A stretch of 64,000 nt of DNA from Alphaproteobacteria bacterium (GTDB lineage: Bacteria; Pseudomonadota; Alphaproteobacteria; UBA9219; RGZA01): the NCBI GenBank assembly GCA_033762625.1, contig JANRLI010000025.1, forward strand, positions 1 through 64,000, read 5' to 3'. Shown one piece after another: positions 1-64,000 of the stretch; position 1 is the stretch's first letter, and the number at the start of each line of letters is the position of its first letter. The position numbers and the translations under genes are program-made. Under the pieces are notes generated by a model, which was not told the origin of the DNA, did not search any database, and saw only the letters and a list, made by a program, of their open reading frames with translations.

Positions 1-837
1 GGCTCCACCACCAGCATGGCCATGGTGTTTGCCATCCCCCTTGCTGCGATTATCTGGAATTTGGGCACTTGGTTTTTTGGCCTACCCGCCAGCTCTTCGC
101 ATACGCTGATTGGGTCCATGATTGGAGTTGCGCTGGTTCACTCCTATATGCAGGGGCATTTTGGCGAAGGGCTGAATTGGGCAAAGGTACACAGCATCGG
201 GCTTTCACTTGTTATCTCGCCGCTTATCGGATTTGTGCTTGCTGCATTGATGCTATTGGGCATGAAAGCTATTGTTAAAATTCCTGCACTCTACACCGCG
301 CCGGATGGCAATAAACCGCCGCCTCTCCCTATCCGCCTGCTACTTATTTTTACCTGCACGGGCGTAAGCTTTGCGCATGGCTCCAATGACGGACAAAAAG
401 GCATGGGCTTGCTCATGGTTGCATTTGTTACATTCGCGCCGGAATTTTTTGGTGAGCCGCATCCCGAAATACCCATCTGGCTGAAAGCGCTGGTCGCAAC
501 CACCCTTGGCCTTGGCACGATGGTTGGCTGGAAGCGTATTGTTGTGACAATTGGTGAAAAAATTGGCAAATCGCATATGAGCTATGGCCAAGGTGCCACA
601 GCCGAACTGGTGGCTTTTGCCACGATTAGCGCTGCCGACACCCTTGGGATGCCGGTTAGCACGACTCATCTCTTGTCTTCAGGGGTAGCAGGCACCATGG
701 CCGCCAATCAATCAGGGCTACAAACCAAAACAATCCGTGATATATTGCTGGCATGGATTTTGACATTGCCAGTCAGCATCTTTCTTGGATCGGCGATATT
801 TGCTGCGGGATTATTTATTGTATTCACACTTACCTAA
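1..837 (+). CDS. pit: PiT-family inorganic phosphate transporter, 3' part
   Basis: The last 278 residues of a sodium- or proton-coupled inner-membrane phosphate permease. The frame is open from base 1, so the true start lies before the window and the ATG at 16 is internal. The duplicated PiT signature is visible: GLPASSSHTLIG in the first repeat and GMPVSTTHLLSSGVAGTM in the second, with SFAHGSNDGQKGMG between them. Several hydrophobic membrane segments alternate with short loops, and the protein ends in a hydrophobic helix. A secreted acid phosphatase starts 17 bases downstream on the same strand, which suggests a small phosphate-acquisition unit. The family assignment is secure; substrate specificity is inferred from the family. 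Confidence 0.93.
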   Translation, partial: GSTTSMAMVFAIPLAAIIWNLGTWFFGLPASSSHTLIGSMIGVALVHSYMQGHFGEGLNWAKVHSIGLSLVISPLIGFVLAALMLLGMKAIVKIPALYTAPDGNKPPPLPIRLLLIFTCTGVSFAHGSNDGQKGMGLLMVAFVTFAPEFFGEPHPEIPIWLKALVATTLGLGTMVGWKRIVVTIGEKIGKSHMSYGQGATAELVAFATISAADTLGMPVSTTHLLSSGVAGTMAANQSGLQTKTIRDILLAWILTLPVSIFLGSAIFAAGLFIVFTLT

Positions 838-854
838 CGTAATGGAGAGCCTTG

Positions 855-1559
855 ATGCGTATCTTATTTAGTCAATTAATGTTTGTTGTATTGCTTGCCA
901 TGGCAGCTCCTGCCCATGCCCTGCCAGAAGGAGCTGAACCGCCGGTTTATTTGAACACCAAACTTATTTCACCCGATGTGCTTCCTCCACCTGCCAAGAA
1001 AGGCAGCGCGGAGTGGAAGAAGCAAGTCGCCATGATTGTTCAGGCACAGCGTCATATCTCCAAGCAAGACAAGGCCGCGATGGAAAAGGAACAGATGGTG
1101 AGCGTACAGATCGTCAGTGACGTACTAGGCGCGAACTTCACAGCAGAAAAATTACCAAAAACCTTTGCGATGCTTAAACAAGTATATAATGACACCGGTA
1201 TTGTCGTTGAAACGACCAAGCAATTCTGGGGAGCTCTTCGTCCATATGACGCTGCGCCAAAACAGGTAAAGCTCTTGCTAAACACAGCTAATAACAATGC
1301 CTACCCCAGCGGTCATACCACGCTTGCTTATATCCTTGCTGAGGTACTTGGCTTGCTCGTTCCGGATCAACGCCCTGCCCTTCGCCAGCAAGCGAACAAA
1401 GTTGCGCAACACCGCATTCAAGCCGGCATGCATTATCCTGAAGATATTGATGCAGGCAAAAGACTGGGCGCGATTTTGCTTGGCGCGATGCTACAAAACG
1501 ATGAGTTCCAAAGCGATTTGAAAGCTGCGCGCGAAGAACTCAAAGCCAGCACCAAGTAA
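855..1559 (+). CDS. Secreted class A (PAP2-type) acid phosphatase
   Basis: A periplasmic non-specific phosphomonoesterase of the vanadium-haloperoxidase/PAP2 fold. An N-terminal signal peptide of about 22 residues ends at APAHA. The three catalytic blocks are present in order: K..6x..RP near residue 121 (KQFWGALRP), PSGH near 151, and HRIQAGMHYPED near 186, which carries the R, nucleophile-region H and D. I chose ATG 855 because GGAGAG ends 5 bases before it; an in-frame TTG at 852 is the alternative. The downstream DUF983 gene overlaps its stop (TAATG). Next to the PiT transporter, it plausibly releases phosphate for uptake. Confidence 0.85.
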   Translation: MRILFSQLMFVVLLAMAAPAHALPEGAEPPVYLNTKLISPDVLPPPAKKGSAEWKKQVAMIVQAQRHISKQDKAAMEKEQMVSVQIVSDVLGANFTAEKLPKTFAMLKQVYNDTGIVVETTKQFWGALRPYDAAPKQVKLLLNTANNNAYPSGHTTLAYILAEVLGLLVPDQRPALRQQANKVAQHRIQAGMHYPEDIDAGKRLGAILLGAMLQNDEFQSDLKAAREELKASTK

Positions 1560-1924
1560 TGGCCAATCAAACGCCTGCCGCCGTAAGCATGTTCAGCGCG
1601 ATTTTACGTTGTGTCGCGGGCCGCTGCCCTAAATGCGGCGAAGGAAAGCTGCTGCAATCCTATATCAAGCCTGTCCCGAACTGCTCCGTCTGCGGCGAAA
1701 CCCTTGGCAATATCCGTGCTGATGACGGCCCGCCATGGCTGACGATTTTGATTGTCGGGCACATCATGCTGCCCATCATCTTCGGCATGGGCCCTTCCAC
1801 AAGACCGGAATGGCAATCCATACTGCTATGGGGCAGCGTGTCGATTGCATTGATGGCGCTCATTCTACCGCGTGCCAAGGGGTTATTTATAGGCATAATC
1901 TGGAAAAACCGCCAAGCCGCCTAA
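1559..1924 (+). CDS. DUF983 family membrane protein
   Basis: A 121-residue protein of a family common in alphaproteobacteria, of unknown biochemical function. It begins with a zinc-ribbon-like CPKCG...CSVCG pair (about residues 22-45), followed by the family-typical DDGPPW motif and two hydrophobic segments that probably cross the inner membrane. It starts inside the stop codon of the acid phosphatase gene (TAATG), so the two are translationally coupled. Its own stop overlaps the stop of the convergent gmd gene by 4 bases. In many alphaproteobacteria DUF983 genes sit near respiratory genes; here it follows a phosphate cluster, so context does not settle its role. Confidence 0.85.
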
Positions 1925-3042
1925 TCTTTCGACTGGTTGAACCAGCTACCCTTCATGCGTTCGACCTTCGCCTTCATATCATGTTCAGACGTTAAGTGGT
2001 CGCGTTTAGCAAGTTCAAAATCGGATAGCGCCATTTCCTTCACCAATTGCTCGAAAGAAACTTCGGGCTTCCAGCCAAGCTTTTGCTTGGCTTTGGTGGC
2101 ATCACCAATCAGGCTGTCGACTTCCGCAGGGCGGAAATAGCGGTTGCTGATGGCAACGATGCAGCGGCCTTTTTCATCATAGCCTTTTTCATCCGCACCC
2201 TTGCCATCCCAACGGATTTTCATATCCAGCACCTTTGCAGTTGCTTCCACAAATTCGCGTACACTGTGCTGCTCGCCGCTTGCAATCACGTAATCATCGG
2301 GCTTGTCCTGCTGCAAAATCATCCATTGCATGCGTACATAATCTTTGGCGTGGCCCCAATCGCGCTTGGCATCAAGGTTTCCAAGGAACAGGCATTGCTG
2401 CAATCCCAGTTTAATCCGCGCCAGCGCACGGGTAATTTTGCGCGTCACGAATGTTTCGCCGCGCATCGGGGATTCATGATTGAACAAAATACCGTTGCAC
2501 GCATACATCCCATAGGCTTCACGGTAATTAATGGTAATCCAGTGCGCATAAAGCTTGGCAACACCATAAGGCGAACGCGGATGGAACGGTGTTGTTTCCT
2601 TTTGCGGGGTTTCATGCACCTTGCCAAATAATTCCGATGTGGATGCCTGATAAAACCGCGTTTTATCTTTCAGCCCCATGGTACGAATGGCTTCCAATAA
2701 ACGCAGTGGGCCTAACGCATCGGCATTTGCCGTATATTCAGGTTCTTCAAACGACACAGCTACATGGCTTTGCGCCGCCAAATTATAAATTTCATCCGGT
2801 TGCACCATTTGCACAATGCGCATCAGGCTCATGCTTTCGGTCATATCGCCGTAATGTAAAAACAGCTGCGCACCAGGCAAGAGCGGGTCTTGATACAAAT
2901 GGTCAATGCGGTCGGTATTAAACAACGACACAGGGCGTTTGATGCCGTGCACCTCGTAATCTTTTTTCAAAAGAAATTCCGCAAGATACGCGCCATCTTG
3001 CCCGGTGATACCTGTAACAAGCGCGACTTTTTTCTTAGCCAT
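1921..3042 (-). CDS. gmd: GDP-mannose 4,6-dehydratase
   Basis: Converts GDP-D-mannose to GDP-4-keto-6-deoxy-D-mannose, precursor of GDP-fucose, GDP-rhamnose or perosamine. It is a 373-residue extended SDR protein: an N-terminal [16 protein letters not shown] nucleotide-binding loop, then the GMD landmarks [19 protein letters not shown] and [12 protein letters not shown] (catalytic Y and K), and [16 protein letters not shown]. The length is normal for the family. It is the last gene of the minus-strand rhamnose operon, 38 bases after rfbC. No GDP-fucose synthase or RMD gene lies in the window, so the final sugar is unknown. Confidence 0.96.
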
Positions 3043-3080
3043 TTAGGTAAACTCATTAATCTGAATGCGATAGTAACACC

Positions 3081-3626
3081 TTATGCAAATGCAGGGGCGC
3101 TGGCAAATGCTACGCCTTTGGCATCACGCGGGGATATTTTCGGCTCCCCCGTTAAGGGCCATGCGATATTCAACGCGTTATCGTTCCACATCACGCAATG
3201 CTCGTCTTCGGGCGCATAGTAATCAGTCGTCTTATATAAAAAATCAGCCGAATCAGTCAGCGTAAGAAACCCATGCGCAAATCCGGGGGGCACCCATAAT
3301 TGCTTGTGATTATCTTCGCTAAGCTCCGTTCCCACATATTTTCCATAGGTGGGCGATGATCTGCGCATATCTACCGCCACATCAAACACTGCGCCGCGCA
3401 CCACACGCACCAGTTTTCCTTGCGGCTTGGTCAACTGGTAATGCATGCCGCGCAAAATATTTTTCGATGAACGACTGTGGTTATCCTGCACAAAGTTTGG
3501 AACAAATCCCGCCGCTGCGTTGAAATCGCGCACATTGAAGCTTTCAAAGAAAAAACCACGTGCATCACCATGCACCTTTGGTTCAATCAACAACACATCG
3601 GGAATAGCAGTGGGCGTAACCTTCAT
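3081..3626 (-). CDS. rfbC: dTDP-4-dehydrorhamnose 3,5-epimerase
   Basis: Third enzyme of dTDP-L-rhamnose synthesis: it epimerises C3 and C5 of dTDP-4-keto-6-deoxyglucose. It is 181 residues long, the family's usual size, with a cupin fold. Visible landmarks are DARGFFFESFN near the N-terminus, VQDNHSRSSKNILRGMHYQ (catalytic His region), GAVFDVAVDMRRSSPTYG, and PPGFAHGFLTL. It starts 3 bases after the rfbA stop and belongs to the rfbB-rfbD-rfbA-rfbC-gmd operon. All four rhamnose enzymes are present and look intact. Confidence 0.97.
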   Translation of the reverse strand: MKVTPTAIPDVLLIEPKVHGDARGFFFESFNVRDFNAAAGFVPNFVQDNHSRSSKNILRGMHYQLTKPQGKLVRVVRGAVFDVAVDMRRSSPTYGKYVGTELSEDNHKQLWVPPGFAHGFLTLTDSADFLYKTTDYYAPEDEHCVMWNDNALNIAWPLTGEPKISPRDAKGVAFASAPAFA

Positions 3627-3629
3627 GAC

Positions 3630-4511
3630 TTAGTTTTTTTCTTTAAGAAGTTTCAGCAGATATTCGCCATATGCGCTTTTGGCAAGCGGCTGGGCCAGCT
3701 TTTCCAATTGGCCTGCATTGATATAACCCTGTGCGAAGGCAATTTCTTCAGGGCACGCAACCTTTAACCCCTGACGATGTTCAATGGTTTCAATAAAATT
3801 GCTCGCTTCAATCAAACTCTCATGCGTTCCGGTATCCAGCCATGCATAGCCACGGCCCATGGTTTGCACATTCAATTGGCCCTGTTCCAAATAGGTGCGG
3901 TTGACATCGGAGATTTCCAATTCACCGCGCTTTGATGGCTTTAAGCCCGCCGCAATGCTGCACACTTGGTTGTCATAAAAATACAAGCCCGTAACGGCAT
4001 AATTGCTTTTTGGTTTTTCGGGTTTTTCTTCCAATGAATTCGCTTTACCGTTTTTATCAAAGCCCAATACCCCGTAACGATTGGGTTCATTCACGTGATA
4101 TGCAAATACGGTTGCGCCTTTTTCGTTTTTATCGGCATTGTGCAACTTATCTGCCAAATCTGTGCCATAAAAAATATTATCGCCCAGAATAAGCGCGGAT
4201 GGATTATTGCCGACAAAGGTTTTGCCGATAATAAAGGCCTGCGCCAGCCCATCGGGGGATGGTTGTACGGCGTATGACAAATTAATTCCCCAATCGCTGC
4301 CATTACCCAGCAATTGCTCAAAACGCGGCAAATCCTGCGGCGTAGAAATAATAAGAATATCTCTAATACCCGCCAACATCAGCGTAGTGAGCGGGTAATA
4401 AATCATCGGCTTGTCATAAACCGGCAAAAGCTGTTTGGAAACAACCTTGGTTACTGGATGAAGCCGCGTGCCACTACCGCCTGCCAGAATAATACCTTTA
4501 CGCGCAGTCAT
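3630..4511 (-). CDS. rfbA: Glucose-1-phosphate thymidylyltransferase
   Basis: Makes dTDP-glucose from glucose-1-phosphate and dTTP, the entry step of the dTDP-rhamnose pathway. The nucleotidyltransferase signature [16 protein letters not shown] lies at the N-terminus, followed by [23 protein letters not shown] and the C-terminal sugar-binding half, including [16 protein letters not shown] place the start at ATG 4511 (MTARKG), which has a GAGA-type ribosome-binding site and leaves 18 bases after the rfbD stop. An ATG at 4526 would add five residues with no support. The protein is about 293 residues, normal for RmlA. Confidence 0.97.
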
Positions 4512-4529
4512 TTTTATTTCTCGCATATG

Positions 4530-5423
4530 TCATGGCTGTTTTCCGTGAAGTTGTGTAAGCAATGCCGTCACACCGTTTTGCCATTGCGGCAAGGTAATTC
4601 CAAATGTTTCTTTAAACGCCGTTGTATCAAGGCGCGAATTAAGCGGACGCGTTGCCGGCGTTGGATAATCGCTGCTTGGAATGGGTTTTATGCCTTCAAA
4701 TGGCAGCTTCAATTGCATACCCATGCTGTGCAGGCTCTGCACGATAAATTGCGCGTAATGATACCATGATGTCTCACCCGCCGCTGTTAGATGATAAATA
4801 CCATTGGCGGCACGCCCATGGCGTATCACCTGCGCGGTACAATCCGCCAGCATTGATGCGCCTGTGGGTGCGCCGATCTGGTCATTGATCACGTTTAATG
4901 TCTCACGGGCTTTGGCAAGCTCAATAATCGTCTTCACAAAATTCCGTCCTGCTGCACCATAGACCCAAGAAGTGCGAAGGATAATGTGCTGCGCGCCGGA
5001 TGCAATAATTGCATCCTCCCCATCCTTTTTGGTTTGGCCATAGGTGTTGATAGGGTTTGGTGTATCACTCTCGCGGTAGGGTTTGTTGCCAACACCATCA
5101 AACACATAATCGGTCGAAAAATGGATAAGCTTGGCGTTAAACCGTTTGGCTTCTACCGCCATGACTTCCGGCGCGGATGTATTAATCAGCTTGGCAACCG
5201 GCTTTTCACTTTCTGCTTTATCTACGGCTGTATAAGCTGCCGCATTCACAATCACATCCGGCCTTACGGCGGCGATGCTGTGCGCTATGCCGTCTAAATT
5301 ACCCAAGTCGCCGCAATGTTCTGTGCTAGCCCTGTTCAGGGTAATCAGCGTTCCAAGCGGCGCTAGGCTGCGTTGCAGTTCACTGCCCAGATTACCGTTT
5401 TTACCGAACAGGAGAATTTTCAT
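4530..5423 (-). CDS. rfbD: dTDP-4-dehydrorhamnose reductase
   Basis: Last step of dTDP-L-rhamnose synthesis, NAD(P)H reduction at C4. It is an SDR protein with the N-terminal motif LLFGKNGNLGSELQR (a variant of GxxGxxG), then VNAAAYTAVDKAE, FSTDYVFDG and the PINTYGQTKKDGE active-site region with Y and K. At 297 residues it has the usual size. It sits between rfbB and rfbA in the same minus-strand operon, with a 9-base gap to rfbB. Confidence 0.96.
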   Translation of the reverse strand: MKILLFGKNGNLGSELQRSLAPLGTLITLNRASTEHCGDLGNLDGIAHSIAAVRPDVIVNAAAYTAVDKAESEKPVAKLINTSAPEVMAVEAKRFNAKLIHFSTDYVFDGVGNKPYRESDTPNPINTYGQTKKDGEDAIIASGAQHIILRTSWVYGAAGRNFVKTIIELAKARETLNVINDQIGAPTGASMLADCTAQVIRHGRAANGIYHLTAAGETSWYHYAQFIVQSLHSMGMQLKLPFEGIKPIPSSDYPTPATRPLNSRLDTTAFKETFGITLPQWQNGVTALLTQLHGKQP

Positions 5424-5432
5424 GCTACTGCC

Positions 5433-6515
5433 TTACGCCACTTGCCCGAGATAATTTTTCTTTATCCACTCGCGGTAGGCGCCTGATTGCACATTCGCAA
5501 TCCATTGCGGATTTTTTAAAACCCAATCCACTGTCTTGCGCAGGCCCGTTTCAAACGTCTCGGTTGGCGTCCAGCCCAGCTCGCGTTCAATCTTGCTTGC
5601 ATTAATCGCATACCGTCGGTCATGGCCCGGGCGGTCAGTCACATGGGTGATTTGCTGGGCGTATGATTTGCCGTTGCTTAGCGGGCGCTCCTTATCCAGC
5701 AATGCGCAAATCGCTTTCACAAGTTCGATATTGGCACGTTCATTATTGCCGCCGATATTATAAACCTCCCCCACTCGGCCTGCTTCCAATACGCGGCGAA
5801 TGGCCGCGCAATGGTCAGTCACATAAAGCCAGTCGCGGATTTGCAAGCCATCGCCATAAATGGGCAAGACCTTACCTGCCAGCGCATTGACAATCATCAA
5901 CGGGATAAGCTTTTCCGGGAAATGGTATGGGCCATAATTGTTGGAGCAATTGGTGGTCAGAACCGGCAGGCCATAAGTATGATGGTATGCGCGCACCAGA
6001 TGGTCAGCAGCAGCCTTGCTGGCCGAATAAGGGCTGTTGGGCTGGTGCGGGTGGTTTTCGGTAACGGCCGGGTCATTTGGCCCTAACGAGCCATAGACCT
6101 CATCGGTCGAAACATGAAGGAAACGAAACGCCGCCTTTGCTTCGCCCTGCAATTCCCGCCAATAGGCCAAGGCTGCCTCCAACAAACGGAAGGTTCCCAT
6201 GACATTGGTTTCAATAAAGGCATCGGGGCTGTGAATGGAACGGTCAACGTGTGATTCTGCTGCAAAATGCACAATCGCGCGCGGCTTATGCTCTGCCAGC
6301 AGCTTGGCAACCAGCGCATAATTACCAATATCCCCTTGCACGAAAATATGGCGTTTATCGCCTTTGAGGGAAGCAAGGCTCTCGGCATTTCCGGCATAGG
6401 TCAGCTTATCAAGGTTCACGACGGGCTCAGCCCCCACAGACACAGAAGTATCTGTCAGCCAATCGAGGACAAAATTTGCGCCGATGAATCCCGCGCCGCC
6501 CGTCACCAAAATCAT
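5433..6515 (-). CDS. rfbB: dTDP-glucose 4,6-dehydratase
   Basis: Converts dTDP-glucose to dTDP-4-keto-6-deoxyglucose using bound NAD. The extended SDR motifs are clear: [37 protein letters not shown], and [17 protein letters not shown] with the catalytic YxxxK. It is 360 residues long, typical for RmlB. It is the first gene of the polysaccharide operon. The 183-base gap to the divergent mgtE (6516-6698) must carry the promoter, but I could not pick a convincing -35/-10 pair there. Confidence 0.97.
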
Positions 6516-6698
6516 ACCTGCTTATCCCCAAAAAATGGCGTGTAAATCGCGCTTAACTATACGGCTTTGAGCGCCCATGACGCAAGGCTGGAACAGGGGC
6601 GCAAATCACTTCCATTTCAATGATTTATTTGCTTGTGAAAACGGGTTTCACAGCATAAAACGCGAGAAGGATTTACGATAAAATCAGAGTCTTTACAA

Positions 6699-8084
6699 AT
6701 GGCCGAACCCATCAACCCAAACGAAAAAACGGGTAATAAGCACGCCGTGTTGACGGATGGGTTTTTGCTGCGCGTGTTTGATGCATTAGATGCTAAAGAT
6801 TCAGTTTCACTCCTTGCATTAATTGACCCGTTGGAGCCAGAAGATTTTGCTGACCTTGTGCATTTTTGTTCTGCCGAACAACGCGAACAACTTTTCGATT
6901 TAACCAAGACAAAATTAAATCCCGACGTTCTTCCGCTGCTTGATGAAAATGTGCGTGAAGATGTCGTGGAACAGATGGAACCCGGCCAGCTTGCCGAAGC
7001 CATCACCAATCTTGAAACCGATGACGCGGTTGAGGTTATGGAAAACCTCGACCGTCAAACGCAACGCGAAGTTTTATCTGCGCTGCCAGCAGAAGAACGC
7101 GATGCACTGCGCACTGCCCTTTCATATCCGGAAGACAGCGCGGGCCGCTTGATGCAACGCGAATTGCTTGCCGTACCAGATGACTGGAATACCCAGCAAT
7201 GCGTGGATTACATCCGCAGCCGTCAAGAATTGCCGGAAGCGTTTTATGACGTATTCGTAGTTGATAGCGAAGGTCACACACTGGGCGCTGTGCCACTGCA
7301 CCGCTTGCTGACCGCAAAATCAACAACGCCCATCAAAGAGATTATGGACGAGCAAAGCCAGCGCATGCCGGTGATGATGGACCAAAAGGAAGTTGCCTAT
7401 TTATTCCAGCGCTACGGCCTTGTTTCTGCGCCGGTTGAAGATGAACAGCACCGCCTTGTCGGTATGATTACCATTGATGACGTGATTGATATTATCGAAG
7501 AGCGCGCAACCGAAGAACTCGTTCACCTTAGCGGCGTTAGCGAACCCGACTTTTACCGCGATATTGTTACGACTACACGCTCCCGCTTTACGTGGCTGTT
7601 TGTGAATTTAATCACCGCCCTACTCGCTTCTTACGTCATTTCATTTTTCGAAGGCACACTGCAATCCGTGGTTGCGCTGGCCGTACTGATGCCGATTGTG
7701 GCATCACAAGGCGGCAATGCAGGCACGCAAACACTGGCGGTTGCTGTGCGCGGGCTTGCGCTGCGCGAACTTACATCCGTCAATGCACTGGCTTTCCTTG
7801 CCAAAGAAGCATCGGTGGGCGCATTCAACGGCCTGTTATTCGCAGGCATCATCAGCATCTGTGCAGGGCTTTGGTATCATAACTGGATGATTGCGCTGGT
7901 GATCGCGCTTGCCATGATTATCAATATGATTGCCGCGGGGCTGGCAGGCGCATTCATTCCCATCGTCCTCAATAAATTCAAAATTGACCCTGCGATTTCA
8001 TCAAGCGCGCTGGTGACCACGGTAACCGACGTATGCGGCTATCTGGCATTCCTTGGTCTTGCGACCATCTTCATGATCAAATAA
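6699..8084 (+). CDS. mgtE: Magnesium transporter MgtE
   Basis: A magnesium-gated channel of the inner membrane, 461 residues, with the full MgtE plan. The N-terminal superhelical domain (about residues 30-135) includes the family's VEQMEPGQLAEAI stretch. Two CBS domains follow (about 140-265), including GRLMQRE and VGMITIDDVIDIIEERATEE. The C-terminal membrane domain has SFFEGTLQSVVALAVLMP, ASQGGNAGTQTLAVAVRGLAL and DPAISSSALVTTVTDVCGY. In the family, Mg2+ bound between the CBS and N domains closes the pore. No M-box riboswitch is recognisable upstream. It is a single gene, divergent from rfbB and convergent with the glycosyltransferase gene ending at 8093. Confidence 0.96.
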   Translation: MAEPINPNEKTGNKHAVLTDGFLLRVFDALDAKDSVSLLALIDPLEPEDFADLVHFCSAEQREQLFDLTKTKLNPDVLPLLDENVREDVVEQMEPGQLAEAITNLETDDAVEVMENLDRQTQREVLSALPAEERDALRTALSYPEDSAGRLMQRELLAVPDDWNTQQCVDYIRSRQELPEAFYDVFVVDSEGHTLGAVPLHRLLTAKSTTPIKEIMDEQSQRMPVMMDQKEVAYLFQRYGLVSAPVEDEQHRLVGMITIDDVIDIIEERATEELVHLSGVSEPDFYRDIVTTTRSRFTWLFVNLITALLASYVISFFEGTLQSVVALAVLMPIVASQGGNAGTQTLAVAVRGLALRELTSVNALAFLAKEASVGAFNGLLFAGIISICAGLWYHNWMIALVIALAMIINMIAAGLAGAFIPIVLNKFKIDPAISSSALVTTVTDVCGYLAFLGLATIFMIK

Positions 8085-8092
8085 CAAGCCTG

Positions 8093-9019
8093 TTAAATTA
8101 ATTTGGCCATCTCGCGCTGAACTGCTTCAACGCTGATATCCGCGATAGTGTTTTCTTTCAGCCATGCACAACGCGGACCAACGGGGCCTGAACGCACGGG
8201 GTCGGTGTGATGCGACATCAGCGTAAGTGTTGGAGCACCAACCATGGCCGCAAGGAATGTGGGGCCTGTGTCATTGCCCACTACGCCTTCGGCCTTGCGC
8301 ACCAGACTTGCCAATTGCGCAAAGCTGGTTTGGCCAGACACATCAATAATAAAACTTGCTTCTTCTTTAATCGCCGCAATTGACGCCGCATCGGCTTTTG
8401 TACCAACCACCACTACGCCGCAGCCCATATCGGCAAAGGTTTTGGCTAGCTTTGCGTAATGCGCAGGGGGCCAGCGTTTATGAAGCAGATGCGGCGAGCA
8501 GCCCGGAATAAACACCACATAGCGCTTGGGCAAATTCAAATCAGTAATTGGCGCTGCCAACCAGTCCAGATTCAACGGCCCGCTATCGCCAATGCCTGCA
8601 TTACGTAGCTGCACCAGTAATTCCTGCTGGCGATGAATTTTTAATGGAAAGGTTGTGGGCGGGAATGTGGAATTGCCAGCGGTGCTGGACCACTGCACAT
8701 TTTTATCAAAGAAAAACGGTTTATAGAAACGGGAGCGTGGCTTGTTCTGCAAATCAATAACGCAGTCAAAGTTTCGCGAGCGCACTGCCGTATATAACTT
8801 TTTCCACTCATCCCACTGCCACCAGCTGGGGCGATTATCTTCAATTACTGCATCAAACCATGGCATTTGCCGCGCAAGTCCCGCAAACGCAGGCATGGTC
8901 AACAAGGTAACTTTCGCATCCTTATGCGCCGCACGGATATCCTGAAATGGCTTCATACACAGCAAGATATCGCCAAGCGCGCCAAGGCGTATGACGAGGA
9001 TATTTTTTGCGCCCGTCAC
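8093..9019 (-). CDS. Glycosyltransferase family 9 (heptosyltransferase-like)
   Basis: A 308-residue ADP-heptose-LPS heptosyltransferase-like GT9/GT-B protein. It starts with ILVIRLGALGDILLCMK, the family's N-terminal phosphate-contact loop, and has FIPGCSPHLLHKRWPPAHYA, VVGTKADA and VGNDTGPTFLAAMVGAPTL in the C-terminal nucleotide-sugar domain. I place the start at GTG 9019, whose GTGA overlaps the TGA of the upstream glycosyltransferase. Longer readings run back through that gene and lack family similarity. It is the last gene of the lpx run, so transfer of a core or outer sugar to lipid A is likely; the acceptor is inferred. Confidence 0.88.
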   Translation of the reverse strand: MTGAKNILVIRLGALGDILLCMKPFQDIRAAHKDAKVTLLTMPAFAGLARQMPWFDAVIEDNRPSWWQWDEWKKLYTAVRSRNFDCVIDLQNKPRSRFYKPFFFDKNVQWSSTAGNSTFPPTTFPLKIHRQQELLVQLRNAGIGDSGPLNLDWLAAPITDLNLPKRYVVFIPGCSPHLLHKRWPPAHYAKLAKTFADMGCGVVVVGTKADAASIAAIKEEASFIIDVSGQTSFAQLASLVRKAEGVVGNDTGPTFLAAMVGAPTLTLMSHHTDPVRSGPVGPRCAWLKENTIADISVEAVQREMAKLI

Positions 9020-10167
9020 TTCGCAATCTCCGCATATACCTGCAATGTGGCTGCGCACATTTGCTGCAATTGGAATTTGCCATGCACATACTCTTTTGCC
9101 CGCTGTGACATGGCGGCGCGTTCTTCTGCGCTTAAATTCAAACATTTTAAAATCGCGTTGCTGAGCGCCTGCGCATCGCCTGGCGGCACGAGCCAACCGG
9201 TTTGACCATCCACTATCGTTTCATCGGTCGCGCCCAACGCGGTTGCAATCACGGGTACGCCCATGGCCTGCGCCTCAACCGGAACACGGCCAAATCCTTC
9301 GGCAACTTGGCTGGGGCTTAACACCAACTGCGCCAGCGAATAAGCCGCTGGCACATCGCCGCCATCCATCCAGATAATTTTATCTTTCAACCCATATTCC
9401 TCAACCAGTCCGCGCAGACGCTCGCTGTATTTGCTACGCCCTTGGTCGGGACCAATAAATACGCATATAAACGGGTGTTGTTTAAGCGTGCTGAGCGCAT
9501 CCAGCACCAATTCATGCCCCTTAATCGGCGATAAACGCCCCGGCATAATCATCACCGGTACGCCCGCTTTGTTATTCCAGATGTTCAGCAATTTTTGTTT
9601 GCGTTCATCGGAAATCGCTGCGGCATCATAGACACTCATATCAATACCGCGCGGAATAACCGTGATGCGTGATGCATTCACGCCATAATTCTTTTTTATA
9701 TGCCGTGCAATAAATTCCGAAATCGCGATGATGCGGTCTGATTTCGTCATCACGCTGTTATACCAGTGTTTCAAAAAGAAATTGCTCTTGTATGCAGCAT
9801 GGAATGTCGTCACAAACGGCGTTCCCGTCATTCGCGCAGCCCATAATGCGCTCCATGCCGGGGCGCGGCTACGCGCATGAATGATATCCACTTCTTCCTT
9901 GATAATGATATAAGCAAGGAAAAACGCGTTAAAGATGATACGGAACAGGTTCTTGCTGGCCACATCCTGCCTAATATGGCGCGCATGTTTGGCCTGCAAT
10001 TCCGCCTGTAAATAACCGCCTTTGCTGACCACAATCGCTTCATGACCTGCTTTAATTAAAGCAACTGAAATATCAACGACAGCGCGTTCTGCACCGCCCG
10101 CTTCCAGACTTGGAATAACCTGCAATACCGTCAGCTTATCGGATGACATTTTATCGGATCTGGACAT
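9016..10167 (-). CDS. Glycosyltransferase family 4
   Basis: A GT-B retaining glycosyltransferase with N-terminal VLQVIPSLEAGGAERAVVDI and the C-terminal GT4 donor-binding motif PSQVAEGFGRVPVEAQAMG (EX7E type), plus MIMPGRLSPIKGHE. Two starts are possible: ATG 10167, which has GAGG six bases upstream and overlaps lpxB by 17 bases, or ATG 10149, immediately after the lpxB stop. I prefer 10167 for its ribosome-binding site. It lies between lpxB and a GT9 gene, with a 4-base overlap to the latter. A role in LPS core assembly is inferred from context. Confidence 0.88.
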   Translation of the reverse strand: MSRSDKMSSDKLTVLQVIPSLEAGGAERAVVDISVALIKAGHEAIVVSKGGYLQAELQAKHARHIRQDVASKNLFRIIFNAFFLAYIIIKEEVDIIHARSRAPAWSALWAARMTGTPFVTTFHAAYKSNFFLKHWYNSVMTKSDRIIAISEFIARHIKKNYGVNASRITVIPRGIDMSVYDAAAISDERKQKLLNIWNNKAGVPVMIMPGRLSPIKGHELVLDALSTLKQHPFICVFIGPDQGRSKYSERLRGLVEEYGLKDKIIWMDGGDVPAAYSLAQLVLSPSQVAEGFGRVPVEAQAMGVPVIATALGATDETIVDGQTGWLVPPGDAQALSNAILKCLNLSAEERAAMSQRAKEYVHGKFQLQQMCAATLQVYAEIAK

Positions 10168-11329
10168 TCGCAACCTCGCATACCACCCGCGCTGCTTTTT
10201 CCGATGGCGGCATATCGTCATTCCTCAGCATGATTTTTATTTCATCAAACGCTTTGCGTTGATCTTGGCGAAGCTTTGCATCGCTCCATAACTCAAACAG
10301 CTTTTTTGACATCGCTTCGGGTGTACAAAATTGCTGTAAAAATTCCGGCACAACGGGGCGATTGAGTAATAAGTTGGTCAAATTCGCGTATTTCACTTTA
10401 ATGAACCAGCGATACAGCAACACAGTGATTGGATTGAGCTTATACGCAATAATATGCGGGGTTTTCGCCAGTGCCAGTTCCACAGCTACGGTGCCGGATG
10501 CGGCCAGCGCGACATGACTTGCCGCAAACGCATCGTATTTTTGCTGGTCACCAATTAACACCAACGGCTTGATGGGCCAGTTTTTTAAATAAGGCCCAAT
10601 AAAATCCAGAATCTGTGGAACGGTTGGCACAATGACCTTAAAGCCTTCGGTCAATGGCTGTAACTGCTTCAGCGTTTCGGCAAATACGGGCGCAAGACGC
10701 TTAATTTCGCTGCGGCGGCTGCCGGGCAATACGGTAATAATTTTCATGTTACGCGGAATATTCATTTCCTTATAAAAGCGATCCGCATCGCCTTTGTCTG
10801 CGCCGCCTTCTGTTACGGTATGACCAACAAAAGTACAAGGAAGCCCGACTTTTTCGAAATACGGCGGCTCGAACGGCAATATCGCCAACAAATGATCAAA
10901 TATCTTGGCAATTTTTTTGGCGCGCCCGGGACGCCATGCCCAAACGGTTGGCGCCACATAATGAATAAGCGGAATTTTTTCGCTCTTTAATTGCTTGGCT
11001 AAACGAAAACAAAAATCAGGGCCATCAATCGTTACCACCGCATCAGGACGGATGCGCTTGGCCGCTTCAACGGTTTCCTTGAGGCGCTTTAATACATGGG
11101 GAATTTTCGGTAGCAATTCAACCAACCCGAATAACGCCAGTTCCGATTGTTGGAACAGGGTGTTTAACCCTTCCGCCTGCATGCGTTCGCCGCCGACCCC
11201 TTCAAACCGCACTTTGCCATTAAACAGTTTTTTTAATGCCGCCATCAACCGCGCGCCGAGCAAATCGCCCGATGGCTCGCATGCAACCAGAAAGAAACAC
11301 GGTGTTTTATCGGGAACTTTCTCGCTCAT
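10151..11329 (-). CDS. lpxB: Lipid-A-disaccharide synthase
   Basis: Condenses UDP-2,3-diacylglucosamine with lipid X to give the lipid A disaccharide at the inner leaflet. A GT19 protein of 392 residues. Landmarks: ACEPSGDLLGARLMAALK at the N-terminus, FEGVGGERMQAEGL, the glycine/proline-rich YVAPTVWAWRPGRAKKI, LPFEPPYFEKVG, LPGSRRSEIKRL and the donor-site stretch ALAASGTVAVELAL. It overlaps lpxI by 4 bases, as expected for coupled lipid A genes. Confidence 0.97.
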   Translation of the reverse strand: MSEKVPDKTPCFFLVACEPSGDLLGARLMAALKKLFNGKVRFEGVGGERMQAEGLNTLFQQSELALFGLVELLPKIPHVLKRLKETVEAAKRIRPDAVVTIDGPDFCFRLAKQLKSEKIPLIHYVAPTVWAWRPGRAKKIAKIFDHLLAILPFEPPYFEKVGLPCTFVGHTVTEGGADKGDADRFYKEMNIPRNMKIITVLPGSRRSEIKRLAPVFAETLKQLQPLTEGFKVIVPTVPQILDFIGPYLKNWPIKPLVLIGDQQKYDAFAASHVALAASGTVAVELALAKTPHIIAYKLNPITVLLYRWFIKVKYANLTNLLLNRPVVPEFLQQFCTPEAMSKKLFELWSDAKLRQDQRKAFDEIKIMLRNDDMPPSEKAARVVCEVANVQIR

Positions 11330-12150
11330 AGCTTTAATCCGATAAGGAAAATACCGTAAGCATCTGCAAGTTTAATGACCTCTTCGCGGTCAATCAGCAG
11401 ACAACCATGTGCTTGCGCTGCAATACCGCAAAGCCCCGCGGCGCGCGCTTCGCGCACCGTTGAAATGCCAATCGTTGGCAAATCCAGACGCATATCTTGT
11501 TGGGGTTTTTTAAGCTTTACCAGAATCGGTGCAGCGCCTTCACGTTTTAATACACCGGCGCGGCCAATCAGCGCATCCGTGCCCTCAATCGCTTCAATGC
11601 CCAGCACAATACCCTGCTGTACGACCACCGCCTGCCCTACATCCAATTCACCAAGCGTGCGCGCGATTTCTATGCCGCGCTTAATATCTGTTTGCGCAGT
11701 TTCATTTGCGGCATGCTTACCAAGCTGTCCTTCGGGAAACAGGAAATCTGCAAATACATCTTGCACCGCGATGATACGGAAGCCTTCCGCTTCAAATTCC
11801 TTGGCAACTGCTTTGAGCAACCCATCATCGCCCAGAATACCAAAGCCAATGCGCGCCAATTTTTGCATCATTAGCCAATCGGGTTTCAATTCGGCAAGGC
11901 TGGGGCGGCGCACGCGGCCGAGCAACACGACATCCGTCACGCCCTTTTCCTTGCCCAGCGCAATCGCAGCCGCAGCCGAACCCAGCGGCAGCCAGCTAAT
12001 CGGCAAATCATCGGCAAGTTCCACAATATCCTTATCGGTTTGGCCTTCCAGCGCCAGAACGTGGAAGGGTTTATTCATACGCATGCACTGCGCAATCAAG
12101 CGTTTGGGAGCTTCCCCACCACCAGCAATGATACCGAGTGGCTTTTCCAT
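11326..12150 (-). CDS. lpxI: UDP-2,3-diacylglucosamine pyrophosphatase LpxI
   Basis: Hydrolyses UDP-2,3-diacylglucosamine to lipid X. LpxI (formerly DUF1009) replaces LpxH in most alphaproteobacteria. The 274-residue protein has the N-terminal GIIAGGGEAPKRLIAQC, a middle VTDVVLLGRVRRPSLAELKPD and the C-terminal catalytic-domain signatures GQAVVVQQGIVLGIEAIEGTD and DLPTIGISTVREARAAG. It lies between lpxA and lpxB with a 6-base gap and a 4-base overlap. A second, LpxH-like phosphoesterase occurs at 56822-58078, so LpxI is probably the lipid A enzyme here and the other a paralogue. Confidence 0.96.
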   Translation of the reverse strand: MEKPLGIIAGGGEAPKRLIAQCMRMNKPFHVLALEGQTDKDIVELADDLPISWLPLGSAAAAIALGKEKGVTDVVLLGRVRRPSLAELKPDWLMMQKLARIGFGILGDDGLLKAVAKEFEAEGFRIIAVQDVFADFLFPEGQLGKHAANETAQTDIKRGIEIARTLGELDVGQAVVVQQGIVLGIEAIEGTDALIGRAGVLKREGAAPILVKLKKPQQDMRLDLPTIGISTVREARAAGLCGIAAQAHGCLLIDREEVIKLADAYGIFLIGLKL

Positions 12151-12156
12151 GCAGAA

Positions 12157-12960
12157 TTATGCGGCTTGATCACTGCGCGGCTGGCAAATGGGCCGCGAAG
12201 ATTTGTTGCGAATAAAGGTAACGATATCTTTGACGACTTCCGATGCCGCATAATTATCCGCAACCCCTTCGAGCCGCTCGGAGAACGTGCCTTCCGGCGC
12301 AAACAGCATGCGGTACGCGTTGCGCAATTCGTTGATTTGTTCTTTTTTGAAACCACGGCGTTCAAGGCCAACCAGATTTAACCCTGCCAGTCGTGCGCGC
12401 TCGCCCATCACGGTGCCATAGGGAATAACATCATTTTCAACGCCGGACATACCGCCAATCATCGCATGCGCGCCAATGCGCACAAACTGATGCACAGCCG
12501 AATTGCCGCCGATAATCGCATGGTGCCCCACATGCACATGCCCCGCCAGCGTTGCATTATTGACCAGAATAACATGATTACCAATCTGGCAATCATGCGC
12601 CACATGCGCGCCAATCATAATCAGGCAATCATCACCGATTTTGGTCACAAGCCCGCCGCCCTCGGTACCGGGATTAATCGTCACATGTTCACGGATGGAA
12701 TTGCGCTTACCGATTTCAAGGCGCGAATGCTCGCCTTTGAATTTTTTGTCTTGCGGCGCCGTGCCGATGGATGCGAACGGATAAATCTCGGTATCTTCGC
12801 CAATGCTGGTATTTCCTTCAATCACTACATGGCTATGTAATTTTACATTCCAGCTAAGTTTGACATTAGGCCCAACCACGCAATAAGGCCCGATGCTTAC
12901 GTCATCCGCCAGGCTGGCAGCAGGGTCGATGATTGCGGTTTTATGAATATCCTGCGCCAC
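12157..12960 (-). CDS. lpxA: UDP-N-acetylglucosamine acyltransferase
   Basis: First enzyme of lipid A synthesis; adds a 3-hydroxyacyl chain from ACP to the 3-OH of UDP-GlcNAc. It is a left-handed beta-helix protein of 267 residues with many hexapeptide repeats through residue 190. Visible are the catalytic-His region HVTINPGTEGGG followed by AHVAHDCQIGNHV, and GLNLVGLERRGF before the helical C-terminus. The first codon is GTG. It lies 9 bases after fabZ and 6 bases before lpxI. Confidence 0.97.
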   Translation of the reverse strand: MAQDIHKTAIIDPAASLADDVSIGPYCVVGPNVKLSWNVKLHSHVVIEGNTSIGEDTEIYPFASIGTAPQDKKFKGEHSRLEIGKRNSIREHVTINPGTEGGGLVTKIGDDCLIMIGAHVAHDCQIGNHVILVNNATLAGHVHVGHHAIIGGNSAVHQFVRIGAHAMIGGMSGVENDVIPYGTVMGERARLAGLNLVGLERRGFKKEQINELRNAYRMLFAPEGTFSERLEGVADNYAASEVVKDIVTFIRNKSSRPICQPRSDQAA

Positions 12961-12969
12961 GTTGGTTCC

Positions 12970-13464
12970 TTACTTGTCCTGACCAAGCATGCTTTCGCGC
13001 TTGGTATCAATCAGCATGGCGCTATACATTGCCTCGGCAACCTTATCGCTACCTACATAGGCTTCGCCTCTGAACTTCCACACATTGCCGCGCTGACGAT
13101 CTTTTTTAACCTTAATGTGCAGCGTATCGCCGGGGAATACCGGGCGACGGAAGCGCGCTTCATCAATCGTCATGAAATACACCATATGGCGGCCTTCTTC
13201 GATTTCATCGAGCATATCCACCACCAGCACGGCAGAGGTTTGCGCCATGGCTTCCACAATCAACACGCCCGGCATAATCGGGTGGCTTGGGAAATGGCCC
13301 TGGAAAAATGGTTCATTTACCGTCACGTTCTTGACACCGGTTGCGCTTTCGCCGGTCACCACATCAATCACACGGTCAATCAGCAGCATCGGGTAACGAT
13401 GCGGGATACGATCCATAATTCCTTGAATATCGATGGTGGTGCTTTTTGCTTTTGCGTCTGTCAT
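12970..13464 (-). CDS. fabZ: 3-hydroxyacyl-[acyl-carrier-protein] dehydratase
   Basis: Hot-dog-fold dehydratase that removes water from 3-hydroxyacyl-ACP in fatty acid elongation. Family motifs are IPHRYPMLLIDRV, the active-site stretch NEPFFQGHFPSHPIMPGVLIVEAMAQ (catalytic H and E) and FRRPVFPGDTLHI. I use ATG 13464 (MTDAKAKST); a longer reading from 13509 adds 15 residues unlike the family. The next gene upstream is skp, only 90 bases away, so lpxD, which normally separates the two, is absent. Confidence 0.96.
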   Translation of the reverse strand: MTDAKAKSTTIDIQGIMDRIPHRYPMLLIDRVIDVVTGESATGVKNVTVNEPFFQGHFPSHPIMPGVLIVEAMAQTSAVLVVDMLDEIEEGRHMVYFMTIDEARFRRPVFPGDTLHIKVKKDRQRGNVWKFRGEAYVGSDKVAEAMYSAMLIDTKRESMLGQDK

Positions 13465-13554
13465 GGTGGGTCTCGGCACGGCTCTTAGAAAATGAAGAGC
13501 GTTTATCAATGCCTTATTTCGCCCGTTAAATCAACGCAAAATCAAGGTGATAGG

Positions 13555-14151
13555 TTATTTTGTTGGGTCTTTTTTTGCGTCCGGAACATCAATGTTTACC
13601 GCAATATCCGGCAATTGCGCGTTCAAACGGGCGCTGACTTCAGCGGTAATGTCATTGCCGTCAATCGTCCACAACACCGCCTGATTACCCTGCTTTGCCA
13701 GCACCAATTGTGCGCCCCGTTTCTTGGCAATATCGGAAACAATATCTTTCATGACATCATGCACCTTGCCCAAGGATTGGCTGGTTGCCTTTTCCAGCGT
13801 AGCGCGACGTTCCTGAACGTATTTTTCAACGTCGCGGAATTTCTGGCGCAACTGGGTTTCTTTTTCAGCATAGGCTTTTTCATCAAGCTTGCCGCGTTGC
13901 TGCACCAGTTCCTGTTCCGCTTCACGGATTTTCTTTTCCTGTGATGAGATTTCATCTTGGAACGCGCTGCGCTGCACTTCTATTTTCTTTTGCGCGCTGA
14001 TGGCTGCTTTTGAATCATCCAGCACATGTTTTACATCCACAATCAAAATCGGAAAGCGCGGCGTTGCAGCCGTGCCCGGCGGCGAAGGCGCAACTTCAGC
14101 CGCTGCTGCGACGGCCCAAAACGCGATGATGAAGGCTAACACATATCTCAT
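13555..14151 (-). CDS. skp: OmpH/Skp family periplasmic chaperone
   Basis: A periplasmic chaperone that holds unfolded outer-membrane proteins on the way to BamA. The 198-residue protein starts with a signal peptide (about 18 residues, ending at AVAAAAE) and then has a small beta core (FPILIVDVKHVLDDS). A long charged alpha-helical region (about residues 50-130), rich in K, E, Q and R, forms the tentacle coiled coil of Skp. It follows bamA by 14 bases. Sequence conservation in this family is low, so the call rests on architecture and position. Confidence 0.9.
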   Translation of the reverse strand: MRYVLAFIIAFWAVAAAAEVAPSPPGTAATPRFPILIVDVKHVLDDSKAAISAQKKIEVQRSAFQDEISSQEKKIREAEQELVQQRGKLDEKAYAEKETQLRQKFRDVEKYVQERRATLEKATSQSLGKVHDVMKDIVSDIAKKRGAQLVLAKQGNQAVLWTIDGNDITAEVSARLNAQLPDIAVNIDVPDAKKDPTK

Positions 14152-14165
14152 TAGAAGCCCAAATG

Positions 14166-16529
14166 TTAGAAACGTGTCCCAAAGCTGAAGCGGAAGAATT
14201 CGGTAATATCATAGGATTCTTTAAGGATAGGCTGCGCCAAGTCAACCCCGATAGGGCCAAACGGCGATTGCCATGTAACGCCGATACCCGAGCTCATGCG
14301 CAGCTTGCTGTCAGCCTTGAAGTTTTCGCCCGGCAGCGCAGTTGCATCCACCTGATCAAGGATACCGGCATCGTTAAACACGCGTCCGCGGACTCCAAAT
14401 TCTTCAGGCAGACCTGTTGGGAAGCTGATTTCCACACGGCTACGGGCAAAGCGGTTACCGCCCAAGGCATCGTTTACGCCAGCTGTCAAATCGCGCGGAC
14501 CAACGCCGGCAAACTTAAAGCCACGAAGATTTTCGCCGCCCAGATAGAAACGGTCATTAATCCGCACATCCTGACCAAGGCCAAAGATATAACCAACTTC
14601 GCCACCAAGGTTCAGGGTCCACTTTTCGAACAGCGGTGTGTAATACGCGCCGCCAATCTTGGTACGTAAGAACTGAACATCACCGCCAACCCCCGCCAGA
14701 TCATTATTCATCTTCAAATAGAAGCCTTCGGTCGGGTTCAGTTTGCTGTTGCGTTTATCGTACATCAATTCATGACCAATCAACGAGGTGATGCTGGTCC
14801 CCTGCTGTTCACGAACAAAGCGGGATGCGGTTGTTGGCACGTTGGTAATCTTGGTTTGCGTTAAACCATAATTCCATCTTTCACTCAGCACATCGGAAAG
14901 CGCGTAGCCCGCACGCAAGTTAAACCCGTTACGTTCTTCGTTGAACGAGCTTACATCCTGATTATCACGCGTGGTGCGGAACAAATCACCGCCAACCGCC
15001 AAATCCTTTTCAAGGAAATACGGCTCGGTAAAGCTGATGTCATATTGCTGCCTGCGCGCCGATGCCTGAATACCAAAGCGCAGGTTTTGCCCTTTACCCA
15101 GGAGGTTACGTTCGTTGATGCTGAAGTCACCCAATGGGCCGTCGGTTGACGAGAACCCCGCACCGATGGAGAAATCACCCGTTGATTTTTCCTTCACATC
15201 CACTGCGATAACCGATTGATCGGGCTGCCCGCCTTCGCTTGGCGTTACCTTTACTTCCTCAAAGAAGCCAAGGTCACGGATGTTTTGTTCCGACTTTTTC
15301 AGCTTGTTGTTCAGGAATGGGTCGCCTTCCGACAATTGCATCTGGCGGCGGATAACGCGGTCAAGCGTGCGGGTGTTTCCCGCAATATCGATGCGCTGCA
15401 CGAATACACGCGGGCCTTCATTCACGGCATAATTAATGTCAACGGTGCGCTTTGCCTTATCGGGAGTGAGCTTTGGCTGCACTTGCGCAAAGCCATATTG
15501 CAAATCGCCAATCGCGGCTGTCAGCTGCGCAACGGTCTTTTCAACCTTTTCCGCGCTATACGTATCACCCGTTTGGGTGGTAATTTTTGCGCGCAGCGCA
15601 TCCAGATTAATGCGTTTCAGTGTTGTGCCCAAATCAACCTTGCCAAAGGTGTACTTCTCCCCTTCTTCAATCGCAAAGGTAATAAGGAAGTCTTTACGGT
15701 CAGGCGTCAGTTCGGCATGCGACGACAATACACGGAAATCCACATAACCGTGGTTCAGATAAAACCGGCGCAACAATTCCTTATCGTAGTTCAAACGGTC
15801 AGGATCATAGAAATCGGAGTTACTAAAGAAACGCCACCATTCTGTTTCGCGGGTATTCACGGCACCACGTAATTCGTCCTCACCAAATACTTTATTGCCA
15901 ATAAAGTTAATGCGCCGCACGCCGGTACGATCGCCTTCGGTAACCTCAAACACCAGATCAACGCGGTTTTGTTCAAGGCTAATCACCTTAGGCTCGACCA
16001 ATACGGCAAAGCGACCGGAACGGCGATATACGTCCAGAATACGTTGGGTATCGCTCTTTACGCGGCTCTTGGTATAGACCTGACGCACTTTCAGCTGGAT
16101 TTCTTTTTCCAAATCCTTGGTTTCAATCGCATGGTTTCCTTCAAACACCACGCGGTTGATCACGGGGTTTTCAACCACCTTCACCAGCAATACATTGCCT
16201 TCAACCAAACTCACATGAACATCGGAAAAAAATCCGGTTGAGAATAACACCTTAACGCTATCATTCATTTTAGCGGTGGTGGCGGCATCCCCCTTGGTTA
16301 GCGAAAGATATGAACGCACGGTGTCAGCTTCAATGCGCTGCACGCCTTCAACGCGCACATCTGAAATGATTGGCGCGCTTTCCGCAGGCGCAGCAGCCGC
16401 TTCCGCGCCAAATACCGGACCAGCATCAAAGCTCTGCGCTTCGGGGGCATTTGGTTGAAACGCAATCGCGCGCGCCGGTGTTAACAGCACGAATAACGCG
16501 ATAAAAAGATAACGAACCAATAAACTCAT
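14166..16529 (-). CDS. bamA: Outer membrane protein assembly factor BamA
   Basis: Central Omp85 insertase of the outer membrane. The 787-residue precursor has a signal peptide ending near ARAIA and a linker rich in alanine. Five POTRA domains follow (about residues 50-400), recognisable by repeats such as ISDVRVEGVQRIEADTV, INRVVFEGNHAIETKDL and VQRIDIAGNTRTLDRVI. The C-terminal beta-barrel includes a GGENLRGFKFAGVGP segment, and the protein ends in phenylalanine (FSFGTRF), the outer-membrane sorting signal. Its position between rseP and skp is the classical one. Confidence 0.98.
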   Translation of the reverse strand: MSLLVRYLFIALFVLLTPARAIAFQPNAPEAQSFDAGPVFGAEAAAAPAESAPIISDVRVEGVQRIEADTVRSYLSLTKGDAATTAKMNDSVKVLFSTGFFSDVHVSLVEGNVLLVKVVENPVINRVVFEGNHAIETKDLEKEIQLKVRQVYTKSRVKSDTQRILDVYRRSGRFAVLVEPKVISLEQNRVDLVFEVTEGDRTGVRRINFIGNKVFGEDELRGAVNTRETEWWRFFSNSDFYDPDRLNYDKELLRRFYLNHGYVDFRVLSSHAELTPDRKDFLITFAIEEGEKYTFGKVDLGTTLKRINLDALRAKITTQTGDTYSAEKVEKTVAQLTAAIGDLQYGFAQVQPKLTPDKAKRTVDINYAVNEGPRVFVQRIDIAGNTRTLDRVIRRQMQLSEGDPFLNNKLKKSEQNIRDLGFFEEVKVTPSEGGQPDQSVIAVDVKEKSTGDFSIGAGFSSTDGPLGDFSINERNLLGKGQNLRFGIQASARRQQYDISFTEPYFLEKDLAVGGDLFRTTRDNQDVSSFNEERNGFNLRAGYALSDVLSERWNYGLTQTKITNVPTTASRFVREQQGTSITSLIGHELMYDKRNSKLNPTEGFYLKMNNDLAGVGGDVQFLRTKIGGAYYTPLFEKWTLNLGGEVGYIFGLGQDVRINDRFYLGGENLRGFKFAGVGPRDLTAGVNDALGGNRFARSRVEISFPTGLPEEFGVRGRVFNDAGILDQVDATALPGENFKADSKLRMSSGIGVTWQSPFGPIGVDLAQPILKESYDITEFFRFSFGTRF

Positions 16530-16566
16530 AACAGGCGGGATACTTAGAATTTAAGAGAGCATCGTA

Positions 16567-17700
16567 TTAGGAAAACAGACCTTTAACATAACTAAAGATC
16601 TGCAACTGATTAATGTCGTTCCATGTGAAGAACAACATCATGCTGATAATGAAGAAGAACCCCACTTTAGACGTGAATTCCATAATGCTTTCATGCACGG
16701 GCCCGCCTTTTATCGCTTCGACGGCGTAAAAGAACAAATGCCCGCCATCCAGCAAAGGAATGGGGAATAAATTGAATAACCCAAGGCTAAGCGAAATCAC
16801 CGCCATGAACCAAATTAGCGGGACAATACCTTCCTTGCCAATCTTACCTGACATTTCAGCAATACGTAACGGCCCGCCCAGTTCTTCCGTGCCACGCGTG
16901 CCCACAATAATCTGGCCAATCGCTTTCAGTGTGGTGCCAACCATCGTGCCCATTTCAGTCACAGCAGCGTTTACCGCTGGCACGAATTCCAGCTTGCGAT
17001 AGGTCATCTTGCCGGTTTCAGCCTTCACGCCAATCTGTCCAACCTGATGCACTGCGCCAAAGCGGTCTTTGACCTCCGCCATTTTGGGAATGATGGTTTT
17101 TTCCATCACCACGCCGCCGCGATCTAACGAAATTACCATTGGCTCGGCGCGGCTGGTTGAAATCTCGAGACGAATATCTTCAAAGCGTGTGATCGCAACC
17201 TTGTTGATTTTCAAAAATGTATCGCCGGGCAAAATGCCAGCTGCGGCAGCCGGGCCTTCCTTCACCACCTCGCCAATGCGTGGCGGTGTGAATGGCTGGC
17301 CTTCGGTTGTGAACAAGCCCACAAACACAATGAAGGTGAAGAGGAAATTAATCGCAGGGCCCGCCGCAACAATCGCTGCCCGCTGCCCAACCGTTTTGTG
17401 GAAGAACGCCTGCTTCTTTTCAGCTTCCGTCATCGTATATACTTTTGCATCGGGCGTGCTGGACGGGTCGGCATCGCCAAACATTTTAACATAGCCCCCA
17501 AGCGGCAAAATGCTAAAGCGCCAGCGTGTGCCCGACTTGTCATTAAAGCCGATGACTTCCGGACCAAATCCAAGCGAGAACGATTCAATTTTCACGCCGC
17601 ACATTTTGGCGACGATGTAATGGCCAAATTCATGCACGAACACAACAATACCGAGTACGAGCAGAAAGGATGGCAAGGTATGGAGCAAAATATCTAACAT
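16567..17700 (-). CDS. rseP: RIP metalloprotease RseP
   Basis: Site-2-type intramembrane zinc protease. The HEFGH zinc motif lies at residues 23-27 in the first membrane helix. A PDZ domain occupies roughly residues 115-200 (GEVVKEGPAAAAGILPGD). The second catalytic motif, NLFPIPLLDGGH, lies near residue 310, followed by a terminal membrane segment. At 377 residues it has one PDZ, shorter than the two-PDZ E. coli protein and normal for alphaproteobacteria. Expected substrates are anti-sigma factors and signal-peptide remnants; none is encoded nearby. Confidence 0.97.
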   Translation of the reverse strand: MLDILLHTLPSFLLVLGIVVFVHEFGHYIVAKMCGVKIESFSLGFGPEVIGFNDKSGTRWRFSILPLGGYVKMFGDADPSSTPDAKVYTMTEAEKKQAFFHKTVGQRAAIVAAGPAINFLFTFIVFVGLFTTEGQPFTPPRIGEVVKEGPAAAAGILPGDTFLKINKVAITRFEDIRLEISTSRAEPMVISLDRGGVVMEKTIIPKMAEVKDRFGAVHQVGQIGVKAETGKMTYRKLEFVPAVNAAVTEMGTMVGTTLKAIGQIIVGTRGTEELGGPLRIAEMSGKIGKEGIVPLIWFMAVISLSLGLFNLFPIPLLDGGHLFFYAVEAIKGGPVHESIMEFTSKVGFFFIISMMLFFTWNDINQLQIFSYVKGLFS

Positions 17701-17743
17701 TCAAATTCCTAACGTGATTAGCCTACTAATTGATTTGGTGAGC

Positions 17744-18976
17744 TTACTTACCGCAAGCTTTGACTTTTTCAGATGCAATACGGCGCGCCGCTGTATCGCT
17801 GGTCGTGACCGCTTCAAGTGTATCAAGCGGCTGGATATTCATGGTGGAAAGAGTCTCCTCTACAATTTTGGCAATATCAAGGAAGCCAATTTTGTTGTTT
17901 AAAAACGCATCTACCGCGATTTCATTGGCGGCGTTCAAAATAGTTGGTGCAGTTCCCCCGCGTTTTAACGCTTCACGGGTCAAGTGTAAGGCGCGGAAAC
18001 GGGTTGGATCCGGTTCCTCAAAGGTCAGTGAACCGATTTGCGCGAGGTTAAGGCGCGCCGCCGGTGTTGTCATGCGCTTGGGGTAAGCAAGCGCATACGC
18101 AATCGGCGTACGCATATCGGGGCTGCCAAGCTGGGCAAGCACCGAACCGTCCTTGTATTCAACCATGCTGTGAATAACCGATTGCGGATGCACAATCACA
18201 CCAATTTTTTCTTCCGGCATATCGAACAGGAAGCTTGCTTCGATAATTTCCAATCCCTTATTCATCATCGTCGCGCTATCGATGGAAATCTTGGAACCCA
18301 TCGACCATACCGGATGCTTGACCGCTTCTTGCGGGGTTACGCGTGCCATATCTTCCAAACTGGTGTGACGGAACGGGCCGCCCGACGCGGTAAGAATTAA
18401 TCGTTCAATTCCATCACGGCCTTCATCATCAAATACCTGATAAATGGCATTGTGTTCACTATCCACCGGCAGCAAATGCGCCCCGTGGTCACGCACTTCG
18501 CGCATCATCAACGGGCCTGCGCAAACAAGGCATTCTTTATTGGCGAATGCAACGGTTGCGCCGCGCTTTACTGCTGCCAAGGTTGGCGGCAAACCCGCTG
18601 CACCAACAATTGCGGCCATCACCCAATCACTTTTGCGCTGCGCAGCTTGCGTTATGGCCTGCGCGCCTGCGGCAAGCTCAATCCCCTTACCCGCCACAGC
18701 GCTGCCCAAACCGTCCTTTAATGCCTTGTACTTGCTTTCATCGCCAATCACGACCAATTCAGGGCGCAACGCCAACGCCTGCTTAATCAACAAATCCACA
18801 TTCTGGTTCGCGGTTAGCGCGGTCACGGTGAATTGGTTCGGGTTGGCTTCGATAAGCTCCAGCGTCTGGGTTCCCACCGAACCGGTCGAGCCAAGCACAG
18901 TAACGCTGCGCGGGGCAGTCTGCGTTACTCTTGAAAAATCAACTGTTTGCTTCAATGCCTTCACGTTATCACTCAT
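17744..18976 (-). CDS. dxr: 1-deoxy-D-xylulose-5-phosphate reductoisomerase
   Basis: Converts DXP to 2-C-methylerythritol-4-phosphate with NADPH, the first committed step of the MEP isoprenoid pathway. The protein has an N-terminal extension of about 20 residues before VTVLGSTGSVGTQTLE. It also has ANKECLVCAGPLM, LPVDSEHNAIYQ, LTASGGPFR and the metal/substrate region WSMGSKISIDSATMMNKGLE. The 410-residue length is normal. It sits between cdsA and rseP, and feeds the isoprenoid pool used by the neighbouring uppS. Confidence 0.97.
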   Translation of the reverse strand: MSDNVKALKQTVDFSRVTQTAPRSVTVLGSTGSVGTQTLELIEANPNQFTVTALTANQNVDLLIKQALALRPELVVIGDESKYKALKDGLGSAVAGKGIELAAGAQAITQAAQRKSDWVMAAIVGAAGLPPTLAAVKRGATVAFANKECLVCAGPLMMREVRDHGAHLLPVDSEHNAIYQVFDDEGRDGIERLILTASGGPFRHTSLEDMARVTPQEAVKHPVWSMGSKISIDSATMMNKGLEIIEASFLFDMPEEKIGVIVHPQSVIHSMVEYKDGSVLAQLGSPDMRTPIAYALAYPKRMTTPAARLNLAQIGSLTFEEPDPTRFRALHLTREALKRGGTAPTILNAANEIAVDAFLNNKIGFLDIAKIVEETLSTMNIQPLDTLEAVTTSDTAARRIASEKVKACGK

Positions 18977-18986
18977 CTAGATCCAC

Positions 18987-19811
18987 TCAATTACTTTGCG
19001 TCCACCAGGACAAATCAAACCCGTTCATCCAAAGGGCAACCGACAGCAATAGAGCCGCCATAATCAACCCATCCACGCGGTCAAGCAAGCCGCCATGACC
19101 GGGGATAATAACGCCGCTATCCTTTACGCCAGCGTGACGTTTTACCCATGATTCGAATAGGTCACCACAGTGGGCGGCCAATGACAAGCCAAGACCAACT
19201 CCTACCACAACTAGCGGTTTTTGTGCAGAAAATAGCATTGAACAAAGATAGGCCATAAGCGCAGCACAACACAGGCCACCGATGAATCCGGTCCATGTTT
19301 TGCTAGGACTGATGTCCGGCGCTAATTTGGCGCCGCGCAACATTTTTCCTGTAAAAAAGGCCCCCGTGTCGGTGAGCCATACAACCCCGCATAAGGTGGC
19401 CGCCAGCGTAAAGCCCCCTACTTCGCGGATATGCAAAAGCGCGAGCATGGCCGAGCCCAGATACGAAACCCCCATGGATAGCAAAACGGGCTTTTCGATT
19501 TTTGAAAGACGAAACCCCGCCATCAACACAAGGCTAAGCGACAGACACAACATAAATGCGGTATTGATATCTGCCTGCAACGCAATACCCCAGGTTAACG
19601 CAAGTGAAAACAAAACGCACACCCAGACACGCTTTTGCTGTTTGGGGTTCAACATGGCCAACCATTCATAGCCCGCGAACAGGCAACCCAGCAGCATCAG
19701 GCTTTGCCATGGCAATCCACCCAACATCAAAATTGCAAGGAATGACGGCACCAGCACCAGCGCACTGACAAGACGTATCATCAGGTTTTTTGAAATGTGA
19801 AACAACGTCAT
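18987..19811 (-). CDS. cdsA: Phosphatidate cytidylyltransferase
   Basis: Integral membrane enzyme making CDP-diacylglycerol from phosphatidate and CTP. It has several hydrophobic helices and the CdsA signature near the C-terminus, FESWVKRHAGVKDSGVIIPG followed by HGGLLDRVDGLI. The start is uncertain: ATG 19811 gives 274 residues and begins 14 bases after uppS, while in-frame ATGs at 19844 and 19871 would overlap uppS. None has a strong ribosome-binding site. I favour 19811 because the hydrophobic region starts soon after it. Confidence 0.93.
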   Translation of the reverse strand: MTLFHISKNLMIRLVSALVLVPSFLAILMLGGLPWQSLMLLGCLFAGYEWLAMLNPKQQKRVWVCVLFSLALTWGIALQADINTAFMLCLSLSLVLMAGFRLSKIEKPVLLSMGVSYLGSAMLALLHIREVGGFTLAATLCGVVWLTDTGAFFTGKMLRGAKLAPDISPSKTWTGFIGGLCCAALMAYLCSMLFSAQKPLVVVGVGLGLSLAAHCGDLFESWVKRHAGVKDSGVIIPGHGGLLDRVDGLIMAALLLSVALWMNGFDLSWWTQSN

Positions 19812-19824
19812 GACGCAAACTTTT

Positions 19825-20532
19825 TCATGATGCTCTGGCACCATATCTGCGTTCGCGCTTATTGAATTCATCTAAAGCGCGGTTCATATCTTCCGCAGTG
19901 AAATCTGGCCACAGCGTATCGAGGAATACGAATTCGGCATAGGCCGATTGCCAGAGCAGGAAATTGCTGATGCGTTTTTCGCCCGATGTGCGGATGATTA
20001 AATCAGGGTCGGGAATATCCTGCGTATAAAGCTGCGCGGAAACTGCGGCTTCATCGATTGCCTGCGGCGCAATCAAACCCGCCGATGCTTTTTCTGCCAG
20101 CATTTGCACGGCGCGCACCATTTCCTGCCGGCCACCATAACTTAATGCCACGGTTAAATTAAGCCGCGTATTTTGTGCGGTCAGTTCTTCGGCTTTTTCA
20201 ATCAGAGTGATGATATCCGCATCAAATCTGCTGCGATCACCGATAATACGCAGACGCACCTGTTCTTTATGAAGCTGCGCCAATTCGCCCTGCAAATAGA
20301 GACGCAGCAGCCCCATCAAATCCTGCACTTCATCGCTGGGGCGCTTCCAGTTTTCCGATGAAAAACCATACAAGGTCAGATAGGGAATATGTGCATCCAC
20401 CGCCGATTGCAACGCCCGGCGCACCGCATCAATTCCTGCCTTATGCCCCATCACGCGCGGCAGATGACGCGCAGCAGCCCAGCGGCCATTGCCATCCATG
20501 ATAATTGCGACATGTTTAGGGGTAGTTGTCAT
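19825..20532 (-). CDS. uppS: Undecaprenyl diphosphate synthase
   Basis: cis-Prenyltransferase that builds the C55 carrier lipid for peptidoglycan and O-antigen. The 235-residue protein begins with HVAIIMDGNGRWAAAR, the catalytic-Asp motif, and has GHKAGIDAVRR, LTLYGFSSENWKRP, ALSYGGRQEMV and the C-terminal PDLIIRTSGEKRISNFLLWQ. It lies between frr and cdsA as in most proteobacteria. Its product would also carry the rhamnose-containing glycan made by the rfb operon. Confidence 0.97.
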   Translation of the reverse strand: MTTTPKHVAIIMDGNGRWAAARHLPRVMGHKAGIDAVRRALQSAVDAHIPYLTLYGFSSENWKRPSDEVQDLMGLLRLYLQGELAQLHKEQVRLRIIGDRSRFDADIITLIEKAEELTAQNTRLNLTVALSYGGRQEMVRAVQMLAEKASAGLIAPQAIDEAAVSAQLYTQDIPDPDLIIRTSGEKRISNFLLWQSAYAEFVFLDTLWPDFTAEDMNRALDEFNKRERRYGARAS

Positions 20533-20555
20533 GCAGCTAGTCCCTAACGTCGCCC

Positions 20556-21107
20556 TTAAACGACCATGATATCTTTTTCTTTATGCGCTAATGCTTCATC
20601 AATTTTCTTGATGACTTCGTCGGTCAGCTTCTGGATTTTTTCAGAAAGCGTTTTATGTTCGTCTTCGCCGATTTTCTTGTCTTTTTCCTGTTTTTTCAGA
20701 TCATCCATACCATCGCGGCGCACATTGCGCACAGCAACGCGGGCAGCTTCAGCATATTTGCCGGCAACTTTGGAAAGTTCCATGCGGCGTTCTTGTGTCA
20801 AATCGGGCACTGGCACGCGAATAAGCTGCCCATCACCTTGTGGGTTCAACCCCAACCCCGCGTCACGAATGGCTTTTTCAACATTTTTGCCCATGCCCTT
20901 ATCCCACACTTGCACGGTCAGCAAACGGGGTTCCGCAACGCTGATGGTCGCAACTTGGTTCAGTGGCATCATGTTGCCATAGGCCTCTACCATTACAGGC
21001 TCCAGCATGCCGACATTGGCGCGGCCGGTGCGAAGGCCAGCGAGTTCTTTTTTAAAACTGTCCAGCGAAGCATCCATACGGTGTTTCAAATCATCGAGAA
21101 GTGCCAT
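20556..21107 (-). CDS. frr: Ribosome recycling factor
   Basis: Splits post-termination ribosomes together with EF-G. It is 183 residues, the usual size. Motifs: [17 protein letters not shown] near the N-terminus, [20 protein letters not shown], and RIPVPDLT-type [14 protein letters not shown] followed by [19 protein letters not shown]. It is cotranscribed in the rpsB-tsf-pyrH-frr order, 25 bases after pyrH. Confidence 0.97.
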
Positions 21108-21132
21108 GAGATTTTCTTTCTAGTTTTAGATA

Positions 21133-21864
21133 CTAATTTTCAGTGATAATCGTAAAGCGTCCCTTGCCTTGGACAACTTCGGCAAGCTCGCCATGCGAGA
21201 AGATAGAGAATACGATGATGGGAATGCGGCTTTGGCGTGCCAATGAAATGGCCGATGTATCCATCACTTCCAGATCCTTGGTCAGCACATCTAAATAGGT
21301 CAGGCGTTCAAAACGTGTTGCGTTCTTATCCTTGCGCGGATCGGCGGAATAAACACCATCTACCTTGGTTGCTTTAATCAGCGCATCACAGCCCATTTCA
21401 GATGCGCGCAATGCCGCCGCTGTATCGGTAGTAAAGAACGGGTTACCGGTACCAGCTGCGAAAATCACCACACGGCCTTTTTCCATATGGCGAATGGCAC
21501 GGCGACGAATATAAGGTTCGCACACGGCCGCCATCGGAATGGCGGATTGCACACGGGTTTGAACGGAGACTTTTTCAAGAGCATTCTGCATCGCCAACGC
21601 ATTCATCATGGTGGCAAGCATCCCCATGTAATCTGCGGTTGCGCGTTCCATGCCGCTTGCTGCGCCCGATACGCCGCGGAAGATATTTCCGCCGCCAATC
21701 ACCACGCACACCTGAATGCCTTTGGATACAACGTCTTTGATTTCTTCGGCAACACGGTCAAGCACGGTTTGGTCGAGCCCATAATCGCGCTCGCCCATCA
21801 AGGCTTCACCGGAAAGTTTGAGAAGAATGCGTTGGTACTTTGCAGGCTTGATAGAAGTATTCAT
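21133..21864 (-). CDS. pyrH: UMP kinase
   Basis: Phosphorylates UMP to UDP; hexameric bacterial enzyme of the amino-acid kinase fold. Motifs: [42 protein letters not shown] and [20 protein letters not shown] place the start at ATG 21864 ([10 protein letters not shown]) because AAGGA lies seven bases upstream and the family begins there. A reading from 21906 adds 14 residues with no support. It lies between tsf and frr. Confidence 0.97.
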
Positions 21865-21963
21865 AGCTTCATCCTTAACATTTTTACGTGCGAGATTATC
21901 AGCCATGTTTTACTCCCCATCCAAACCACCCAAAAAAGACCAACGCCAGAAACAAGCGATGTA

Positions 21964-22887
21964 TTAGCTAGCCATCTTAGCAACTTCGGCGGCAAAGTCC
22001 GTCTGTTCTTTTTCGATTCCTTCACCAAGGTGATAGCGAACAAAAGCGGTCAATTGCACGGGGGTACCTAGGTCTTTTGCGGCTTTTTCAACAACCGCCT
22101 TGATCTTGGTTTCGCCGTCCACCACAAAGGTTTGCTCAAGCAAGCATACTTCTTCATAGTATTTCTTGATGCGGCCATCCACCATCTTGGCGATGATTTC
22201 GGCTGGCTTACCTGCGGCTTGGGCTTGTTCCGTGAAAATCGCGCGTTCACGTTCCAACGCCTTTGCATCCACGCTGCTTGCATCCAGAAATTCAGGACGC
22301 GCAGCAGCAATGTGCATAGCAATCTGTTTGCCAAGCGCTTGCAGCTTTGCGGCATCAGCCTTGGATTCCAGCGCAACCAATACGCCGATCTTGCCAATGC
22401 CAGGAGCAATCGCATTGTGCATGTAGCTAGCAACAACACCTTCCTTCACACTCACCTGCGTTGCGCGGCGAAGGTTCATGTTTTCACCCACGGTTGCAAT
22501 CAGGTTGGTGATTTCACCAAACACATCGCGGCCAGTGCCAGGGTATGGCTGGGTCTTCAGCTTTTCGATATCAGTTGTGGTGTTGTGTGCCACATCCGCA
22601 ACCGTGCGAACATAGGATTGAAAGCCTTCATTGCGACCAACAAAGTCGGTTTCCGCATTCACTTCAACCGCTGTGCCCTTGGTGCCGCTTGCCACAACAG
22701 CAACCAGACCTTCAGCAGCAACGCGGCCAGCTTTCTTGGCAGCTGCCGAAAGGCCCTTCTTGCGAAGCCAATCGATCGCTGCTTCCATATCGCCAGCAGC
22801 CTCGGTCAACGCCTTCTTGCAATCCATCATCCCTGCGCCAGTTTTTTCGCGCAGTTCCTTTACCGCATTTGCAGAAATATCCGCCAT
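21964..22887 (-). CDS. tsf: Translation elongation factor Ts
   Basis: Nucleotide exchange factor for EF-Tu. The 307-residue protein has the N-terminal UBA-like module with [19 protein letters not shown], then AAEGLVAV and [16 protein letters not shown]. The C-terminal dimerisation part has the typical QPFV-like segment replaced by [12 protein letters not shown]. It follows rpsB by 33 bases, the universal bacterial pair. Confidence 0.97.
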
Positions 22888-22920
22888 GAGTTCCTCTTAT
22901 ATATGTAAGGTCGTTAAGTC

Positions 22921-23700
22921 TTAAGCAGTCTTAGTATCGTTTGCTACGCCGGTTGGCAGCAGGATTTCAGCTGGCTTTTCTGCCGCGCCCAAATCAATAC
23001 CGCTTGCAACCATTTCTTTTTGCAAACCATCAAGAACGGATTGCGCAACCACGTCACAGTAAAATTCAATGGCACGCAGCGCGTCATCGTTACCTGGAAC
23101 GGGATATGCAATGCCCGATGGATCGGAATTGCTGTCAAGAACAGCAACCACAGGAATGCCAAGCTTTTGTGCTTCTTTTACAGCGATATCTTCTTTGTTG
23201 GTATCGATGATGAAGATGATGTCTGGCAAACCGCCCATATCTTTAATACCGCCCAAGGCTTGTTCAAGCTTGTTGCGTTCACGGGTCTTTTCCAAAAGTT
23301 CTTTCTTGGTCAGCTTTGCAGCTTGTTCAACAATTTCGGTTTCCAGATCGCGCAGACGCTTGATGGAGTATGAAATGGTCTTCCAGTTGGTGAGCATACC
23401 GCCCAGCCAACGGCTGTTCACAAAGTATTGACCGCATTGGCGTGCTGAAGCTGCAATTTTTTCTTGCGCTTGGTGCTTGGTGCCAACGAATAATACGCGG
23501 CCACCTTGTGAAACCACATCGCGAATGGCGTTCAGGCCACGGTAAAGCAATGGAACGGTTTGTTCCAGATCGATGATGTGTACGTTATTGCGAACGCCGA
23601 AAAGATATGAAGACATCTTCGGATTCCAACGGCGTGTGTTATGTCCGAAATGTACGCCCGCTTCCATGAGCTGACGCATGCTGAATGATGGCATTGCCAT
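22921..23700 (-). CDS. rpsB: 30S ribosomal protein S2
   Basis: Ribosomal protein of the 30S head/body junction, 259 residues. Clear motifs are [59 protein letters not shown] and [20 protein letters not shown]. It is the first gene of the long minus-strand run. A candidate promoter and a structured leader lie upstream, which fits the known autogenous control of rpsB-tsf by S2 in other bacteria. Confidence 0.98.
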
Positions 23701-23730
23701 GTTTTAGTTCCCTTCTCCGGTTAATACGTC

Positions 23731-23814
23731 GGCAAGTCTGTTGTGATTGAGCATCGCTCAACACCGGACGGCAGCAGGGCAGTTTTTTTGTCCACCCATA
23801 GGCCTAAACTTGCC
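23731..23814 (-). promoter_or_regulatory. Structured 5' leader of rpsB (possible S2-binding RNA)
   Basis: The rpsB upstream region can fold as a three-way junction. GGCAAGT (23731-23737) pairs with ACTTGCC (23808-23814). Inside lie a perfect TTGAGC-ATC-GCTCAA hairpin (23747-23761) and a GGAC/GTCC stem (23765-23768 with 23790-23793). Autogenous S2 leaders are known in other bacteria; that this one binds S2 is inference. Confidence 0.45.
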
Positions 23815-23854
23815 TGTGATTTAAGTTAAACTTCTAACGAAGCTGTTGGGCGAT

Positions 23855-23883
23855 GTTGTAGGGGTCTTAAGGATGTAATGCAA
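23855..23883 (-). promoter_or_regulatory. Candidate sigma-70-type promoter of the rpsB operon
   Basis: Read on the minus strand, TTGCAT (-35, 23883-23878) and TACAAC (-10, 23860-23855) are separated by 17 bases, each matching four of six consensus positions. Transcription would begin near 23848 and give a leader of about 150 bases that contains the folded element. No other convincing pair lies between 23701 and 23997. Confidence 0.35.
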
Positions 23884-23997
23884 GTCTATAATTGGTATTC
23901 ACAGCCACCCGTTAAGCCCTTCATGCCATTAATCTTTTTACTTTCGGGTGCGAGCTATACACTGGGGCAGATATTTTAAAACATAGATATAGGCCAT

Positions 23998-24948
23998 ATG
24001 CCGCCCCTAACCCGCCGAAAATCCATATTTGTAATGGCAGCCGCCCTGCTCCTGCCAACCCAAACTGCCGCCCAAAGCGCGGGCGGTATCCCGCAAAAAT
24101 TTGCAACGCCCGGCTTTGATTTTTCCAATCCGGAACGCGTGGTTGAAATCGCTGAAAAAATTTTTGCCAGCTACGGTCATAAAATCCAGCGGGATAAAAT
24201 AAAAATCGATTTTGAAGCGGAGACAGAAAACAATCCGGCAACATTCCAGTTCACGCACACCGACACAGCGATAGATGCCTATGGGCAAAAGAAACCAAAA
24301 ATCGCATTCACCGTATATACCGACACTCCAACAGCATCGATTGGTAGAGAATTTCACGCGGGCACACATACTCGCGGTATAAAACTGATCATCCACCATA
24401 ACGACATCAAAGGCGCGCCTATTACTGCATCAGTTGATATCTATGAAGACCTATACCTTGGGAGGCTGCGCGTAGAATATTCTACTTCAATATTGGGGAT
24501 TGATAACATCCAAACATCAAGCCGTATTGTGGTAAAGCAATTCGCATCCAGCACCGGCAACACATCCGCATCCTTGCTTGAACTAGAAACAGCAGAATTA
24601 TTTGTCAGCTACGCATCGCAAATTCGCGCCATCACCCCTGCAAGCAACGCGCCGTCACAAGAGATTCATTCAGCGCTAATTACCTATGAACTAACCGAAC
24701 GCGGTGAAAAATATAATTATATTCCCAATCTGGACAGCGTTTTATCATTCGGGCGCGAAAATTTACCTGCCCATACACGCAAACGAATGATCGCAGAATT
24801 TGTACCCACCAGCTTAATCGCTGCAAAACAAAACGCATTGGCGTTGATCAATGCTGCAAAAGATGCCGGATTATTTGGCCCCGTGCCCACCGCGCCAGCA
24901 GCTAGACCAAACACGGCACCCGCTCTGCGCAATGATAAGCTAAAATAA
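23998..24948 (+). CDS. Secreted protein of unknown function
   Basis: Not recognised. The 316-residue protein begins with MPPLTRRKSIFVMAAALLLP and a likely signal peptide ending near TAAQS, so it is probably periplasmic; the twin-arginine-like RRKSIF is too poor for a Tat call. The rest is soluble and mixed alpha/beta, with no cysteine cluster or known catalytic motif, and the C-terminus is rich in alanine and proline. It is a single gene divergent from rpsB and nearly touching the convergent gene ending at 24953. Confidence 0.7.
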   Translation: MPPLTRRKSIFVMAAALLLPTQTAAQSAGGIPQKFATPGFDFSNPERVVEIAEKIFASYGHKIQRDKIKIDFEAETENNPATFQFTHTDTAIDAYGQKKPKIAFTVYTDTPTASIGREFHAGTHTRGIKLIIHHNDIKGAPITASVDIYEDLYLGRLRVEYSTSILGIDNIQTSSRIVVKQFASSTGNTSASLLELETAELFVSYASQIRAITPASNAPSQEIHSALITYELTERGEKYNYIPNLDSVLSFGRENLPAHTRKRMIAEFVPTSLIAAKQNALALINAAKDAGLFGPVPTAPAARPNTAPALRNDKLK

Positions 24949-24952
24949 TCAG

Positions 24953-25408
24953 CTACCAGATGCTGATATTGCCGCCCGCACAGGAAAAGTTATAGCGGTT
25001 GCCGTACCGGTCGAAGGCCAAACCGCTTTTCGGATGACCGGTGAATATAATCTCGTCATTCTCACCGGTATGCGCGTTAATCTCGTCCTGCACCTGTGCC
25101 TGACATGGGCTGAGGAACCCAAGGCCGCTTGGATTATACGGGCGCTTCACTTTCCAATGAACATGTTTGCGGTCAACAAACTCATTCAATCGACCGCCGG
25201 TTTGTGCGTCGGTCAGCTCGCCATCGCTGCGGCCATATTTTTTGCCATCACCTTCGCATGAATTTGGATATTCGCATTCTGCTTTGGGATTATAGGCATC
25301 TTTAAACCGCTCACGCTCGAAGCCTTTATTAATGGTCGTCGCTGCCTCATTCGCATGTGCCAGCGGTACAAAAAACAGAAAGGCAAGGGTCGGGAAAATG
25401 AAGCGCAT
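24953..25408 (-). CDS. Small secreted cysteine-containing protein, unknown
   Basis: A protein of about 151 residues from ATG 25408 (MRFIFPTLAFLF) with a signal peptide ending near AHANE. The mature part has cysteines in CEYPNSCEG, SPCQAQ and NFSCAGG, suggesting disulfides in the periplasm, and conserved-looking charged and aromatic stretches. The longer reading from 25471 overlaps the end of dnaE and is unlikely. It lies directly after dnaE on the same strand. No family recognised. Confidence 0.65.
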   Translation of the reverse strand: MRFIFPTLAFLFFVPLAHANEAATTINKGFERERFKDAYNPKAECEYPNSCEGDGKKYGRSDGELTDAQTGGRLNEFVDRKHVHWKVKRPYNPSGLGFLSPCQAQVQDEINAHTGENDEIIFTGHPKSGLAFDRYGNRYNFSCAGGNISIW

Positions 25409-25451
25409 TGTAATAAGATACTCCACAACAACGGCGAGATTTGGGCAAATC

Positions 25452-28400
25452 TTATAAATCCTGCACTTCAAGAATGCCGTTTAAGCTCTTAATCTCGCTG
25501 CGCATTTCCGGCGGAATGGTATAACGACCCGCCAATTCAATCTCCGCCTCCTCTTCGCCATCAATATCGATTTTGATTTGAATGCGGCTTTTGCCCTTTG
25601 GCAGCTTGGCGGTGATGGCCTGTAATGGCCCAATCGCCCTATCCATACCCAGCACCAGTGCAAGCCCTTGGCTTTCGCGCGCCGCGACCATTTCCAACTT
25701 TTCCAGCCCCTGCACCGTCAACCGGTATTCATCGGGTTTGCCTTGCACATCCACACTCAGCAGCAAGGGCGTACCCGCCACCAGACTATCGCGGTGCGCG
25801 GACAAGGTTTCGGAGAATAGCGTTGCTTCAAACATGCCGGAATTATCGGAAAGCTGCACAAACGCAAAACGGTTGCCTGATTTTGCCGTGCGCTCCTGTT
25901 TGGATATCACAATACCTGCGATCTTGCGCCGCGTAGAACCGGATGAACCCGCCGCCGCTGCAAGGCCGGATGCTTTAATGGCGCCCAATCTATCCAGCAA
26001 CGGGCGATAGGCATCCAGCGGATGTGATGACAGAAAAAAGCCCAGCGCGGAGAATTCATTTTGCAGCTTAATCAGCTCATCCCATGGTTTTACATCCTGC
26101 ATTTGCGGTTTGCTGATATTCTGCGCATTGCCGAACATGCTCACCTGTCCTGACTCGCGCTCCTGCGTTGCGGCACTGGCAAGCCGCGTGAACATTTCAA
26201 CATGTTCAATCAGCTGCGCGCGGTTTTTATGCAAACTATCAAACGCGCCCGCATTAATCAGGTTTTCCATCTGCCGTTTATTCATCACGCGGTTATCAAG
26301 CCGTGATGCGAATTCGAACATATCCTTGAATTTTCCTTTTGCTTCGCGTTCCGCAACCAAGGCTTTCATGGCCGCCTGCCCCACACCCTTGATGGCGGCG
26401 AGTGCATAACGAATGCCTTGCTTACCATCGCCGACATCTTCCATGGCGAATACATCATGGCTGCGGTTGACATCGGGCGGCAGCAAGGGGATGGATTTGC
26501 GCGTCAATTCCTGCCGGAATAAATTCAGTTTATCGACCGCGCCCATTTCAAAGGTCATGGATGCGGCATAGAACGCGACCGGATAATTCGCCTTCATATA
26601 TGCGGTTTGATAGGCAATAAGCGCATATGCGGCCGCGTGCGATTTATTAAAGCCATAGCCTGCGAACTTATCCACCTGATCAAAGATCATCGATGCCTGT
26701 TCGCCATCGACACCTTTTTTCGCGGCACCTTCAATGAAGCTTTGGCGCTGCGCCGCCATTTCCTCTTTAATTTTTTTACCCATCGCGCGGCGCAGCAAAT
26801 CAGCGCTGCCCAGCGTATATCCAGCCAAAACCTGCGCGATTTGCATCACCTGTTCCTGATAAATCGCAATGCCGTAAGTTTCTTTCAGCACAGGCTCAAG
26901 CAGTGGATGCAGATAATCTGGCTGTTCTTCGCCCGCCTTCACCTTGATGTATTTAGGAATGTTATCCATCGGGCCGGGACGGTAAAGTGCAACAAGCGCG
27001 ATAATATCTTCAAAGCGGTTTGGCTTCATCCGGCGCAGCGTGTCGCGCATGCCCGCACTTTCAAGCTGGAACACCCCAAGTGTATCACCCTTGGCAATCA
27101 TCTCGTATGTCTTGGCATCATCCAGCGGAAGGTTATTGATATCCAGCACCGCGCCCTGTGCCTTCGCCATTTTTTCTGCAAGCTGCAATACGTCTAATGT
27201 TTTCAAACCCAAGAAGTCGAATTTGACCAGCCCCGCCTGTTCAACTGTTTTCATATTGAACTGCGTCACCGGCAATGGCGAACGCGGGTCACGGTACATG
27301 GGAATGAGTTCTTGCAATGGCCTATCGCCGATCACCAAACCCGCCGCGTGGGTCGATGCGTGCGCATATAACCCCTCCAGCTTCAAGGCGATGTCGATGA
27401 GCTGCGCAACGCTGGCATCTTCATCGCGCAAGGCTTTTAACTGCGGTTCAACCTTCACCGCGTCTTTTAATGTCACAGGGTTGGCCGGATTGAATGGCAC
27501 AAGTTTACAAATTTTATCAACATAGCCCAATGGCATGCCCAGCACACGGCCCACATTGCGCAGCACTGCGCGCGCCTGCAACTTGCCAAACGTAATAATC
27601 TGCGCAACTCGGTCTTTCCCGTAACGCTGCTGCACATAGCCAATAACCTCGTCACGCCGTTCCTGACAAAAGTCGATATCGAAATCCGGCATCGATACGC
27701 GTTCGGGGTTGAGGAACCGTTCAAACAGCAACCCGAATGGAATGGGGTCAAGGTCAGTGATGGTGAGCGCCCATGCAACCAATGAACCCACACCCGAACC
27801 ACGGCCCGGGCCAACCGGAATATTATTCGCCTTTGCCCATTGAATGAAGTCCGCAACAATCAGGAAGTAACCCGCAAACCCCATATTGGTAATGACGTTT
27901 AATTCGAAATTCAGGCGGTCTTCATATAATTTTTTATCGGTAATATAGGTGTTGGTGAGATAGCGTTTGTTTAAACCCTCGATCGCTTGCCGGCGCAATT
28001 CGCCGACTTCATCAAGACCGGATGCCGTTTTAAACGGCGGCAAAATGGGTTTGTGTTTCTTGGGCCAAAAGGTGCAACGCTGCGCGATGATAACTGTGTT
28101 CGCAATCGCTTCGGGAAGATCATCGAACAGATCTTCCATTTCTTCCGCAGTCTTAAAATAATGATTGGTAGTTACACGCGCGCGGTCGGTATCGCTCACA
28201 TATCCTTTGGATGCGATACATAACAACGCATCATGCGCTTCGCTCATATCCTCAATCGCGAACTGCACATCATTGGTCGCGACAATCGGCAAATTGTATT
28301 TATAGGCGAGATCAAGGAAATGCCCTTCGGTGCGTTCTTCCTTGTCGCCGATATCGCCTTCCTTATGGCGTTGCAATTCCACATATAAGCGCGTGGGGAA

Positions 28401-28883
28401 TGCTTTTTGCAGACGTTGCAGCAATTCTTCCGCGCTTGCCGTCTGCCCCGTCAATATCAATTGCCCGATGGGGCCATTTGCACCGCCCGTTAGAACGATA
28501 ATGCCATCGCTGTATTTTTCTAACTTCGAAAGGGTGACATGCGGCGAACCATCTTCGGGTGTATCCAGATATGCAGCGCTGACCAATTGCGTGAGGTTTT
28601 TATAACCTGTTTCGTTTTGCGCAATGAGGATAAGCGAAGCATCGGCGATTTTATCAAAGCCTTTGATGGTCTTATCCAGCACGCGAAGCTGACAACCCAT
28701 AATGGGTTGAATGCCGTTCTCCACCGCTTCCAACGCGAATTCCAACGCGCCGAACATATTGTTGGTATCGGTCACCGCCACCGCAGGCATGTTGTGATGC
28801 TTTGCCAGTTTGACAACGTCTTTGACCTTTATCGCGCCTTCAAGCAGCGAATAGGCAGAATGTGTGCGGAGATGGATGAACAT
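25452..28883 (-). CDS. dnaE: DNA polymerase III alpha subunit
   Basis: Replicative polymerase, 1143 residues. The N-terminal PHP domain starts HLRTHSAYSLLEGAIKV. The palm carries GPGRGSGVGSLVAW and PDFDIDFCQERRDEVI with the catalytic aspartates. FHKSHAAAYA-type GYGFNKSHAAAYALIAYQ marks the fingers, and the C-terminus holds an OB-fold (KIAGIVISKQERTAKSGNRF). It is a DnaE1-type replicase rather than error-prone DnaE2. It is transcribed alone, with a 105-base gap to the divergent gene at 28989. Confidence 0.98.
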   Translation of the reverse strand: MFIHLRTHSAYSLLEGAIKVKDVVKLAKHHNMPAVAVTDTNNMFGALEFALEAVENGIQPIMGCQLRVLDKTIKGFDKIADASLILIAQNETGYKNLTQLVSAAYLDTPEDGSPHVTLSKLEKYSDGIIVLTGGANGPIGQLILTGQTASAEELLQRLQKAFPTRLYVELQRHKEGDIGDKEERTEGHFLDLAYKYNLPIVATNDVQFAIEDMSEAHDALLCIASKGYVSDTDRARVTTNHYFKTAEEMEDLFDDLPEAIANTVIIAQRCTFWPKKHKPILPPFKTASGLDEVGELRRQAIEGLNKRYLTNTYITDKKLYEDRLNFELNVITNMGFAGYFLIVADFIQWAKANNIPVGPGRGSGVGSLVAWALTITDLDPIPFGLLFERFLNPERVSMPDFDIDFCQERRDEVIGYVQQRYGKDRVAQIITFGKLQARAVLRNVGRVLGMPLGYVDKICKLVPFNPANPVTLKDAVKVEPQLKALRDEDASVAQLIDIALKLEGLYAHASTHAAGLVIGDRPLQELIPMYRDPRSPLPVTQFNMKTVEQAGLVKFDFLGLKTLDVLQLAEKMAKAQGAVLDINNLPLDDAKTYEMIAKGDTLGVFQLESAGMRDTLRRMKPNRFEDIIALVALYRPGPMDNIPKYIKVKAGEEQPDYLHPLLEPVLKETYGIAIYQEQVMQIAQVLAGYTLGSADLLRRAMGKKIKEEMAAQRQSFIEGAAKKGVDGEQASMIFDQVDKFAGYGFNKSHAAAYALIAYQTAYMKANYPVAFYAASMTFEMGAVDKLNLFRQELTRKSIPLLPPDVNRSHDVFAMEDVGDGKQGIRYALAAIKGVGQAAMKALVAEREAKGKFKDMFEFASRLDNRVMNKRQMENLINAGAFDSLHKNRAQLIEHVEMFTRLASAATQERESGQVSMFGNAQNISKPQMQDVKPWDELIKLQNEFSALGFFLSSHPLDAYRPLLDRLGAIKASGLAAAAGSSGSTRRKIAGIVISKQERTAKSGNRFAFVQLSDNSGMFEATLFSETLSAHRDSLVAGTPLLLSVDVQGKPDEYRLTVQGLEKLEMVAARESQGLALVLGMDRAIGPLQAITAKLPKGKSRIQIKIDIDGEEEAEIELAGRYTIPPEMRSEIKSLNGILEVQDL

Positions 28884-28988
28884 ATATCAGCGGCGTTAAT
28901 CTATTAACCATAGATAGCGTAATTACTTTCCCTAAATAGGCAATAGAATAACTCTTAACATTCATTTCAATAACCACAGGATTTTGGC

Positions 28989-29474
28989 ATGGCACAATAC
29001 TCTTACACCCGCAAAACACATACCCAAGGAAGCGCTGGATCAAATTTGAATATCGAACGATCTGAGGTGGAAGATGTAGGCAGGTTCAGCACCGCCGCTA
29101 GTGCACAATTCGCAAGAATTTTTTCCCAGATAGAATCCGGAGAACTAATTAATATTATCACCAATGACCTTGTTAACAATGACATTACAACAAGAAGCGT
29201 CGTAGGTTATGTTGAACCACATGGCGATCTTGCAAAAATTTCTGAAATCAGAATTTTGCACAGGGCAAATGAAATAGAAATCACCGCAAAAAACAAACAA
29301 GGCAAAGAGGTCTGGTCAGCATTCAAAGATATTGACGGAACAATAACCGCCAAAGGGATTGACACAGCCCAAGCTAACCTCATGACCAGTATTGCGCTTT
29401 CGCTTAGCGACGCAATTACAACCGCTGTTAAATCAAATACCCCGGTAGCAGCGCCAAAAGCAACCAACGGTTAG
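28989..29474 (+). CDS. Hypothetical protein between dnaE and ssb
   Basis: Not recognised. A 161-residue soluble protein without signal peptide or membrane segment. The middle (about residues 60-115) alternates beta-prone stretches such as [20 protein letters not shown] and [15 protein letters not shown]; the C-terminal third is helical, and the tail is rich in A, P and T. Its last four bases overlap the end of the convergent ssb gene. Its composition is more AT-rich than its neighbours. Its position between replication genes is suggestive but not evidence of function. Confidence 0.6.
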
Positions 29475-29950
29475 AACGGGATTTCATCATCCAGTTCAGA
29501 AGCACCACCGCCGCCTGATGCAACGCGTTTTTGCGCGGGCGCAAAGCTTGCGCTGTCGTTGCTTGCATCATCCACGGAATAATCGCTGCCGCCGCTGCTC
29601 TTGCCATCCAGCATGGTCAGCTCGCCGCGATATTGCTTAAGCACAACGGCGGTCGTGTATTTTTCTTGGCCTTCTTTATCGGTGTATTTGCGGGTTTCCA
29701 ATGCACCCTCGATATACACTTTGGAACCTTTTTTCAGGTATTTTTCAGCAACATCAATGATGCGGTCGTTGTAAACTTCTACCTTATGCCATTCGGTCTT
29801 TTCTTTGCGTTCACCGGTGGTCTTATCCTTCCAGTTTTCGGAAGTCGCAACTGAGAAATTCGCAACGCGCCCGCCATTCTGGAATGAACGCACTTCGGGA
29901 TCTTTGCCCAAATTACCTACTAAAATAACTTTATTAACGCTGCCTGCCAT
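29471..29950 (-). CDS. ssb: Single-stranded DNA-binding protein
   Basis: Tetrameric ssDNA-binding protein, 159 residues. The OB-fold occupies about residues 1-110 ([49 protein letters not shown]). A glycine- and serine-rich linker follows, and the acidic C-terminal tip DDEIPF recruits partner proteins. It is divergent from uvrA, with a LexA box between them, an arrangement common in proteobacteria. Confidence 0.98.
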
Positions 29951-30000
29951 GATGCACCTATTTCTATAAAATGTGAGAAAGCACCTTATTGCGAAATTTT

Positions 30001-30015
30001 GTTCACGACAAGTTC
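30001..30015. promoter_or_regulatory. LexA (SOS) box between ssb and uvrA
   Basis: GTTC-ACGACAA-GTTC matches exactly the alphaproteobacterial LexA operator GTTC-N7-GTTC. It lies in the 123-base divergent region of ssb and uvrA, both known SOS genes, about 59 bases before the uvrA ATG and 51 before the ssb ATG. A possible uvrA promoter (TTGTTT, 16 bases, TATGTC) begins right beside it. Confidence 0.85.
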
Positions 30016-30073
30016 TTGTTTTTCTCTGAAACTCGTTTATGTCTTATGTTTACACTTTATCTGTGGATAACCG

Positions 30074-32950
30074 ATGGCCAGCAAGCAACCAACCGAACCG
30101 CAAATCGTCATTAAAGGCGCGCGGGAACATAATTTAAAGAACATCGATATCGCGCTGCCCAAGAACAAATTGGTGGTCATCACGGGGCTATCGGGTTCGG
30201 GTAAATCATCCCTCGCCTTCGATACCATCTATGCCGAAGGCCAACGCCGCTATGTGGAAAGCTTGTCGGCCTACGCGCGCCAGTTTCTGGAAATGATGCA
30301 AAAGCCGGATGTGGATTCCATCGAAGGCTTATCACCCGCCATTTCCATTGAACAAAAAACCACATCGAAAAACCCGCGCTCCACTGTGGGCACGGTTACT
30401 GAAATCTATGACTATATGCGTTTGTTATGGGCGCGCGTGGGCGTTCCCTATTCGCCGACCACAGGTTTGCCGATTGAAAGCCAAACGGTCAGCCAAATGG
30501 TCGATCGCATCGCGGCGATTAAGGAAGGCACGAAGCTGCTCCTCCTTGCGCCCATCGTGCGTGGCCGCAAAGGCGAATATAAAAAGGAACTGGTCGAGCT
30601 TCACAAAAAAGGGTTCCAGCGTTTCAAGATCGATGGAAAATTATACGAAGCGGATGATCTGCCCAAACTGGATAAGAGACTGAAACACGATATCGAAGTG
30701 GTCGTTGACCGTTTGGTGGTCAAGAAAGAAGGGTTAGGAAACCGCGTTGCGGATTCCATCGAAACCGCGCTGAAGATGGGTGAAGGCTTGGTGTATGTGG
30801 AGGAAGTCGCCAAAGAAAATGAAGTCGGCAAACGCCACGTATTCTCCGCAAAATTCGCCTGCCCCGTCAGCGGTTTTACGATTGAAGAAATCGAACCACG
30901 TTTATTCTCCTTCAACAATCCGCACGGCGCATGCCCCGCTTGCGATGGTTTGGGCGAAAAGATGATCTTCGACCCCAAGCTGGTCATTCCCAATGAGCAT
31001 CTAAGCCTGGCAGAAGGCGCGATTGCCCCTTGGAAAACCTATTATACCGCTGTGCTTGAAGCGATCTGCAAGAAATTCGGTGGAAAAATTACCGACCCAT
31101 GGAAAAAACTCCCCGAAAAAACCAAAGACATCATTTTGAACGGCACGGGTGATGAACCCCTGCCCTATGTCTGGGAAAGCGCGAACGGGTATTTGAAAGT
31201 GAACAAACCGTTCGAAGGTGTGCTCGCCAACCTTGAACGCCGCTTCAAGGAAACCGAAAGCAACTGGAAGCGCGAGGATATGAGCCGTTATCAAAACACG
31301 CAAGCATGCGATGTGTGTCATGGTCAACGCCTGAAGGCCGAAGCGCTTGCAGTGAAGATCGATAAAAAGAACATCGCTGAAATTGGTGAGCTTTCCATTT
31401 TAAATGCCGCCACATGGTTCAAAAATCTACACGCCACGTTAAAGCCAAAAGAAAAAGAGATCGCCGCGCGTATCTTGAAGGAGATCAACGAACGCCTTGG
31501 TTTCCTTGTGAATGTGGGACTGGATTATCTTTCCCTATCACGTCATTCCGGCACATTATCGGGCGGGGAAAGCCAACGCATTCGTTTGGCATCACAAATC
31601 GGTTCGGGGCTAACGGGCGTACTTTACGTGCTGGATGAACCCAGCATCGGTTTGCATCAGCGTGATAATGACCGCTTGCTGGAAACGCTGCGCCGCCTGC
31701 GCGAACTCGGCAATACCGTCATCGTGGTGGAACATGATGAAGATGCCATCCGCGCGGCCGACCATCTGGTCGATATTGGCCCCGGTGCCGGTGTGCATGG
31801 CGGAAAAGTGATCGCGCAAGGTACACCCGATGAGGTGATGAAAAACCCGCACAGCCTTACCGCGCTATATCTTTCCGGCAAACGGCAAATACCGCTGCCA
31901 GAAAAACGCCGCGCAGGCCGCAAGGGCGAATTCATCGAGATCAATGGCGCAAGCGGCAATAACTTAAAGAATGTCAGCACCAAAATCCCACTGGGTACAT
32001 TCACCTGCGTGACCGGGGTTTCGGGCTCAGGTAAATCCACGCTTATTCTTGAAACATTGTTCCGCGGTATTTCACAGGAATTGAATGACAGCCGTGAAAT
32101 TCCCGAACCGCATAAATCCATCAAGGGCCTGAACCTGATTGATAAGGTGATCGATATCGATCAATCCCCCATTGGGCGCACGCCGCGTTCCAACCCCGCC
32201 ACCTATACTGGTGCATTCGCGCCCATTCGTGATTGGTTTGCGGGCCTGCCGGAAGCAAAGGCGCGCGGGTATGGCCCGGGGCGTTTTTCGTTCAACGTAA
32301 AAGGCGGACGCTGCGAAGCCTGTGAAGGCGATGGCGTTATTAAAATTGAAATGCACTTCCTGCCGGATGTGTATGTGACCTGCGATGAATGCAATGGCAA
32401 ACGCTATAACCGCGAAACGCTGCAAGTCACATGGAAAGACAAATCCATCAGCGATGTGCTAAACATGAATGTGGAGGAAGGCTTGATGTTCTTTGAAAGC
32501 ATCCCCTCCATCCGCGATAAGATCGCAACACTGAACCAGGTCGGCCTCAGCTATATGGCGATTGGCCAAAACGCAACAACGCTTTCGGGCGGCGAAGCGC
32601 AACGCGTGAAGCTGGCAAAGGAACTCTCCCGCCGTTCAACGGGTAAGACATTCTATATCCTCGATGAACCCACGACCGGTTTGCACTTCGAAGATGTGAA
32701 GCGTTTATTGGAAGTGCTGCACACACTGGTTGACCAAGGAAACACCGTGGTGGTCATCGAACACAATCTGGAAGTGATCAAAACCGCTGACTGGATTATC
32801 GATTTAGGGCCCGAAGGCGGTGACCGTGGCGGTGAAATTGTAGCCGAAGGCACACCCGAAGATGTGGCCGAATGCGAAGCCAGCTTTACGGGTAAATATT
32901 TAAAGCCTTATTTACCAACCCAAACACTCAAAAAACGCGCAAAAAGCTAA
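30074..32950 (+). CDS. uvrA: Excinuclease ABC subunit A
   Basis: Damage-recognition ATPase of nucleotide excision repair, 958 residues. Two ABC modules are present: Walker [11 protein letters not shown] near residue 38 with the first signature [17 protein letters not shown], and the second Walker [11 protein letters not shown] near 650 with [16 protein letters not shown] and [13 protein letters not shown]. Zinc-binding [10 protein letters not shown] and CEACEGDG...[10 protein letters not shown] modules are intact. The LexA box upstream predicts SOS induction. Confidence 0.98.
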
Positions 32951-33077
32951 TACGGGGCATCTGGGTCACTTTAAAATCATTCGAAATTGTAAGTTTTTTT
33001 AACTTTACTCTCTAGCAAAAAATTAATTGTGCCATGCAACACTATGGCAGTCATATCTCTTGCTCAGGAGTTTCCAA

Positions 33078-33644
33078 ATGTCCGCTCAAAAGTTCCTCTC
33101 TATTTTTTCACTTGCCAGTTTATTGATGATTGCAGGAACTGCCGTTGCGGAAGACATGCCATCACCGCCAGCGGGCGAAGCGCCAGCCATGCATGGGCAA
33201 TTTCGCGAAAAATTCAAGTCGATGACGCCCGAACAACGCGCGGAATTCAAGCAAAAGATGGAAGCACGCCGCGAAGCGATGAAGGAAAAGTTTGCATCGA
33301 TGTCCGCCGAAGAACGCATGGCATTCAAACAAAAAATGGCGGAACGCCGCGAGCGCTTCCATGACCGACAGGAGCTTAGAGAAGATCATCGCGAGAAAAT
33401 GCAGGATCGCCACGAGATTGGTCAGGACAAACGTGAACTGCACGAGGATCGCCGTGAAATCGCCAACGATATCAAAAACGGAGATAAAAAAGAGCTAGCA
33501 GAAGATCGCGCCGAATTACGTAAAGATAAGCATGAACTGCATCAGGATGTTCGTGACCTGCGCGGCGACCGCCGGGAACAACGACATGATCGCCGCGATT
33601 TGCGCGGAGACCGTGGCCATGCAGGCCGTGCGGGACACCGTTAA
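33078..33644 (+). CDS. Secreted, highly charged repeat protein
   Basis: A protein of about 188 residues from ATG 33078, which has CAGGAG seven bases upstream. A signal peptide ends near AVAEDM. The mature part contains a 26-residue repeat in two copies (SMTPEQRAEFKQKMEARREA and SMSAEERMAFKQKMAERRER). A long run rich in D, R, E, H and K follows, with a recurrent ELHEDRREI/DLRGDRREQ pattern. It should be a long charged helix in the periplasm, superficially like Spy/CpxP-type or EF-hand-free metal-binding proteins, but no family motif is certain. It is not obviously linked to uvrA. Confidence 0.7.
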   Translation: MSAQKFLSIFSLASLLMIAGTAVAEDMPSPPAGEAPAMHGQFREKFKSMTPEQRAEFKQKMEARREAMKEKFASMSAEERMAFKQKMAERRERFHDRQELREDHREKMQDRHEIGQDKRELHEDRREIANDIKNGDKKELAEDRAELRKDKHELHQDVRDLRGDRREQRHDRRDLRGDRGHAGRAGHR

Positions 33645-33703
33645 AGACCAAACGGTAAAAGCACAGCTACAGGCTACGCATTCAAAACAATGCGCTGCTT
33701 AAC

Positions 33704-34231
33704 CTAAAGCTGTAATTGCTGTTGCTGTGCTTGCGCGTCTTTGATCGCACGGTCAGGATCAGGGCGCTGCATCTGGATGACCGGAACATCATCCGGTGCT
33801 TCGCGGTTCGCCTTAGCGGTTTTCAAAACTGCGGATAATGCTTCGCCTTCTTCGACGCGGCCATTGTTCTTCAAATCCTGCGCCATATAGGAAAGATTTG
33901 AAAATGCGTTGGCATGAGCATTAATCGCGGCGGTTTTTACGGAAGAGCCGTTTTCAACGCTTGTATCCACCACTTCATTTTTGGGGTCACGAATGGCTCT
34001 ATCCAATTCTGCAAAAGTGCGTGCAATGCTCTCCAGTGTTGCACCTTCTTGATATGTGTTAAACGCCATGCGCCACAAACGGTTTTGTTCCGCAGCGATT
34101 GCCGAAACCTGCTTTGCGGGTGATGTGCGCATTACACCGGGGAATTGCACCACTTCATGTTCCTGCGGTACTGCGGGCGCCACGCGCTGGGCTAACCGAC
34201 GTGGCCTTGCTTGTAATTGCGGGGTAGTCAT
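33704..34231 (-). CDS. Hypothetical protein, 175 aa (paralogue of next gene)
   Basis: Not recognised. A soluble, mostly helical protein with a basic proline/arginine N-terminus (RPRRLAQRVAP) and a glutamine-rich C-terminus (QQQQLQL). Residues 55-80 (AFNTYQEGATLESIARTF) resemble AWNTFIEGNDQDAILAAA in the protein encoded at 34265-34708, and both have a similar basic N-terminus, so the pair are probably diverged paralogues. They are 33 bases apart on the same strand and likely cotranscribed. Confidence 0.6.
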   Translation of the reverse strand: MTTPQLQARPRRLAQRVAPAVPQEHEVVQFPGVMRTSPAKQVSAIAAEQNRLWRMAFNTYQEGATLESIARTFAELDRAIRDPKNEVVDTSVENGSSVKTAAINAHANAFSNLSYMAQDLKNNGRVEEGEALSAVLKTAKANREAPDDVPVIQMQRPDPDRAIKDAQAQQQQLQL

Positions 34232-34264
34232 TTTACTTCCTGTGTCTTTCTACTTTTTTGTTGA

Positions 34265-34708
34265 TTATGGGTTTGGTTGAATGAGTGCCCATGAAACGGT
34301 ATATGGGCCAGCCGGATATCTTTCATCGCGCGGTTTGCGCGTTACCACCATCGGCGCGCGAACTCTACCAATCGAGCTGATGATGATCCCCGTATGGCTG
34401 CGCGAAATGGCGTCTGCGCCATCATCGTGAATGTTTAAAATTGCCGCCTTCAATGTTTCATCACGATCATGCGCGGATACGGAAATACCGCCCATTAGTT
34501 CGCATGCGTCCGATGCCTTCACACCAGCAATCGCCACAGCCTTATTCACCAATAGTTTTGCGGCAGCCAAGATTGCGTCCTGATCATTCCCTTCAATGAA
34601 GGTATTCCAAGCAATCAACACACCTTCTTGCGCGGCGATATCTTCGGGTTTTCTGCGCGGCGGTAGTGCAGCTTTAGCTACGCGCTGTCTGTAAGGTAAC
34701 AAGGCCAT
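34265..34708 (-). CDS. Hypothetical protein, 147 aa
   Basis: Not recognised. It begins MALLPYRQRVAKAALPPRRK, followed by a helical segment similar to the downstream 175-residue protein, and ends in a beta-prone part with TGIIISSIGRVRAPMVVTRK. No signal peptide, membrane helix or catalytic motif is visible. It is probably the first gene of a two-gene unit with 33704-34231. The 275 bases before it (34709-34983) hold only the divergent promoters of this gene and the gene at 34984; I see no structured element there. Confidence 0.6.
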   Translation of the reverse strand: MALLPYRQRVAKAALPPRRKPEDIAAQEGVLIAWNTFIEGNDQDAILAAAKLLVNKAVAIAGVKASDACELMGGISVSAHDRDETLKAAILNIHDDGADAISRSHTGIIISSIGRVRAPMVVTRKPRDERYPAGPYTVSWALIQPNP

Positions 34709-34983
34709 GATCGTTTCTTCCGTTTCCTATATATTCACAACTTATCCACATTTTGTGCGGTGCAGCGTTATACACTGCCGGAAGCGAAACTAAAGCGGCA
34801 TTTTTGTGATTTTTTATTAATAGCGGCCATTACTGCACTAAACTGAGCAGTCTAAGCACGGCCAGAAATATTAATATGCACCTGTTTCTTTGCTACTTCG
34901 TAACATTTTCCTTGCCCCGATTACGGCGCGCTTGCTAAACAGGGCGACCATTTTGGTGCTGAATATGTGGGCCAGCGGAACAA

Positions 34984-35934
34984 ATGAACCCGATTAGCCA
35001 GTATAAATTTTATGATCTTGGCGCGAAATTATATCGCGTAGTTGCCAACCGCACTGCCGTTGGCGCGGCGGAGATGTTTGTGCCGCTGATGGAAGCGCAA
35101 ACCGCGCTCGACACCCTGATTAAGGGCGATCCTATTCAGCTTGAACACTCCAAGCCAGAAGCAAATGCACTGCTAAATAAACTTGGCGCAATTTTCGATA
35201 AAAACTTTATTGATTTGAATACCAGACAATTCCGTTTTCCGGGCCGCGAAGAAGTGATTGATGCGCATGAGCTTACCCTGCTCCGCTCGCTCGTTGAAAA
35301 ATTCGAAACGGCGTTTGCATCGGAGTTAAGCCGCAAGGCTGTGTTCACTGTGCCAAAGCGTGGCTTGTTCGACACCTATGAACTTACCGAACATGCGGAT
35401 AACCAATTTGCCGAGGAAACGCTGCGTATTATGCCGCATGGTGTGCGTGCAGATATCCGCGCCGCTGGCCGCGCATTGGCATTCGGTTTGGCAGGCGCAT
35501 GCTGCTTCCATCTGGTGCGCGCATCCGAAGATTTACTCAGCAAATACAGTGAAGCCTTTGGTGGCGGCACGGCCAGTAAATCCGATGTATTATGGCATGA
35601 AGCATTGCCACGTCTGGTTGCGATGAGCAAAAGCAAGAACGCCAATTCTCCTGATGCACGTATTATCGGTATGCTCAGCGATATTGAAGGCCGCATTCGC
35701 CCCGCACTTCACAATGCCGAAGCAAGCATCAGCATCAGTGATGCGACCATTTTCTTTAATACCGCCACCAGCATGATTTCATTAATGCTGGAAGCCTTGA
35801 ACAAAAACGGCAAAAGCCAACAACGCCAAAAATCTCCAGCGCAAAAAGCGGAAGAAACCCTCACCGAAACGCGTGACGTTGCGCAAGATTACGATGATGA
35901 GGATGACGCTGGCAGCCCGCGCAAATCCGCGTAA
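34984..35934 (+). CDS. Hypothetical protein, 316 aa
   Basis: Not recognised. A soluble, largely helical protein. The middle contains alanine-rich helices (ADIRAAGRALAFGLAGACC), and the last 50 residues are highly charged and low-complexity (DVAQDYDDEDDAGS). No domain could be named. It is divergent from the pair of small paralogues at 33704-34708, so the three may belong together. It ends one base before the convergent DUF971 gene. Confidence 0.6.
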   Translation: MNPISQYKFYDLGAKLYRVVANRTAVGAAEMFVPLMEAQTALDTLIKGDPIQLEHSKPEANALLNKLGAIFDKNFIDLNTRQFRFPGREEVIDAHELTLLRSLVEKFETAFASELSRKAVFTVPKRGLFDTYELTEHADNQFAEETLRIMPHGVRADIRAAGRALAFGLAGACCFHLVRASEDLLSKYSEAFGGGTASKSDVLWHEALPRLVAMSKSKNANSPDARIIGMLSDIEGRIRPALHNAEASISISDATIFFNTATSMISLMLEALNKNGKSQQRQKSPAQKAEETLTETRDVAQDYDDEDDAGSPRKSA

Positions 35935-35935
35935 C

Positions 35936-36232
35936 TCAACCAGCCTTTAAATGATAAAGCCATGCCCAGCTGTAAAGGCCGGTTGCGTGCCCATCATCAA
36001 ACAAAATGCGCACGGCATAATTGCCCACTGCTTCTACGCCGGTGATGCGCACGTTTGGATTGATGTTCACTTCAGGCTTTTGTCCGCCATGCCCCTGCAC
36101 TTCGGCAGATGGACTGTTTTCACGCAGGTTCTTCGCACTAAGCGTCAACACTTTTCCATCATCAAAGGTGATGGTCAGCGTGTTCGCGCTTTTCTTTAAT
36201 TTAAGTTCGGTTGGCCACGGCTCTTTATTCAT
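35936..36232 (-). CDS. DUF971 domain protein
   Basis: A small protein with the DUF971 fold (as in the N-terminal region of gamma-butyrobetaine hydroxylase and in Mrp/ApbC-linked proteins). Visible are WPTELKLKKSANTLTITFDD at the start and YAVRILFDDGHATGLYSWAWL near the end. I use ATG 36232 (MNKEPWP), which matches where the family begins. ATGs at 36247 and 36268 overlap the upstream Trm112 gene. A link to iron-sulfur cluster assembly is proposed for the family and is only inference here. Confidence 0.8.
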   Translation of the reverse strand: MNKEPWPTELKLKKSANTLTITFDDGKVLTLSAKNLRENSPSAEVQGHGGQKPEVNINPNVRITGVEAVGNYAVRILFDDGHATGLYSWAWLYHLKAG

Positions 36233-36239
36233 CGATGCG

Positions 36240-36446
36240 CTATTCATCAATTCGCCGTGCATCATCAATCAACATAACGGGAATACCATCACGAATGGGG
36301 AATGCCAGCTTCGCCGCATCGGAAATCAGTTCCTGCGCGGCTGCATCATAACGTAGCGAGGATTTAGTGATGGGGCACACCAACACTTCCAGCAAGCGCG
36401 GGTCAACGCGGGTATGGGTATTGGGGAGTTCGTCTTTGGGTTTCAT
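36240..36446 (-). CDS. Trm112 family protein
   Basis: A 68-residue Trm112-like protein. The conserved core is [18 protein letters not shown], then [21 protein letters not shown]. In eukaryotes and archaea Trm112 activates several methyltransferases; the bacterial homologues (YcaR type) are poorly studied. It sits between the LON-domain gene (8 bases) and the DUF971 gene (overlap or near overlap, depending on the start). Confidence 0.88.
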
Positions 36447-36454
36447 GCGTTATC

Positions 36455-37168
36455 CTAATGCTTTATGGTGTCGCAATCATCGTTTTCTTCGCCCAGCAAG
36501 GCCATATCCATCAAGGTGGTCAGCAAACGACAACGCTCTTCAATCGTCTTGGCTTCCAGCAAGGCTTGCTTTTCGCTTGGCTGGAACGGGCAAATCATCG
36601 CCAGCGATGTAATCAATTTATTATCATTGGTTTTTTCAATCACATCCCAATCGCCCGCAACACCCTGCAATTTGAAATAACATTTCATGTGCTGCATTAA
36701 TTTATCGCGGTCAACGCAGGCAGGTTTGCAGGTTTCGGTTAAGTCATGCAGGTAATCATCCCATTCTGCTTTCGCGCGGCGGAAGCCATGCTGCAACTCC
36801 ACTTCCTCGCGGATACGGAAACGGCACACGCCCACCAAACTGATGAGCAAACGCCCATCATCCGTTTCATTGAATGAATGGATACGCCCCGCGCAGCCAA
36901 CTTTAAACACCTGCGATGAACCATCGGGGTTATTAATGCCAGTTGGTTGCACCATGCCAAAGATACGCTTATGCGCCAATGCGTTTTCAATCATCGCCAG
37001 ATAGCGCGGCTCAAAGATATTCAATGGCAACCGCCCGCCCGGCAGCAGCAATACGCCCGCTAACGGAAAGATAGGAATAATCTCCGGCAGATCTTCAGGC
37101 CGGGTGATGAATGGTGTTCCAGCAATTTTCGGCCCAAGATTTTTAGGATTTGTTGGATCGTTCAACAT
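36455..37168 (-). CDS. LON peptidase N-terminal domain protein
   Basis: A 237-residue protein with only the substrate-binding N-terminal domain of Lon and no ATPase or protease. The landmarks are IPIFPLAGVLLLPGGRLPLNIFEPRY, FGMVQPTG and VGCAGRIHSFNETDDGRLLISLVG. Stand-alone versions are common in alphaproteobacteria next to a thioredoxin-TPR gene, exactly as here. Its function is unknown; a proteostasis role is inferred from neighbours. Confidence 0.92.
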   Translation of the reverse strand: MLNDPTNPKNLGPKIAGTPFITRPEDLPEIIPIFPLAGVLLLPGGRLPLNIFEPRYLAMIENALAHKRIFGMVQPTGINNPDGSSQVFKVGCAGRIHSFNETDDGRLLISLVGVCRFRIREEVELQHGFRRAKAEWDDYLHDLTETCKPACVDRDKLMQHMKCYFKLQGVAGDWDVIEKTNDNKLITSLAMICPFQPSEKQALLEAKTIEERCRLLTTLMDMALLGEENDDCDTIKH

Positions 37169-37174
37169 GGCATC

Positions 37175-38107
37175 TCACGCGAACAAAATGGATGAAAGCT
37201 TTTTACGCGCCGCAATCACCAACGGATCCATCGGCCCAAGGGCATCAAATATCGTCACCAATTCCTTGCGTGCAGCTTCATCGTTCCATTTGCGGTCACG
37301 GCGGATGATTTCCAGTAATTCATCCATCGCCTGCTCCCGGTTATTTTCGGCAAACAATGCCAGCGCATAGTCAAACCGCGCCTGATGATTAGCTGGTTCG
37401 GCATCCACCTTGGCTTTTAATACCTGCGTTGCATCGGCGCCCAGCGCAGACTTCGCTAGTTTTTCTTTTAATTCAAACGCGGTTTGCACCGATGCCCAAG
37501 CCTTATCGGCCTTCACCGCATCAGGTGCATTTTCATATAGGTACGTCGCCTCTTCGGCGTTATCCGCTGCTAAAAATGCCTTGATCAAACCCGTATAGGC
37601 AGCGGCATTTTCACCTTCAATTTCAAGTATCGCACTATACAATGCTTGGGCATGGTCTAACTTGCCTTCAGCTACAAAGCCTTCCGCCTGTTTCAGCATC
37701 GATGCCACATTTTGCCCTTCCGGGTTTTTGGCATTTACGTTGGCAAGATTATCCACCATTTTTTTGATTTCGCTGTCAGGCAAAGCGCCAACAAACGCAT
37801 CAATCGGCTGGCCTTGGAAAAAGACGAATACCGCGGGAATGGATTGCACGCGAAGGCCAGCAGCCAGTTCCCTGTTCTGGTCAACATTCACCTTCACAAG
37901 ATGCACCTTGCCATTTTGTGCCTTCACTGCTTTTTCAAGCGACGGGATGAGCTGCTTGCAAGGGCCACACCATTCCGCCCAAAAATCAACAATCACGGGG
38001 CGTTCTTTGGATGCCTCAATTACATCCACCATGAACGACTCCGTCGTGCCATCTTTAATGGCCGCAGCTTGGGAATTAGGCGCAACTGATTGTGCAGGTA
38101 ATTGCAT
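37175..38107 (-). CDS. Thioredoxin-TPR co-chaperone (CnoX/YbbN-like)
   Basis: A 310-residue fusion: an N-terminal thioredoxin domain (about 20-125) with the intact WCGPCK active site at residues 46-51, then a C-terminal helical TPR region (about 135-305). In E. coli CnoX protects unfolded proteins from oxidation and hands them to chaperones but has lost the second cysteine; here both remain, so oxidoreductase activity is expected. It begins the minus-strand run ybbN-LON-trm112-DUF971. Confidence 0.93.
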   Translation of the reverse strand: MQLPAQSVAPNSQAAAIKDGTTESFMVDVIEASKERPVIVDFWAEWCGPCKQLIPSLEKAVKAQNGKVHLVKVNVDQNRELAAGLRVQSIPAVFVFFQGQPIDAFVGALPDSEIKKMVDNLANVNAKNPEGQNVASMLKQAEGFVAEGKLDHAQALYSAILEIEGENAAAYTGLIKAFLAADNAEEATYLYENAPDAVKADKAWASVQTAFELKEKLAKSALGADATQVLKAKVDAEPANHQARFDYALALFAENNREQAMDELLEIIRRDRKWNDEAARKELVTIFDALGPMDPLVIAARKKLSSILFA

Positions 38108-38198
38108 GGGATACTTCGTTAAAGGTTTGCGTGAACACCTATAAGATGGTGCAGTTATGGCCTAACGGCAAGTGTTTTAGGGCATTTATTAAAGATAC

Positions 38199-38226
38199 TT
38201 GCAAAGTCCAATCCTTTGCGTATTAT
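38199..38226 (+). promoter_or_regulatory. Candidate promoter of tRNA-Gly
   Basis: TTGCAA (38199-38204) and TATTAT (38221-38226) are separated by 16 bases and lie 19 bases before the first base of tRNA-Gly, a sound spacing for a sigma-70 tRNA promoter. The -10 matches five of six consensus bases. Confidence 0.5.
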
Positions 38227-38244
38227 CGCGCCACTCAACAGGAA

Positions 38245-38319
38245 GCGGGCGTAGCTCAGGGGTAGAGCATAACCTTGCCAAGGTTAGGGTCGAGGGTTCG
38301 AATCCCTTCGCCCGCTCCA
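38245..38319 (+). tRNA. tRNA-Gly(GCC)
   Basis: A complete cloverleaf with encoded CCA. Acceptor GCGGGCG (38245-38251) pairs with CGCCCGC (38309-38315), followed by discriminator T and CCA at 38317-38319. The D-arm begins TAGCTCAGGGGTAGAGC, the anticodon loop is TTGCCAA (anticodon GCC), and the T-arm contains GGGTTCGAATCCC. The 3' end is partly duplicated at 38384-38417. Confidence 0.97.
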
Positions 38320-38383
38320 GTTTGAGATAAACGAATTTGCCAGGAACCCTCGACAAATTTTATATGTGCCGCAAAGCGGCACG

Positions 38384-38417
38384 GGGTTCGAATCCTCATC
38401 CCCGCTCCAGTTTGAGA
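38384..38417 (+). repeat. Second copy of the tRNA-Gly 3' end (possible attachment-site remnant)
   Basis: Bases 38384-38417 repeat 38294-38327: the T-arm GGGTTCGAATCC, the acceptor end CCCGCTCCA and seven bases beyond it (GTTTGAGA in total after CC). Differences are confined to the short stretch between T-arm and acceptor. There is no matching 5' half, so this is not a tRNA. Such 3'-end copies are typical of integration into a tRNA gene, but no integrase is seen. Confidence 0.6.
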
Positions 38418-38433
38418 GAACCCTCCCACAGCT

Positions 38434-40104
38434 CTACATCCTTGCCACATTCGCTTCCAGCACCGATGGCACATGCAGCATTTGCGCTGGGAGAAGCGGC
38501 TTGGCTTGTCCCGCTACTTCGCGCATTACCCGCAGGGTTGGTTTTAATTCGGTTAGTGGAACTGCATCACTTAAATCCGGCACGGGCGTGCACAATAATT
38601 TTTGAATATTCATGTTATGGATGACATCACCTTCCAAAAAGTGATGATGGCTGATGCGTAAGCGTTTAATGGGCTCCGTACTGCGCACGCGCCAGCGACC
38701 GCCCATTTCCTCCCCCGCCCATGCATGGCTGGTGCTAAGGCCGTTGAATACCCCGTGTTTATGCGAACGGCTCGTCACCATGGGGAATGATGTACCAGAT
38801 GGGCTGGTTAACATGATTTGCCCATGGGCTACATCTTTGTCGGGGGCATTGGTGAACTCCGCTTCGATGGTGGTTTTAAGCGCGTACCCATCCGGCAATT
38901 CAATGTCGTAATAATAATACCCGTCTTTGGCGCGGTAGTTATGCGCATTATCAATTCCCAGCTCAACGCGCACCTCGGTCGGCACGGTGATTAAATCAGG
39001 ATTGTGTTGTGTCAACGCGACCATATGCGCCAATAAATGATCCGCCATATGCGGATTGATAAGCCCGAACCCGCCCGGCCCTGCATTGTAGGTAAGCCCT
39101 GCGCCATTGGCCTGATAACTGATGCCATAAGAATTCGGCGTATGTTTGCCAAAGCTCGCAACGACCACCGTTTTATCGCAGGTTGCCAATACCGCGAATA
39201 ATATCTGCTCGCGCGTTAAATACGAACCATAACGCCGATTAAGTGACGCTAAAATTCCGCCTGCATAGGGCCCTGCCGCTGATGTGCCGATAATCGCTTC
39301 CGGATTGCGGTCAGGCTGCCATTTCACGCGCGCGGCTGGCGCGACAGGTGCAAGGAATGTCGGGCTATTCGCGGAACTATATCCGCCAATATAAAAACCT
39401 TGTGGGCCCCATTCGGCGGCTCCCACGCTTACCGCCAGGGGTGATGCGTGGCTAAACGCCATATGTTTTTGGAATGGCACCTGAATATTGCCATTAGGAC
39501 CAAACAACCCGTCATTTCCGCAAGACGTGACCATGAACGCCGTCGCCTTCCAGAAATGCTCGAACTGGTCGCCCACCTTATGATCAAACCCCAAATGCAA
39601 ATCGCCCCAATCCACACAGGAAACCACTACCGGCACGCCTTGATCCTCCAGCAATGCCTTAAGCGGTTTATCCAGCGGTGCTTCGAAAGCACTGCGGAAG
39701 GCAGGGTTAGCATCGGTTTTTATAAAAATGGAACTGACCCCCGGCCACAAATGCGCCCCCACATGACCGGCAATCGCTGAAACGACCTGCCCGTGATAAC
39801 TATCCGGGTTATTGATGTTTTTGCTTTCCAGCGCGATGATGGTTGAAGCCCCCTGATGCCTAAGGGTGGTGGGCGGCAATAATCTTACTGCATAGTGCTT
39901 TTTGAATAATTCTTGCAATAACGCGGTGGGCAGAACTGCGTTCGCGCTATCCGTGACATAAGGAATGCCATGGGTGTTACAAAACTGGATAACATCCCAT
40001 AATGTTTTATATCTCGCGTTATTGCTTCGCTCCAGGCGACTTTCAGGTGCCGCTAACCCAGCGGGAGAGAACGATAAAACATGATCCTCAAGGGGTGGCA
40101 GCAA
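38434..40104 (-). CDS. Subtilisin-like (S8) serine protease with P-domain-like C-terminus
   Basis: A 556-residue protein. Visible S8 elements are YHGQVVSAIAGH (His104), TSCGND with the oxyanion Asn197, and GTSAAGPYAGG with Ser275. Where the catalytic Asp should be, the sequence reads TIIALESKN, so Glu93 or nothing takes its place. Residues about 400-485 resemble a proprotein-convertase P domain (IMLTSPSGTSFPMVTSRS, then AWAGEEMGGRWRVRS). No signal peptide is present. An in-frame TAG lies three codons upstream, so the start is TTG 40104, preceded by AGGG, unless the 5' end is lost. Activity is uncertain. Confidence 0.75.
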   Translation of the reverse strand: MLPPLEDHVLSFSPAGLAAPESRLERSNNARYKTLWDVIQFCNTHGIPYVTDSANAVLPTALLQELFKKHYAVRLLPPTTLRHQGASTIIALESKNINNPDSYHGQVVSAIAGHVGAHLWPGVSSIFIKTDANPAFRSAFEAPLDKPLKALLEDQGVPVVVSCVDWGDLHLGFDHKVGDQFEHFWKATAFMVTSCGNDGLFGPNGNIQVPFQKHMAFSHASPLAVSVGAAEWGPQGFYIGGYSSANSPTFLAPVAPAARVKWQPDRNPEAIIGTSAAGPYAGGILASLNRRYGSYLTREQILFAVLATCDKTVVVASFGKHTPNSYGISYQANGAGLTYNAGPGGFGLINPHMADHLLAHMVALTQHNPDLITVPTEVRVELGIDNAHNYRAKDGYYYYDIELPDGYALKTTIEAEFTNAPDKDVAHGQIMLTSPSGTSFPMVTSRSHKHGVFNGLSTSHAWAGEEMGGRWRVRSTEPIKRLRISHHHFLEGDVIHNMNIQKLLCTPVPDLSDAVPLTELKPTLRVMREVAGQAKPLLPAQMLHVPSVLEANVARM

Positions 40105-40237
40105 GTAATAACCCTACCCATTCAAAGCCAAACGCCGAACAAGCTTTAAAGCGTATTGCCAAAATTGATTTGTGTTGAGGTTTTTTTTGCGCAATTTACA
40201 AAAAAAATGTGAATAGTTATATGCTGCATAGCAGCAA

Positions 40238-41329
40238 TCACGGCTTGCCGAGCAACTGTTCTTTCACAAGGCGTTTGAAATCCGCCATCGATTGCGCGCT
40301 GGCCTTTGGGTTTTCTCTGGAAACTTCGCCATAGGTTAAACAGCCTTTTAAAGCTTTTTCATACATCGGCCCTTCCAATCCTTTGATACCCTTCACGCCG
40401 GATTTGGCTTCATTCCATGTACCATCCTGCTGCTGGAAGAAGCTGCAATTCATGAATACTTCTGCTTCAGGGTGGGCTTCCTCACCAGGAAAATCCCATG
40501 CGTGGACAGCATCTTTATAAATAAAGTTTTGTGTGCGCGAACCGGTGCTTTTCAATTCATTCGACAGCTGCACGCATGGCGCTACACCCGTATAGGTATC
40601 CTTTTCGCCAAGGAAAAAGGTAATCGGCGCGCCGGTGGTTGAATTATCGCGGTAATGCAACACACATCCCGGATAAAACAGGTAATGCGCCTTGAATTTC
40701 AGATTTTTATCGATGCGCAATTCATTGCGTTTTACATTCATCGCTGTCAGCAATGCGACAATCGCCCCTTTGGAAAAACCTACAATTCCTGCACGGCTGA
40801 TATCAACTCGCGGTTCCTTGCGCAGCTCGTAAAGGGCGCGGTAGGCATCCAGCGTAAAGTCACGGATAGAAATCAAACGCTGGTTCTCATGCGTTGTGGC
40901 GATGCCGCGCGGCGTATAACTGTCCACCACAAAAGCAGCTACGCCCATCGCGGCCAGCTCCCGCGCATAAACATATTCATGGTCAGGCGTCACGCCCCTG
41001 CTGCCATGCATGATGATGACAACCGGCACCTTGTCTTTCCCGATGATCAGGTTAGGCGGAAGCAATAAAAAGCCGCCACCTTGTATTTCTTTCCCGCGAT
41101 CCCATGTTTTAAATGGAATATACGCGCTGCCCGCCAGTTTGATTTTCTTTGGCAATTTATCTTGCGGAATTTTGGGAGGCAGAATTGTTTTGTCGTGAAC
41201 CGGCGCGGCTGTCGGTGGCTGCTGCGCCGCAGGCTGAGCAACAGGTTGTGGCGCAGTATTGGCAAAAGCTGAAACACACGCGAACAGCAGAGAAATAATG
41301 ACGGATAATAAAAATGCCTTTGATTTCAT
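40238..41329 (-). CDS. Secreted dienelactone hydrolase family protein
   Basis: An alpha/beta hydrolase of about 363 residues with a signal peptide (KAFLLSVIISLLFACVSAFA) and a proline/alanine/glutamine linker. The fold's landmarks are VPVVIIMHGSRG (oxyanion region), AAFVVDSYTPRG, GIVGFSKGAIVAL with the nucleophile in GFSKG, a later FFLGEKDTYTG acid loop, and AVHAWDFPG with the probable His. Substrate unknown. It starts at ATG 41329; the longer reading begins with TTG. It stands alone between the protease gene and operon A. Confidence 0.82.
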   Translation of the reverse strand: MKSKAFLLSVIISLLFACVSAFANTAPQPVAQPAAQQPPTAAPVHDKTILPPKIPQDKLPKKIKLAGSAYIPFKTWDRGKEIQGGGFLLLPPNLIIGKDKVPVVIIMHGSRGVTPDHEYVYARELAAMGVAAFVVDSYTPRGIATTHENQRLISIRDFTLDAYRALYELRKEPRVDISRAGIVGFSKGAIVALLTAMNVKRNELRIDKNLKFKAHYLFYPGCVLHYRDNSTTGAPITFFLGEKDTYTGVAPCVQLSNELKSTGSRTQNFIYKDAVHAWDFPGEEAHPEAEVFMNCSFFQQQDGTWNEAKSGVKGIKGLEGPMYEKALKGCLTYGEVSRENPKASAQSMADFKRLVKEQLLGKP

Positions 41330-41403
41330 AAAGGCATAATACCATCCCTGCACGCTGCTAAACAAGCCGCCTCAATGTATCCCACCGCCCACCCGCGACT
41401 CAA

Positions 41404-42672
41404 TCAGGCTTCACAACTTGCCGCAGCAATTCGCGACCTGCGCAGCGTTGCAACATTTGTTCGTGCTGCTGCCTGCTTGCGCTCGGCATATTGCGCCAGC
41501 GCGTTATCAATATCGCCCTGCCATACCGGAAAACGTCCGCGCTTTTTGGCGTAAGCCTGCATCGCAAAGGCAACCTCGCGTGTTGCATCGCTGCGGTGCA
41601 CGTCCTTGGCATCCATATTTACAATCATGGCGATGTTATCAATATTGGGACTATCAGCCAGAAACGACACGGCATAGGCAAGCCCGCACCCATCATCTTC
41701 ATCATAATGGGTTTGGCGCAAACGCTTGTCATTTATCTGGTGGAAATCGCCCACGATGATCAATTTCGAATTATTGCCAAGCCGCCCCAGAATTCCGCGC
41801 ATTAGCGATGTGGGGATACCATGCGCTTCATCCAAAATAATTACCGCGTCATGAATAGTGCGGCCTTCCAATTGTTCAGGCAGGACAATTTCCACAATTT
41901 CCTGACCCGGCAATAAGGATTTCGACGGTTTGATTAAGCGCTCCGTCTTATCAATCGCATCTTTTTCAGATACCCCCCAATCCATCATCACCTTGACCAG
42001 ATTTTCAAATGCTGCATGGTTATCCCGTTTGGTTTTGTCATGCTGCGTTCCGGGCACAAAACCGATGTGTTTGTGCACAGTTGACTCTTTACGTGTCGCA
42101 ATCAGTTTAGTGCGGCGACCTGTTATAATGTCTTCAAGCCCTTGCGCGAAAGGCAGATAGGTTTTACCAGAACCAAAATGCGCAATAACAGCGATAATGC
42201 TGGTAGTATCATCTGCCAGACTTGTAATCAGCGGGGCTTGGCCTTCGCTTAACGGTTGGCGCGGCATCGGTTTCACATCACGCAGGAACCCAGGAATTTT
42301 GGTATCTTTGTCTTTAAACAGGCCGTTACTTTCACGGATGGTTTTGATGCGTTCATACATCACTTCCACGCGCTTTTTATTATTGTCATGCTTTTCTTTT
42401 ACGGCGATGAACATGTCATTGAATTCAGCCATCAGCTTTTTTGCAAGGCGGTAGTTTTCTTCATTGCTGCATGCCATCAGCAAAATTTCGTTATTGTCTT
42501 TACTTAACGCAACCGTCGCAATGCCATGCAGCAGTTTTTCAATAAGGGCAACGCGGTGTCCTTCCTTCACCCCCTGAAACCGGCGCAGTTCAATTGCATC
42601 ACTTAACGCTACCTGCTGCGCCGCAGGCACAAACAAACTATGGTGGCCATCGCCATGGGTCGGGGCATTCAT
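41404..42672 (-). CDS. PhoH-family ATPase
   Basis: A 422-residue protein with a PhoH-type P-loop ATPase core. Walker A is HFGSGKTY (residues 165-172), the family motif HIGFVPGTQHDKTKRDN appears at about 202-218, Walker B is VIILDEAH (277-284), and sensor GDFHQIN lies at 308-314. About 150 N-terminal residues are not recognisable. PhoH proteins are predicted RNA-associated ATPases and may be helicases. A strong ribosome-binding site (AGGAAG) precedes the ATG. It follows a Nudix-like gene after 129 bases and ends operon A, whose leader is shared with operons B and C. Confidence 0.87.
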   Translation of the reverse strand: MNAPTHGDGHHSLFVPAAQQVALSDAIELRRFQGVKEGHRVALIEKLLHGIATVALSKDNNEILLMACSNEENYRLAKKLMAEFNDMFIAVKEKHDNNKKRVEVMYERIKTIRESNGLFKDKDTKIPGFLRDVKPMPRQPLSEGQAPLITSLADDTTSIIAVIAHFGSGKTYLPFAQGLEDIITGRRTKLIATRKESTVHKHIGFVPGTQHDKTKRDNHAAFENLVKVMMDWGVSEKDAIDKTERLIKPSKSLLPGQEIVEIVLPEQLEGRTIHDAVIILDEAHGIPTSLMRGILGRLGNNSKLIIVGDFHQINDKRLRQTHYDEDDGCGLAYAVSFLADSPNIDNIAMIVNMDAKDVHRSDATREVAFAMQAYAKKRGRFPVWQGDIDNALAQYAERKQAAARTNVATLRRSRIAAASCEA

Positions 42673-42801
42673 AATCTGCTTCCTTTCATCCTTGGATTAA
42701 AATGGATGCTTGCGGTGGATTTGATGCGGATGAATAATTATCATTTTTTTTGGCAACCATACGCGCAGCGTCGATAAATAATTCACGCGTCGTGGTGAAG
42801 C

Positions 42802-43899
42802 TCATGCAGCCAACCTGGATTCAGCACGTGGCAGATGGCGCATCGCGCCGCGAACAGGCATATGCGCGCGCAGCTTCCAACCTTTGGTGGCACGGCAATA
42901 GATTTTTGGCTTACGTGCAAGGGCCTGTCGCATATCCGGCTCGCATGAATGAGCCGCAGTAATATGGCCCGCATGCAAGAGGTAACTTAGCATCGATAAG
43001 GCTTTGCCGTTTTTCAAATGTTTACGTTTATGTAAATGTTCGATCACCTTGGCGGGTGACACCCGCACAAAATTTACATTCGATGTGACACCCATTTTGC
43101 GGGTACCCTCGCCATGCGGCACAACCACATCTTTGACGTCATGGCATTCTAGGCGCTTGAACTCTTTTCCCGTAAGCCCAAGCTTGCTGACTTGCACCCG
43201 CTCACGCACGATATGAAATGGGTTCTCGCTGCATACGCGTTGCGTGGTCACGGTGGTCAGTGGACGGGCGCGACGCATCTGCTGTTCGCTTAAGCCGTAT
43301 TCATCAAATCCTTCGCTTACCAATGTCTCGAATGCTGTTGCCCCTGCGGAAATCGCACCGGATAACGGATCCCACTTGCTGTCATTCTTGGTTTCGATAA
43401 TCAGCGGATGGCGTTCGGCCAGAATTAAATCCCCTTTATGCTCGCCCGTGCATTGATGCGTAATGACACATACGGAATGCACCCAAAACCCCATCACACG
43501 CAGATTACGGTCATAGCTTGCATAACGGTCTTTATGCTCGGGGTTCAGACTGTCGGTCAAATACAGACGCTCGCCACGCAACTCCGCAATATGCTTCTTT
43601 TCAATGCAGTATTGCTCGATTTTCCGGATATGCGCTTCAACATCTTCCTTGGTAAGACTACGTGCTTCGATATTCAGGCCGTAAATACCATCGGCTGTTT
43701 GCTTAATAAGACCGGCTTCAAGCAATTCGTCGGCAAATTCCTTCACCATCATGCCGGTTGCGCGGCAACGCCCATAATTAATGGCAAGCGGCACAACATT
43801 ATTCCAATCAACATTATTCGCGCGGTCGATATGGCGCAGAATATCCCGGTTTATTTCGGCGATTTTGGTTTCTGGTGCTTGGTGTGCCTTATTGGGCAT
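42802..43899 (-). CDS. Nudix-like hydrolase, first gene of operon A
   Basis: A 365-residue protein. Residues about 130-260 look like a Nudix domain of the DUF4743/IPP-isomerase-like type: GFWVHSVCVITHQC, then WDPLSGAISAGATAFETLVS and EGFDEYGLS, which aligns with the Nudix box GX5EX7REUXEEXGU. The box is degenerate (Arg and first Glu replaced), while E196, D199 and E200 could still bind metal. The N-terminal 130 residues and the basic C-terminus are unassigned. The ribosome-binding site CCGGAA lies in a hairpin 5 bases before the ATG, exactly as in operon B. Confidence 0.6.
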   Translation of the reverse strand: MPNKAHQAPETKIAEINRDILRHIDRANNVDWNNVVPLAINYGRCRATGMMVKEFADELLEAGLIKQTADGIYGLNIEARSLTKEDVEAHIRKIEQYCIEKKHIAELRGERLYLTDSLNPEHKDRYASYDRNLRVMGFWVHSVCVITHQCTGEHKGDLILAERHPLIIETKNDSKWDPLSGAISAGATAFETLVSEGFDEYGLSEQQMRRARPLTTVTTQRVCSENPFHIVRERVQVSKLGLTGKEFKRLECHDVKDVVVPHGEGTRKMGVTSNVNFVRVSPAKVIEHLHKRKHLKNGKALSMLSYLLHAGHITAAHSCEPDMRQALARKPKIYCRATKGWKLRAHMPVRGAMRHLPRAESRLAA

Positions 43900-43900
43900 G

Positions 43901-43931
43901 GGTATTCCGGCAGTTTAGCCCAATTCCGGAT
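43901..43931 (-). promoter_or_regulatory. Ribosome-binding-site hairpin of operon A
   Basis: On the minus strand TCCGG (43930-43926) can pair with CCGGA (43910-43906), burying the GGAA that lies 5 bases before the Nudix-like gene's ATG. The same arrangement occurs before operon B, which suggests translational control. Confidence 0.5.
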
Positions 43932-44186
43932 ACACATTTCTCCTTGCGAACATAGTGCGGGCATAAACTACCCCGCTAAAGCGGGTAATCCAATCGCGCA
44001 ACATATACTGTCAGAGAGGTGATTCCGTCACTGGTGGTTATGGTGTTAGCGCCACGGAATTTACTTCAATAAAATGAATCGTCTAGTTAATTATTTTACT
44101 TTCGTATCATTTTTTCGTATCGACTCTTTGTCCAAATCAGCATACATATAAAGGTTCGTTCTGCTTCAACGCATCGAACGCAATAA

Positions 44187-44237
44187 CCCGCAGTAGGGTT
44201 GGTGTTAGCAAAATTCTGGCACTGCTGCGGGTTTTTT
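44187..44237 (+). terminator. Invariant core hairpin, copy A, with plus-strand U-run
   Basis: CCCGCAG (44187-44193) pairs with CTGCGGG (44225-44231) around a 31-base loop that contains GGTGTTAGC, and six T follow on the plus strand. Read on plus it looks like an intrinsic terminator with an unusually long, conserved loop. No plus-strand gene precedes it, so a short untranslated RNA is the simplest source of a transcript ending here. Confidence 0.4.
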
Positions 44238-44277
44238 AATTCCCAAAAATCAAAAATTTAAACTCGCAATATGCGTT

Positions 44278-45774
44278 CTATTGGCAATGCTGTTCAACCA
44301 ATCGGAACGAAGAACGTACGCCCATTGCAAAACCGCCTGTCGGCAAATCAGGTGGATATTGGGTGGCAGTGGAGTTCGCTTCGCGGAACGGCGCAAGGTC
44401 CATATACACAAAAGGTGCTTCCCTGCCCTTTTCGCCCAATACGCTTTCCACCTGCATATGCAACAGACTAAACACCATCAGATCATCATAGCGTTGGTGG
44501 CCTTCCGCCGACTGGATTAGTTCGGCACTGGAATGCGCCGCTCTCAATTCATTTTGCAGTGGCTTCAGGAAAGGCCGCGCTGTGAAATACTCCTGACATT
44601 CTGCCGCGCAGCGCATGAACTGCTCTTGAACCGGTTTGCGGTTTGAATACACCGATCCCCAGCCGGGAAATTCGGTGAATCCGTGCCAGCCGGTTGTACC
44701 AAATCCGATAATCAAATCAGGCCTTTTATGCTCGGGGCTTACCGGATGTGCCGCTTCATACAAAGCATCGGATAATATCAAACGGCCTTCGGCATCGGTG
44801 TGGGTCACCTCTAGCGTTTCGCCCTTGCGGGTTTTCAACACATCACCCTGCTTATACCCTTTCGGGCCGTTGGCATTTTCAACAACGGGCAACAATACGC
44901 GTAACCGCACCGGCAAATTCGCATCCATAATCATATAGGCGGTGCCTAACGCGTGCGCTGCCCCAGCCATGTCATACTTCATGTCGCGCATTTGGTCTTC
45001 ATACTTGGCATTGATACCGCCCGTATCGAAGACAACGCCTTTGCCTACTAACGTGATGCGTGGGTGCGATGGGTCGCCCCATTCCATGTCAATTAACCGC
45101 GGTTCCTCTTCCGAAGCTTTGCCGACTGCATAAATCAACGGATAATTGGCTTCTGCCAGTTTCTTTCCTTGAATGACGCTTATGGATGCGCCATATTTTT
45201 TGGCAAGCGCTCTGGCTTCATTCGTCAGTCCTTCACAATTCATAATATTGGAAGGCTCGTTGATTAAATCCTGAACAAAGCATGTCGCATTCAACTCACG
45301 TTGCAGCTTGGCTGCATCTGCCCCTTCCGGTATTTCCAAAAAAGTCTTTCGCGGCTTCCTTTTGGATTTATACTTATCAAACCGGTATGCTGCCGCGCCC
45401 CATCCAAACGCCAGATTATGCGCTTGCATGCTCGATAACCGGAGTTTTGAAGAAAGCTTATACGTTCCTTCACCCAGATTATCGACCCAGCCGGATAGCA
45501 TAAAACGGTCGTCGTATAATGTTTTAACCCGCTCATGGTCGATATAATCATCACTGACCGGAACATAGGCACGGGCGATCCTGTCCTGTGCATTATACCG
45601 ATAGGCTGCCTCTTTGGTTTCCGGATCAAAATTGTTTCGAAGCCATCTGCGCTCCTTTGCCGAAGCTCTCCGGCGATACTGCTCGACCGATTTCACAGAA
45701 AGCGGAACAAGTACAGGCGAATAACGCGGCGCTTTCCTGACCAGTGCCAGATCTTCAAGACGTTGCTCATTCAT
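44278..45774 (-). CDS. M17 leucyl aminopeptidase
   Basis: Cytosolic two-metal aminopeptidase, 498 residues, of the alphaproteobacterial PepA type. All catalytic residues are in place: K245 and D250 in VGKGVVFDTGG, D268 in MKYDMAGAA, and D327, E329 and R331 in HTDAEGRL. The N-terminal 150 residues are more divergent. It is the last gene of operon B, 37 bases after the 760-residue unknown protein. An M17 peptidase beside two nuclease-like giants is unusual; some M17 proteins also bind DNA (XerA/PepA role), which is a possible but unproven link. Confidence 0.93.
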   Translation of the reverse strand: MNEQRLEDLALVRKAPRYSPVLVPLSVKSVEQYRRRASAKERRWLRNNFDPETKEAAYRYNAQDRIARAYVPVSDDYIDHERVKTLYDDRFMLSGWVDNLGEGTYKLSSKLRLSSMQAHNLAFGWGAAAYRFDKYKSKRKPRKTFLEIPEGADAAKLQRELNATCFVQDLINEPSNIMNCEGLTNEARALAKKYGASISVIQGKKLAEANYPLIYAVGKASEEEPRLIDMEWGDPSHPRITLVGKGVVFDTGGINAKYEDQMRDMKYDMAGAAHALGTAYMIMDANLPVRLRVLLPVVENANGPKGYKQGDVLKTRKGETLEVTHTDAEGRLILSDALYEAAHPVSPEHKRPDLIIGFGTTGWHGFTEFPGWGSVYSNRKPVQEQFMRCAAECQEYFTARPFLKPLQNELRAAHSSAELIQSAEGHQRYDDLMVFSLLHMQVESVLGEKGREAPFVYMDLAPFREANSTATQYPPDLPTGGFAMGVRSSFRLVEQHCQ

Positions 45775-45811
45775 GAACCGTTTCCTTCTTTATCTCGTTT
45801 CATGTAAACTC

Positions 45812-48094
45812 TCACATTGCGTTGCGCGATGCTTCACGCACACCAACCACACCGCCGCTTTTTGCCGTGCGCACCGCTTCTGGCCGCGTTCCAGCCATAT
45901 CGATTTTTTGCGCGGCATCCTGTCTGCGCTTCAATTCTGCAAAATCATCAATATGCGATAGGTGGCGGGTACGCACAGCCATGGCCAAACGACCTTCCAG
46001 CGCTGGTTTGATTTCGTCGTGCCACAATTTTTCAAATGCCTGTTGATCATATGCGCCGGGCTGAACCGGCAAGCGGTGCCAGTTCATGTTTGCAGGAAGA
46101 AACAGTTTTTCCTTTCCGCGCAAATCAGTAAATACCATCTGGCGCAGCGGGTGATCGGTCAGCAAACGGTGAAATGCCCATAACTGTGCAATCGCTGTTG
46201 CTGGTTCCACCAAATCACGCGCATCACGCCCAGCCTCTATTGCGTTTTTTAATTGCGGCCATATCGCCATGGCGCGGTCTGCCAAGCTTAGCGGCTTTCC
46301 GTTTTCATCAACCAAGCGAATGGTGTGTGGTTCATGCTCTGCGCCAGATTCTAAGCCCAACTGCATGCGGGTGGCCAAAATCATATCCTGTACGCCGTCA
46401 TTCGATTGTTCCCACATGCCGGTCTTGAACACAAAATCGGTCACATTACGCGCAAGATAACGATGCCGCGCCGCAAGACGCGCTGCGCTGCCCGGCATCG
46501 CTTCCCCCGGCGATACCGCAAATTCAGGCAGGTTCTGGAATACACCATAAAAACGCTGGAAATCGGACGTGCTGATTACGTGCCCGTGTACACTTAGCTT
46601 TTGCTGCAGTTCACGGATTGCAGAGCGATGTGGCTCGCGGATTTTTTTCTGGAACGCAGCACCTGCAACATTCGGCGCTTCATCGTTATAAGCAAGTTGT
46701 GCCGCTTCGTGTAATTTATCCGTTTCAGGGCCATATTTGTCATCCGCGACGATAAATAATGTGCGCTTGGCTGGCAGCATGAAGGTTTCCGCAACGCCCA
46801 GCACAAACTGCGCTTGCATCATTTCACGCTCGGTCAAATCGGCAATGATGGGGCGCGAGAAAATGCTTCTGCCATCATGGTCTTTAAGTGATTTGGCTTC
46901 AGTATCGCTCTGCCGCATGGGCGGCAAGAAAATATCGCCCGCGCCTAGCGCAAAGCCCTGCACATTCATCCGGCGGATTTCTTCGCTATTATAAATATCC
47001 GATTGCAAATCGGCATCGGAATATCGGCGCAAGGCGAATTGTTGGCTTAACCCTGATAGACTGATGGATGTTGCGGGAAGCACGCCGCCCTTTGCTGCAT
47101 CAACTGCAAAACAAAAATCGGGGTTAACAGTGTGCAAATCCACCGTATCAATTTCAAATTTATCGGCTTTGATTTGCGCCAGTAAAAACGGTTCAACCTC
47201 TTTTTGCAAATCGCGCAGTCCGGCGATATTCGCTTCAATCCCTGCCATGAAAACCGGGTTGGCGTTTGGCAGTAAGCCACGTTCCGCCATTTGCGCAATC
47301 GCCAAATCACGCACCAATTGCGTTGGTTCGATGTCCAGATCAAACTTGTTTTCTACGGCCCACACAAGATATTCAAGACGCTTTTTCGCCATTTCATATA
47401 GCGTAACTTCCTGTTTATCGATATCAGGAAAACTCATATCCGCTTGCGGTCTGCGGGGTTCTAATCCCGCTGCAATCAGTACTGCGCGGCCAAGCTCAAG
47501 GTGGGATGAACGAGAGAAATGCCAATCGCCTTGCATCGGCAACATGTTAATCAGCTCCACAATAACCGGATCCCACAACACCATGTAATCTTTATCTTTG
47601 CGTTTGACGCCACGATCAAAATTGGGCTGCCCCGACAATACCGTTGCTGCTTGCAAAAACGCCGGCACAATCACAGGGCTTTCAGGAAACAGGGAGCGAA
47701 GGAAACTTAAACCTTCAATCTGTGTGCGCTGGTTTGGCATAATGACTTCAGCAAGATATTGCTGCGAACCGATTTTTTCGTCCAAATCCAGCGTATCAAA
47801 CCCGCGCTTTAACGACCCGTCGCTGCGTTCTACCATGAACGGGCCGTTCATCTTCGCCTGATAATTTGCGCGCATGCCTTTTGAAATCGCGCCAAAACGG
47901 TAAATCGCACGTTTTCCTTGCAGCAACTGTGCAAGCGTTGCAAACGCCACCGTGTTTACCGCGCGCATCTGGTCAAACCGAGGTCCTTTCTTTCGCGCAT
48001 GCGCATGGTAAAACGGCGAAAACAATCCACGCTTTTCACCAAACAAATGAACGTCGCGGTACAATGCTGCGTGATCGGGTTCTAACATACTCAT
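45812..48094 (-). CDS. Unknown 760-residue protein of operon B
   Basis: Not recognised with confidence. Soluble, no signal peptide. Residues about 110-215 run LAEVIMPNQRTQIEG ... PVIVPAFLQAATVL ... DWHFSRSSHLELGRAVLIA, faintly like the D...SRGA..E pattern of nucleoside 2-deoxyribosyltransferase-like (DUF4406) proteins; this is only a hint. The C-terminal half is mixed helical, with a conserved-looking TLFIVADDKYGPETDKL. It overlaps the upstream exonuclease-like gene by 4 bases (ATGA) and has a GGAGG ribosome-binding site, so the two are translationally coupled. Confidence 0.7.
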   Translation of the reverse strand: MSMLEPDHAALYRDVHLFGEKRGLFSPFYHAHARKKGPRFDQMRAVNTVAFATLAQLLQGKRAIYRFGAISKGMRANYQAKMNGPFMVERSDGSLKRGFDTLDLDEKIGSQQYLAEVIMPNQRTQIEGLSFLRSLFPESPVIVPAFLQAATVLSGQPNFDRGVKRKDKDYMVLWDPVIVELINMLPMQGDWHFSRSSHLELGRAVLIAAGLEPRRPQADMSFPDIDKQEVTLYEMAKKRLEYLVWAVENKFDLDIEPTQLVRDLAIAQMAERGLLPNANPVFMAGIEANIAGLRDLQKEVEPFLLAQIKADKFEIDTVDLHTVNPDFCFAVDAAKGGVLPATSISLSGLSQQFALRRYSDADLQSDIYNSEEIRRMNVQGFALGAGDIFLPPMRQSDTEAKSLKDHDGRSIFSRPIIADLTEREMMQAQFVLGVAETFMLPAKRTLFIVADDKYGPETDKLHEAAQLAYNDEAPNVAGAAFQKKIREPHRSAIRELQQKLSVHGHVISTSDFQRFYGVFQNLPEFAVSPGEAMPGSAARLAARHRYLARNVTDFVFKTGMWEQSNDGVQDMILATRMQLGLESGAEHEPHTIRLVDENGKPLSLADRAMAIWPQLKNAIEAGRDARDLVEPATAIAQLWAFHRLLTDHPLRQMVFTDLRGKEKLFLPANMNWHRLPVQPGAYDQQAFEKLWHDEIKPALEGRLAMAVRTRHLSHIDDFAELKRRQDAAQKIDMAGTRPEAVRTAKSGGVVGVREASRNAM

Positions 48095-51000
48095 GCTGCG
48101 GCCCTCCGTTGGGGTGATTGAGGCGTGCGACCACGCAGTGGCCGTGTGGAAATAAAGGCTGCAACCGGCTGCTCCGCTCGGTTGAAATACGTATAGGTAA
48201 GCGTACTAACCGGCCGCTCCAGCTTCAAAACCCACAGCTTTTGCTTGGCAGGGTCAGCCACGCGCATATCAGCAAATAATTTTTTCCATTGGCTGTATAA
48301 ATCGGCAGCAGATAATTTGCCGAATTGCTGTGCCTGTGCATCGCTCATTTTGCGAATATCGTCCAGTGACATGCGCTGCGCTGATTTAAGGCGGCCCATA
48401 TATTCATCGCCCGTTTCTTCCCCACGGGACATGCGCCGCAAACGGATATTTCCTTTAGTGAATTCCTGACCTGTATCGCGCACGATAATTCCGGTAAGCT
48501 TCTTTAGTGGCTTGGGCAAGCCACCCGCGCGTGCATCGGCCAGCCCTGCCCAATCCTGCGCTGGCACAGCAACATGCTGGATATGCTCATCCACCTTACG
48601 TTCAAAATGCACAGGTGCCATTTGCTCGAAGCTTAAAAGGCGCAGCCCGTCAGCAAGGCCGGATAATCTTCTACCCACAGTGCCGTATGATGCCTGAGCG
48701 CGGGCTATCGCTTGCTGCGTTCGCTCGCCTTGGGGCGGCAAACGGTGACATACGGCTTTAGCTGCCAAACGGAACATGCCCGTTGCTTCGCCCACCAGCA
48801 GTACTGCTGTATCAGGCCCTGCCTTTTCAATGGCACGTAAAACGTCGCGGTTCGGGCGTTCAATAATATGGAAACGGTGCCAATGATCGTCCCAATCCGG
48901 ATGGTCCAGCATCACATCCGGCACTTTAAGCCGTATCAGTTTTTTAGGGTCGATGCGGTAGCGGGTATTCATTACGGGATATGCCGTCTGCGCATCATAC
49001 CCCATCAATTCCATTTTATCTGGCGTCCATGGATATGCTTTCAAGCGACGCTGCTTGTGCGCACGGTGTTCAGCTAGTAACTTCTGACCCTGTGGTGTTT
49101 TTAAAACTGTGCGTATGTAATCGCTGGCCGGTGTTTCCGCTGCCTTGTTCATCAACTGGTCAATTTCCAGTAATGCTTTTCGCTCGCTCATGCGGCGCTG
49201 TTCGGATGCTTCTAAATTCGGTGGGCCCTGCACGCCCAATGTGATGAATGCTTCGTAAAACGGTTTCCATTCCGCGTAATGCGTATCCACATATTTACGC
49301 CACCACGCTTGCCAGCGCGGGCTTCCCTGCTTGCCAATAAACGCATCTGCATCAAGCACACGCAGCGCCGTAATGATTGCGTGCAATTTATCATTACGTT
49401 CAAAGGTAATACGCAAATGATCGCCCGTTTCACGGTCTTCGCGCAGCGGCCATTGCCCTTTGCGCGTCGCGCTTTCCATCGCAATCACTTTTTCCCACGG
49501 TAAACGCTGCCCGCGTGAATTGATAACCCAGAACTCCGGCACGCAATTGAACAATGCCCCGCGGCATTGATGGCGCATCGTCCACAAATGCATGCGTGCA
49601 TCTTCAATCGTATCTGGCGCGATGCCTGTATCCGGCAAGGTGAATGGCTTATCCCACCCGACCTGATGGGCTTTAAGCTTGCGTTCAACTTCCTTCAAAC
49701 GTTCCTGATAATCCAGCAGCGCAGCCTCATCATCGCTGTATTCAATGGCGTGGCCTTCGGTTGCCCTACGCAGCAAGTAATCGAACTGACGCACATAATT
49801 CCATTTATTGGTCGCGCGCGCATACACATCCGGGTATTCGGTTTTGCGTATGGGAATAACTTGCCCCGTTGCCGCATCCTTATAGGCAAAATATTTCAAA
49901 TCACCGTATCGGCTATAACTATCATCTTCCAATAAACGCGTGGTTACGATATTGGGTGGGCGAGTGACACTTACTAAATCAAGCTGCGTTTCCATCACAC
50001 GCTGAATAAATCCGCGATGACTTAAGATCACATGGCGGCGGCGGTGATATTCTTCGGGCGGTTGCTGCCCGCCTGCGCCAGCCTTATAGGCACGGTCAAA
50101 TTCGCAAACTTGCGGTGTGCGGTTTAAAACCAATGGCACAAAAATCGGGTTATGCCGCTGCACGAGCAACGGGCGCAATTGTTCATGATTTAAATGCAAA
50201 ACATCATCTGGGTTATGGCATAAATTAAACAATAATGCGCGCTTGCGGTCGCCAAATCCGTCATATTCATCATCCGTAGCCAGCAACGTGCCAATCCCGC
50301 GCGTCAACATCCCTTCATCATAATGCACAAATCCAATTGCTGGGCGGTCAGTAAAATCATTCGTGCCTTGTAGAAAATCCTTATAGCTATTTCGCTCCGC
50401 CAAACCGGAAACAAAGCGCATGCCGTCAGGGTCAAGGCGGCGAAGATAGAAACTTAAAGCCGCTGTTCCCGCCGCATCTTCGTCCGATGCATGCATGATT
50501 TCCGGGTCAGGGTCGCGTCCATCATAAAATACTGCGCCGCCCTGAACGCCTCTGGCACGGTTTGCCGAACGGCTATTGGCCAGTAAAATATCGCCAAGGC
50601 GCGTCGAGCGCACCATGCGCTTGGTTTTTTTATGCCAGCGGTCAGGCAGCAGCAAACCATCCTTACCCTGTTTGCCAAACGCCCATTCCCAAATCGCTTT
50701 GGCGCGCACATCTTCACGGAACGTATCATGACGTTTCTGGTTTCCGGGGAACAAGCTTGCCATACCCATGCGCGCATACCAATGGCTTGCCATCGGGTCA
50801 TCGTAATTTTCGCCGTTAAAGGGTTGCGATACACCATAGATTTTTTGCCAATCTTCTTCACCCGCATAACGGAATTTCTTCCCGCTCTGGTGAATCTCCA
50901 GTTCAATCGGCGCCTTGCCATCGCTTGGCAATTCATATCTGAATCCTTTTTTTCCATCCGCAAACGTGACTTCTTCAAGCCCCAATACATTTCCATTCAG

Positions 51001-51402
51001 CTGCGTGGATTGTTTAAGGAAATTCTGCACCATGGTTGCCGCCATATGGCCCGGCCAACCCTGCGCCATATCACGCACGCTGATACGGCCAACCAACGCT
51101 GCGCCAATCGCGTAGGCTTGATGTTCCGGAATAGCGATGGGAATACGCAAATGCGCCAGCAACCGTCCGCGCAAATCAAAGGCCAGTGCAGCATACTCTT
51201 TTGGCACGGCACTGCCCGCCAGTTTATCGGATGCTTCGAAATCGTAGAACATTTCAATCAGCTTTCCGGCTTCCACCATATGCCGCACATCGTCATAGGA
51301 TGGCTGGTAATCGGGATGGGTTGAATAAAACGTCTCCCGCGCGGGCCCGCGGTAATAATCCATCGGAAAATTGCGATGCAGTTGCGGGTCTGGCGCATAC
51401 AT
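48091..51402 (-). CDS. Large protein with exonuclease I (SbcB)-like DEDDh core
   Basis: An 1103-residue protein. The first 460 residues follow E. coli exonuclease I: MFYDFEAS (D54, E56; ExoI YDYET), a PEHQAYAIGAALVGRISV stretch like ExoI's PQPGAVLITGITP, then FNGENYDDPMASHWYARM (second Asp, D201/D202; ExoI NNVRFDDEVTRNIFYRN). HASDED (H304, D309) gives the final His and Asp with the ExoI spacing. An ExoI SH3-like segment follows (ALLFNLCHNPDDVLHLN). The remaining 640 residues are unassigned. ExoI is about 475 residues, so this is more than twice normal. It starts inside the stop of the RNase J-like gene (TGATG). Confidence 0.75.
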   Translation of the reverse strand: MYAPDPQLHRNFPMDYYRGPARETFYSTHPDYQPSYDDVRHMVEAGKLIEMFYDFEASDKLAGSAVPKEYAALAFDLRGRLLAHLRIPIAIPEHQAYAIGAALVGRISVRDMAQGWPGHMAATMVQNFLKQSTQLNGNVLGLEEVTFADGKKGFRYELPSDGKAPIELEIHQSGKKFRYAGEEDWQKIYGVSQPFNGENYDDPMASHWYARMGMASLFPGNQKRHDTFREDVRAKAIWEWAFGKQGKDGLLLPDRWHKKTKRMVRSTRLGDILLANSRSANRARGVQGGAVFYDGRDPDPEIMHASDEDAAGTAALSFYLRRLDPDGMRFVSGLAERNSYKDFLQGTNDFTDRPAIGFVHYDEGMLTRGIGTLLATDDEYDGFGDRKRALLFNLCHNPDDVLHLNHEQLRPLLVQRHNPIFVPLVLNRTPQVCEFDRAYKAGAGGQQPPEEYHRRRHVILSHRGFIQRVMETQLDLVSVTRPPNIVTTRLLEDDSYSRYGDLKYFAYKDAATGQVIPIRKTEYPDVYARATNKWNYVRQFDYLLRRATEGHAIEYSDDEAALLDYQERLKEVERKLKAHQVGWDKPFTLPDTGIAPDTIEDARMHLWTMRHQCRGALFNCVPEFWVINSRGQRLPWEKVIAMESATRKGQWPLREDRETGDHLRITFERNDKLHAIITALRVLDADAFIGKQGSPRWQAWWRKYVDTHYAEWKPFYEAFITLGVQGPPNLEASEQRRMSERKALLEIDQLMNKAAETPASDYIRTVLKTPQGQKLLAEHRAHKQRRLKAYPWTPDKMELMGYDAQTAYPVMNTRYRIDPKKLIRLKVPDVMLDHPDWDDHWHRFHIIERPNRDVLRAIEKAGPDTAVLLVGEATGMFRLAAKAVCHRLPPQGERTQQAIARAQASYGTVGRRLSGLADGLRLLSFEQMAPVHFERKVDEHIQHVAVPAQDWAGLADARAGGLPKPLKKLTGIIVRDTGQEFTKGNIRLRRMSRGEETGDEYMGRLKSAQRMSLDDIRKMSDAQAQQFGKLSAADLYSQWKKLFADMRVADPAKQKLWVLKLERPVSTLTYTYFNRAEQPVAAFISTRPLRGRTPQSPQRRAAA

Positions 51403-54400
51403 CAGGCAAACTCCAGATGATCATGTTGTGGAAGCGATGGCGTGCGCATTCCTGATGTTGGCAAATTACGCCGCGCGGTCAGTTCGGGTGGTAATTCGGT
51501 CAATGCGGCGTTGATATCACGCCGATTGCGTTTGGCTGGTAACAGTTGCGCTTCCGATAATACGCGGTCGTAATCCTCATTACCGAAATCTTGGGTATAA
51601 ACCGTATTATTATTCGCAAACAATCCGCCAAGCGCGGTGCCAACCTGCCCTGCCGCCACAACCACGCGTTTATATTCCGCAGTGCCGCCATGATATTTAT
51701 CGGCGCGCCGGTTTTGCCGTGCTAGAATAAATGATGGTGGCAAATGCCCGATAATCTCCAGTCGTTTTCCGCCGTCGCGCATGGAAAACGCGGTGTGGTT
51801 TGATATCGCTTCACTCGGGTGTCGCAACCCTGCCTCACGCGCCAGTTCATGCGTAATGCGCGGCGATTCTAGTTTGCCGAAATGCTGCGCCGAAACCATG
51901 CCAACACCATTTTTCTTCATCCATGGGAAAACGCCTTGGCGGTAATCTTCTTTCCAACCGTGTCCGGGCGGATAAAGCGCAAATTTTTGAATGAACAATC
52001 CGTTATTAGGCTCGCGCGTAAAGCGTTCGCCTCTGCGTTCCAAATCCTGCAAGATGCGTGATAGATAAGGTTCTTTTAAATTGTAAAAGCGTGCGCCTTC
52101 ATGCACGGAAACCGCAACGGTGATGTCCAGTTCAATCGCGGTTTTCTTGATTTGCGCATACTGCGTTTCTTCATTACCCGGAATAGCGCCTTGCGCATAA
52201 ACCACCAGAAAATTACGTAAATCCTTGCCAAAGGCTGTCGGGCGATATTTGGGATCCATCTGCAAGAGCGAGCGAAACTCGGCGAGCTGCGTACCAAACG
52301 CATCTTTTTCAATATCGGTTCCCTGGCTACCGGTGCCAAGGATAAGCACGCGGCCAACATCCGCCTCCACAATAGTGTGCCATTCCTTGGCGGTGCGGCG
52401 GAAGTATTTAACAGGTACAACCCCTTCTCTGCCGCCATGCCAATCCAGATAAGCCTGCACATTTTTTCCGGCAGGATTGCGCGCAAGCACATTGGTGTTA
52501 ACACCCATCACGCTCATATCGGTAAAGCGGTCTTCTTTATACGCGCCAAACACCGATATATCGCGCTGCGACAAATTGGCAAAGCGCAGGCACATTTCAT
52601 CCTGCCGCTTGGCGGTGCTGAGGCCCAATAGAATAAGCCCTTTATCGGAAAACCATTCGTTCAGACGGCAAAGGTTCTGCTCGACATCCACCACATCGGG
52701 CGCAAAACCGTCGCGGTGAATGGATGTCGGGTCACACTCCATAAAATGCACTTTGCCAAATGCCGCGCCCGATACTTTTGGAATATCTGCATATTCAATG
52801 CCGATATTTTTTTTAAAGATACGCAACAAATCTTGTGAAAAACCGGTATCGGGCGGTTTCACCCCTTCATAATCCGGTAAATTGTAGCGCCCAAAGCTGG
52901 TATCCCCCATATTGCCATAGACCCAGTAATGCGGGTTGGGCGTAACCGATTTAGTTTTTGCGTTGCCCGCGATATCGCAGCGATAAGGAGCAGGCAAGAC
53001 AAGATAAGGGGTGTTATCCGTGCTATGCGGAATGCTATCAGCTGCATAATAAACCGACATCACCCGTTCATCGCCCGCATTTACATGAACAAACCCTTTG
53101 CCGCTGAGCGTGTGCATCAATGGCCAGCGTTCCTGCGGCACTTTGCGTTTCTTGAGTTTTTGTTCCAGCACGCGGCAAACAAACGCTGTTGCATGAAAAT
53201 GCTTTCCTTGCAGCAACCCGCGCGCGATGTAATCGATATATCCATCCAGATGGTCAGCGTGTAAATGCGTTGCAAAGAAATGATCGATGTCATCGAGATA
53301 ATTTACAATATCAGGTACAACGTAATCCCAATTGCCTTGTTCGCTTGCCTGCACCGCGTGGTTTTTACTGAAAATAATCCCTAAATCGATAATGACGCCT
53401 TTGCGCTGCACGCGGCCGTTCGCATCACGCCAATAGGTAAAAATGCCTTTGCAATTTCCGCCAATCGTTGCGCCAAATCCCGGCAGATATTCGCGGTCAT
53501 TATGTCCGCCAAATGGCACCACAACCATTTGCTTATGTTCATCCACAACGCCAGTCAGTGCGCGCTTATCCACCAAATTGCGCTGATCATATTCCGCAAT
53601 ATAATCCAGCACATGGGGATAACGACGCCGGCGCAAATCCTTCATCGCCTTGTTCACAATTCCGATACGTTTTTGCAGGTGTGCCGTTGGCAATTTGCAG
53701 CTTTCTTCGCCCAACACTACAAACTGGTCAAATACCGCATGGTCGCCCGTTACTTTCCAGCGCACATCGATTAAATCGGTAATCGGGCTGCCATGTCGCG
53801 CATTATGCGGCGTGGTTGCTGCGACCAGCGAACCATGCTTTGCATTTTCAATACGGCTTGCCTTGAAATTATGGATTGCACCATTTTGCCGATCAATTTC
53901 TGTTTTGCTGCGCGCTTCACCAAAATCATACATCGGCTCCAGATCATTGCGGCCAAGACCAAGCAGTTCCGGTAAATAATCATATGGCAATGGCTGCGCG
54001 CCTGCGCTTACCGGGTAATCAATCGGCGCTTGAAAATCAAAGCCGCCTTTGGCTGACATGCCCGGCAGATGCAAGCGTTCGCCGATGAGCGCTGCGATTT
54101 GAAAATCCTCCATGATTTTTCCGACATCCGGAAAATGCATATTGCGGATGTCGGTGTGCATGCGCTGCAAGGCGCCGAATAAACGCAATACACGGTCGGT
54201 ATGCTGGGGGTTTATGCCACGCCCCAATATGCTGGCCTGTTGCAACGTGAGATAATTTGGATAAGCGCGGAATGACAGTTCAGCCAATTTGCTGACCACG
54301 TATCGGCCATTCGGTTGCAGCAACATATATAATGTTTCAAGACTGCGCAGGCGCTTGTGTTCATCCAGCTTGATAATGGTTTTTAATACAACGCCGCCAC

Positions 54401-54590
54401 CGGTTCGCGGGTCAATTTCACCATCGCTTAGAATAATTGGTTCATTTTTGGTGAATGGCTTTACCGCGCCATCAAGTCCCAACAATTGCAGGCAATAGTC
54501 CGGCGAAAAAGCATTTGAAGACTTGCCATTTTTGCGCTGCACAACATCACGCGCAGCGCGACCCACATGGTACCGATCGGTTTTACTCAT
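51402..54590 (-). CDS. Large protein with RNase J-type metallo-beta-lactamase core
   Basis: A 1062-residue protein from ATG 54590 (GAGG seven bases upstream; the longer reading starts with TTG). Residues 1-350 are unassigned. From about 355 to 910 it follows RNase J: VVPDIVNYL before THLHADHLDG (H442, H444, D446, H447), GNMGDTSF (D563), DPTSIHRDGFAPDVVDVEQN (the RNase J SDSTN..PGFT stretch), LGTGSQG (752-757), AIPGNEE (802-808), PPGHGWKED and SAQHFGK (H903). The usual HSIPD motif reads DSIPH. RNase J is about 555 residues; the N-terminal extension is extra. DNA-acting MBL nucleases are an alternative. Confidence 0.8.
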   Translation of the reverse strand: MSKTDRYHVGRAARDVVQRKNGKSSNAFSPDYCLQLLGLDGAVKPFTKNEPIILSDGEIDPRTGGGVVLKTIIKLDEHKRLRSLETLYMLLQPNGRYVVSKLAELSFRAYPNYLTLQQASILGRGINPQHTDRVLRLFGALQRMHTDIRNMHFPDVGKIMEDFQIAALIGERLHLPGMSAKGGFDFQAPIDYPVSAGAQPLPYDYLPELLGLGRNDLEPMYDFGEARSKTEIDRQNGAIHNFKASRIENAKHGSLVAATTPHNARHGSPITDLIDVRWKVTGDHAVFDQFVVLGEESCKLPTAHLQKRIGIVNKAMKDLRRRRYPHVLDYIAEYDQRNLVDKRALTGVVDEHKQMVVVPFGGHNDREYLPGFGATIGGNCKGIFTYWRDANGRVQRKGVIIDLGIIFSKNHAVQASEQGNWDYVVPDIVNYLDDIDHFFATHLHADHLDGYIDYIARGLLQGKHFHATAFVCRVLEQKLKKRKVPQERWPLMHTLSGKGFVHVNAGDERVMSVYYAADSIPHSTDNTPYLVLPAPYRCDIAGNAKTKSVTPNPHYWVYGNMGDTSFGRYNLPDYEGVKPPDTGFSQDLLRIFKKNIGIEYADIPKVSGAAFGKVHFMECDPTSIHRDGFAPDVVDVEQNLCRLNEWFSDKGLILLGLSTAKRQDEMCLRFANLSQRDISVFGAYKEDRFTDMSVMGVNTNVLARNPAGKNVQAYLDWHGGREGVVPVKYFRRTAKEWHTIVEADVGRVLILGTGSQGTDIEKDAFGTQLAEFRSLLQMDPKYRPTAFGKDLRNFLVVYAQGAIPGNEETQYAQIKKTAIELDITVAVSVHEGARFYNLKEPYLSRILQDLERRGERFTREPNNGLFIQKFALYPPGHGWKEDYRQGVFPWMKKNGVGMVSAQHFGKLESPRITHELAREAGLRHPSEAISNHTAFSMRDGGKRLEIIGHLPPSFILARQNRRADKYHGGTAEYKRVVVAAGQVGTALGGLFANNNTVYTQDFGNEDYDRVLSEAQLLPAKRNRRDINAALTELPPELTARRNLPTSGMRTPSLPQHDHLEFA

Positions 54591-54620
54591 CAGCAAACCT
54601 CACTAACTAAAAACACGGCC

Positions 54621-55574
54621 TTATAAAAACTGCGCGGCGTGAACCATTCCTCCGTTACGCGTTCCGGGTCGGTGCGCAATCGATGGCGCGCCGCCGGTTG
54701 GCTTGGAAAAATCTCTCAATACACGGATCATGTCGGGCGTATTCGTAACCACTACGGCTTTGTCGGCGCGAAGCTGCGACAGACTTATGGTTCCTGCATG
54801 GGTCAACCGTTTGGGTGGTTCGGGATGGAATACAGCAACCTTGTTATCCAAACGCGCTGCTATTTCTGTGATTGCCTTGCAATCATGTGGATGCCCGCCA
54901 TGTACCACGGCATGGGCGGCGCCATTTGTATTCTGCAATTGTTTTACATGGTCGTCATTCATGGCGATGATGAGAAACGGCGCAGTCATGGCGCTGTGCG
55001 CCTTGTCATTCACCGCGCGATCATGCGTGCTTACCGCGATCAGGTCTGTATTCCTATTAAGCTTTTTTTGAGCGTAGGGTGTATCCGCATGACTATCCGC
55101 CATCCATCGCAAGCCATCTTTTGCAACGTCGAGCGCCATACTGGTATTCGCGCTAAACAGCCAGCTCAGCATATGTTCGCGGTTCAATTGCGGAGAGTGC
55201 AGGCTAATCAACGGAACATTACGGTCGAAAAGCAAAAAATCCCGCGCATCGCGGCTAAGGTCTATTTCCTTTTTGCGCGTTACATCTATGACCAGAATGT
55301 CGTAATGGTATCGCTCGCACAACGCCAAGGTCTTGCGCATTTTTCCGGTGCTATCGCGGCTGCTGTAATCGCAAAAAACTACGGCACGCTTTTTTTCACC
55401 CACAATCACCAACCCATGATTGGGAGGAATGAATTGCATTTTGGGTTGCGTCTGCGGCTCCGCAACCACAGGCTGATAAGCATGAGGACGTTTTGCGGCG
55501 CGCAAAACAGGTAACGCTTCACCTTGCGCAAGGCAAAGCTCCGCTTGTTCCTCTAACGACGTATCAAGGAGCAT
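54621..55574 (-). CDS. Unknown 317-residue protein, first gene of operon B
   Basis: Not recognised. The first 50 residues are low in order (PHAYQPVVAEPQTQPKMQ). The remainder alternates hydrophobic strands and helices like a Rossmann or receiver-type fold: GLVIVGEKKRAVVFCDYSSR, YDILVIDVTRKKEID, VPLISLHSPQLN, DLIAVSTHDRAV, APFLIIAMNDDHV and ADKAVVVTNTPDMI. No nucleotide-binding glycine loop or catalytic motif is sure. It lies 30 bases before the RNase J-like gene. The ATG is preceded by CCGGAA within the shared leader hairpin. Confidence 0.7.
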   Translation of the reverse strand: MLLDTSLEEQAELCLAQGEALPVLRAAKRPHAYQPVVAEPQTQPKMQFIPPNHGLVIVGEKKRAVVFCDYSSRDSTGKMRKTLALCERYHYDILVIDVTRKKEIDLSRDARDFLLFDRNVPLISLHSPQLNREHMLSWLFSANTSMALDVAKDGLRWMADSHADTPYAQKKLNRNTDLIAVSTHDRAVNDKAHSAMTAPFLIIAMNDDHVKQLQNTNGAAHAVVHGGHPHDCKAITEIAARLDNKVAVFHPEPPKRLTHAGTISLSQLRADKAVVVTNTPDMIRVLRDFSKPTGGAPSIAHRPGTRNGGMVHAAQFL

Positions 55575-55605
55575 AAAAATTCCGGCGATTTAGCCAATTC
55601 CGGAC
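55575..55605 (-). promoter_or_regulatory. Ribosome-binding-site hairpin of operon B
   Basis: TCCGG (55604-55600 on minus) pairs with CCGGA (55585-55581), covering the GGAA that lies 5 bases before the ATG at 55574. Stem sequence, loop length (14 bases against 15 in copy A) and spacing all match operon A. Confidence 0.5.
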
Positions 55606-55905
55606 ACAACTCTCCTCAGCCTGACCACACAGTTTAATGCGTTTTCAGTTCATAAACATGCGCCGCATATACCCCGCTAAAGCGGGTAAACATGCCGTGC
55701 CACATTTTAAATTTTAAATGAGTAGGGTTATTCCGTCACTGGTGGTTGTTGGTGTTAGCGTCACGAAATCTATATGATAAAAATGAATCGTCCAGTGAAT
55801 AATTTTACTTTCGTATCAATTTATCATATCGACTCTTTATGCAAATCATCTTACATTCTTAGGCTTCGTTCTTGTTTAATCACGCTTGATGATCACGAAC
55901 GTCTG

Positions 55906-55954
55906 CCCGCAGTAGGGTTGGTGTTAGCAAAATTCTGGCACTGCTGCGGGTTTT
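55906..55954 (+). terminator. Invariant core hairpin, copy B, with plus-strand U-run
   Basis: CCCGCAG (55906-55912) pairs with CTGCGGG (55944-55950), followed by four T on the plus strand. The 46 bases from 55906 are identical to copies A and C. The shorter T-run makes termination weaker than in copy A. Confidence 0.35.
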
Positions 55955-55979
55955 AATCCCACCATACATAATCAAAAAA

Positions 55980-56825
55980 TTACAACGCAGCACGGGCTTG
56001 AATTTGCATGGTTGCGCGCGTGCCACGTCCATGCAATTGCGTTTTAATATGCATGCCAAGCGCCGAAACATCCTGCTGTACAACGAAGCGATCCAATTGC
56101 GCATCCGTCATTTGCGGTATTAATATCGCGCGCTTTGTTGTGGGAATATAATAACACAGACCATCATATATTTCGCCTGCTGCCAATGCGCTGCGTGCAC
56201 CTGGCGGGCTATCTTCCAGTGCCACAACGCACGCACCTTCCAGATTATATCCATTACGCCGCAACACATCGCAGGCAATTTCATATCCCATCAAATACGG
56301 CTTGGGGTGTGGCTTACGGAATGGGATTTCAACATCATCGGCATTCACCAATCCATCGACCACTAATCCTTCGGCTTCTACTATTTTCAGATTTGCTCGT
56401 GCTTCCGTTCCTGCGCCATTGGTTACGGCAACCGCTGAAAAACCGATATTATTGGCCTTGCAGTGTTCACGCAGGGCCAGCACGGTTTCAATCACATCGC
56501 AGCGCGGGATCACACCGTCATGATTGCTCGTCACCCGATCCACAATTTCTTTTCGAAAAGTTTGTACATCTACCGGAGCATCAGGGATTTTTGATTTAAG
56601 ATAATAGTAATTTACTTCCCATGATGCGCCAAACAGCATGGTTGTTGCCACTTCCATCGCCCCATCCTTGTTCGGCATCGCAAATGTCTTGGGTTCAAAA
56701 AACTCGTGTGGTTCAAAGTGCAGACCATATTTTGCATACTGGGCAGTCATGGCATAACTTAAATGCTTGTCGGTATCAACCAGCGTGCCATCAATATCAA
56801 TCAACAGGATAAGCGATTTGCTCAT
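55980..56825 (-). CDS. HAD-superfamily phosphatase, last gene of operon C
   Basis: A 281-residue HAD hydrolase of subfamily I. The nucleophile motif is LIDIDGTLVDTDK (D10 nucleophile, D12), motif II is AVTNGAG, motif III Lys is in PFRKPHPKPYLMG, and motif IV is VALEDSPPGARSALAAG. A helical cap follows the first motif. The substrate is unknown; subfamily I members often act on sugar phosphates or nucleotides. It overlaps the metallophosphoesterase gene by 4 bases (ATGA). The last 50 residues are an extra tail. Confidence 0.88.
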   Translation of the reverse strand: MSKSLILLIDIDGTLVDTDKHLSYAMTAQYAKYGLHFEPHEFFEPKTFAMPNKDGAMEVATTMLFGASWEVNYYYLKSKIPDAPVDVQTFRKEIVDRVTSNHDGVIPRCDVIETVLALREHCKANNIGFSAVAVTNGAGTEARANLKIVEAEGLVVDGLVNADDVEIPFRKPHPKPYLMGYEIACDVLRRNGYNLEGACVVALEDSPPGARSALAAGEIYDGLCYYIPTTKRAILIPQMTDAQLDRFVVQQDVSALGMHIKTQLHGRGTRATMQIQARAAL

Positions 56826-58078
56826 AATGTAACTCCTGCATTCACCGCCGGCATACTCCAGCCAACATCGGGGCGCGGCGGGCGTTCTTTGGGTATGGGC
56901 GATAAATCACTGCGGTTTTTAAATATCTGCACACGTTCCGGCGTTACCGGATGCGGGTGTATCCCTAACTCGCGGTTGACAGTCATAATCTGCCATGACC
57001 CGTCAAGGTGCTCGACGGCAGCGGTGCAATGGGCATCATCCACCCAATCGCCGCTATCAATAAATACATAGCCGCGATGGTAAAAAATACCGGGATTATG
57101 AATATGGCCGTGAATACCGCCGCGCAATAATGGGCGCGGCTTTTGGTCAGGATGCGCACGGTTATACTCCACAATAGCTGCATTTTGATTGTCCAGAAAT
57201 TCAGCGTAGCGATCGTAATACTTCGTCATGTCCTTTTTGCCATCCATGCTATTTATATAATCGGTCATGGATGATGCTGTATCAGGAAACCCAAGGTTGC
57301 GTACCAGCGGCGCGACGCCATTGTGATAGACGCATGTTGCCAGCATTCCCAGCGTGCTGGATTTTTTCATCGGATTATCAAATTTATCGCCGTGGCACAC
57401 ATGCATGTGCTCGCCTGTCACGGTTTCATAAATAAATTCTTCCAAAACATCCATATTCCCTAATGACGGGCTTTTGAAATATGCGGTGCGTAATTTCGGG
57501 TCAACCGGCTGGCCGTTTTGCGCTGTAACCAGCGCGGCCGCATCCTCTCCCATCAGGTGCAATTCATTGGTAAAGCCACGAAAAATTTCATCATGGTTCC
57601 CTGGAACAAAAATACCCGGCACTTTGCGCAGAACACGCAACAGCTTTTGCAGGGGAATATTATGCGACTGTCCCCAACGCATCGTCTCGTCATCATAGGG
57701 TTTGAATACTTCCCATTTAACCATCCGCAACGAAACATGCGCTGCAAGCCTTAAAAACTTTAACGCAGTGCGCATATGCGTATCATCTTTGAATATGCGG
57801 CCAAGGTGTTGCGGGCGCGATGCACGGAACAGCCAGTAATCGATAAAATCGCCATTAATCACAATTTTGTTGGCAAGGCGCGCCCGATCCAGAAAAATCG
57901 ATTGCTTATCGGTTTTGCTGTCTGGCCGCCCCAAATGCAAATCCGACATGAAGGCGGTGCGGAATTCATGGATGGGTAAATCGGTGTCCGGCATGTCCAC
58001 GCCGGCAAGCGGTTCCAGTATCCGGTGCAACGTATCAAGTTCGCGGTCAGTCAGCAGTAAAGGCGCAGCGTCATTCAT
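56822..58078 (-). CDS. LpxH-like calcineurin-type metallophosphoesterase
   Basis: A 418-residue phosphoesterase with all the metal motifs: MSDLHLG (D46, H48), INGDFIDYW (D77), VPGNHDE, CHGDKFDN and GGIHGHIHNP. The arrangement resembles UDP-2,3-diacylglucosamine hydrolase (LpxH) and related lipid-phosphate enzymes, though it is about 170 residues longer than LpxH. LpxI is already encoded in the lpx cluster, so a different lipid or nucleotide-sugar substrate is likely. It lies 17 bases after the glycosyltransferase gene in operon C. Confidence 0.88.
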   Translation of the reverse strand: MNDAAPLLLTDRELDTLHRILEPLAGVDMPDTDLPIHEFRTAFMSDLHLGRPDSKTDKQSIFLDRARLANKIVINGDFIDYWLFRASRPQHLGRIFKDDTHMRTALKFLRLAAHVSLRMVKWEVFKPYDDETMRWGQSHNIPLQKLLRVLRKVPGIFVPGNHDEIFRGFTNELHLMGEDAAALVTAQNGQPVDPKLRTAYFKSPSLGNMDVLEEFIYETVTGEHMHVCHGDKFDNPMKKSSTLGMLATCVYHNGVAPLVRNLGFPDTASSMTDYINSMDGKKDMTKYYDRYAEFLDNQNAAIVEYNRAHPDQKPRPLLRGGIHGHIHNPGIFYHRGYVFIDSGDWVDDAHCTAAVEHLDGSWQIMTVNRELGIHPHPVTPERVQIFKNRSDLSPIPKERPPRPDVGWSMPAVNAGVTL

Positions 58079-58095
58079 GGTTTTAAATATTTATT

Positions 58096-59391
58096 TCATA
58101 CAAACGGAGGTTGGGATTGATTGCGCGGCCGGCTTCGAAGCATAGCGCGAAGCCGCGCACCGGGGCGCACGACCATGCGTCCGGGTAAAACTATTGCCTC
58201 AGCTGGTGGAGAAACCGGATTTGCATCCATGATGCTTTCCAGCATTTTTGGAATTTCAAACACTGCGCGATTATTAAGACGGCGTGCGTTGGAACTGTGT
58301 TGGTCAAGCCGCCCGTTATTTAACAGGAACGTCGCGGCGCGCCCGATATGGGCAAAGTTATCGATGGAAACACCCAGCTTGTTTTCTTCCGCCCATATGA
58401 TGTTGTAGCGTTCCTGAATCATCGTGCCACGATTGTTCAAGAGCACCACCGGCAAACCCAAATGCAAGGCCTCGCTCATGCTGCCAGGGCCGGGTTTGCC
58501 AATAAAAAAGTTGGCAAGCCGCATGTAATCGGCAACCTTTTGGGTAAAGCCAATTGCGTGACACCCTTCTATGCCCTGCAAATCTGCCAATAATTGCTTG
58601 TTATGCCCGCACAGCACGATGCTTTGAATGCCCTGCTGCAAAAGCTTTAGCGCGATGCCCTTGGAAACGATCGAACCATTACCGCCGAACATAATCAGCG
58701 CTGTTTTTTTATTGGGGTCTAACCCAATCGCCTGATGGGTCAACGGTTTATTACCGGCATCTTGATAAAACGCGGGCCGCAAAATCATGCCCGATGTTTC
58801 CAAAATACGTTCAGGGCGATAAAAACCCGACATATGCGCTTGCAACGCAGCCTTATGACTGCCAACGATGATGTACTGGTCCTGGTTTTCCATCCAGAAA
58901 TGCGGTGGGCTATCCGCGATATCCGTCATGATGGTGACATAAGGCACATCTTTATGCACGTCACGCAGTGCATCGAACATCACCTTGTTAAAATTCGGAA
59001 CCACGGAAACAATCAAATCGGGTTTTGATTGCACGAAATGCGCGCGCAGCACTTTTTTCATCGGCGCTGCATTCATGCGTATGCCGCGCTGTAATGCGCG
59101 AAGGAATGGCCGCGAGCCATAGGTCCAGCCGCGTTTAATCGCCGCATTATAAATGGTTTCGGCCTGAACGCCCGTCACCTGATAGACAGGGTCGGCTTTT
59201 TTCAAAAGCTCCTGTAAATTAACTAGCTCAATATCCCAACCGGGATAGCTTGCCTTTGCGCTTTGGATAAGCGCTTCGGCTGCGCTACGATGCCCTCCGC
59301 CTGCATCAAAGAAATAGAGCTGAAGCTTACGACGTTTGGACGGCGCATCACTCGGATGCACGTCCTCTGATAAGGCATGTTGCTGGGTCAT
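58096..59391 (-). CDS. MGDG-synthase-like glycosyltransferase, first gene of operon C
   Basis: A 431-residue GT28-type glycolipid synthase. The N-terminal motif FDAGGGHRSAAEALI (GGGHRSA at 31-37) is the acceptor-lipid loop of MGDG synthases and processive diacylglycerol glucosyltransferases. VVPNFNKVMFDALR and TIMTDIADSPPHFW follow, and the donor half has IMFGGNGSIVSKGI and IGKPGPGSMSEALHLGLPVV. It probably transfers a sugar to a membrane lipid. Operon C thus looks like a glycolipid unit with two phosphatases. The ATG is preceded by CCGGAATCCAT within the shared leader. Confidence 0.88.
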   Translation of the reverse strand: MTQQHALSEDVHPSDAPSKRRKLQLYFFDAGGGHRSAAEALIQSAKASYPGWDIELVNLQELLKKADPVYQVTGVQAETIYNAAIKRGWTYGSRPFLRALQRGIRMNAAPMKKVLRAHFVQSKPDLIVSVVPNFNKVMFDALRDVHKDVPYVTIMTDIADSPPHFWMENQDQYIIVGSHKAALQAHMSGFYRPERILETSGMILRPAFYQDAGNKPLTHQAIGLDPNKKTALIMFGGNGSIVSKGIALKLLQQGIQSIVLCGHNKQLLADLQGIEGCHAIGFTQKVADYMRLANFFIGKPGPGSMSEALHLGLPVVLLNNRGTMIQERYNIIWAEENKLGVSIDNFAHIGRAATFLLNNGRLDQHSSNARRLNNRAVFEIPKMLESIMDANPVSPPAEAIVLPGRMVVRPGARLRAMLRSRPRNQSQPPFV

Positions 59392-59414
59392 ATGGATTCC
59401 GGCACTGGATCCAG
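59392..59414 (-). promoter_or_regulatory. Ribosome-binding region of operon C
   Basis: The CCGGAA box and the 5-base spacing to the ATG match operons A and B, but the upstream TCCGG partner is replaced. A different stem is possible here, TGGAT (59413-59409 on minus) with ATCCA (59397-59393), which would leave the box in the loop. Confidence 0.35.
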
Positions 59415-59684
59415 CACACGAAAATCCACATTTCGCTATGAAGCGTTAAAGCACGCGCGTCAAAACCACCCGCAAAAGCGGGCGATCATCGCCGTTCAAA
59501 CATTTCAGAGTAAAAATGGATTCTGTCACTGGATTTGGTTGGTGGTGTTAGCACCGCCAAATCTACGCATCTGGCCTGAATCGTCTAGCTAATTATTTGC
59601 AAATCATAGCGATTTAACCGGATGACTTTTTATGCAAATCAGCGTATGGTTTAAAGCTTCGTTTCTATAAACAGAAACGATCTG

Positions 59685-59730
59685 CCCGCAGTAGGGTTGG
59701 TGTTAGCAAAATTCTGGCACTGCTGCGGGT
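59685..59730 (+). terminator. Invariant core hairpin, copy C, without a clear U-run
   Basis: CCCGCAG (59685-59691) pairs with CTGCGGG (59723-59729). The 46 bases are identical to copies A and B, but the plus-strand tail reads TTCTAAC, so termination would be poor. Conservation of the loop in spite of a decayed tail argues that the core has another role. Confidence 0.3.
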
Positions 59731-59792
59731 TCTAACTTTCCCCCCTTACATACCGTACCGTGTGCGCATCAACGTAATAGGTTGTTTGTGCA

Positions 59793-60146
59793 TCAAACTT
59801 TTTTGACGAATTCCGACTTTAAATACATCGCGCCGATACCATCGATTTTACAGGCAATGTCATGCCCATCCACCGGATCAGCAACAAGGCGGATGTTCTT
59901 GACCTTGGTCCCGCTTTTGACCGTGGAAGATGAACCCTTCACCTTCAAATCCTTGATTAATGCAACGGTATCACCCGTGGTTAGCACATTGCCATTCGCA
60001 TCACGGATTTCGGTATGAGTTGCGGCCTCTGGTTCATGACTAGCTTCCATATTCCATTCATAAGCGCACTCCGGGCATACCAATAACGCGCCATCTTGAT
60101 AGCAATATTCCGATCCGCATTTAGGGCATTTGGTTGGCTCGCTCAT
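59793..60146 (-). CDS. yjdM: Zinc-ribbon alkylphosphonate-type protein YjdM/PhnA
   Basis: A 117-residue protein with an N-terminal zinc ribbon ([21 protein letters not shown]) and the C-terminal PhnA domain ([20 protein letters not shown], then [10 protein letters not shown]). The start is ATG 60146 ([10 protein letters not shown]); a longer reading would run into tRNA-Arg. Despite the PhnA name, its link to phosphonate use is doubtful and the function is unknown. Confidence 0.92.
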
Positions 60147-60225
60147 ACTGGTCCTGTCTTGCCATAACTCGGAAAACACGTTGGCAAAGCCGGGGTCACA
60201 CGCGAAGAGGCAATGATGTGGTGAA

Positions 60226-60302
60226 TGGTGCACCCGAGAGAATTCGAATCTCTAACCTTCTGATCCGTAGTCAGATGCTCTATCCAGTTGAGCTACGGGT
60301 GC
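60226..60302 (-). tRNA. tRNA-Arg(ACG)
   Basis: A complete cloverleaf on the minus strand with encoded CCA (60228-60226). Acceptor GCACCCG pairs with CGGGTGC, the D-arm reads TAGCTCAACTGGATAGAGC, the anticodon loop is CTACGGA (anticodon ACG), and the T-arm contains GAGATTCGAATCTC. Upstream on minus, TTGCAA (60349-60344) and TAGGTT (60326-60321), 17 bases apart, are a weak promoter candidate. Confidence 0.97.
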
Positions 60303-60417
60303 AACTTTTTAAGAGGCCGCAACCTAATCAAAAAGTTCAGGGTTTGCAAGCCAATAAGTTCCTGTTTTACCGTGGTTTGCCCTAGTAATTCCATATTTGC
60401 TTAATTATATATGTGCC

Positions 60418-61296
60418 ATGTCAAACAAAACAGCCCCGTTTCAATCCTTAACCAAGCAATTAAACCGCCCCGGTTTTCCCATAGCGGCACAAGACCGTTT
60501 GGTTTCGGTTATCATTTCTGTCGCTGATGAAGCGGGTAATATTTTGCCCCTCGCGCAGGAAATTACCACCGTTTTGGAAACCCTGCCTGTTACCAAGAAT
60601 AATTACGAACTTATTTTCGTGGATGATCACAGCGTTGATCCAACCACCGATGAAATTCAGCAAGCGATGCGCCGCTTCCCGCACATCCGTCTCATTTGCC
60701 ATCAGGCACGGTATGGAAAAAGCCAAGGTGTATGGACAGGCCTGCGTCATGCGCGCGGCGAATGGATTATTACCATGGATGGCGACGGTCAAAATGATCC
60801 GGCCGATATTCCACGTCTTCTGACTGTCGCGCTTGAAAGCAATCCGTTTAAAAATGTTCTGGTTTCCGGTGTGCGCGTCAACCGCGCGGCAACAGGTTCC
60901 AAACGCTTTGCCAGCAGATTTGCAAACGGTCTGCGGCGTTTCCTGTTACAAGATGACTGCCCCGATACCGGCTGCGCGTTAAAGGTATTCCGCCGCGATG
61001 CGTATCTTGCGCTTCCCTATTTTGATAATATCCACCGCTATGAACCAACGCTGTTCAAATTGTATGGGCATGATGTGGTTTATATTCCGGTCAATGACCG
61101 CCAGCGCAAGCATGGCACATCGAAATATACCAATTTCAAACGCGCCCTTGATGGGTTGTTTGATTTATTTGGCGTGATGTGGCTTCAGCAACGCTATAAC
61201 GCGCGCAATGAACAAAGCATTGAAATTGTGACGATTGCCGACATCATCAGTGCCGAGGGCGCCAATGCGCCACGCCGCGAGCAAGCCACCCGCTAG
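60418..61296 (+). CDS. Glycosyltransferase family 2 (polyprenyl-phosphate type)
   Basis: A GT-A glycosyltransferase of 292 residues, like dolichol-phosphate mannose synthase or ArnC-type enzymes without the C-terminal membrane domain. Motifs: VSVIISVADEAGNILPL, FVDDHSVDPTTDEI, MDGDGQNDPADI (DXD) and CPDTGCALKVFRRDAY, with RKHGTSKYTNFKRALDGLFD near the end. The start is ATG 60418; an upstream TTG reading adds seven residues. It is followed after 43 bases by the TPR-glycosyltransferase pair. Confidence 0.9.
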   Translation: MSNKTAPFQSLTKQLNRPGFPIAAQDRLVSVIISVADEAGNILPLAQEITTVLETLPVTKNNYELIFVDDHSVDPTTDEIQQAMRRFPHIRLICHQARYGKSQGVWTGLRHARGEWIITMDGDGQNDPADIPRLLTVALESNPFKNVLVSGVRVNRAATGSKRFASRFANGLRRFLLQDDCPDTGCALKVFRRDAYLALPYFDNIHRYEPTLFKLYGHDVVYIPVNDRQRKHGTSKYTNFKRALDGLFDLFGVMWLQQRYNARNEQSIEIVTIADIISAEGANAPRREQATR

Positions 61297-61339
61297 AATC
61301 ACGTTTTCGTGCGGTTAAGCGCGGTGTAGATTCAATTCC

Positions 61340-63184
61340 ATGAATATACTTCAGAGTGCAATGGCCCTTCATCAGGCAGGAATGATGGATGACGCGGAAA
61401 ACGCGTATCGTCTCCTGCTGCATCAAGAACCGCGCAATGCCGATGGCATGGCGTTGCTTGGATCTGTCCTCTCGCACAAGAACCAGCACAGTGATGCCAT
61501 CGCACTGATCAAGCAGGCGCTAACCATCGACCCCAAGGCGCCGCTCTTTCATTTTCATCTGGGCAATGCTTATGAAAAATCAGGCGATATTGTTTCAGCC
61601 GAGGCTTCGTTCACCAAAGCCACCACCTACGCGCCGAAATGGGATGCCGCGCTGTATAATCTTGGCAATGCCCAGCGCAAATTAGGCAAACCCGCTTTTG
61701 CCAAGGAAAGCTATAAGAAAGCTCTGCAGCAATCCCCGCGTCATATTCAATGCCACAATAATCTTGCGCAGGTTTATAGCGAATTAAGCGATTATGCATC
61801 AGCCAAGGCGCAATTGCACATGGCGCTTAAAATGGAACCCGCCAATCTGGAATTATTGTTTACCACGCATGATATCGCGCTCGAACACAACGATTTTCTT
61901 GGCGCGTTCGATGCCGCGCAGCGTATCGCACGTATCAAATTGGGCGTGCCGGATGGCATGGACATTATCGACTATCTGGAAAGCATCCCAAAACTGGATA
62001 CGCGCGACGAACAAACGCGCCATTGTTTAATGGCGGTTGCCGCCAGTTATTTTCTGACCGTTGATTTGAAACGCGCAAGCTATGTATTGCGCCTCATCAA
62101 TCACCATGAGCCCGATTGGGAAGAAGTACAGTTGATGCTTGGCTCTGTTCAGCTCTCGCGCAATCAACCTGAACTCGCAGATTGCTATTATGCTGAAACT
62201 TTTATGATGAACCCTAAGCAGATTGATGCGCCGTGGAACCGCTCTATGGCATTGCTCATCAATGGTAATTTACAAGAAGGGTTCCGTCGTTACGGCTGGC
62301 GCTGGTCGGCGATGGAAAAATATAAACGCATGCGGCTGAATGTGGAACGCTGGGATGGGCAACAACCATCAGGCAAAACCATCGCCGTTCAGGAAGAACA
62401 GGGCTTTGGCGATACCATTCAAATGTTGCGTTTCATGCCCCTTTTAAAAGAGCGCGGCGCAAATGTGCTCGCTTACGTGCGCCCCGAACTTTACGCACTG
62501 CTGGAAGGGTGGGATGGCCCAAGCCAAGTCGTGTCATGGAAAGCCGACAATAAAAATGTGCCGCCGGAGGTGGACTGTGCCTGCGGCGTGATGGATTTGC
62601 CGGGTTATCTTGGTATCACCATGAATAACCTGCCAGCAAACGTGCCCTATATCCCCAACCCCAAAAAGGGTGACCCGAAATATAAGCTGGAGGGTGCTGG
62701 TCTCAAAATCGGTCTCGTCTGGTCGGGCAACCCCGCACATAAACGCAACTTTGCGCGGTCATATCCCTTCGAACTTTTGAAAGATATTACGGCGATGCAA
62801 GGGTTCACATTCTACGGTTTGCAATTCAAGCCGGAGCAAAAAGACGTGCAGCTGATGAAACAATACGGCGTCACCAATCTTGCACAGAAAATCAACACCT
62901 TGGCAGATAGTGCTGCGACATTGGCTGAACTTGATTTGCTGATTACGGTAGATAGCGCACCGGCGCATTTGGCTGGCGCACTGGGCCTGCCGGTATGGAC
63001 CTTGCTAACCGTCGATGCCGATTGGCGATATTTATTGGGGCGCAGCGACAGCCCATGGTATCCCACCATGCGCCTCTTCCGCCAGACGGTATCAGGCGAT
63101 TGGGCGCCCGTCTTGAAACAGGTTCAGCAATCGCTTCTGGAATTTCAAAATAACCACCAAACAAATAAAGTGAGCGCAGCATGA
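61340..63184 (+). CDS. TPR protein with GT9-like glycosyltransferase domain
   Basis: A 614-residue protein. Residues 1-190 are TPR repeats (for example DAENAYRLLLHQEPRNADGM and WDAALYNLGNAQRKLGKPAF), then a helical spacer. The C-terminal glycosyltransferase domain (about 340-600) has EEQGFGDTIQMLRFMP, KIGLVWSGNPAHKRN and VDSAPAHLAGALGLPVW, as in ADP-heptose transferase-like enzymes. This TPR-GT architecture is common in alphaproteobacteria and is thought to modify proteins or surface glycans; the substrate is unknown. It overlaps the next gene by 4 bases. Confidence 0.9.
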   Translation: MNILQSAMALHQAGMMDDAENAYRLLLHQEPRNADGMALLGSVLSHKNQHSDAIALIKQALTIDPKAPLFHFHLGNAYEKSGDIVSAEASFTKATTYAPKWDAALYNLGNAQRKLGKPAFAKESYKKALQQSPRHIQCHNNLAQVYSELSDYASAKAQLHMALKMEPANLELLFTTHDIALEHNDFLGAFDAAQRIARIKLGVPDGMDIIDYLESIPKLDTRDEQTRHCLMAVAASYFLTVDLKRASYVLRLINHHEPDWEEVQLMLGSVQLSRNQPELADCYYAETFMMNPKQIDAPWNRSMALLINGNLQEGFRRYGWRWSAMEKYKRMRLNVERWDGQQPSGKTIAVQEEQGFGDTIQMLRFMPLLKERGANVLAYVRPELYALLEGWDGPSQVVSWKADNKNVPPEVDCACGVMDLPGYLGITMNNLPANVPYIPNPKKGDPKYKLEGAGLKIGLVWSGNPAHKRNFARSYPFELLKDITAMQGFTFYGLQFKPEQKDVQLMKQYGVTNLAQKINTLADSAATLAELDLLITVDSAPAHLAGALGLPVWTLLTVDADWRYLLGRSDSPWYPTMRLFRQTVSGDWAPVLKQVQQSLLEFQNNHQTNKVSAA

Positions 63185-64000
63185 GCGCGGAAGGTCTTTT
63201 AAAAGGCGTCACTGCTCTGCATCAAGCCGGAAAACTGGATGAAGCGGAAAAAGGCTACCGGCTTGCGCTGAAATTTGATCCAAAGAACGCCGATGCACTA
63301 GCGCTGCTGGGTTCACTGCTCTGCGATAAAAAAGAATTCGATGCCGCGATTGATTATATCCGCCAAGCCATCGCGCTTGATAGTAACGCGGGACTTTTCT
63401 ATTTCTACCTTGGCAATGCCTATCAAAAATCGGGGCGCTTTGCATGGGCAGAAGAAGCCTTTCAAAACGCAGTGCGTTTAATGCCCGATTGGGTGGAAGC
63501 TTATTACAATCTCGGCAATGCACAGCGGGAGCAAAAAAAATACGCATTAGCTAAGGAAAGTTATCTCAAAGCACTCGCAATTGATAGCACTCACGCTCTT
63601 ACCCACAACAACCTTGCACATATATATAGCGCATTGCTGGATTACAAATCCGCCAAGCAACAGCTTGAACTGGGGTTAAAACTTCATCCCGAACATTCTG
63701 AAATGTTGTTTAGTCTTTACGACATTGCGATTGAACATAATGACCAACCAACGATGTTCGATGCCGCACAGCGCTCTGCCCAGCAAATTCTGGGCTTAAA
63801 GAATGATGAAATTATTGATTATCTCTCGGATGCCTACTCGATTAATACAAAAGACGAACGTATCCGCAATTGCATCTTCTCGCTGGGCACCAGTTATTTG
63901 TTGAAAGGTGATAATGCAAAGGCGAGTTATATTCTTCGCACGCTCTTCACCCTCGAACCCGATTTGGCAGATGTATCCGTGACACTCGGCTCCCTCGCGC
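63181..64000 (+). CDS. TPR protein, tandem paralogue, 3' end beyond window
   Basis: The first 273 residues of a second TPR protein, open at base 64000. The first 250 residues align closely with the preceding protein: HQAGKLDEAEKGYRLALKFD against HQAGMMDDAENAYRLLLHQE, YYNLGNAQREQKKYALAKES against LYNLGNAQRKLGKPAFAKES, and so on into the spacer (DVSVTLGSLA). It is therefore a tandem duplicate, and a glycosyltransferase domain can be expected beyond the window. Its ATGA start overlaps the previous stop. Confidence 0.88.
   Translation, partial: MSAEGLLKGVTALHQAGKLDEAEKGYRLALKFDPKNADALALLGSLLCDKKEFDAAIDYIRQAIALDSNAGLFYFYLGNAYQKSGRFAWAEEAFQNAVRLMPDWVEAYYNLGNAQREQKKYALAKESYLKALAIDSTHALTHNNLAHIYSALLDYKSAKQQLELGLKLHPEHSEMLFSLYDIAIEHNDQPTMFDAAQRSAQQILGLKNDEIIDYLSDAYSINTKDERIRNCIFSLGTSYLLKGDNAKASYILRTLFTLEPDLADVSVTLGSLA

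Follow-up and report, generated by a model that had tools for sequence, protein, structure and literature searches.

Why should a genome that already encodes LpxI for lipid A synthesis also carry an LpxH-like phosphatase, and why in an operon with a glycolipid synthase? The question arose from an initial annotation of 64,000 nucleotides of alphaproteobacterial DNA (hereafter the window), in which a three-gene cluster, operon C, was proposed to release phospholipid headgroups and rebuild the membrane with glycolipids, possibly in response to phosphate limitation. Judged by the sequences of its products, operon C resembles a modified form of a pair already described in bacteria as remodelling the membrane, that of PlcP and a glycosyltransferase.

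Gene content and distribution of operon C

Open reading frame calls place three neighbouring genes on the reverse strand, in the order glycosyltransferase (58,096–59,391, 431 aa), calcineurin-type metallophosphoesterase (MPE; 56,822–58,078, 418 aa) and HAD-superfamily phosphatase (55,980–56,825, 281 aa), with 17 bases between the first two and an ATGA overlap of the MPE stop with the HAD start. These genes, and that for the lipid A diphosphatase LpxI (11,326–12,150, reverse strand, between lpxA and lpxB; NF047836, E 1.5e-62, 211 bits against a cut-off of 400), proved to be real and exactly placed by reading frames, profile matches and relatives in the PDB.

The first gene product fits a GT28 diacylglycerol glycosyltransferase of the MGDG synthase/UgtP kind, with its product predicted accordingly, in that it scores above the cut-off for PF06925 (26.4 bits vs. 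25) and shows long matches to solved members, the best-fitting being MGDG synthase 1 (4wyi, E 1.9e-21, residues 20–384) along with a processive diacylglycerol glucosyltransferase (9wde, E 1.5e-16, residues 107–373). The motifs GGGH, KPGPGS and QERYN are all present, and GGGH, KPGPG and QE are held in common with these enzymes. Unlike them, the operon C transferase forms a subfamily of its own (of the 33 genomes from the order 8 carry it, against none of 63 other sampled genomes), and its score against the NCBIfam diglucosyl-diacylglycerol synthase model (PRK13609, 74 bits) is far under the cut-off of 500. The third gene product matches PF00702 (38.7 bits) and PF13419 (28.3 bits) and bears the HAD motifs DIDGTLVD, KPHPKPY and ALEDSP, while a PDB search with it gave no match at E 0.01.

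The gene order is syntenic in one sister species, in which the counterparts of the transferase and the MPE are 82% and 87% identical, respectively. In six further genomes from the order, the transferase has no MPE or HAD gene of the operon C kind adjoining it (three of the contigs, L030, L031 and L032, stop within ∼0.6 kb of the transferase gene), and the divergent MPEs of two genomes (G018 and G012) have no such transferase in the stretches opened, that of G018 ending at the gene itself. The transferase–MPE pair was therefore observed in just two species, both from the same genus. G001, a third genome from this genus, is without the transferase, the operon-C-type MPE, the metallo-beta-lactamase-fold (MBL) protein of neighbouring operon B and the shared intergenic element described below.

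The metallophosphoesterase has the motifs of the LpxH2/PlcP type

By its motifs, the MPE is of the LpxH2/PlcP type, and the earlier description of it as LpxH-like is correct for its fold: the predicted model retrieved solved LpxH structures at ranks 1–21 of a fold search, with low model confidence in the inserts. PF00149 is matched just above its cut-off (22.0 vs. 21.5 bits). The motifs SDLHLG, GDFIDYW, GNHDE, HGDKFD, GHIH and GDWV..CTA..E align with those of 22 other LpxH2/PlcP-type proteins, and the full signature (D..GD..GNHD..H..GHxH plus the GDW[VL]..x[TS]A..E block) is complete in the MPE, its sister-species counterpart and these 22 in an alignment of 25 phosphoesterases whose LpxH2/PlcP-type rows do not include a characterised PlcP. 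In BLAST, the MPE scores 100 bits against the best protein of this type and 25 bits against Escherichia coli LpxH.

The MPE is nonetheless a divergent member of its type, sharing the GNHD block and the HGD, GHxH and GDWV motifs with LpxH2 (the PlcP-type ‘UDP-2,3-diacylglucosamine diphosphatase’ of annotation; PMC3087551), but measuring 418 aa where the other 22 compared proteins span 256–304 aa, and carrying two extra residues in GDWVDDAHCTA. Identity to the family is 22–28% in BLAST alignments spanning most of the family domain, and in the tree of the 25 phosphoesterases the operon C MPE sits on a very long branch at a fork without resolution.

With LpxH proper, the MPE shares its overall predicted fold and the metal motifs. 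It lacks the arginine of GNRD: its block 3 reads GNHDE where E. coli LpxH has GNRDF, and this arginine is described as the mark that separates LpxH from LpxH2 (PMC3087551). The GDWV..CTA..E block, in turn, is missing from E. coli LpxH. Scores against the LpxH models were far below their cut-offs (14.1 of 190.35 bits for TIGR01854 and 19.3 of 134 bits for PRK05340, the two E values being merely 5e-4 and 0.021). These scores, together with GNHD in place of GNRD and a genome-wide search with TIGR01854 that found no match at E 0.001 (3 of 14 control genomes match, one of them above the cut-off), speak strongly against the MPE being an LpxH.

The puzzle of an LpxH alongside LpxI thus dissolves, since the motifs are those of the LpxH2/PlcP type common in Alphaproteobacteria and differ from those of E. 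coli LpxH. Alphaproteobacteria are reported to encode LpxI between lpxA and lpxB and often to have an LpxH2/PlcP-type protein too (PMC3087551), and we found a match of this type in 97 of 289 sampled alphaproteobacterial genomes. Of the proposed redundancy and repurposing, then, the presence of LpxI and the LpxH-like fold stand, while the coexistence itself is ordinary.

A proposed second kit for membrane-lipid remodelling

PlcP enzymes are described elsewhere as having Mn-dependent phospholipase C activity (PMC8231724), converting phospholipids to diacylglycerol, from which adjoining glycosyltransferases form glycolipids (PMC9239053, PMC8231724, PMC4796936, PMC8528852). One scaffold with a Methylobacter-type plcP is reported to carry a diacylglycerol glucosyltransferase as well, its authors citing Bacillus ypfP (PMC9239053). 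Among named plasmid records, a gene annotated ‘UDP-2,3-diacylglucosamine diphosphatase’ adjoins a glycosyltransferase in three of the five neighbourhoods opened (Parabacteroides, Pannonibacter and Sphingomonas), and no glycosyltransferase adjoins it in the other two (Sinorhizobium pSymB and a Thioclava plasmid).

Operon C resembles the PlcP–Agt pair of Alphaproteobacteria and Pseudomonas in these four sources in combining a PlcP-type MPE and a diacylglycerol glycosyltransferase within one operon, family motifs kept. It departs from that pair in several respects: its transferase is of GT28 (MGDG/UgtP) rather than GT4 (Agt) type, its MPE carries inserts and has diverged widely, the operon begins with the transferase gene, an extra HAD gene is present, and no Pho box was found for it. 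The genome moreover holds an ordinary pair elsewhere, a PlcP-type gene (G000:C5:80561-81010) directly before a GT4 transferase.

We therefore somewhat favour operon C as a second, accessory kit for membrane-lipid remodelling, in which headgroup release would be followed by sugar addition; the substrates, order of reactions, product and role of the HAD protein are all predicted from enzyme type. The MPE would cut the phosphate headgroup off a glycerophospholipid to leave diacylglycerol, the GT28 enzyme would transfer a hexose from a UDP-sugar onto it to give an MGDG- or glucosyl-diacylglycerol-type lipid, and the HAD protein might dephosphorylate a small phospho-compound such as the freed phospho-headgroup. 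Headgroup release and membrane rebuilding, as originally proposed, probably remain the best reading of the operon, being consistent with the enzyme types and with the published precedent of PlcP beside a diacylglycerol glycosyltransferase.

A less probable reading, though one that keeps some weight, is that the MPE acts as an LpxH-like pyrophosphatase on a sugar-nucleotide or glycolipid diphosphate and, with the transferase, makes or trims a precursor of a surface glycolipid or polysaccharide, phospholipids not being replaced. The nearest solved folds are indeed LpxH, the transferase weakly matches MurG (E 0.0017), and heptosyltransferase-type and other glycosyltransferase genes occur elsewhere in the window. 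The MPE nevertheless bears the LpxH2/PlcP motif set, the top rank of LpxH may reflect the lack of any closer solved structure (no PlcP-named entry was among the PDB hits), and lpxH2 of Pseudomonas aeruginosa is reported to have failed to replace E. coli lpxH (PMC3087551).

A conserved hairpin beside three operons

An intergenic element is present in three copies in the whole genome, all inside the window: upstream of operon A (copy A, 43,900–44,247), between the HAD gene and operon B (copy B, 55,575–55,966) and upstream of operon C (copy C, 59,392–59,745; aligned with five further copies and used in a DNA search of 33 genomes). Two species carry three copies per genome, and a 45-nt hairpin core is identical in all six, while fourfold sites of the genes beside the element are only 50–62% identical. 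On the forward strand, the cores at 44,187–44,231 (A), 55,906–55,950 (B) and 59,685–59,729 (C) fold at −25.4 to −26.0 kcal/mol (z −2.9 to −4.1, all three window copies). In all six copies they are followed by four to six T within eight bases (six in A, five in B and four in C, where the run is broken).

The core thus fits a stable stem and U tract on the same strand, as in an intrinsic terminator or the 3′ end of a small RNA. Operon C had been thought to share a leader with its neighbours; the shared element is real, but in the window it is chiefly on the strand opposite to the operons that its hairpin folds stably. That strand also carries the T-rich tail, so instead of a leader the element may represent a terminator or a small RNA transcribed divergently. 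A second hairpin gave mixed results on the forward strand (z −3.6 in copy C, −2.8 in A, +1.1 in B and −0.1 in the sister copy C).

In a genome of another family within the order (G008), the DNA search of 33 genomes found a diverged copy preceding an operon of a RusA-like protein and a 5′-nucleotidase. In this single divergent sequence the outer pairs are all retained (10 of 10, two of them with changes on either side), but inner pairs break (15 of 18 kept overall) and its fold is no more stable than those of shuffled sequences (z −0.64). Searched against Rfam at E values of up to 1, the element matched no family, and an Rfam scan of 33,000–61,000 returned two tRNAs and two matches below gathering scores, none in the element. 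It was absent from viral contigs (exact patterns), phages (query copy C) and plasmids (query the G008 copy). Consensus scans of 55,500–60,000 gave four promoters vs. 7.3 in shuffles and seven terminators vs. 5.9, no richer than shuffles, the element core being listed in neither.

Control of the operon and the neighbouring genes

That operon C belongs to a phosphate-starvation response, recovering phospholipid phosphate under common control with nucleases, we consider improbable. Pho boxes are reported at plcP and agt genes elsewhere (PMC4796936, PMC8528852), and the element precedes the RusA-like/5′-nucleotidase operon in G008. The supposed neighbouring nucleases survive in weak form as an RNase J-like MBL protein in operon B (E 0.0022 and 2.5e-4), no family being found for the 1103-, 760-, 365- and 317-aa proteins of the neighbouring operons, and PDB profile searches with the 1103- and 760-aa proteins yielding nothing useful. 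Against phosphate control, PhoU has no match in this genome, rated 100% complete (13 of 14 control genomes match, that of Bacillus subtilis being the one without), and the best PhoB match reaches 181 of 296.2 bits, none exceeding the curated cut-off, which just two of the 14 control genomes surpass. The search for Pho boxes proposed in the initial annotation found at best 9–10 of 14 positions in all six element copies, equalled in 35–98.5% of 200 shuffles; no site was found upstream of the ordinary PlcP-type gene of this genome, so that the scan has no positive control here and its sensitivity is unproven. Each of the three tests is imperfect, and PhoB-mediated phosphate control of operon C in this genome is unlikely.

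A more speculative idea, with a small chance of being right, is that the element represents an undescribed family of regulatory RNAs, transcribed away from each operon, that would switch the operons jointly by a non-PhoB signal. It would then mark an accessory regulon for macromolecule breakdown, with phospholipid breakdown and sugar capping in operon C, RNase J-like, PhoH, aminopeptidase and subtilase proteins in the others, and the RusA-like nuclease and 5′-nucleotidase in the other family.

Slimmer still is the chance that operons A–C and their elements form an accessory island of conflict or defence type, whose enzymes would degrade the proteins, nucleic acids and lipids of an invader or of the host cell itself. 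The patchy presence of the transferase, MPE, MBL protein and element within the genus, all four missing from G001, is consistent with this, as are the element-linked 5′-nucleotidase of G008, which matches the PADLOC candidate PDC-S08, and the recurrence of the three large operon B proteins in G016 and G032, where the transferase does not adjoin them. (A HAD gene beside the operon-B-like trio in G016 is unrelated by BLASTP to that of operon C.) A lipid glycosyltransferase would, however, be an odd component of such a system, and for the nine proteins of operons A–C PADLOC gave only a weak RecD-like match, to the PhoH protein, and PHROGs just PhoH-, helicase/exonuclease V- and HAD-type families. 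Phage sequences gave no match to the MBL protein of operon B. Finally, it is highly improbable that the MPE serves as a back-up LpxH next to LpxI in the making of lipid A, a reading for which the predicted fold speaks, against the GNHD block, the empty genome-wide LpxH search and an LpxI gene in its usual place.

Implications

If operon C is indeed a second remodelling kit, PlcP-type glycolipid remodelling can employ a GT28 synthase as well as a GT4 Agt, and such a kit can occur twice in one 2.2-Mb genome, PhoB control not being required. The conserved element, which is less ordinary than the rest of the locus, would then offer a concrete handle on the switch of the second kit.

Operon C is an accessory variation on a known system

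Operon C is a real and tidy operon, a variation on an already known system. All three of its genes lie on the minus strand, and the ORF calls coincide exactly with the positions in the initial annotation: a glycosyltransferase gene (GT, 59391-58096) is separated by 17 bases from a metallophosphoesterase gene (MPE, 58078-56822), which overlaps that of a HAD-superfamily phosphatase (HAD, 56825-55980) by ATGA. The genome (G000; contig C25 contains the window) comprises 2.23 Mb in 26 contigs and is rated 100% complete. Its sister species (G002) carries the whole block in unchanged order, with amino-acid identities of 82% (GT), 87% (MPE) and 82% (HAD). A third member of the genus, G001 (genome 98% complete), is without GT and without the shared element, the intergenic sequence found upstream of operons A, B and C, and has only a weak PlcP-type match; operon C is thus accessory within its genus.

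GT passes Pfam PF06925 narrowly (26.4 bits, cut-off 25), scores 74 bits against the diglucosyl-DAG synthase model PRK13609 (cut-off 500), and matches the solved structures of MGDG synthase (4wyi, E 1.9e-21) and a DAG glucosyltransferase (9wde, E 1.5e-16). Judged by these sequence matches the predicted protein belongs to family GT28, and its GGGH, KPGPGS and QERYN motifs are all intact. GT has relatives in 8 of the 96 genomes sampled, every one of them among the order's 33. In a class sample, 6 of 289 genomes gave a match in a profile search: two matches spanned nearly the whole length, while four were weak and covered only part of it. In none of the order's six other GT-bearing genomes was an MPE or HAD of the operon C kind seen beside GT, in three cases on contigs that stop near the gene.

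The phosphoesterase is of the LpxH2/PlcP type

The MPE scores far under the cut-offs of LpxH models, and TIGR01854 (LpxH) has no match anywhere in G000. Among 289 alphaproteobacterial genomes sampled, 97 carry relatives of the MPE; in the order, 17 of 33 genomes do. When 25 selected sequences were aligned, among them 22 other LpxH2/PlcP-type rows and E. coli LpxH, the MPE shared SDxHLG, GDxxDxW, GNHD, HGD, GHxH and GDWV..CTA..E with the 22, single departures being confined to the most distant of these rows; E. coli LpxH has GNRD instead of GNHD and is without the GDWV..CTA..E block. By BLAST the best LpxH2/PlcP-type row reaches 100 bits versus 25 bits for E. coli LpxH. The MPE is nonetheless far diverged, at 29-36% identity in the alignment, with a long tree branch and low-confidence modelled inserts, single features of which seem, by eye, to be common to the G018 and G012 proteins.

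PMC3087551 places the difference between LpxH and LpxH2 at the block 3 arginine, gives 281 aa for Sinorhizobium meliloti LpxH2 and describes an lpxA-LpxI-lpxB arrangement in Alphaproteobacteria, with which the LpxI of the window, lying between lpxA and lpxB, is in line. PMC9239053 treats a characterised PlcP of S. meliloti with LpxH as outgroup; reading these two sources together, we regard 'LpxH2' and 'PlcP' as two names for one family. The initial annotation found an LpxH-like enzyme beside LpxI surprising and supposed it probably repurposed, but an MPE with LpxH2/PlcP-type motifs and an LpxI in its published alphaproteobacterial place make the combination an ordinary one.

A proposed mechanism and its control

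According to PMC8231724, PMC8528852 and PMC9239053, PlcPs convert phosphatidylglycerol or phosphatidylethanolamine to diacylglycerol, which the enzyme of an adjoining transferase gene turns into MGDG or glucuronosyl-DAG. PMC9239053 further describes a scaffold on which plcP goes with a DAG glucosyltransferase, citing Bacillus ypfP for the latter, which suggests a precedent for pairing a plcP-type gene with GT28. From the established types of the three enzymes we infer their substrates, order of action and purpose by analogy: diacylglycerol would be freed and then glycosylated by the operon C enzymes, while HAD may act on a small phosphorylated product.

G000 also has an ordinary PlcP-type gene (C5:80561-81010 falls within it), with a co-directional 802-aa ORF (L073:2103-4508, minus strand) directly after it. 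This ORF is an apparent Agt-WaaA fusion, in which a GT4 transferase makes up the N-terminal half and a Kdo-transferase domain (PF04413, 183.6 bits) the C-terminal half. This pairing with GT4 has the same architecture as the published plcP-agt. By eye, GT4-like ORFs adjoin the PlcP-type gene in at least 4 of 11 other opened regions (L075, L080, L081, L083), a lower bound, as crude ORF picking masked coding frames in several others. A diacylglycerol-kinase-like ORF (NPTAG / NPVAG motif) was seen by eye on the other flank of the ordinary PlcP-type gene in several Alphaproteobacteria (L075, L079, L080 and L084).

Regulation by phosphate starvation, as first proposed for operon C, found no support. 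PhoU has no match in G000 and matches in 13 of 14 control genomes; the best PhoB match reaches 181 of 296.2 bits, a cut-off passed by only 2 of 14 controls. The best Pho-box-like sites in the six element copies fit 9 or 10 of 14 positions and are equalled by 35-98.5% of shuffles, in a scan left without a positive control, the ordinary PlcP-type gene scoring no better. PhoB control is therefore unlikely, though not impossible.

Neighbourhood of operons A and B

Three large proteins encoded at 45812-54596 (minus strand), a 1064-aa RNase J-like MBL protein and proteins of 1103 and 760 aa, recur in G016 (30%, 25% and 24% identity over the aligned parts) and in G032, where two contigs share them (46%, 42% and 40%; stretches L034, L035 and L036). 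The 1103- and 760-aa proteins have no match in Pfam, PHROG or PADLOC; a YDFEASD stretch in the former recalls, by eye, DEDD exonucleases. An M17 aminopeptidase gene (44278-45774, minus strand) is present in the window; in the sister species the interval from the 760-aa gene to the element does not contain it. Only about 130 bases (42672-42802) separate the 365-aa gene from PhoH, and look like the remnant of a deletion; in the sister (L027:4058-5163) the interval is about 1.1 kb with an ATP-grasp-like gene, by eye.

The shared element

The element occurs three times per genome in two species and nowhere else in those genomes. A 45-base core is invariant in all six copies, the mean column identity of the element being 69%; at fourfold sites of five neighbouring genes, between-species identity is 50-62%. 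In the window copies the core folds well on the plus strand only, pointing away from the operons, at -25.4 to -26.0 kcal/mol (z -2.9 to -4.1; minus strand -12.1 to -14.6 kcal/mol, z 0 to -1.6), and in 6/6 copies the core is followed on the plus strand by a T-rich tail with 4-6 T among 8 bases. A divergent transcript ending at the core, with the core as its intrinsic terminator, is what this looks like; speaking against it are a broken T run in copy C, mixed folding signals from the element's second hairpin, and a promoter scan that identified none.

G008, which belongs to a different family of the same order, has a diverged copy on contig C175 (85% identity over 39 bases, E 2.8e-5; L118 at about 1500-1700, also L122). 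The GCTAACACCAAC motif recurs further along this copy and, with small changes, in the window-type copies. The outer stem of the G008 copy retains 10/10 pairs on the strand that folds in the window, and in two of these pairs both bases differ, but inner pairs of the core break and the folding energy is not above shuffles. Downstream, oriented relative to the element as in the operons, are a 159-aa ORF, a RusA-like ORF (22.6 bits, cut-off 22.8) and a 5'-nucleotidase (122 bits; PADLOC candidate PDC-S08, 127.6 bits). With this copy ahead of a RusA-like/5'-nucleotidase operon, the element precedes operons that encode hydrolytic enzymes in members of two families; suggestive, with one outside copy, this is the boldest reading that we retain, and the element merits follow-up.
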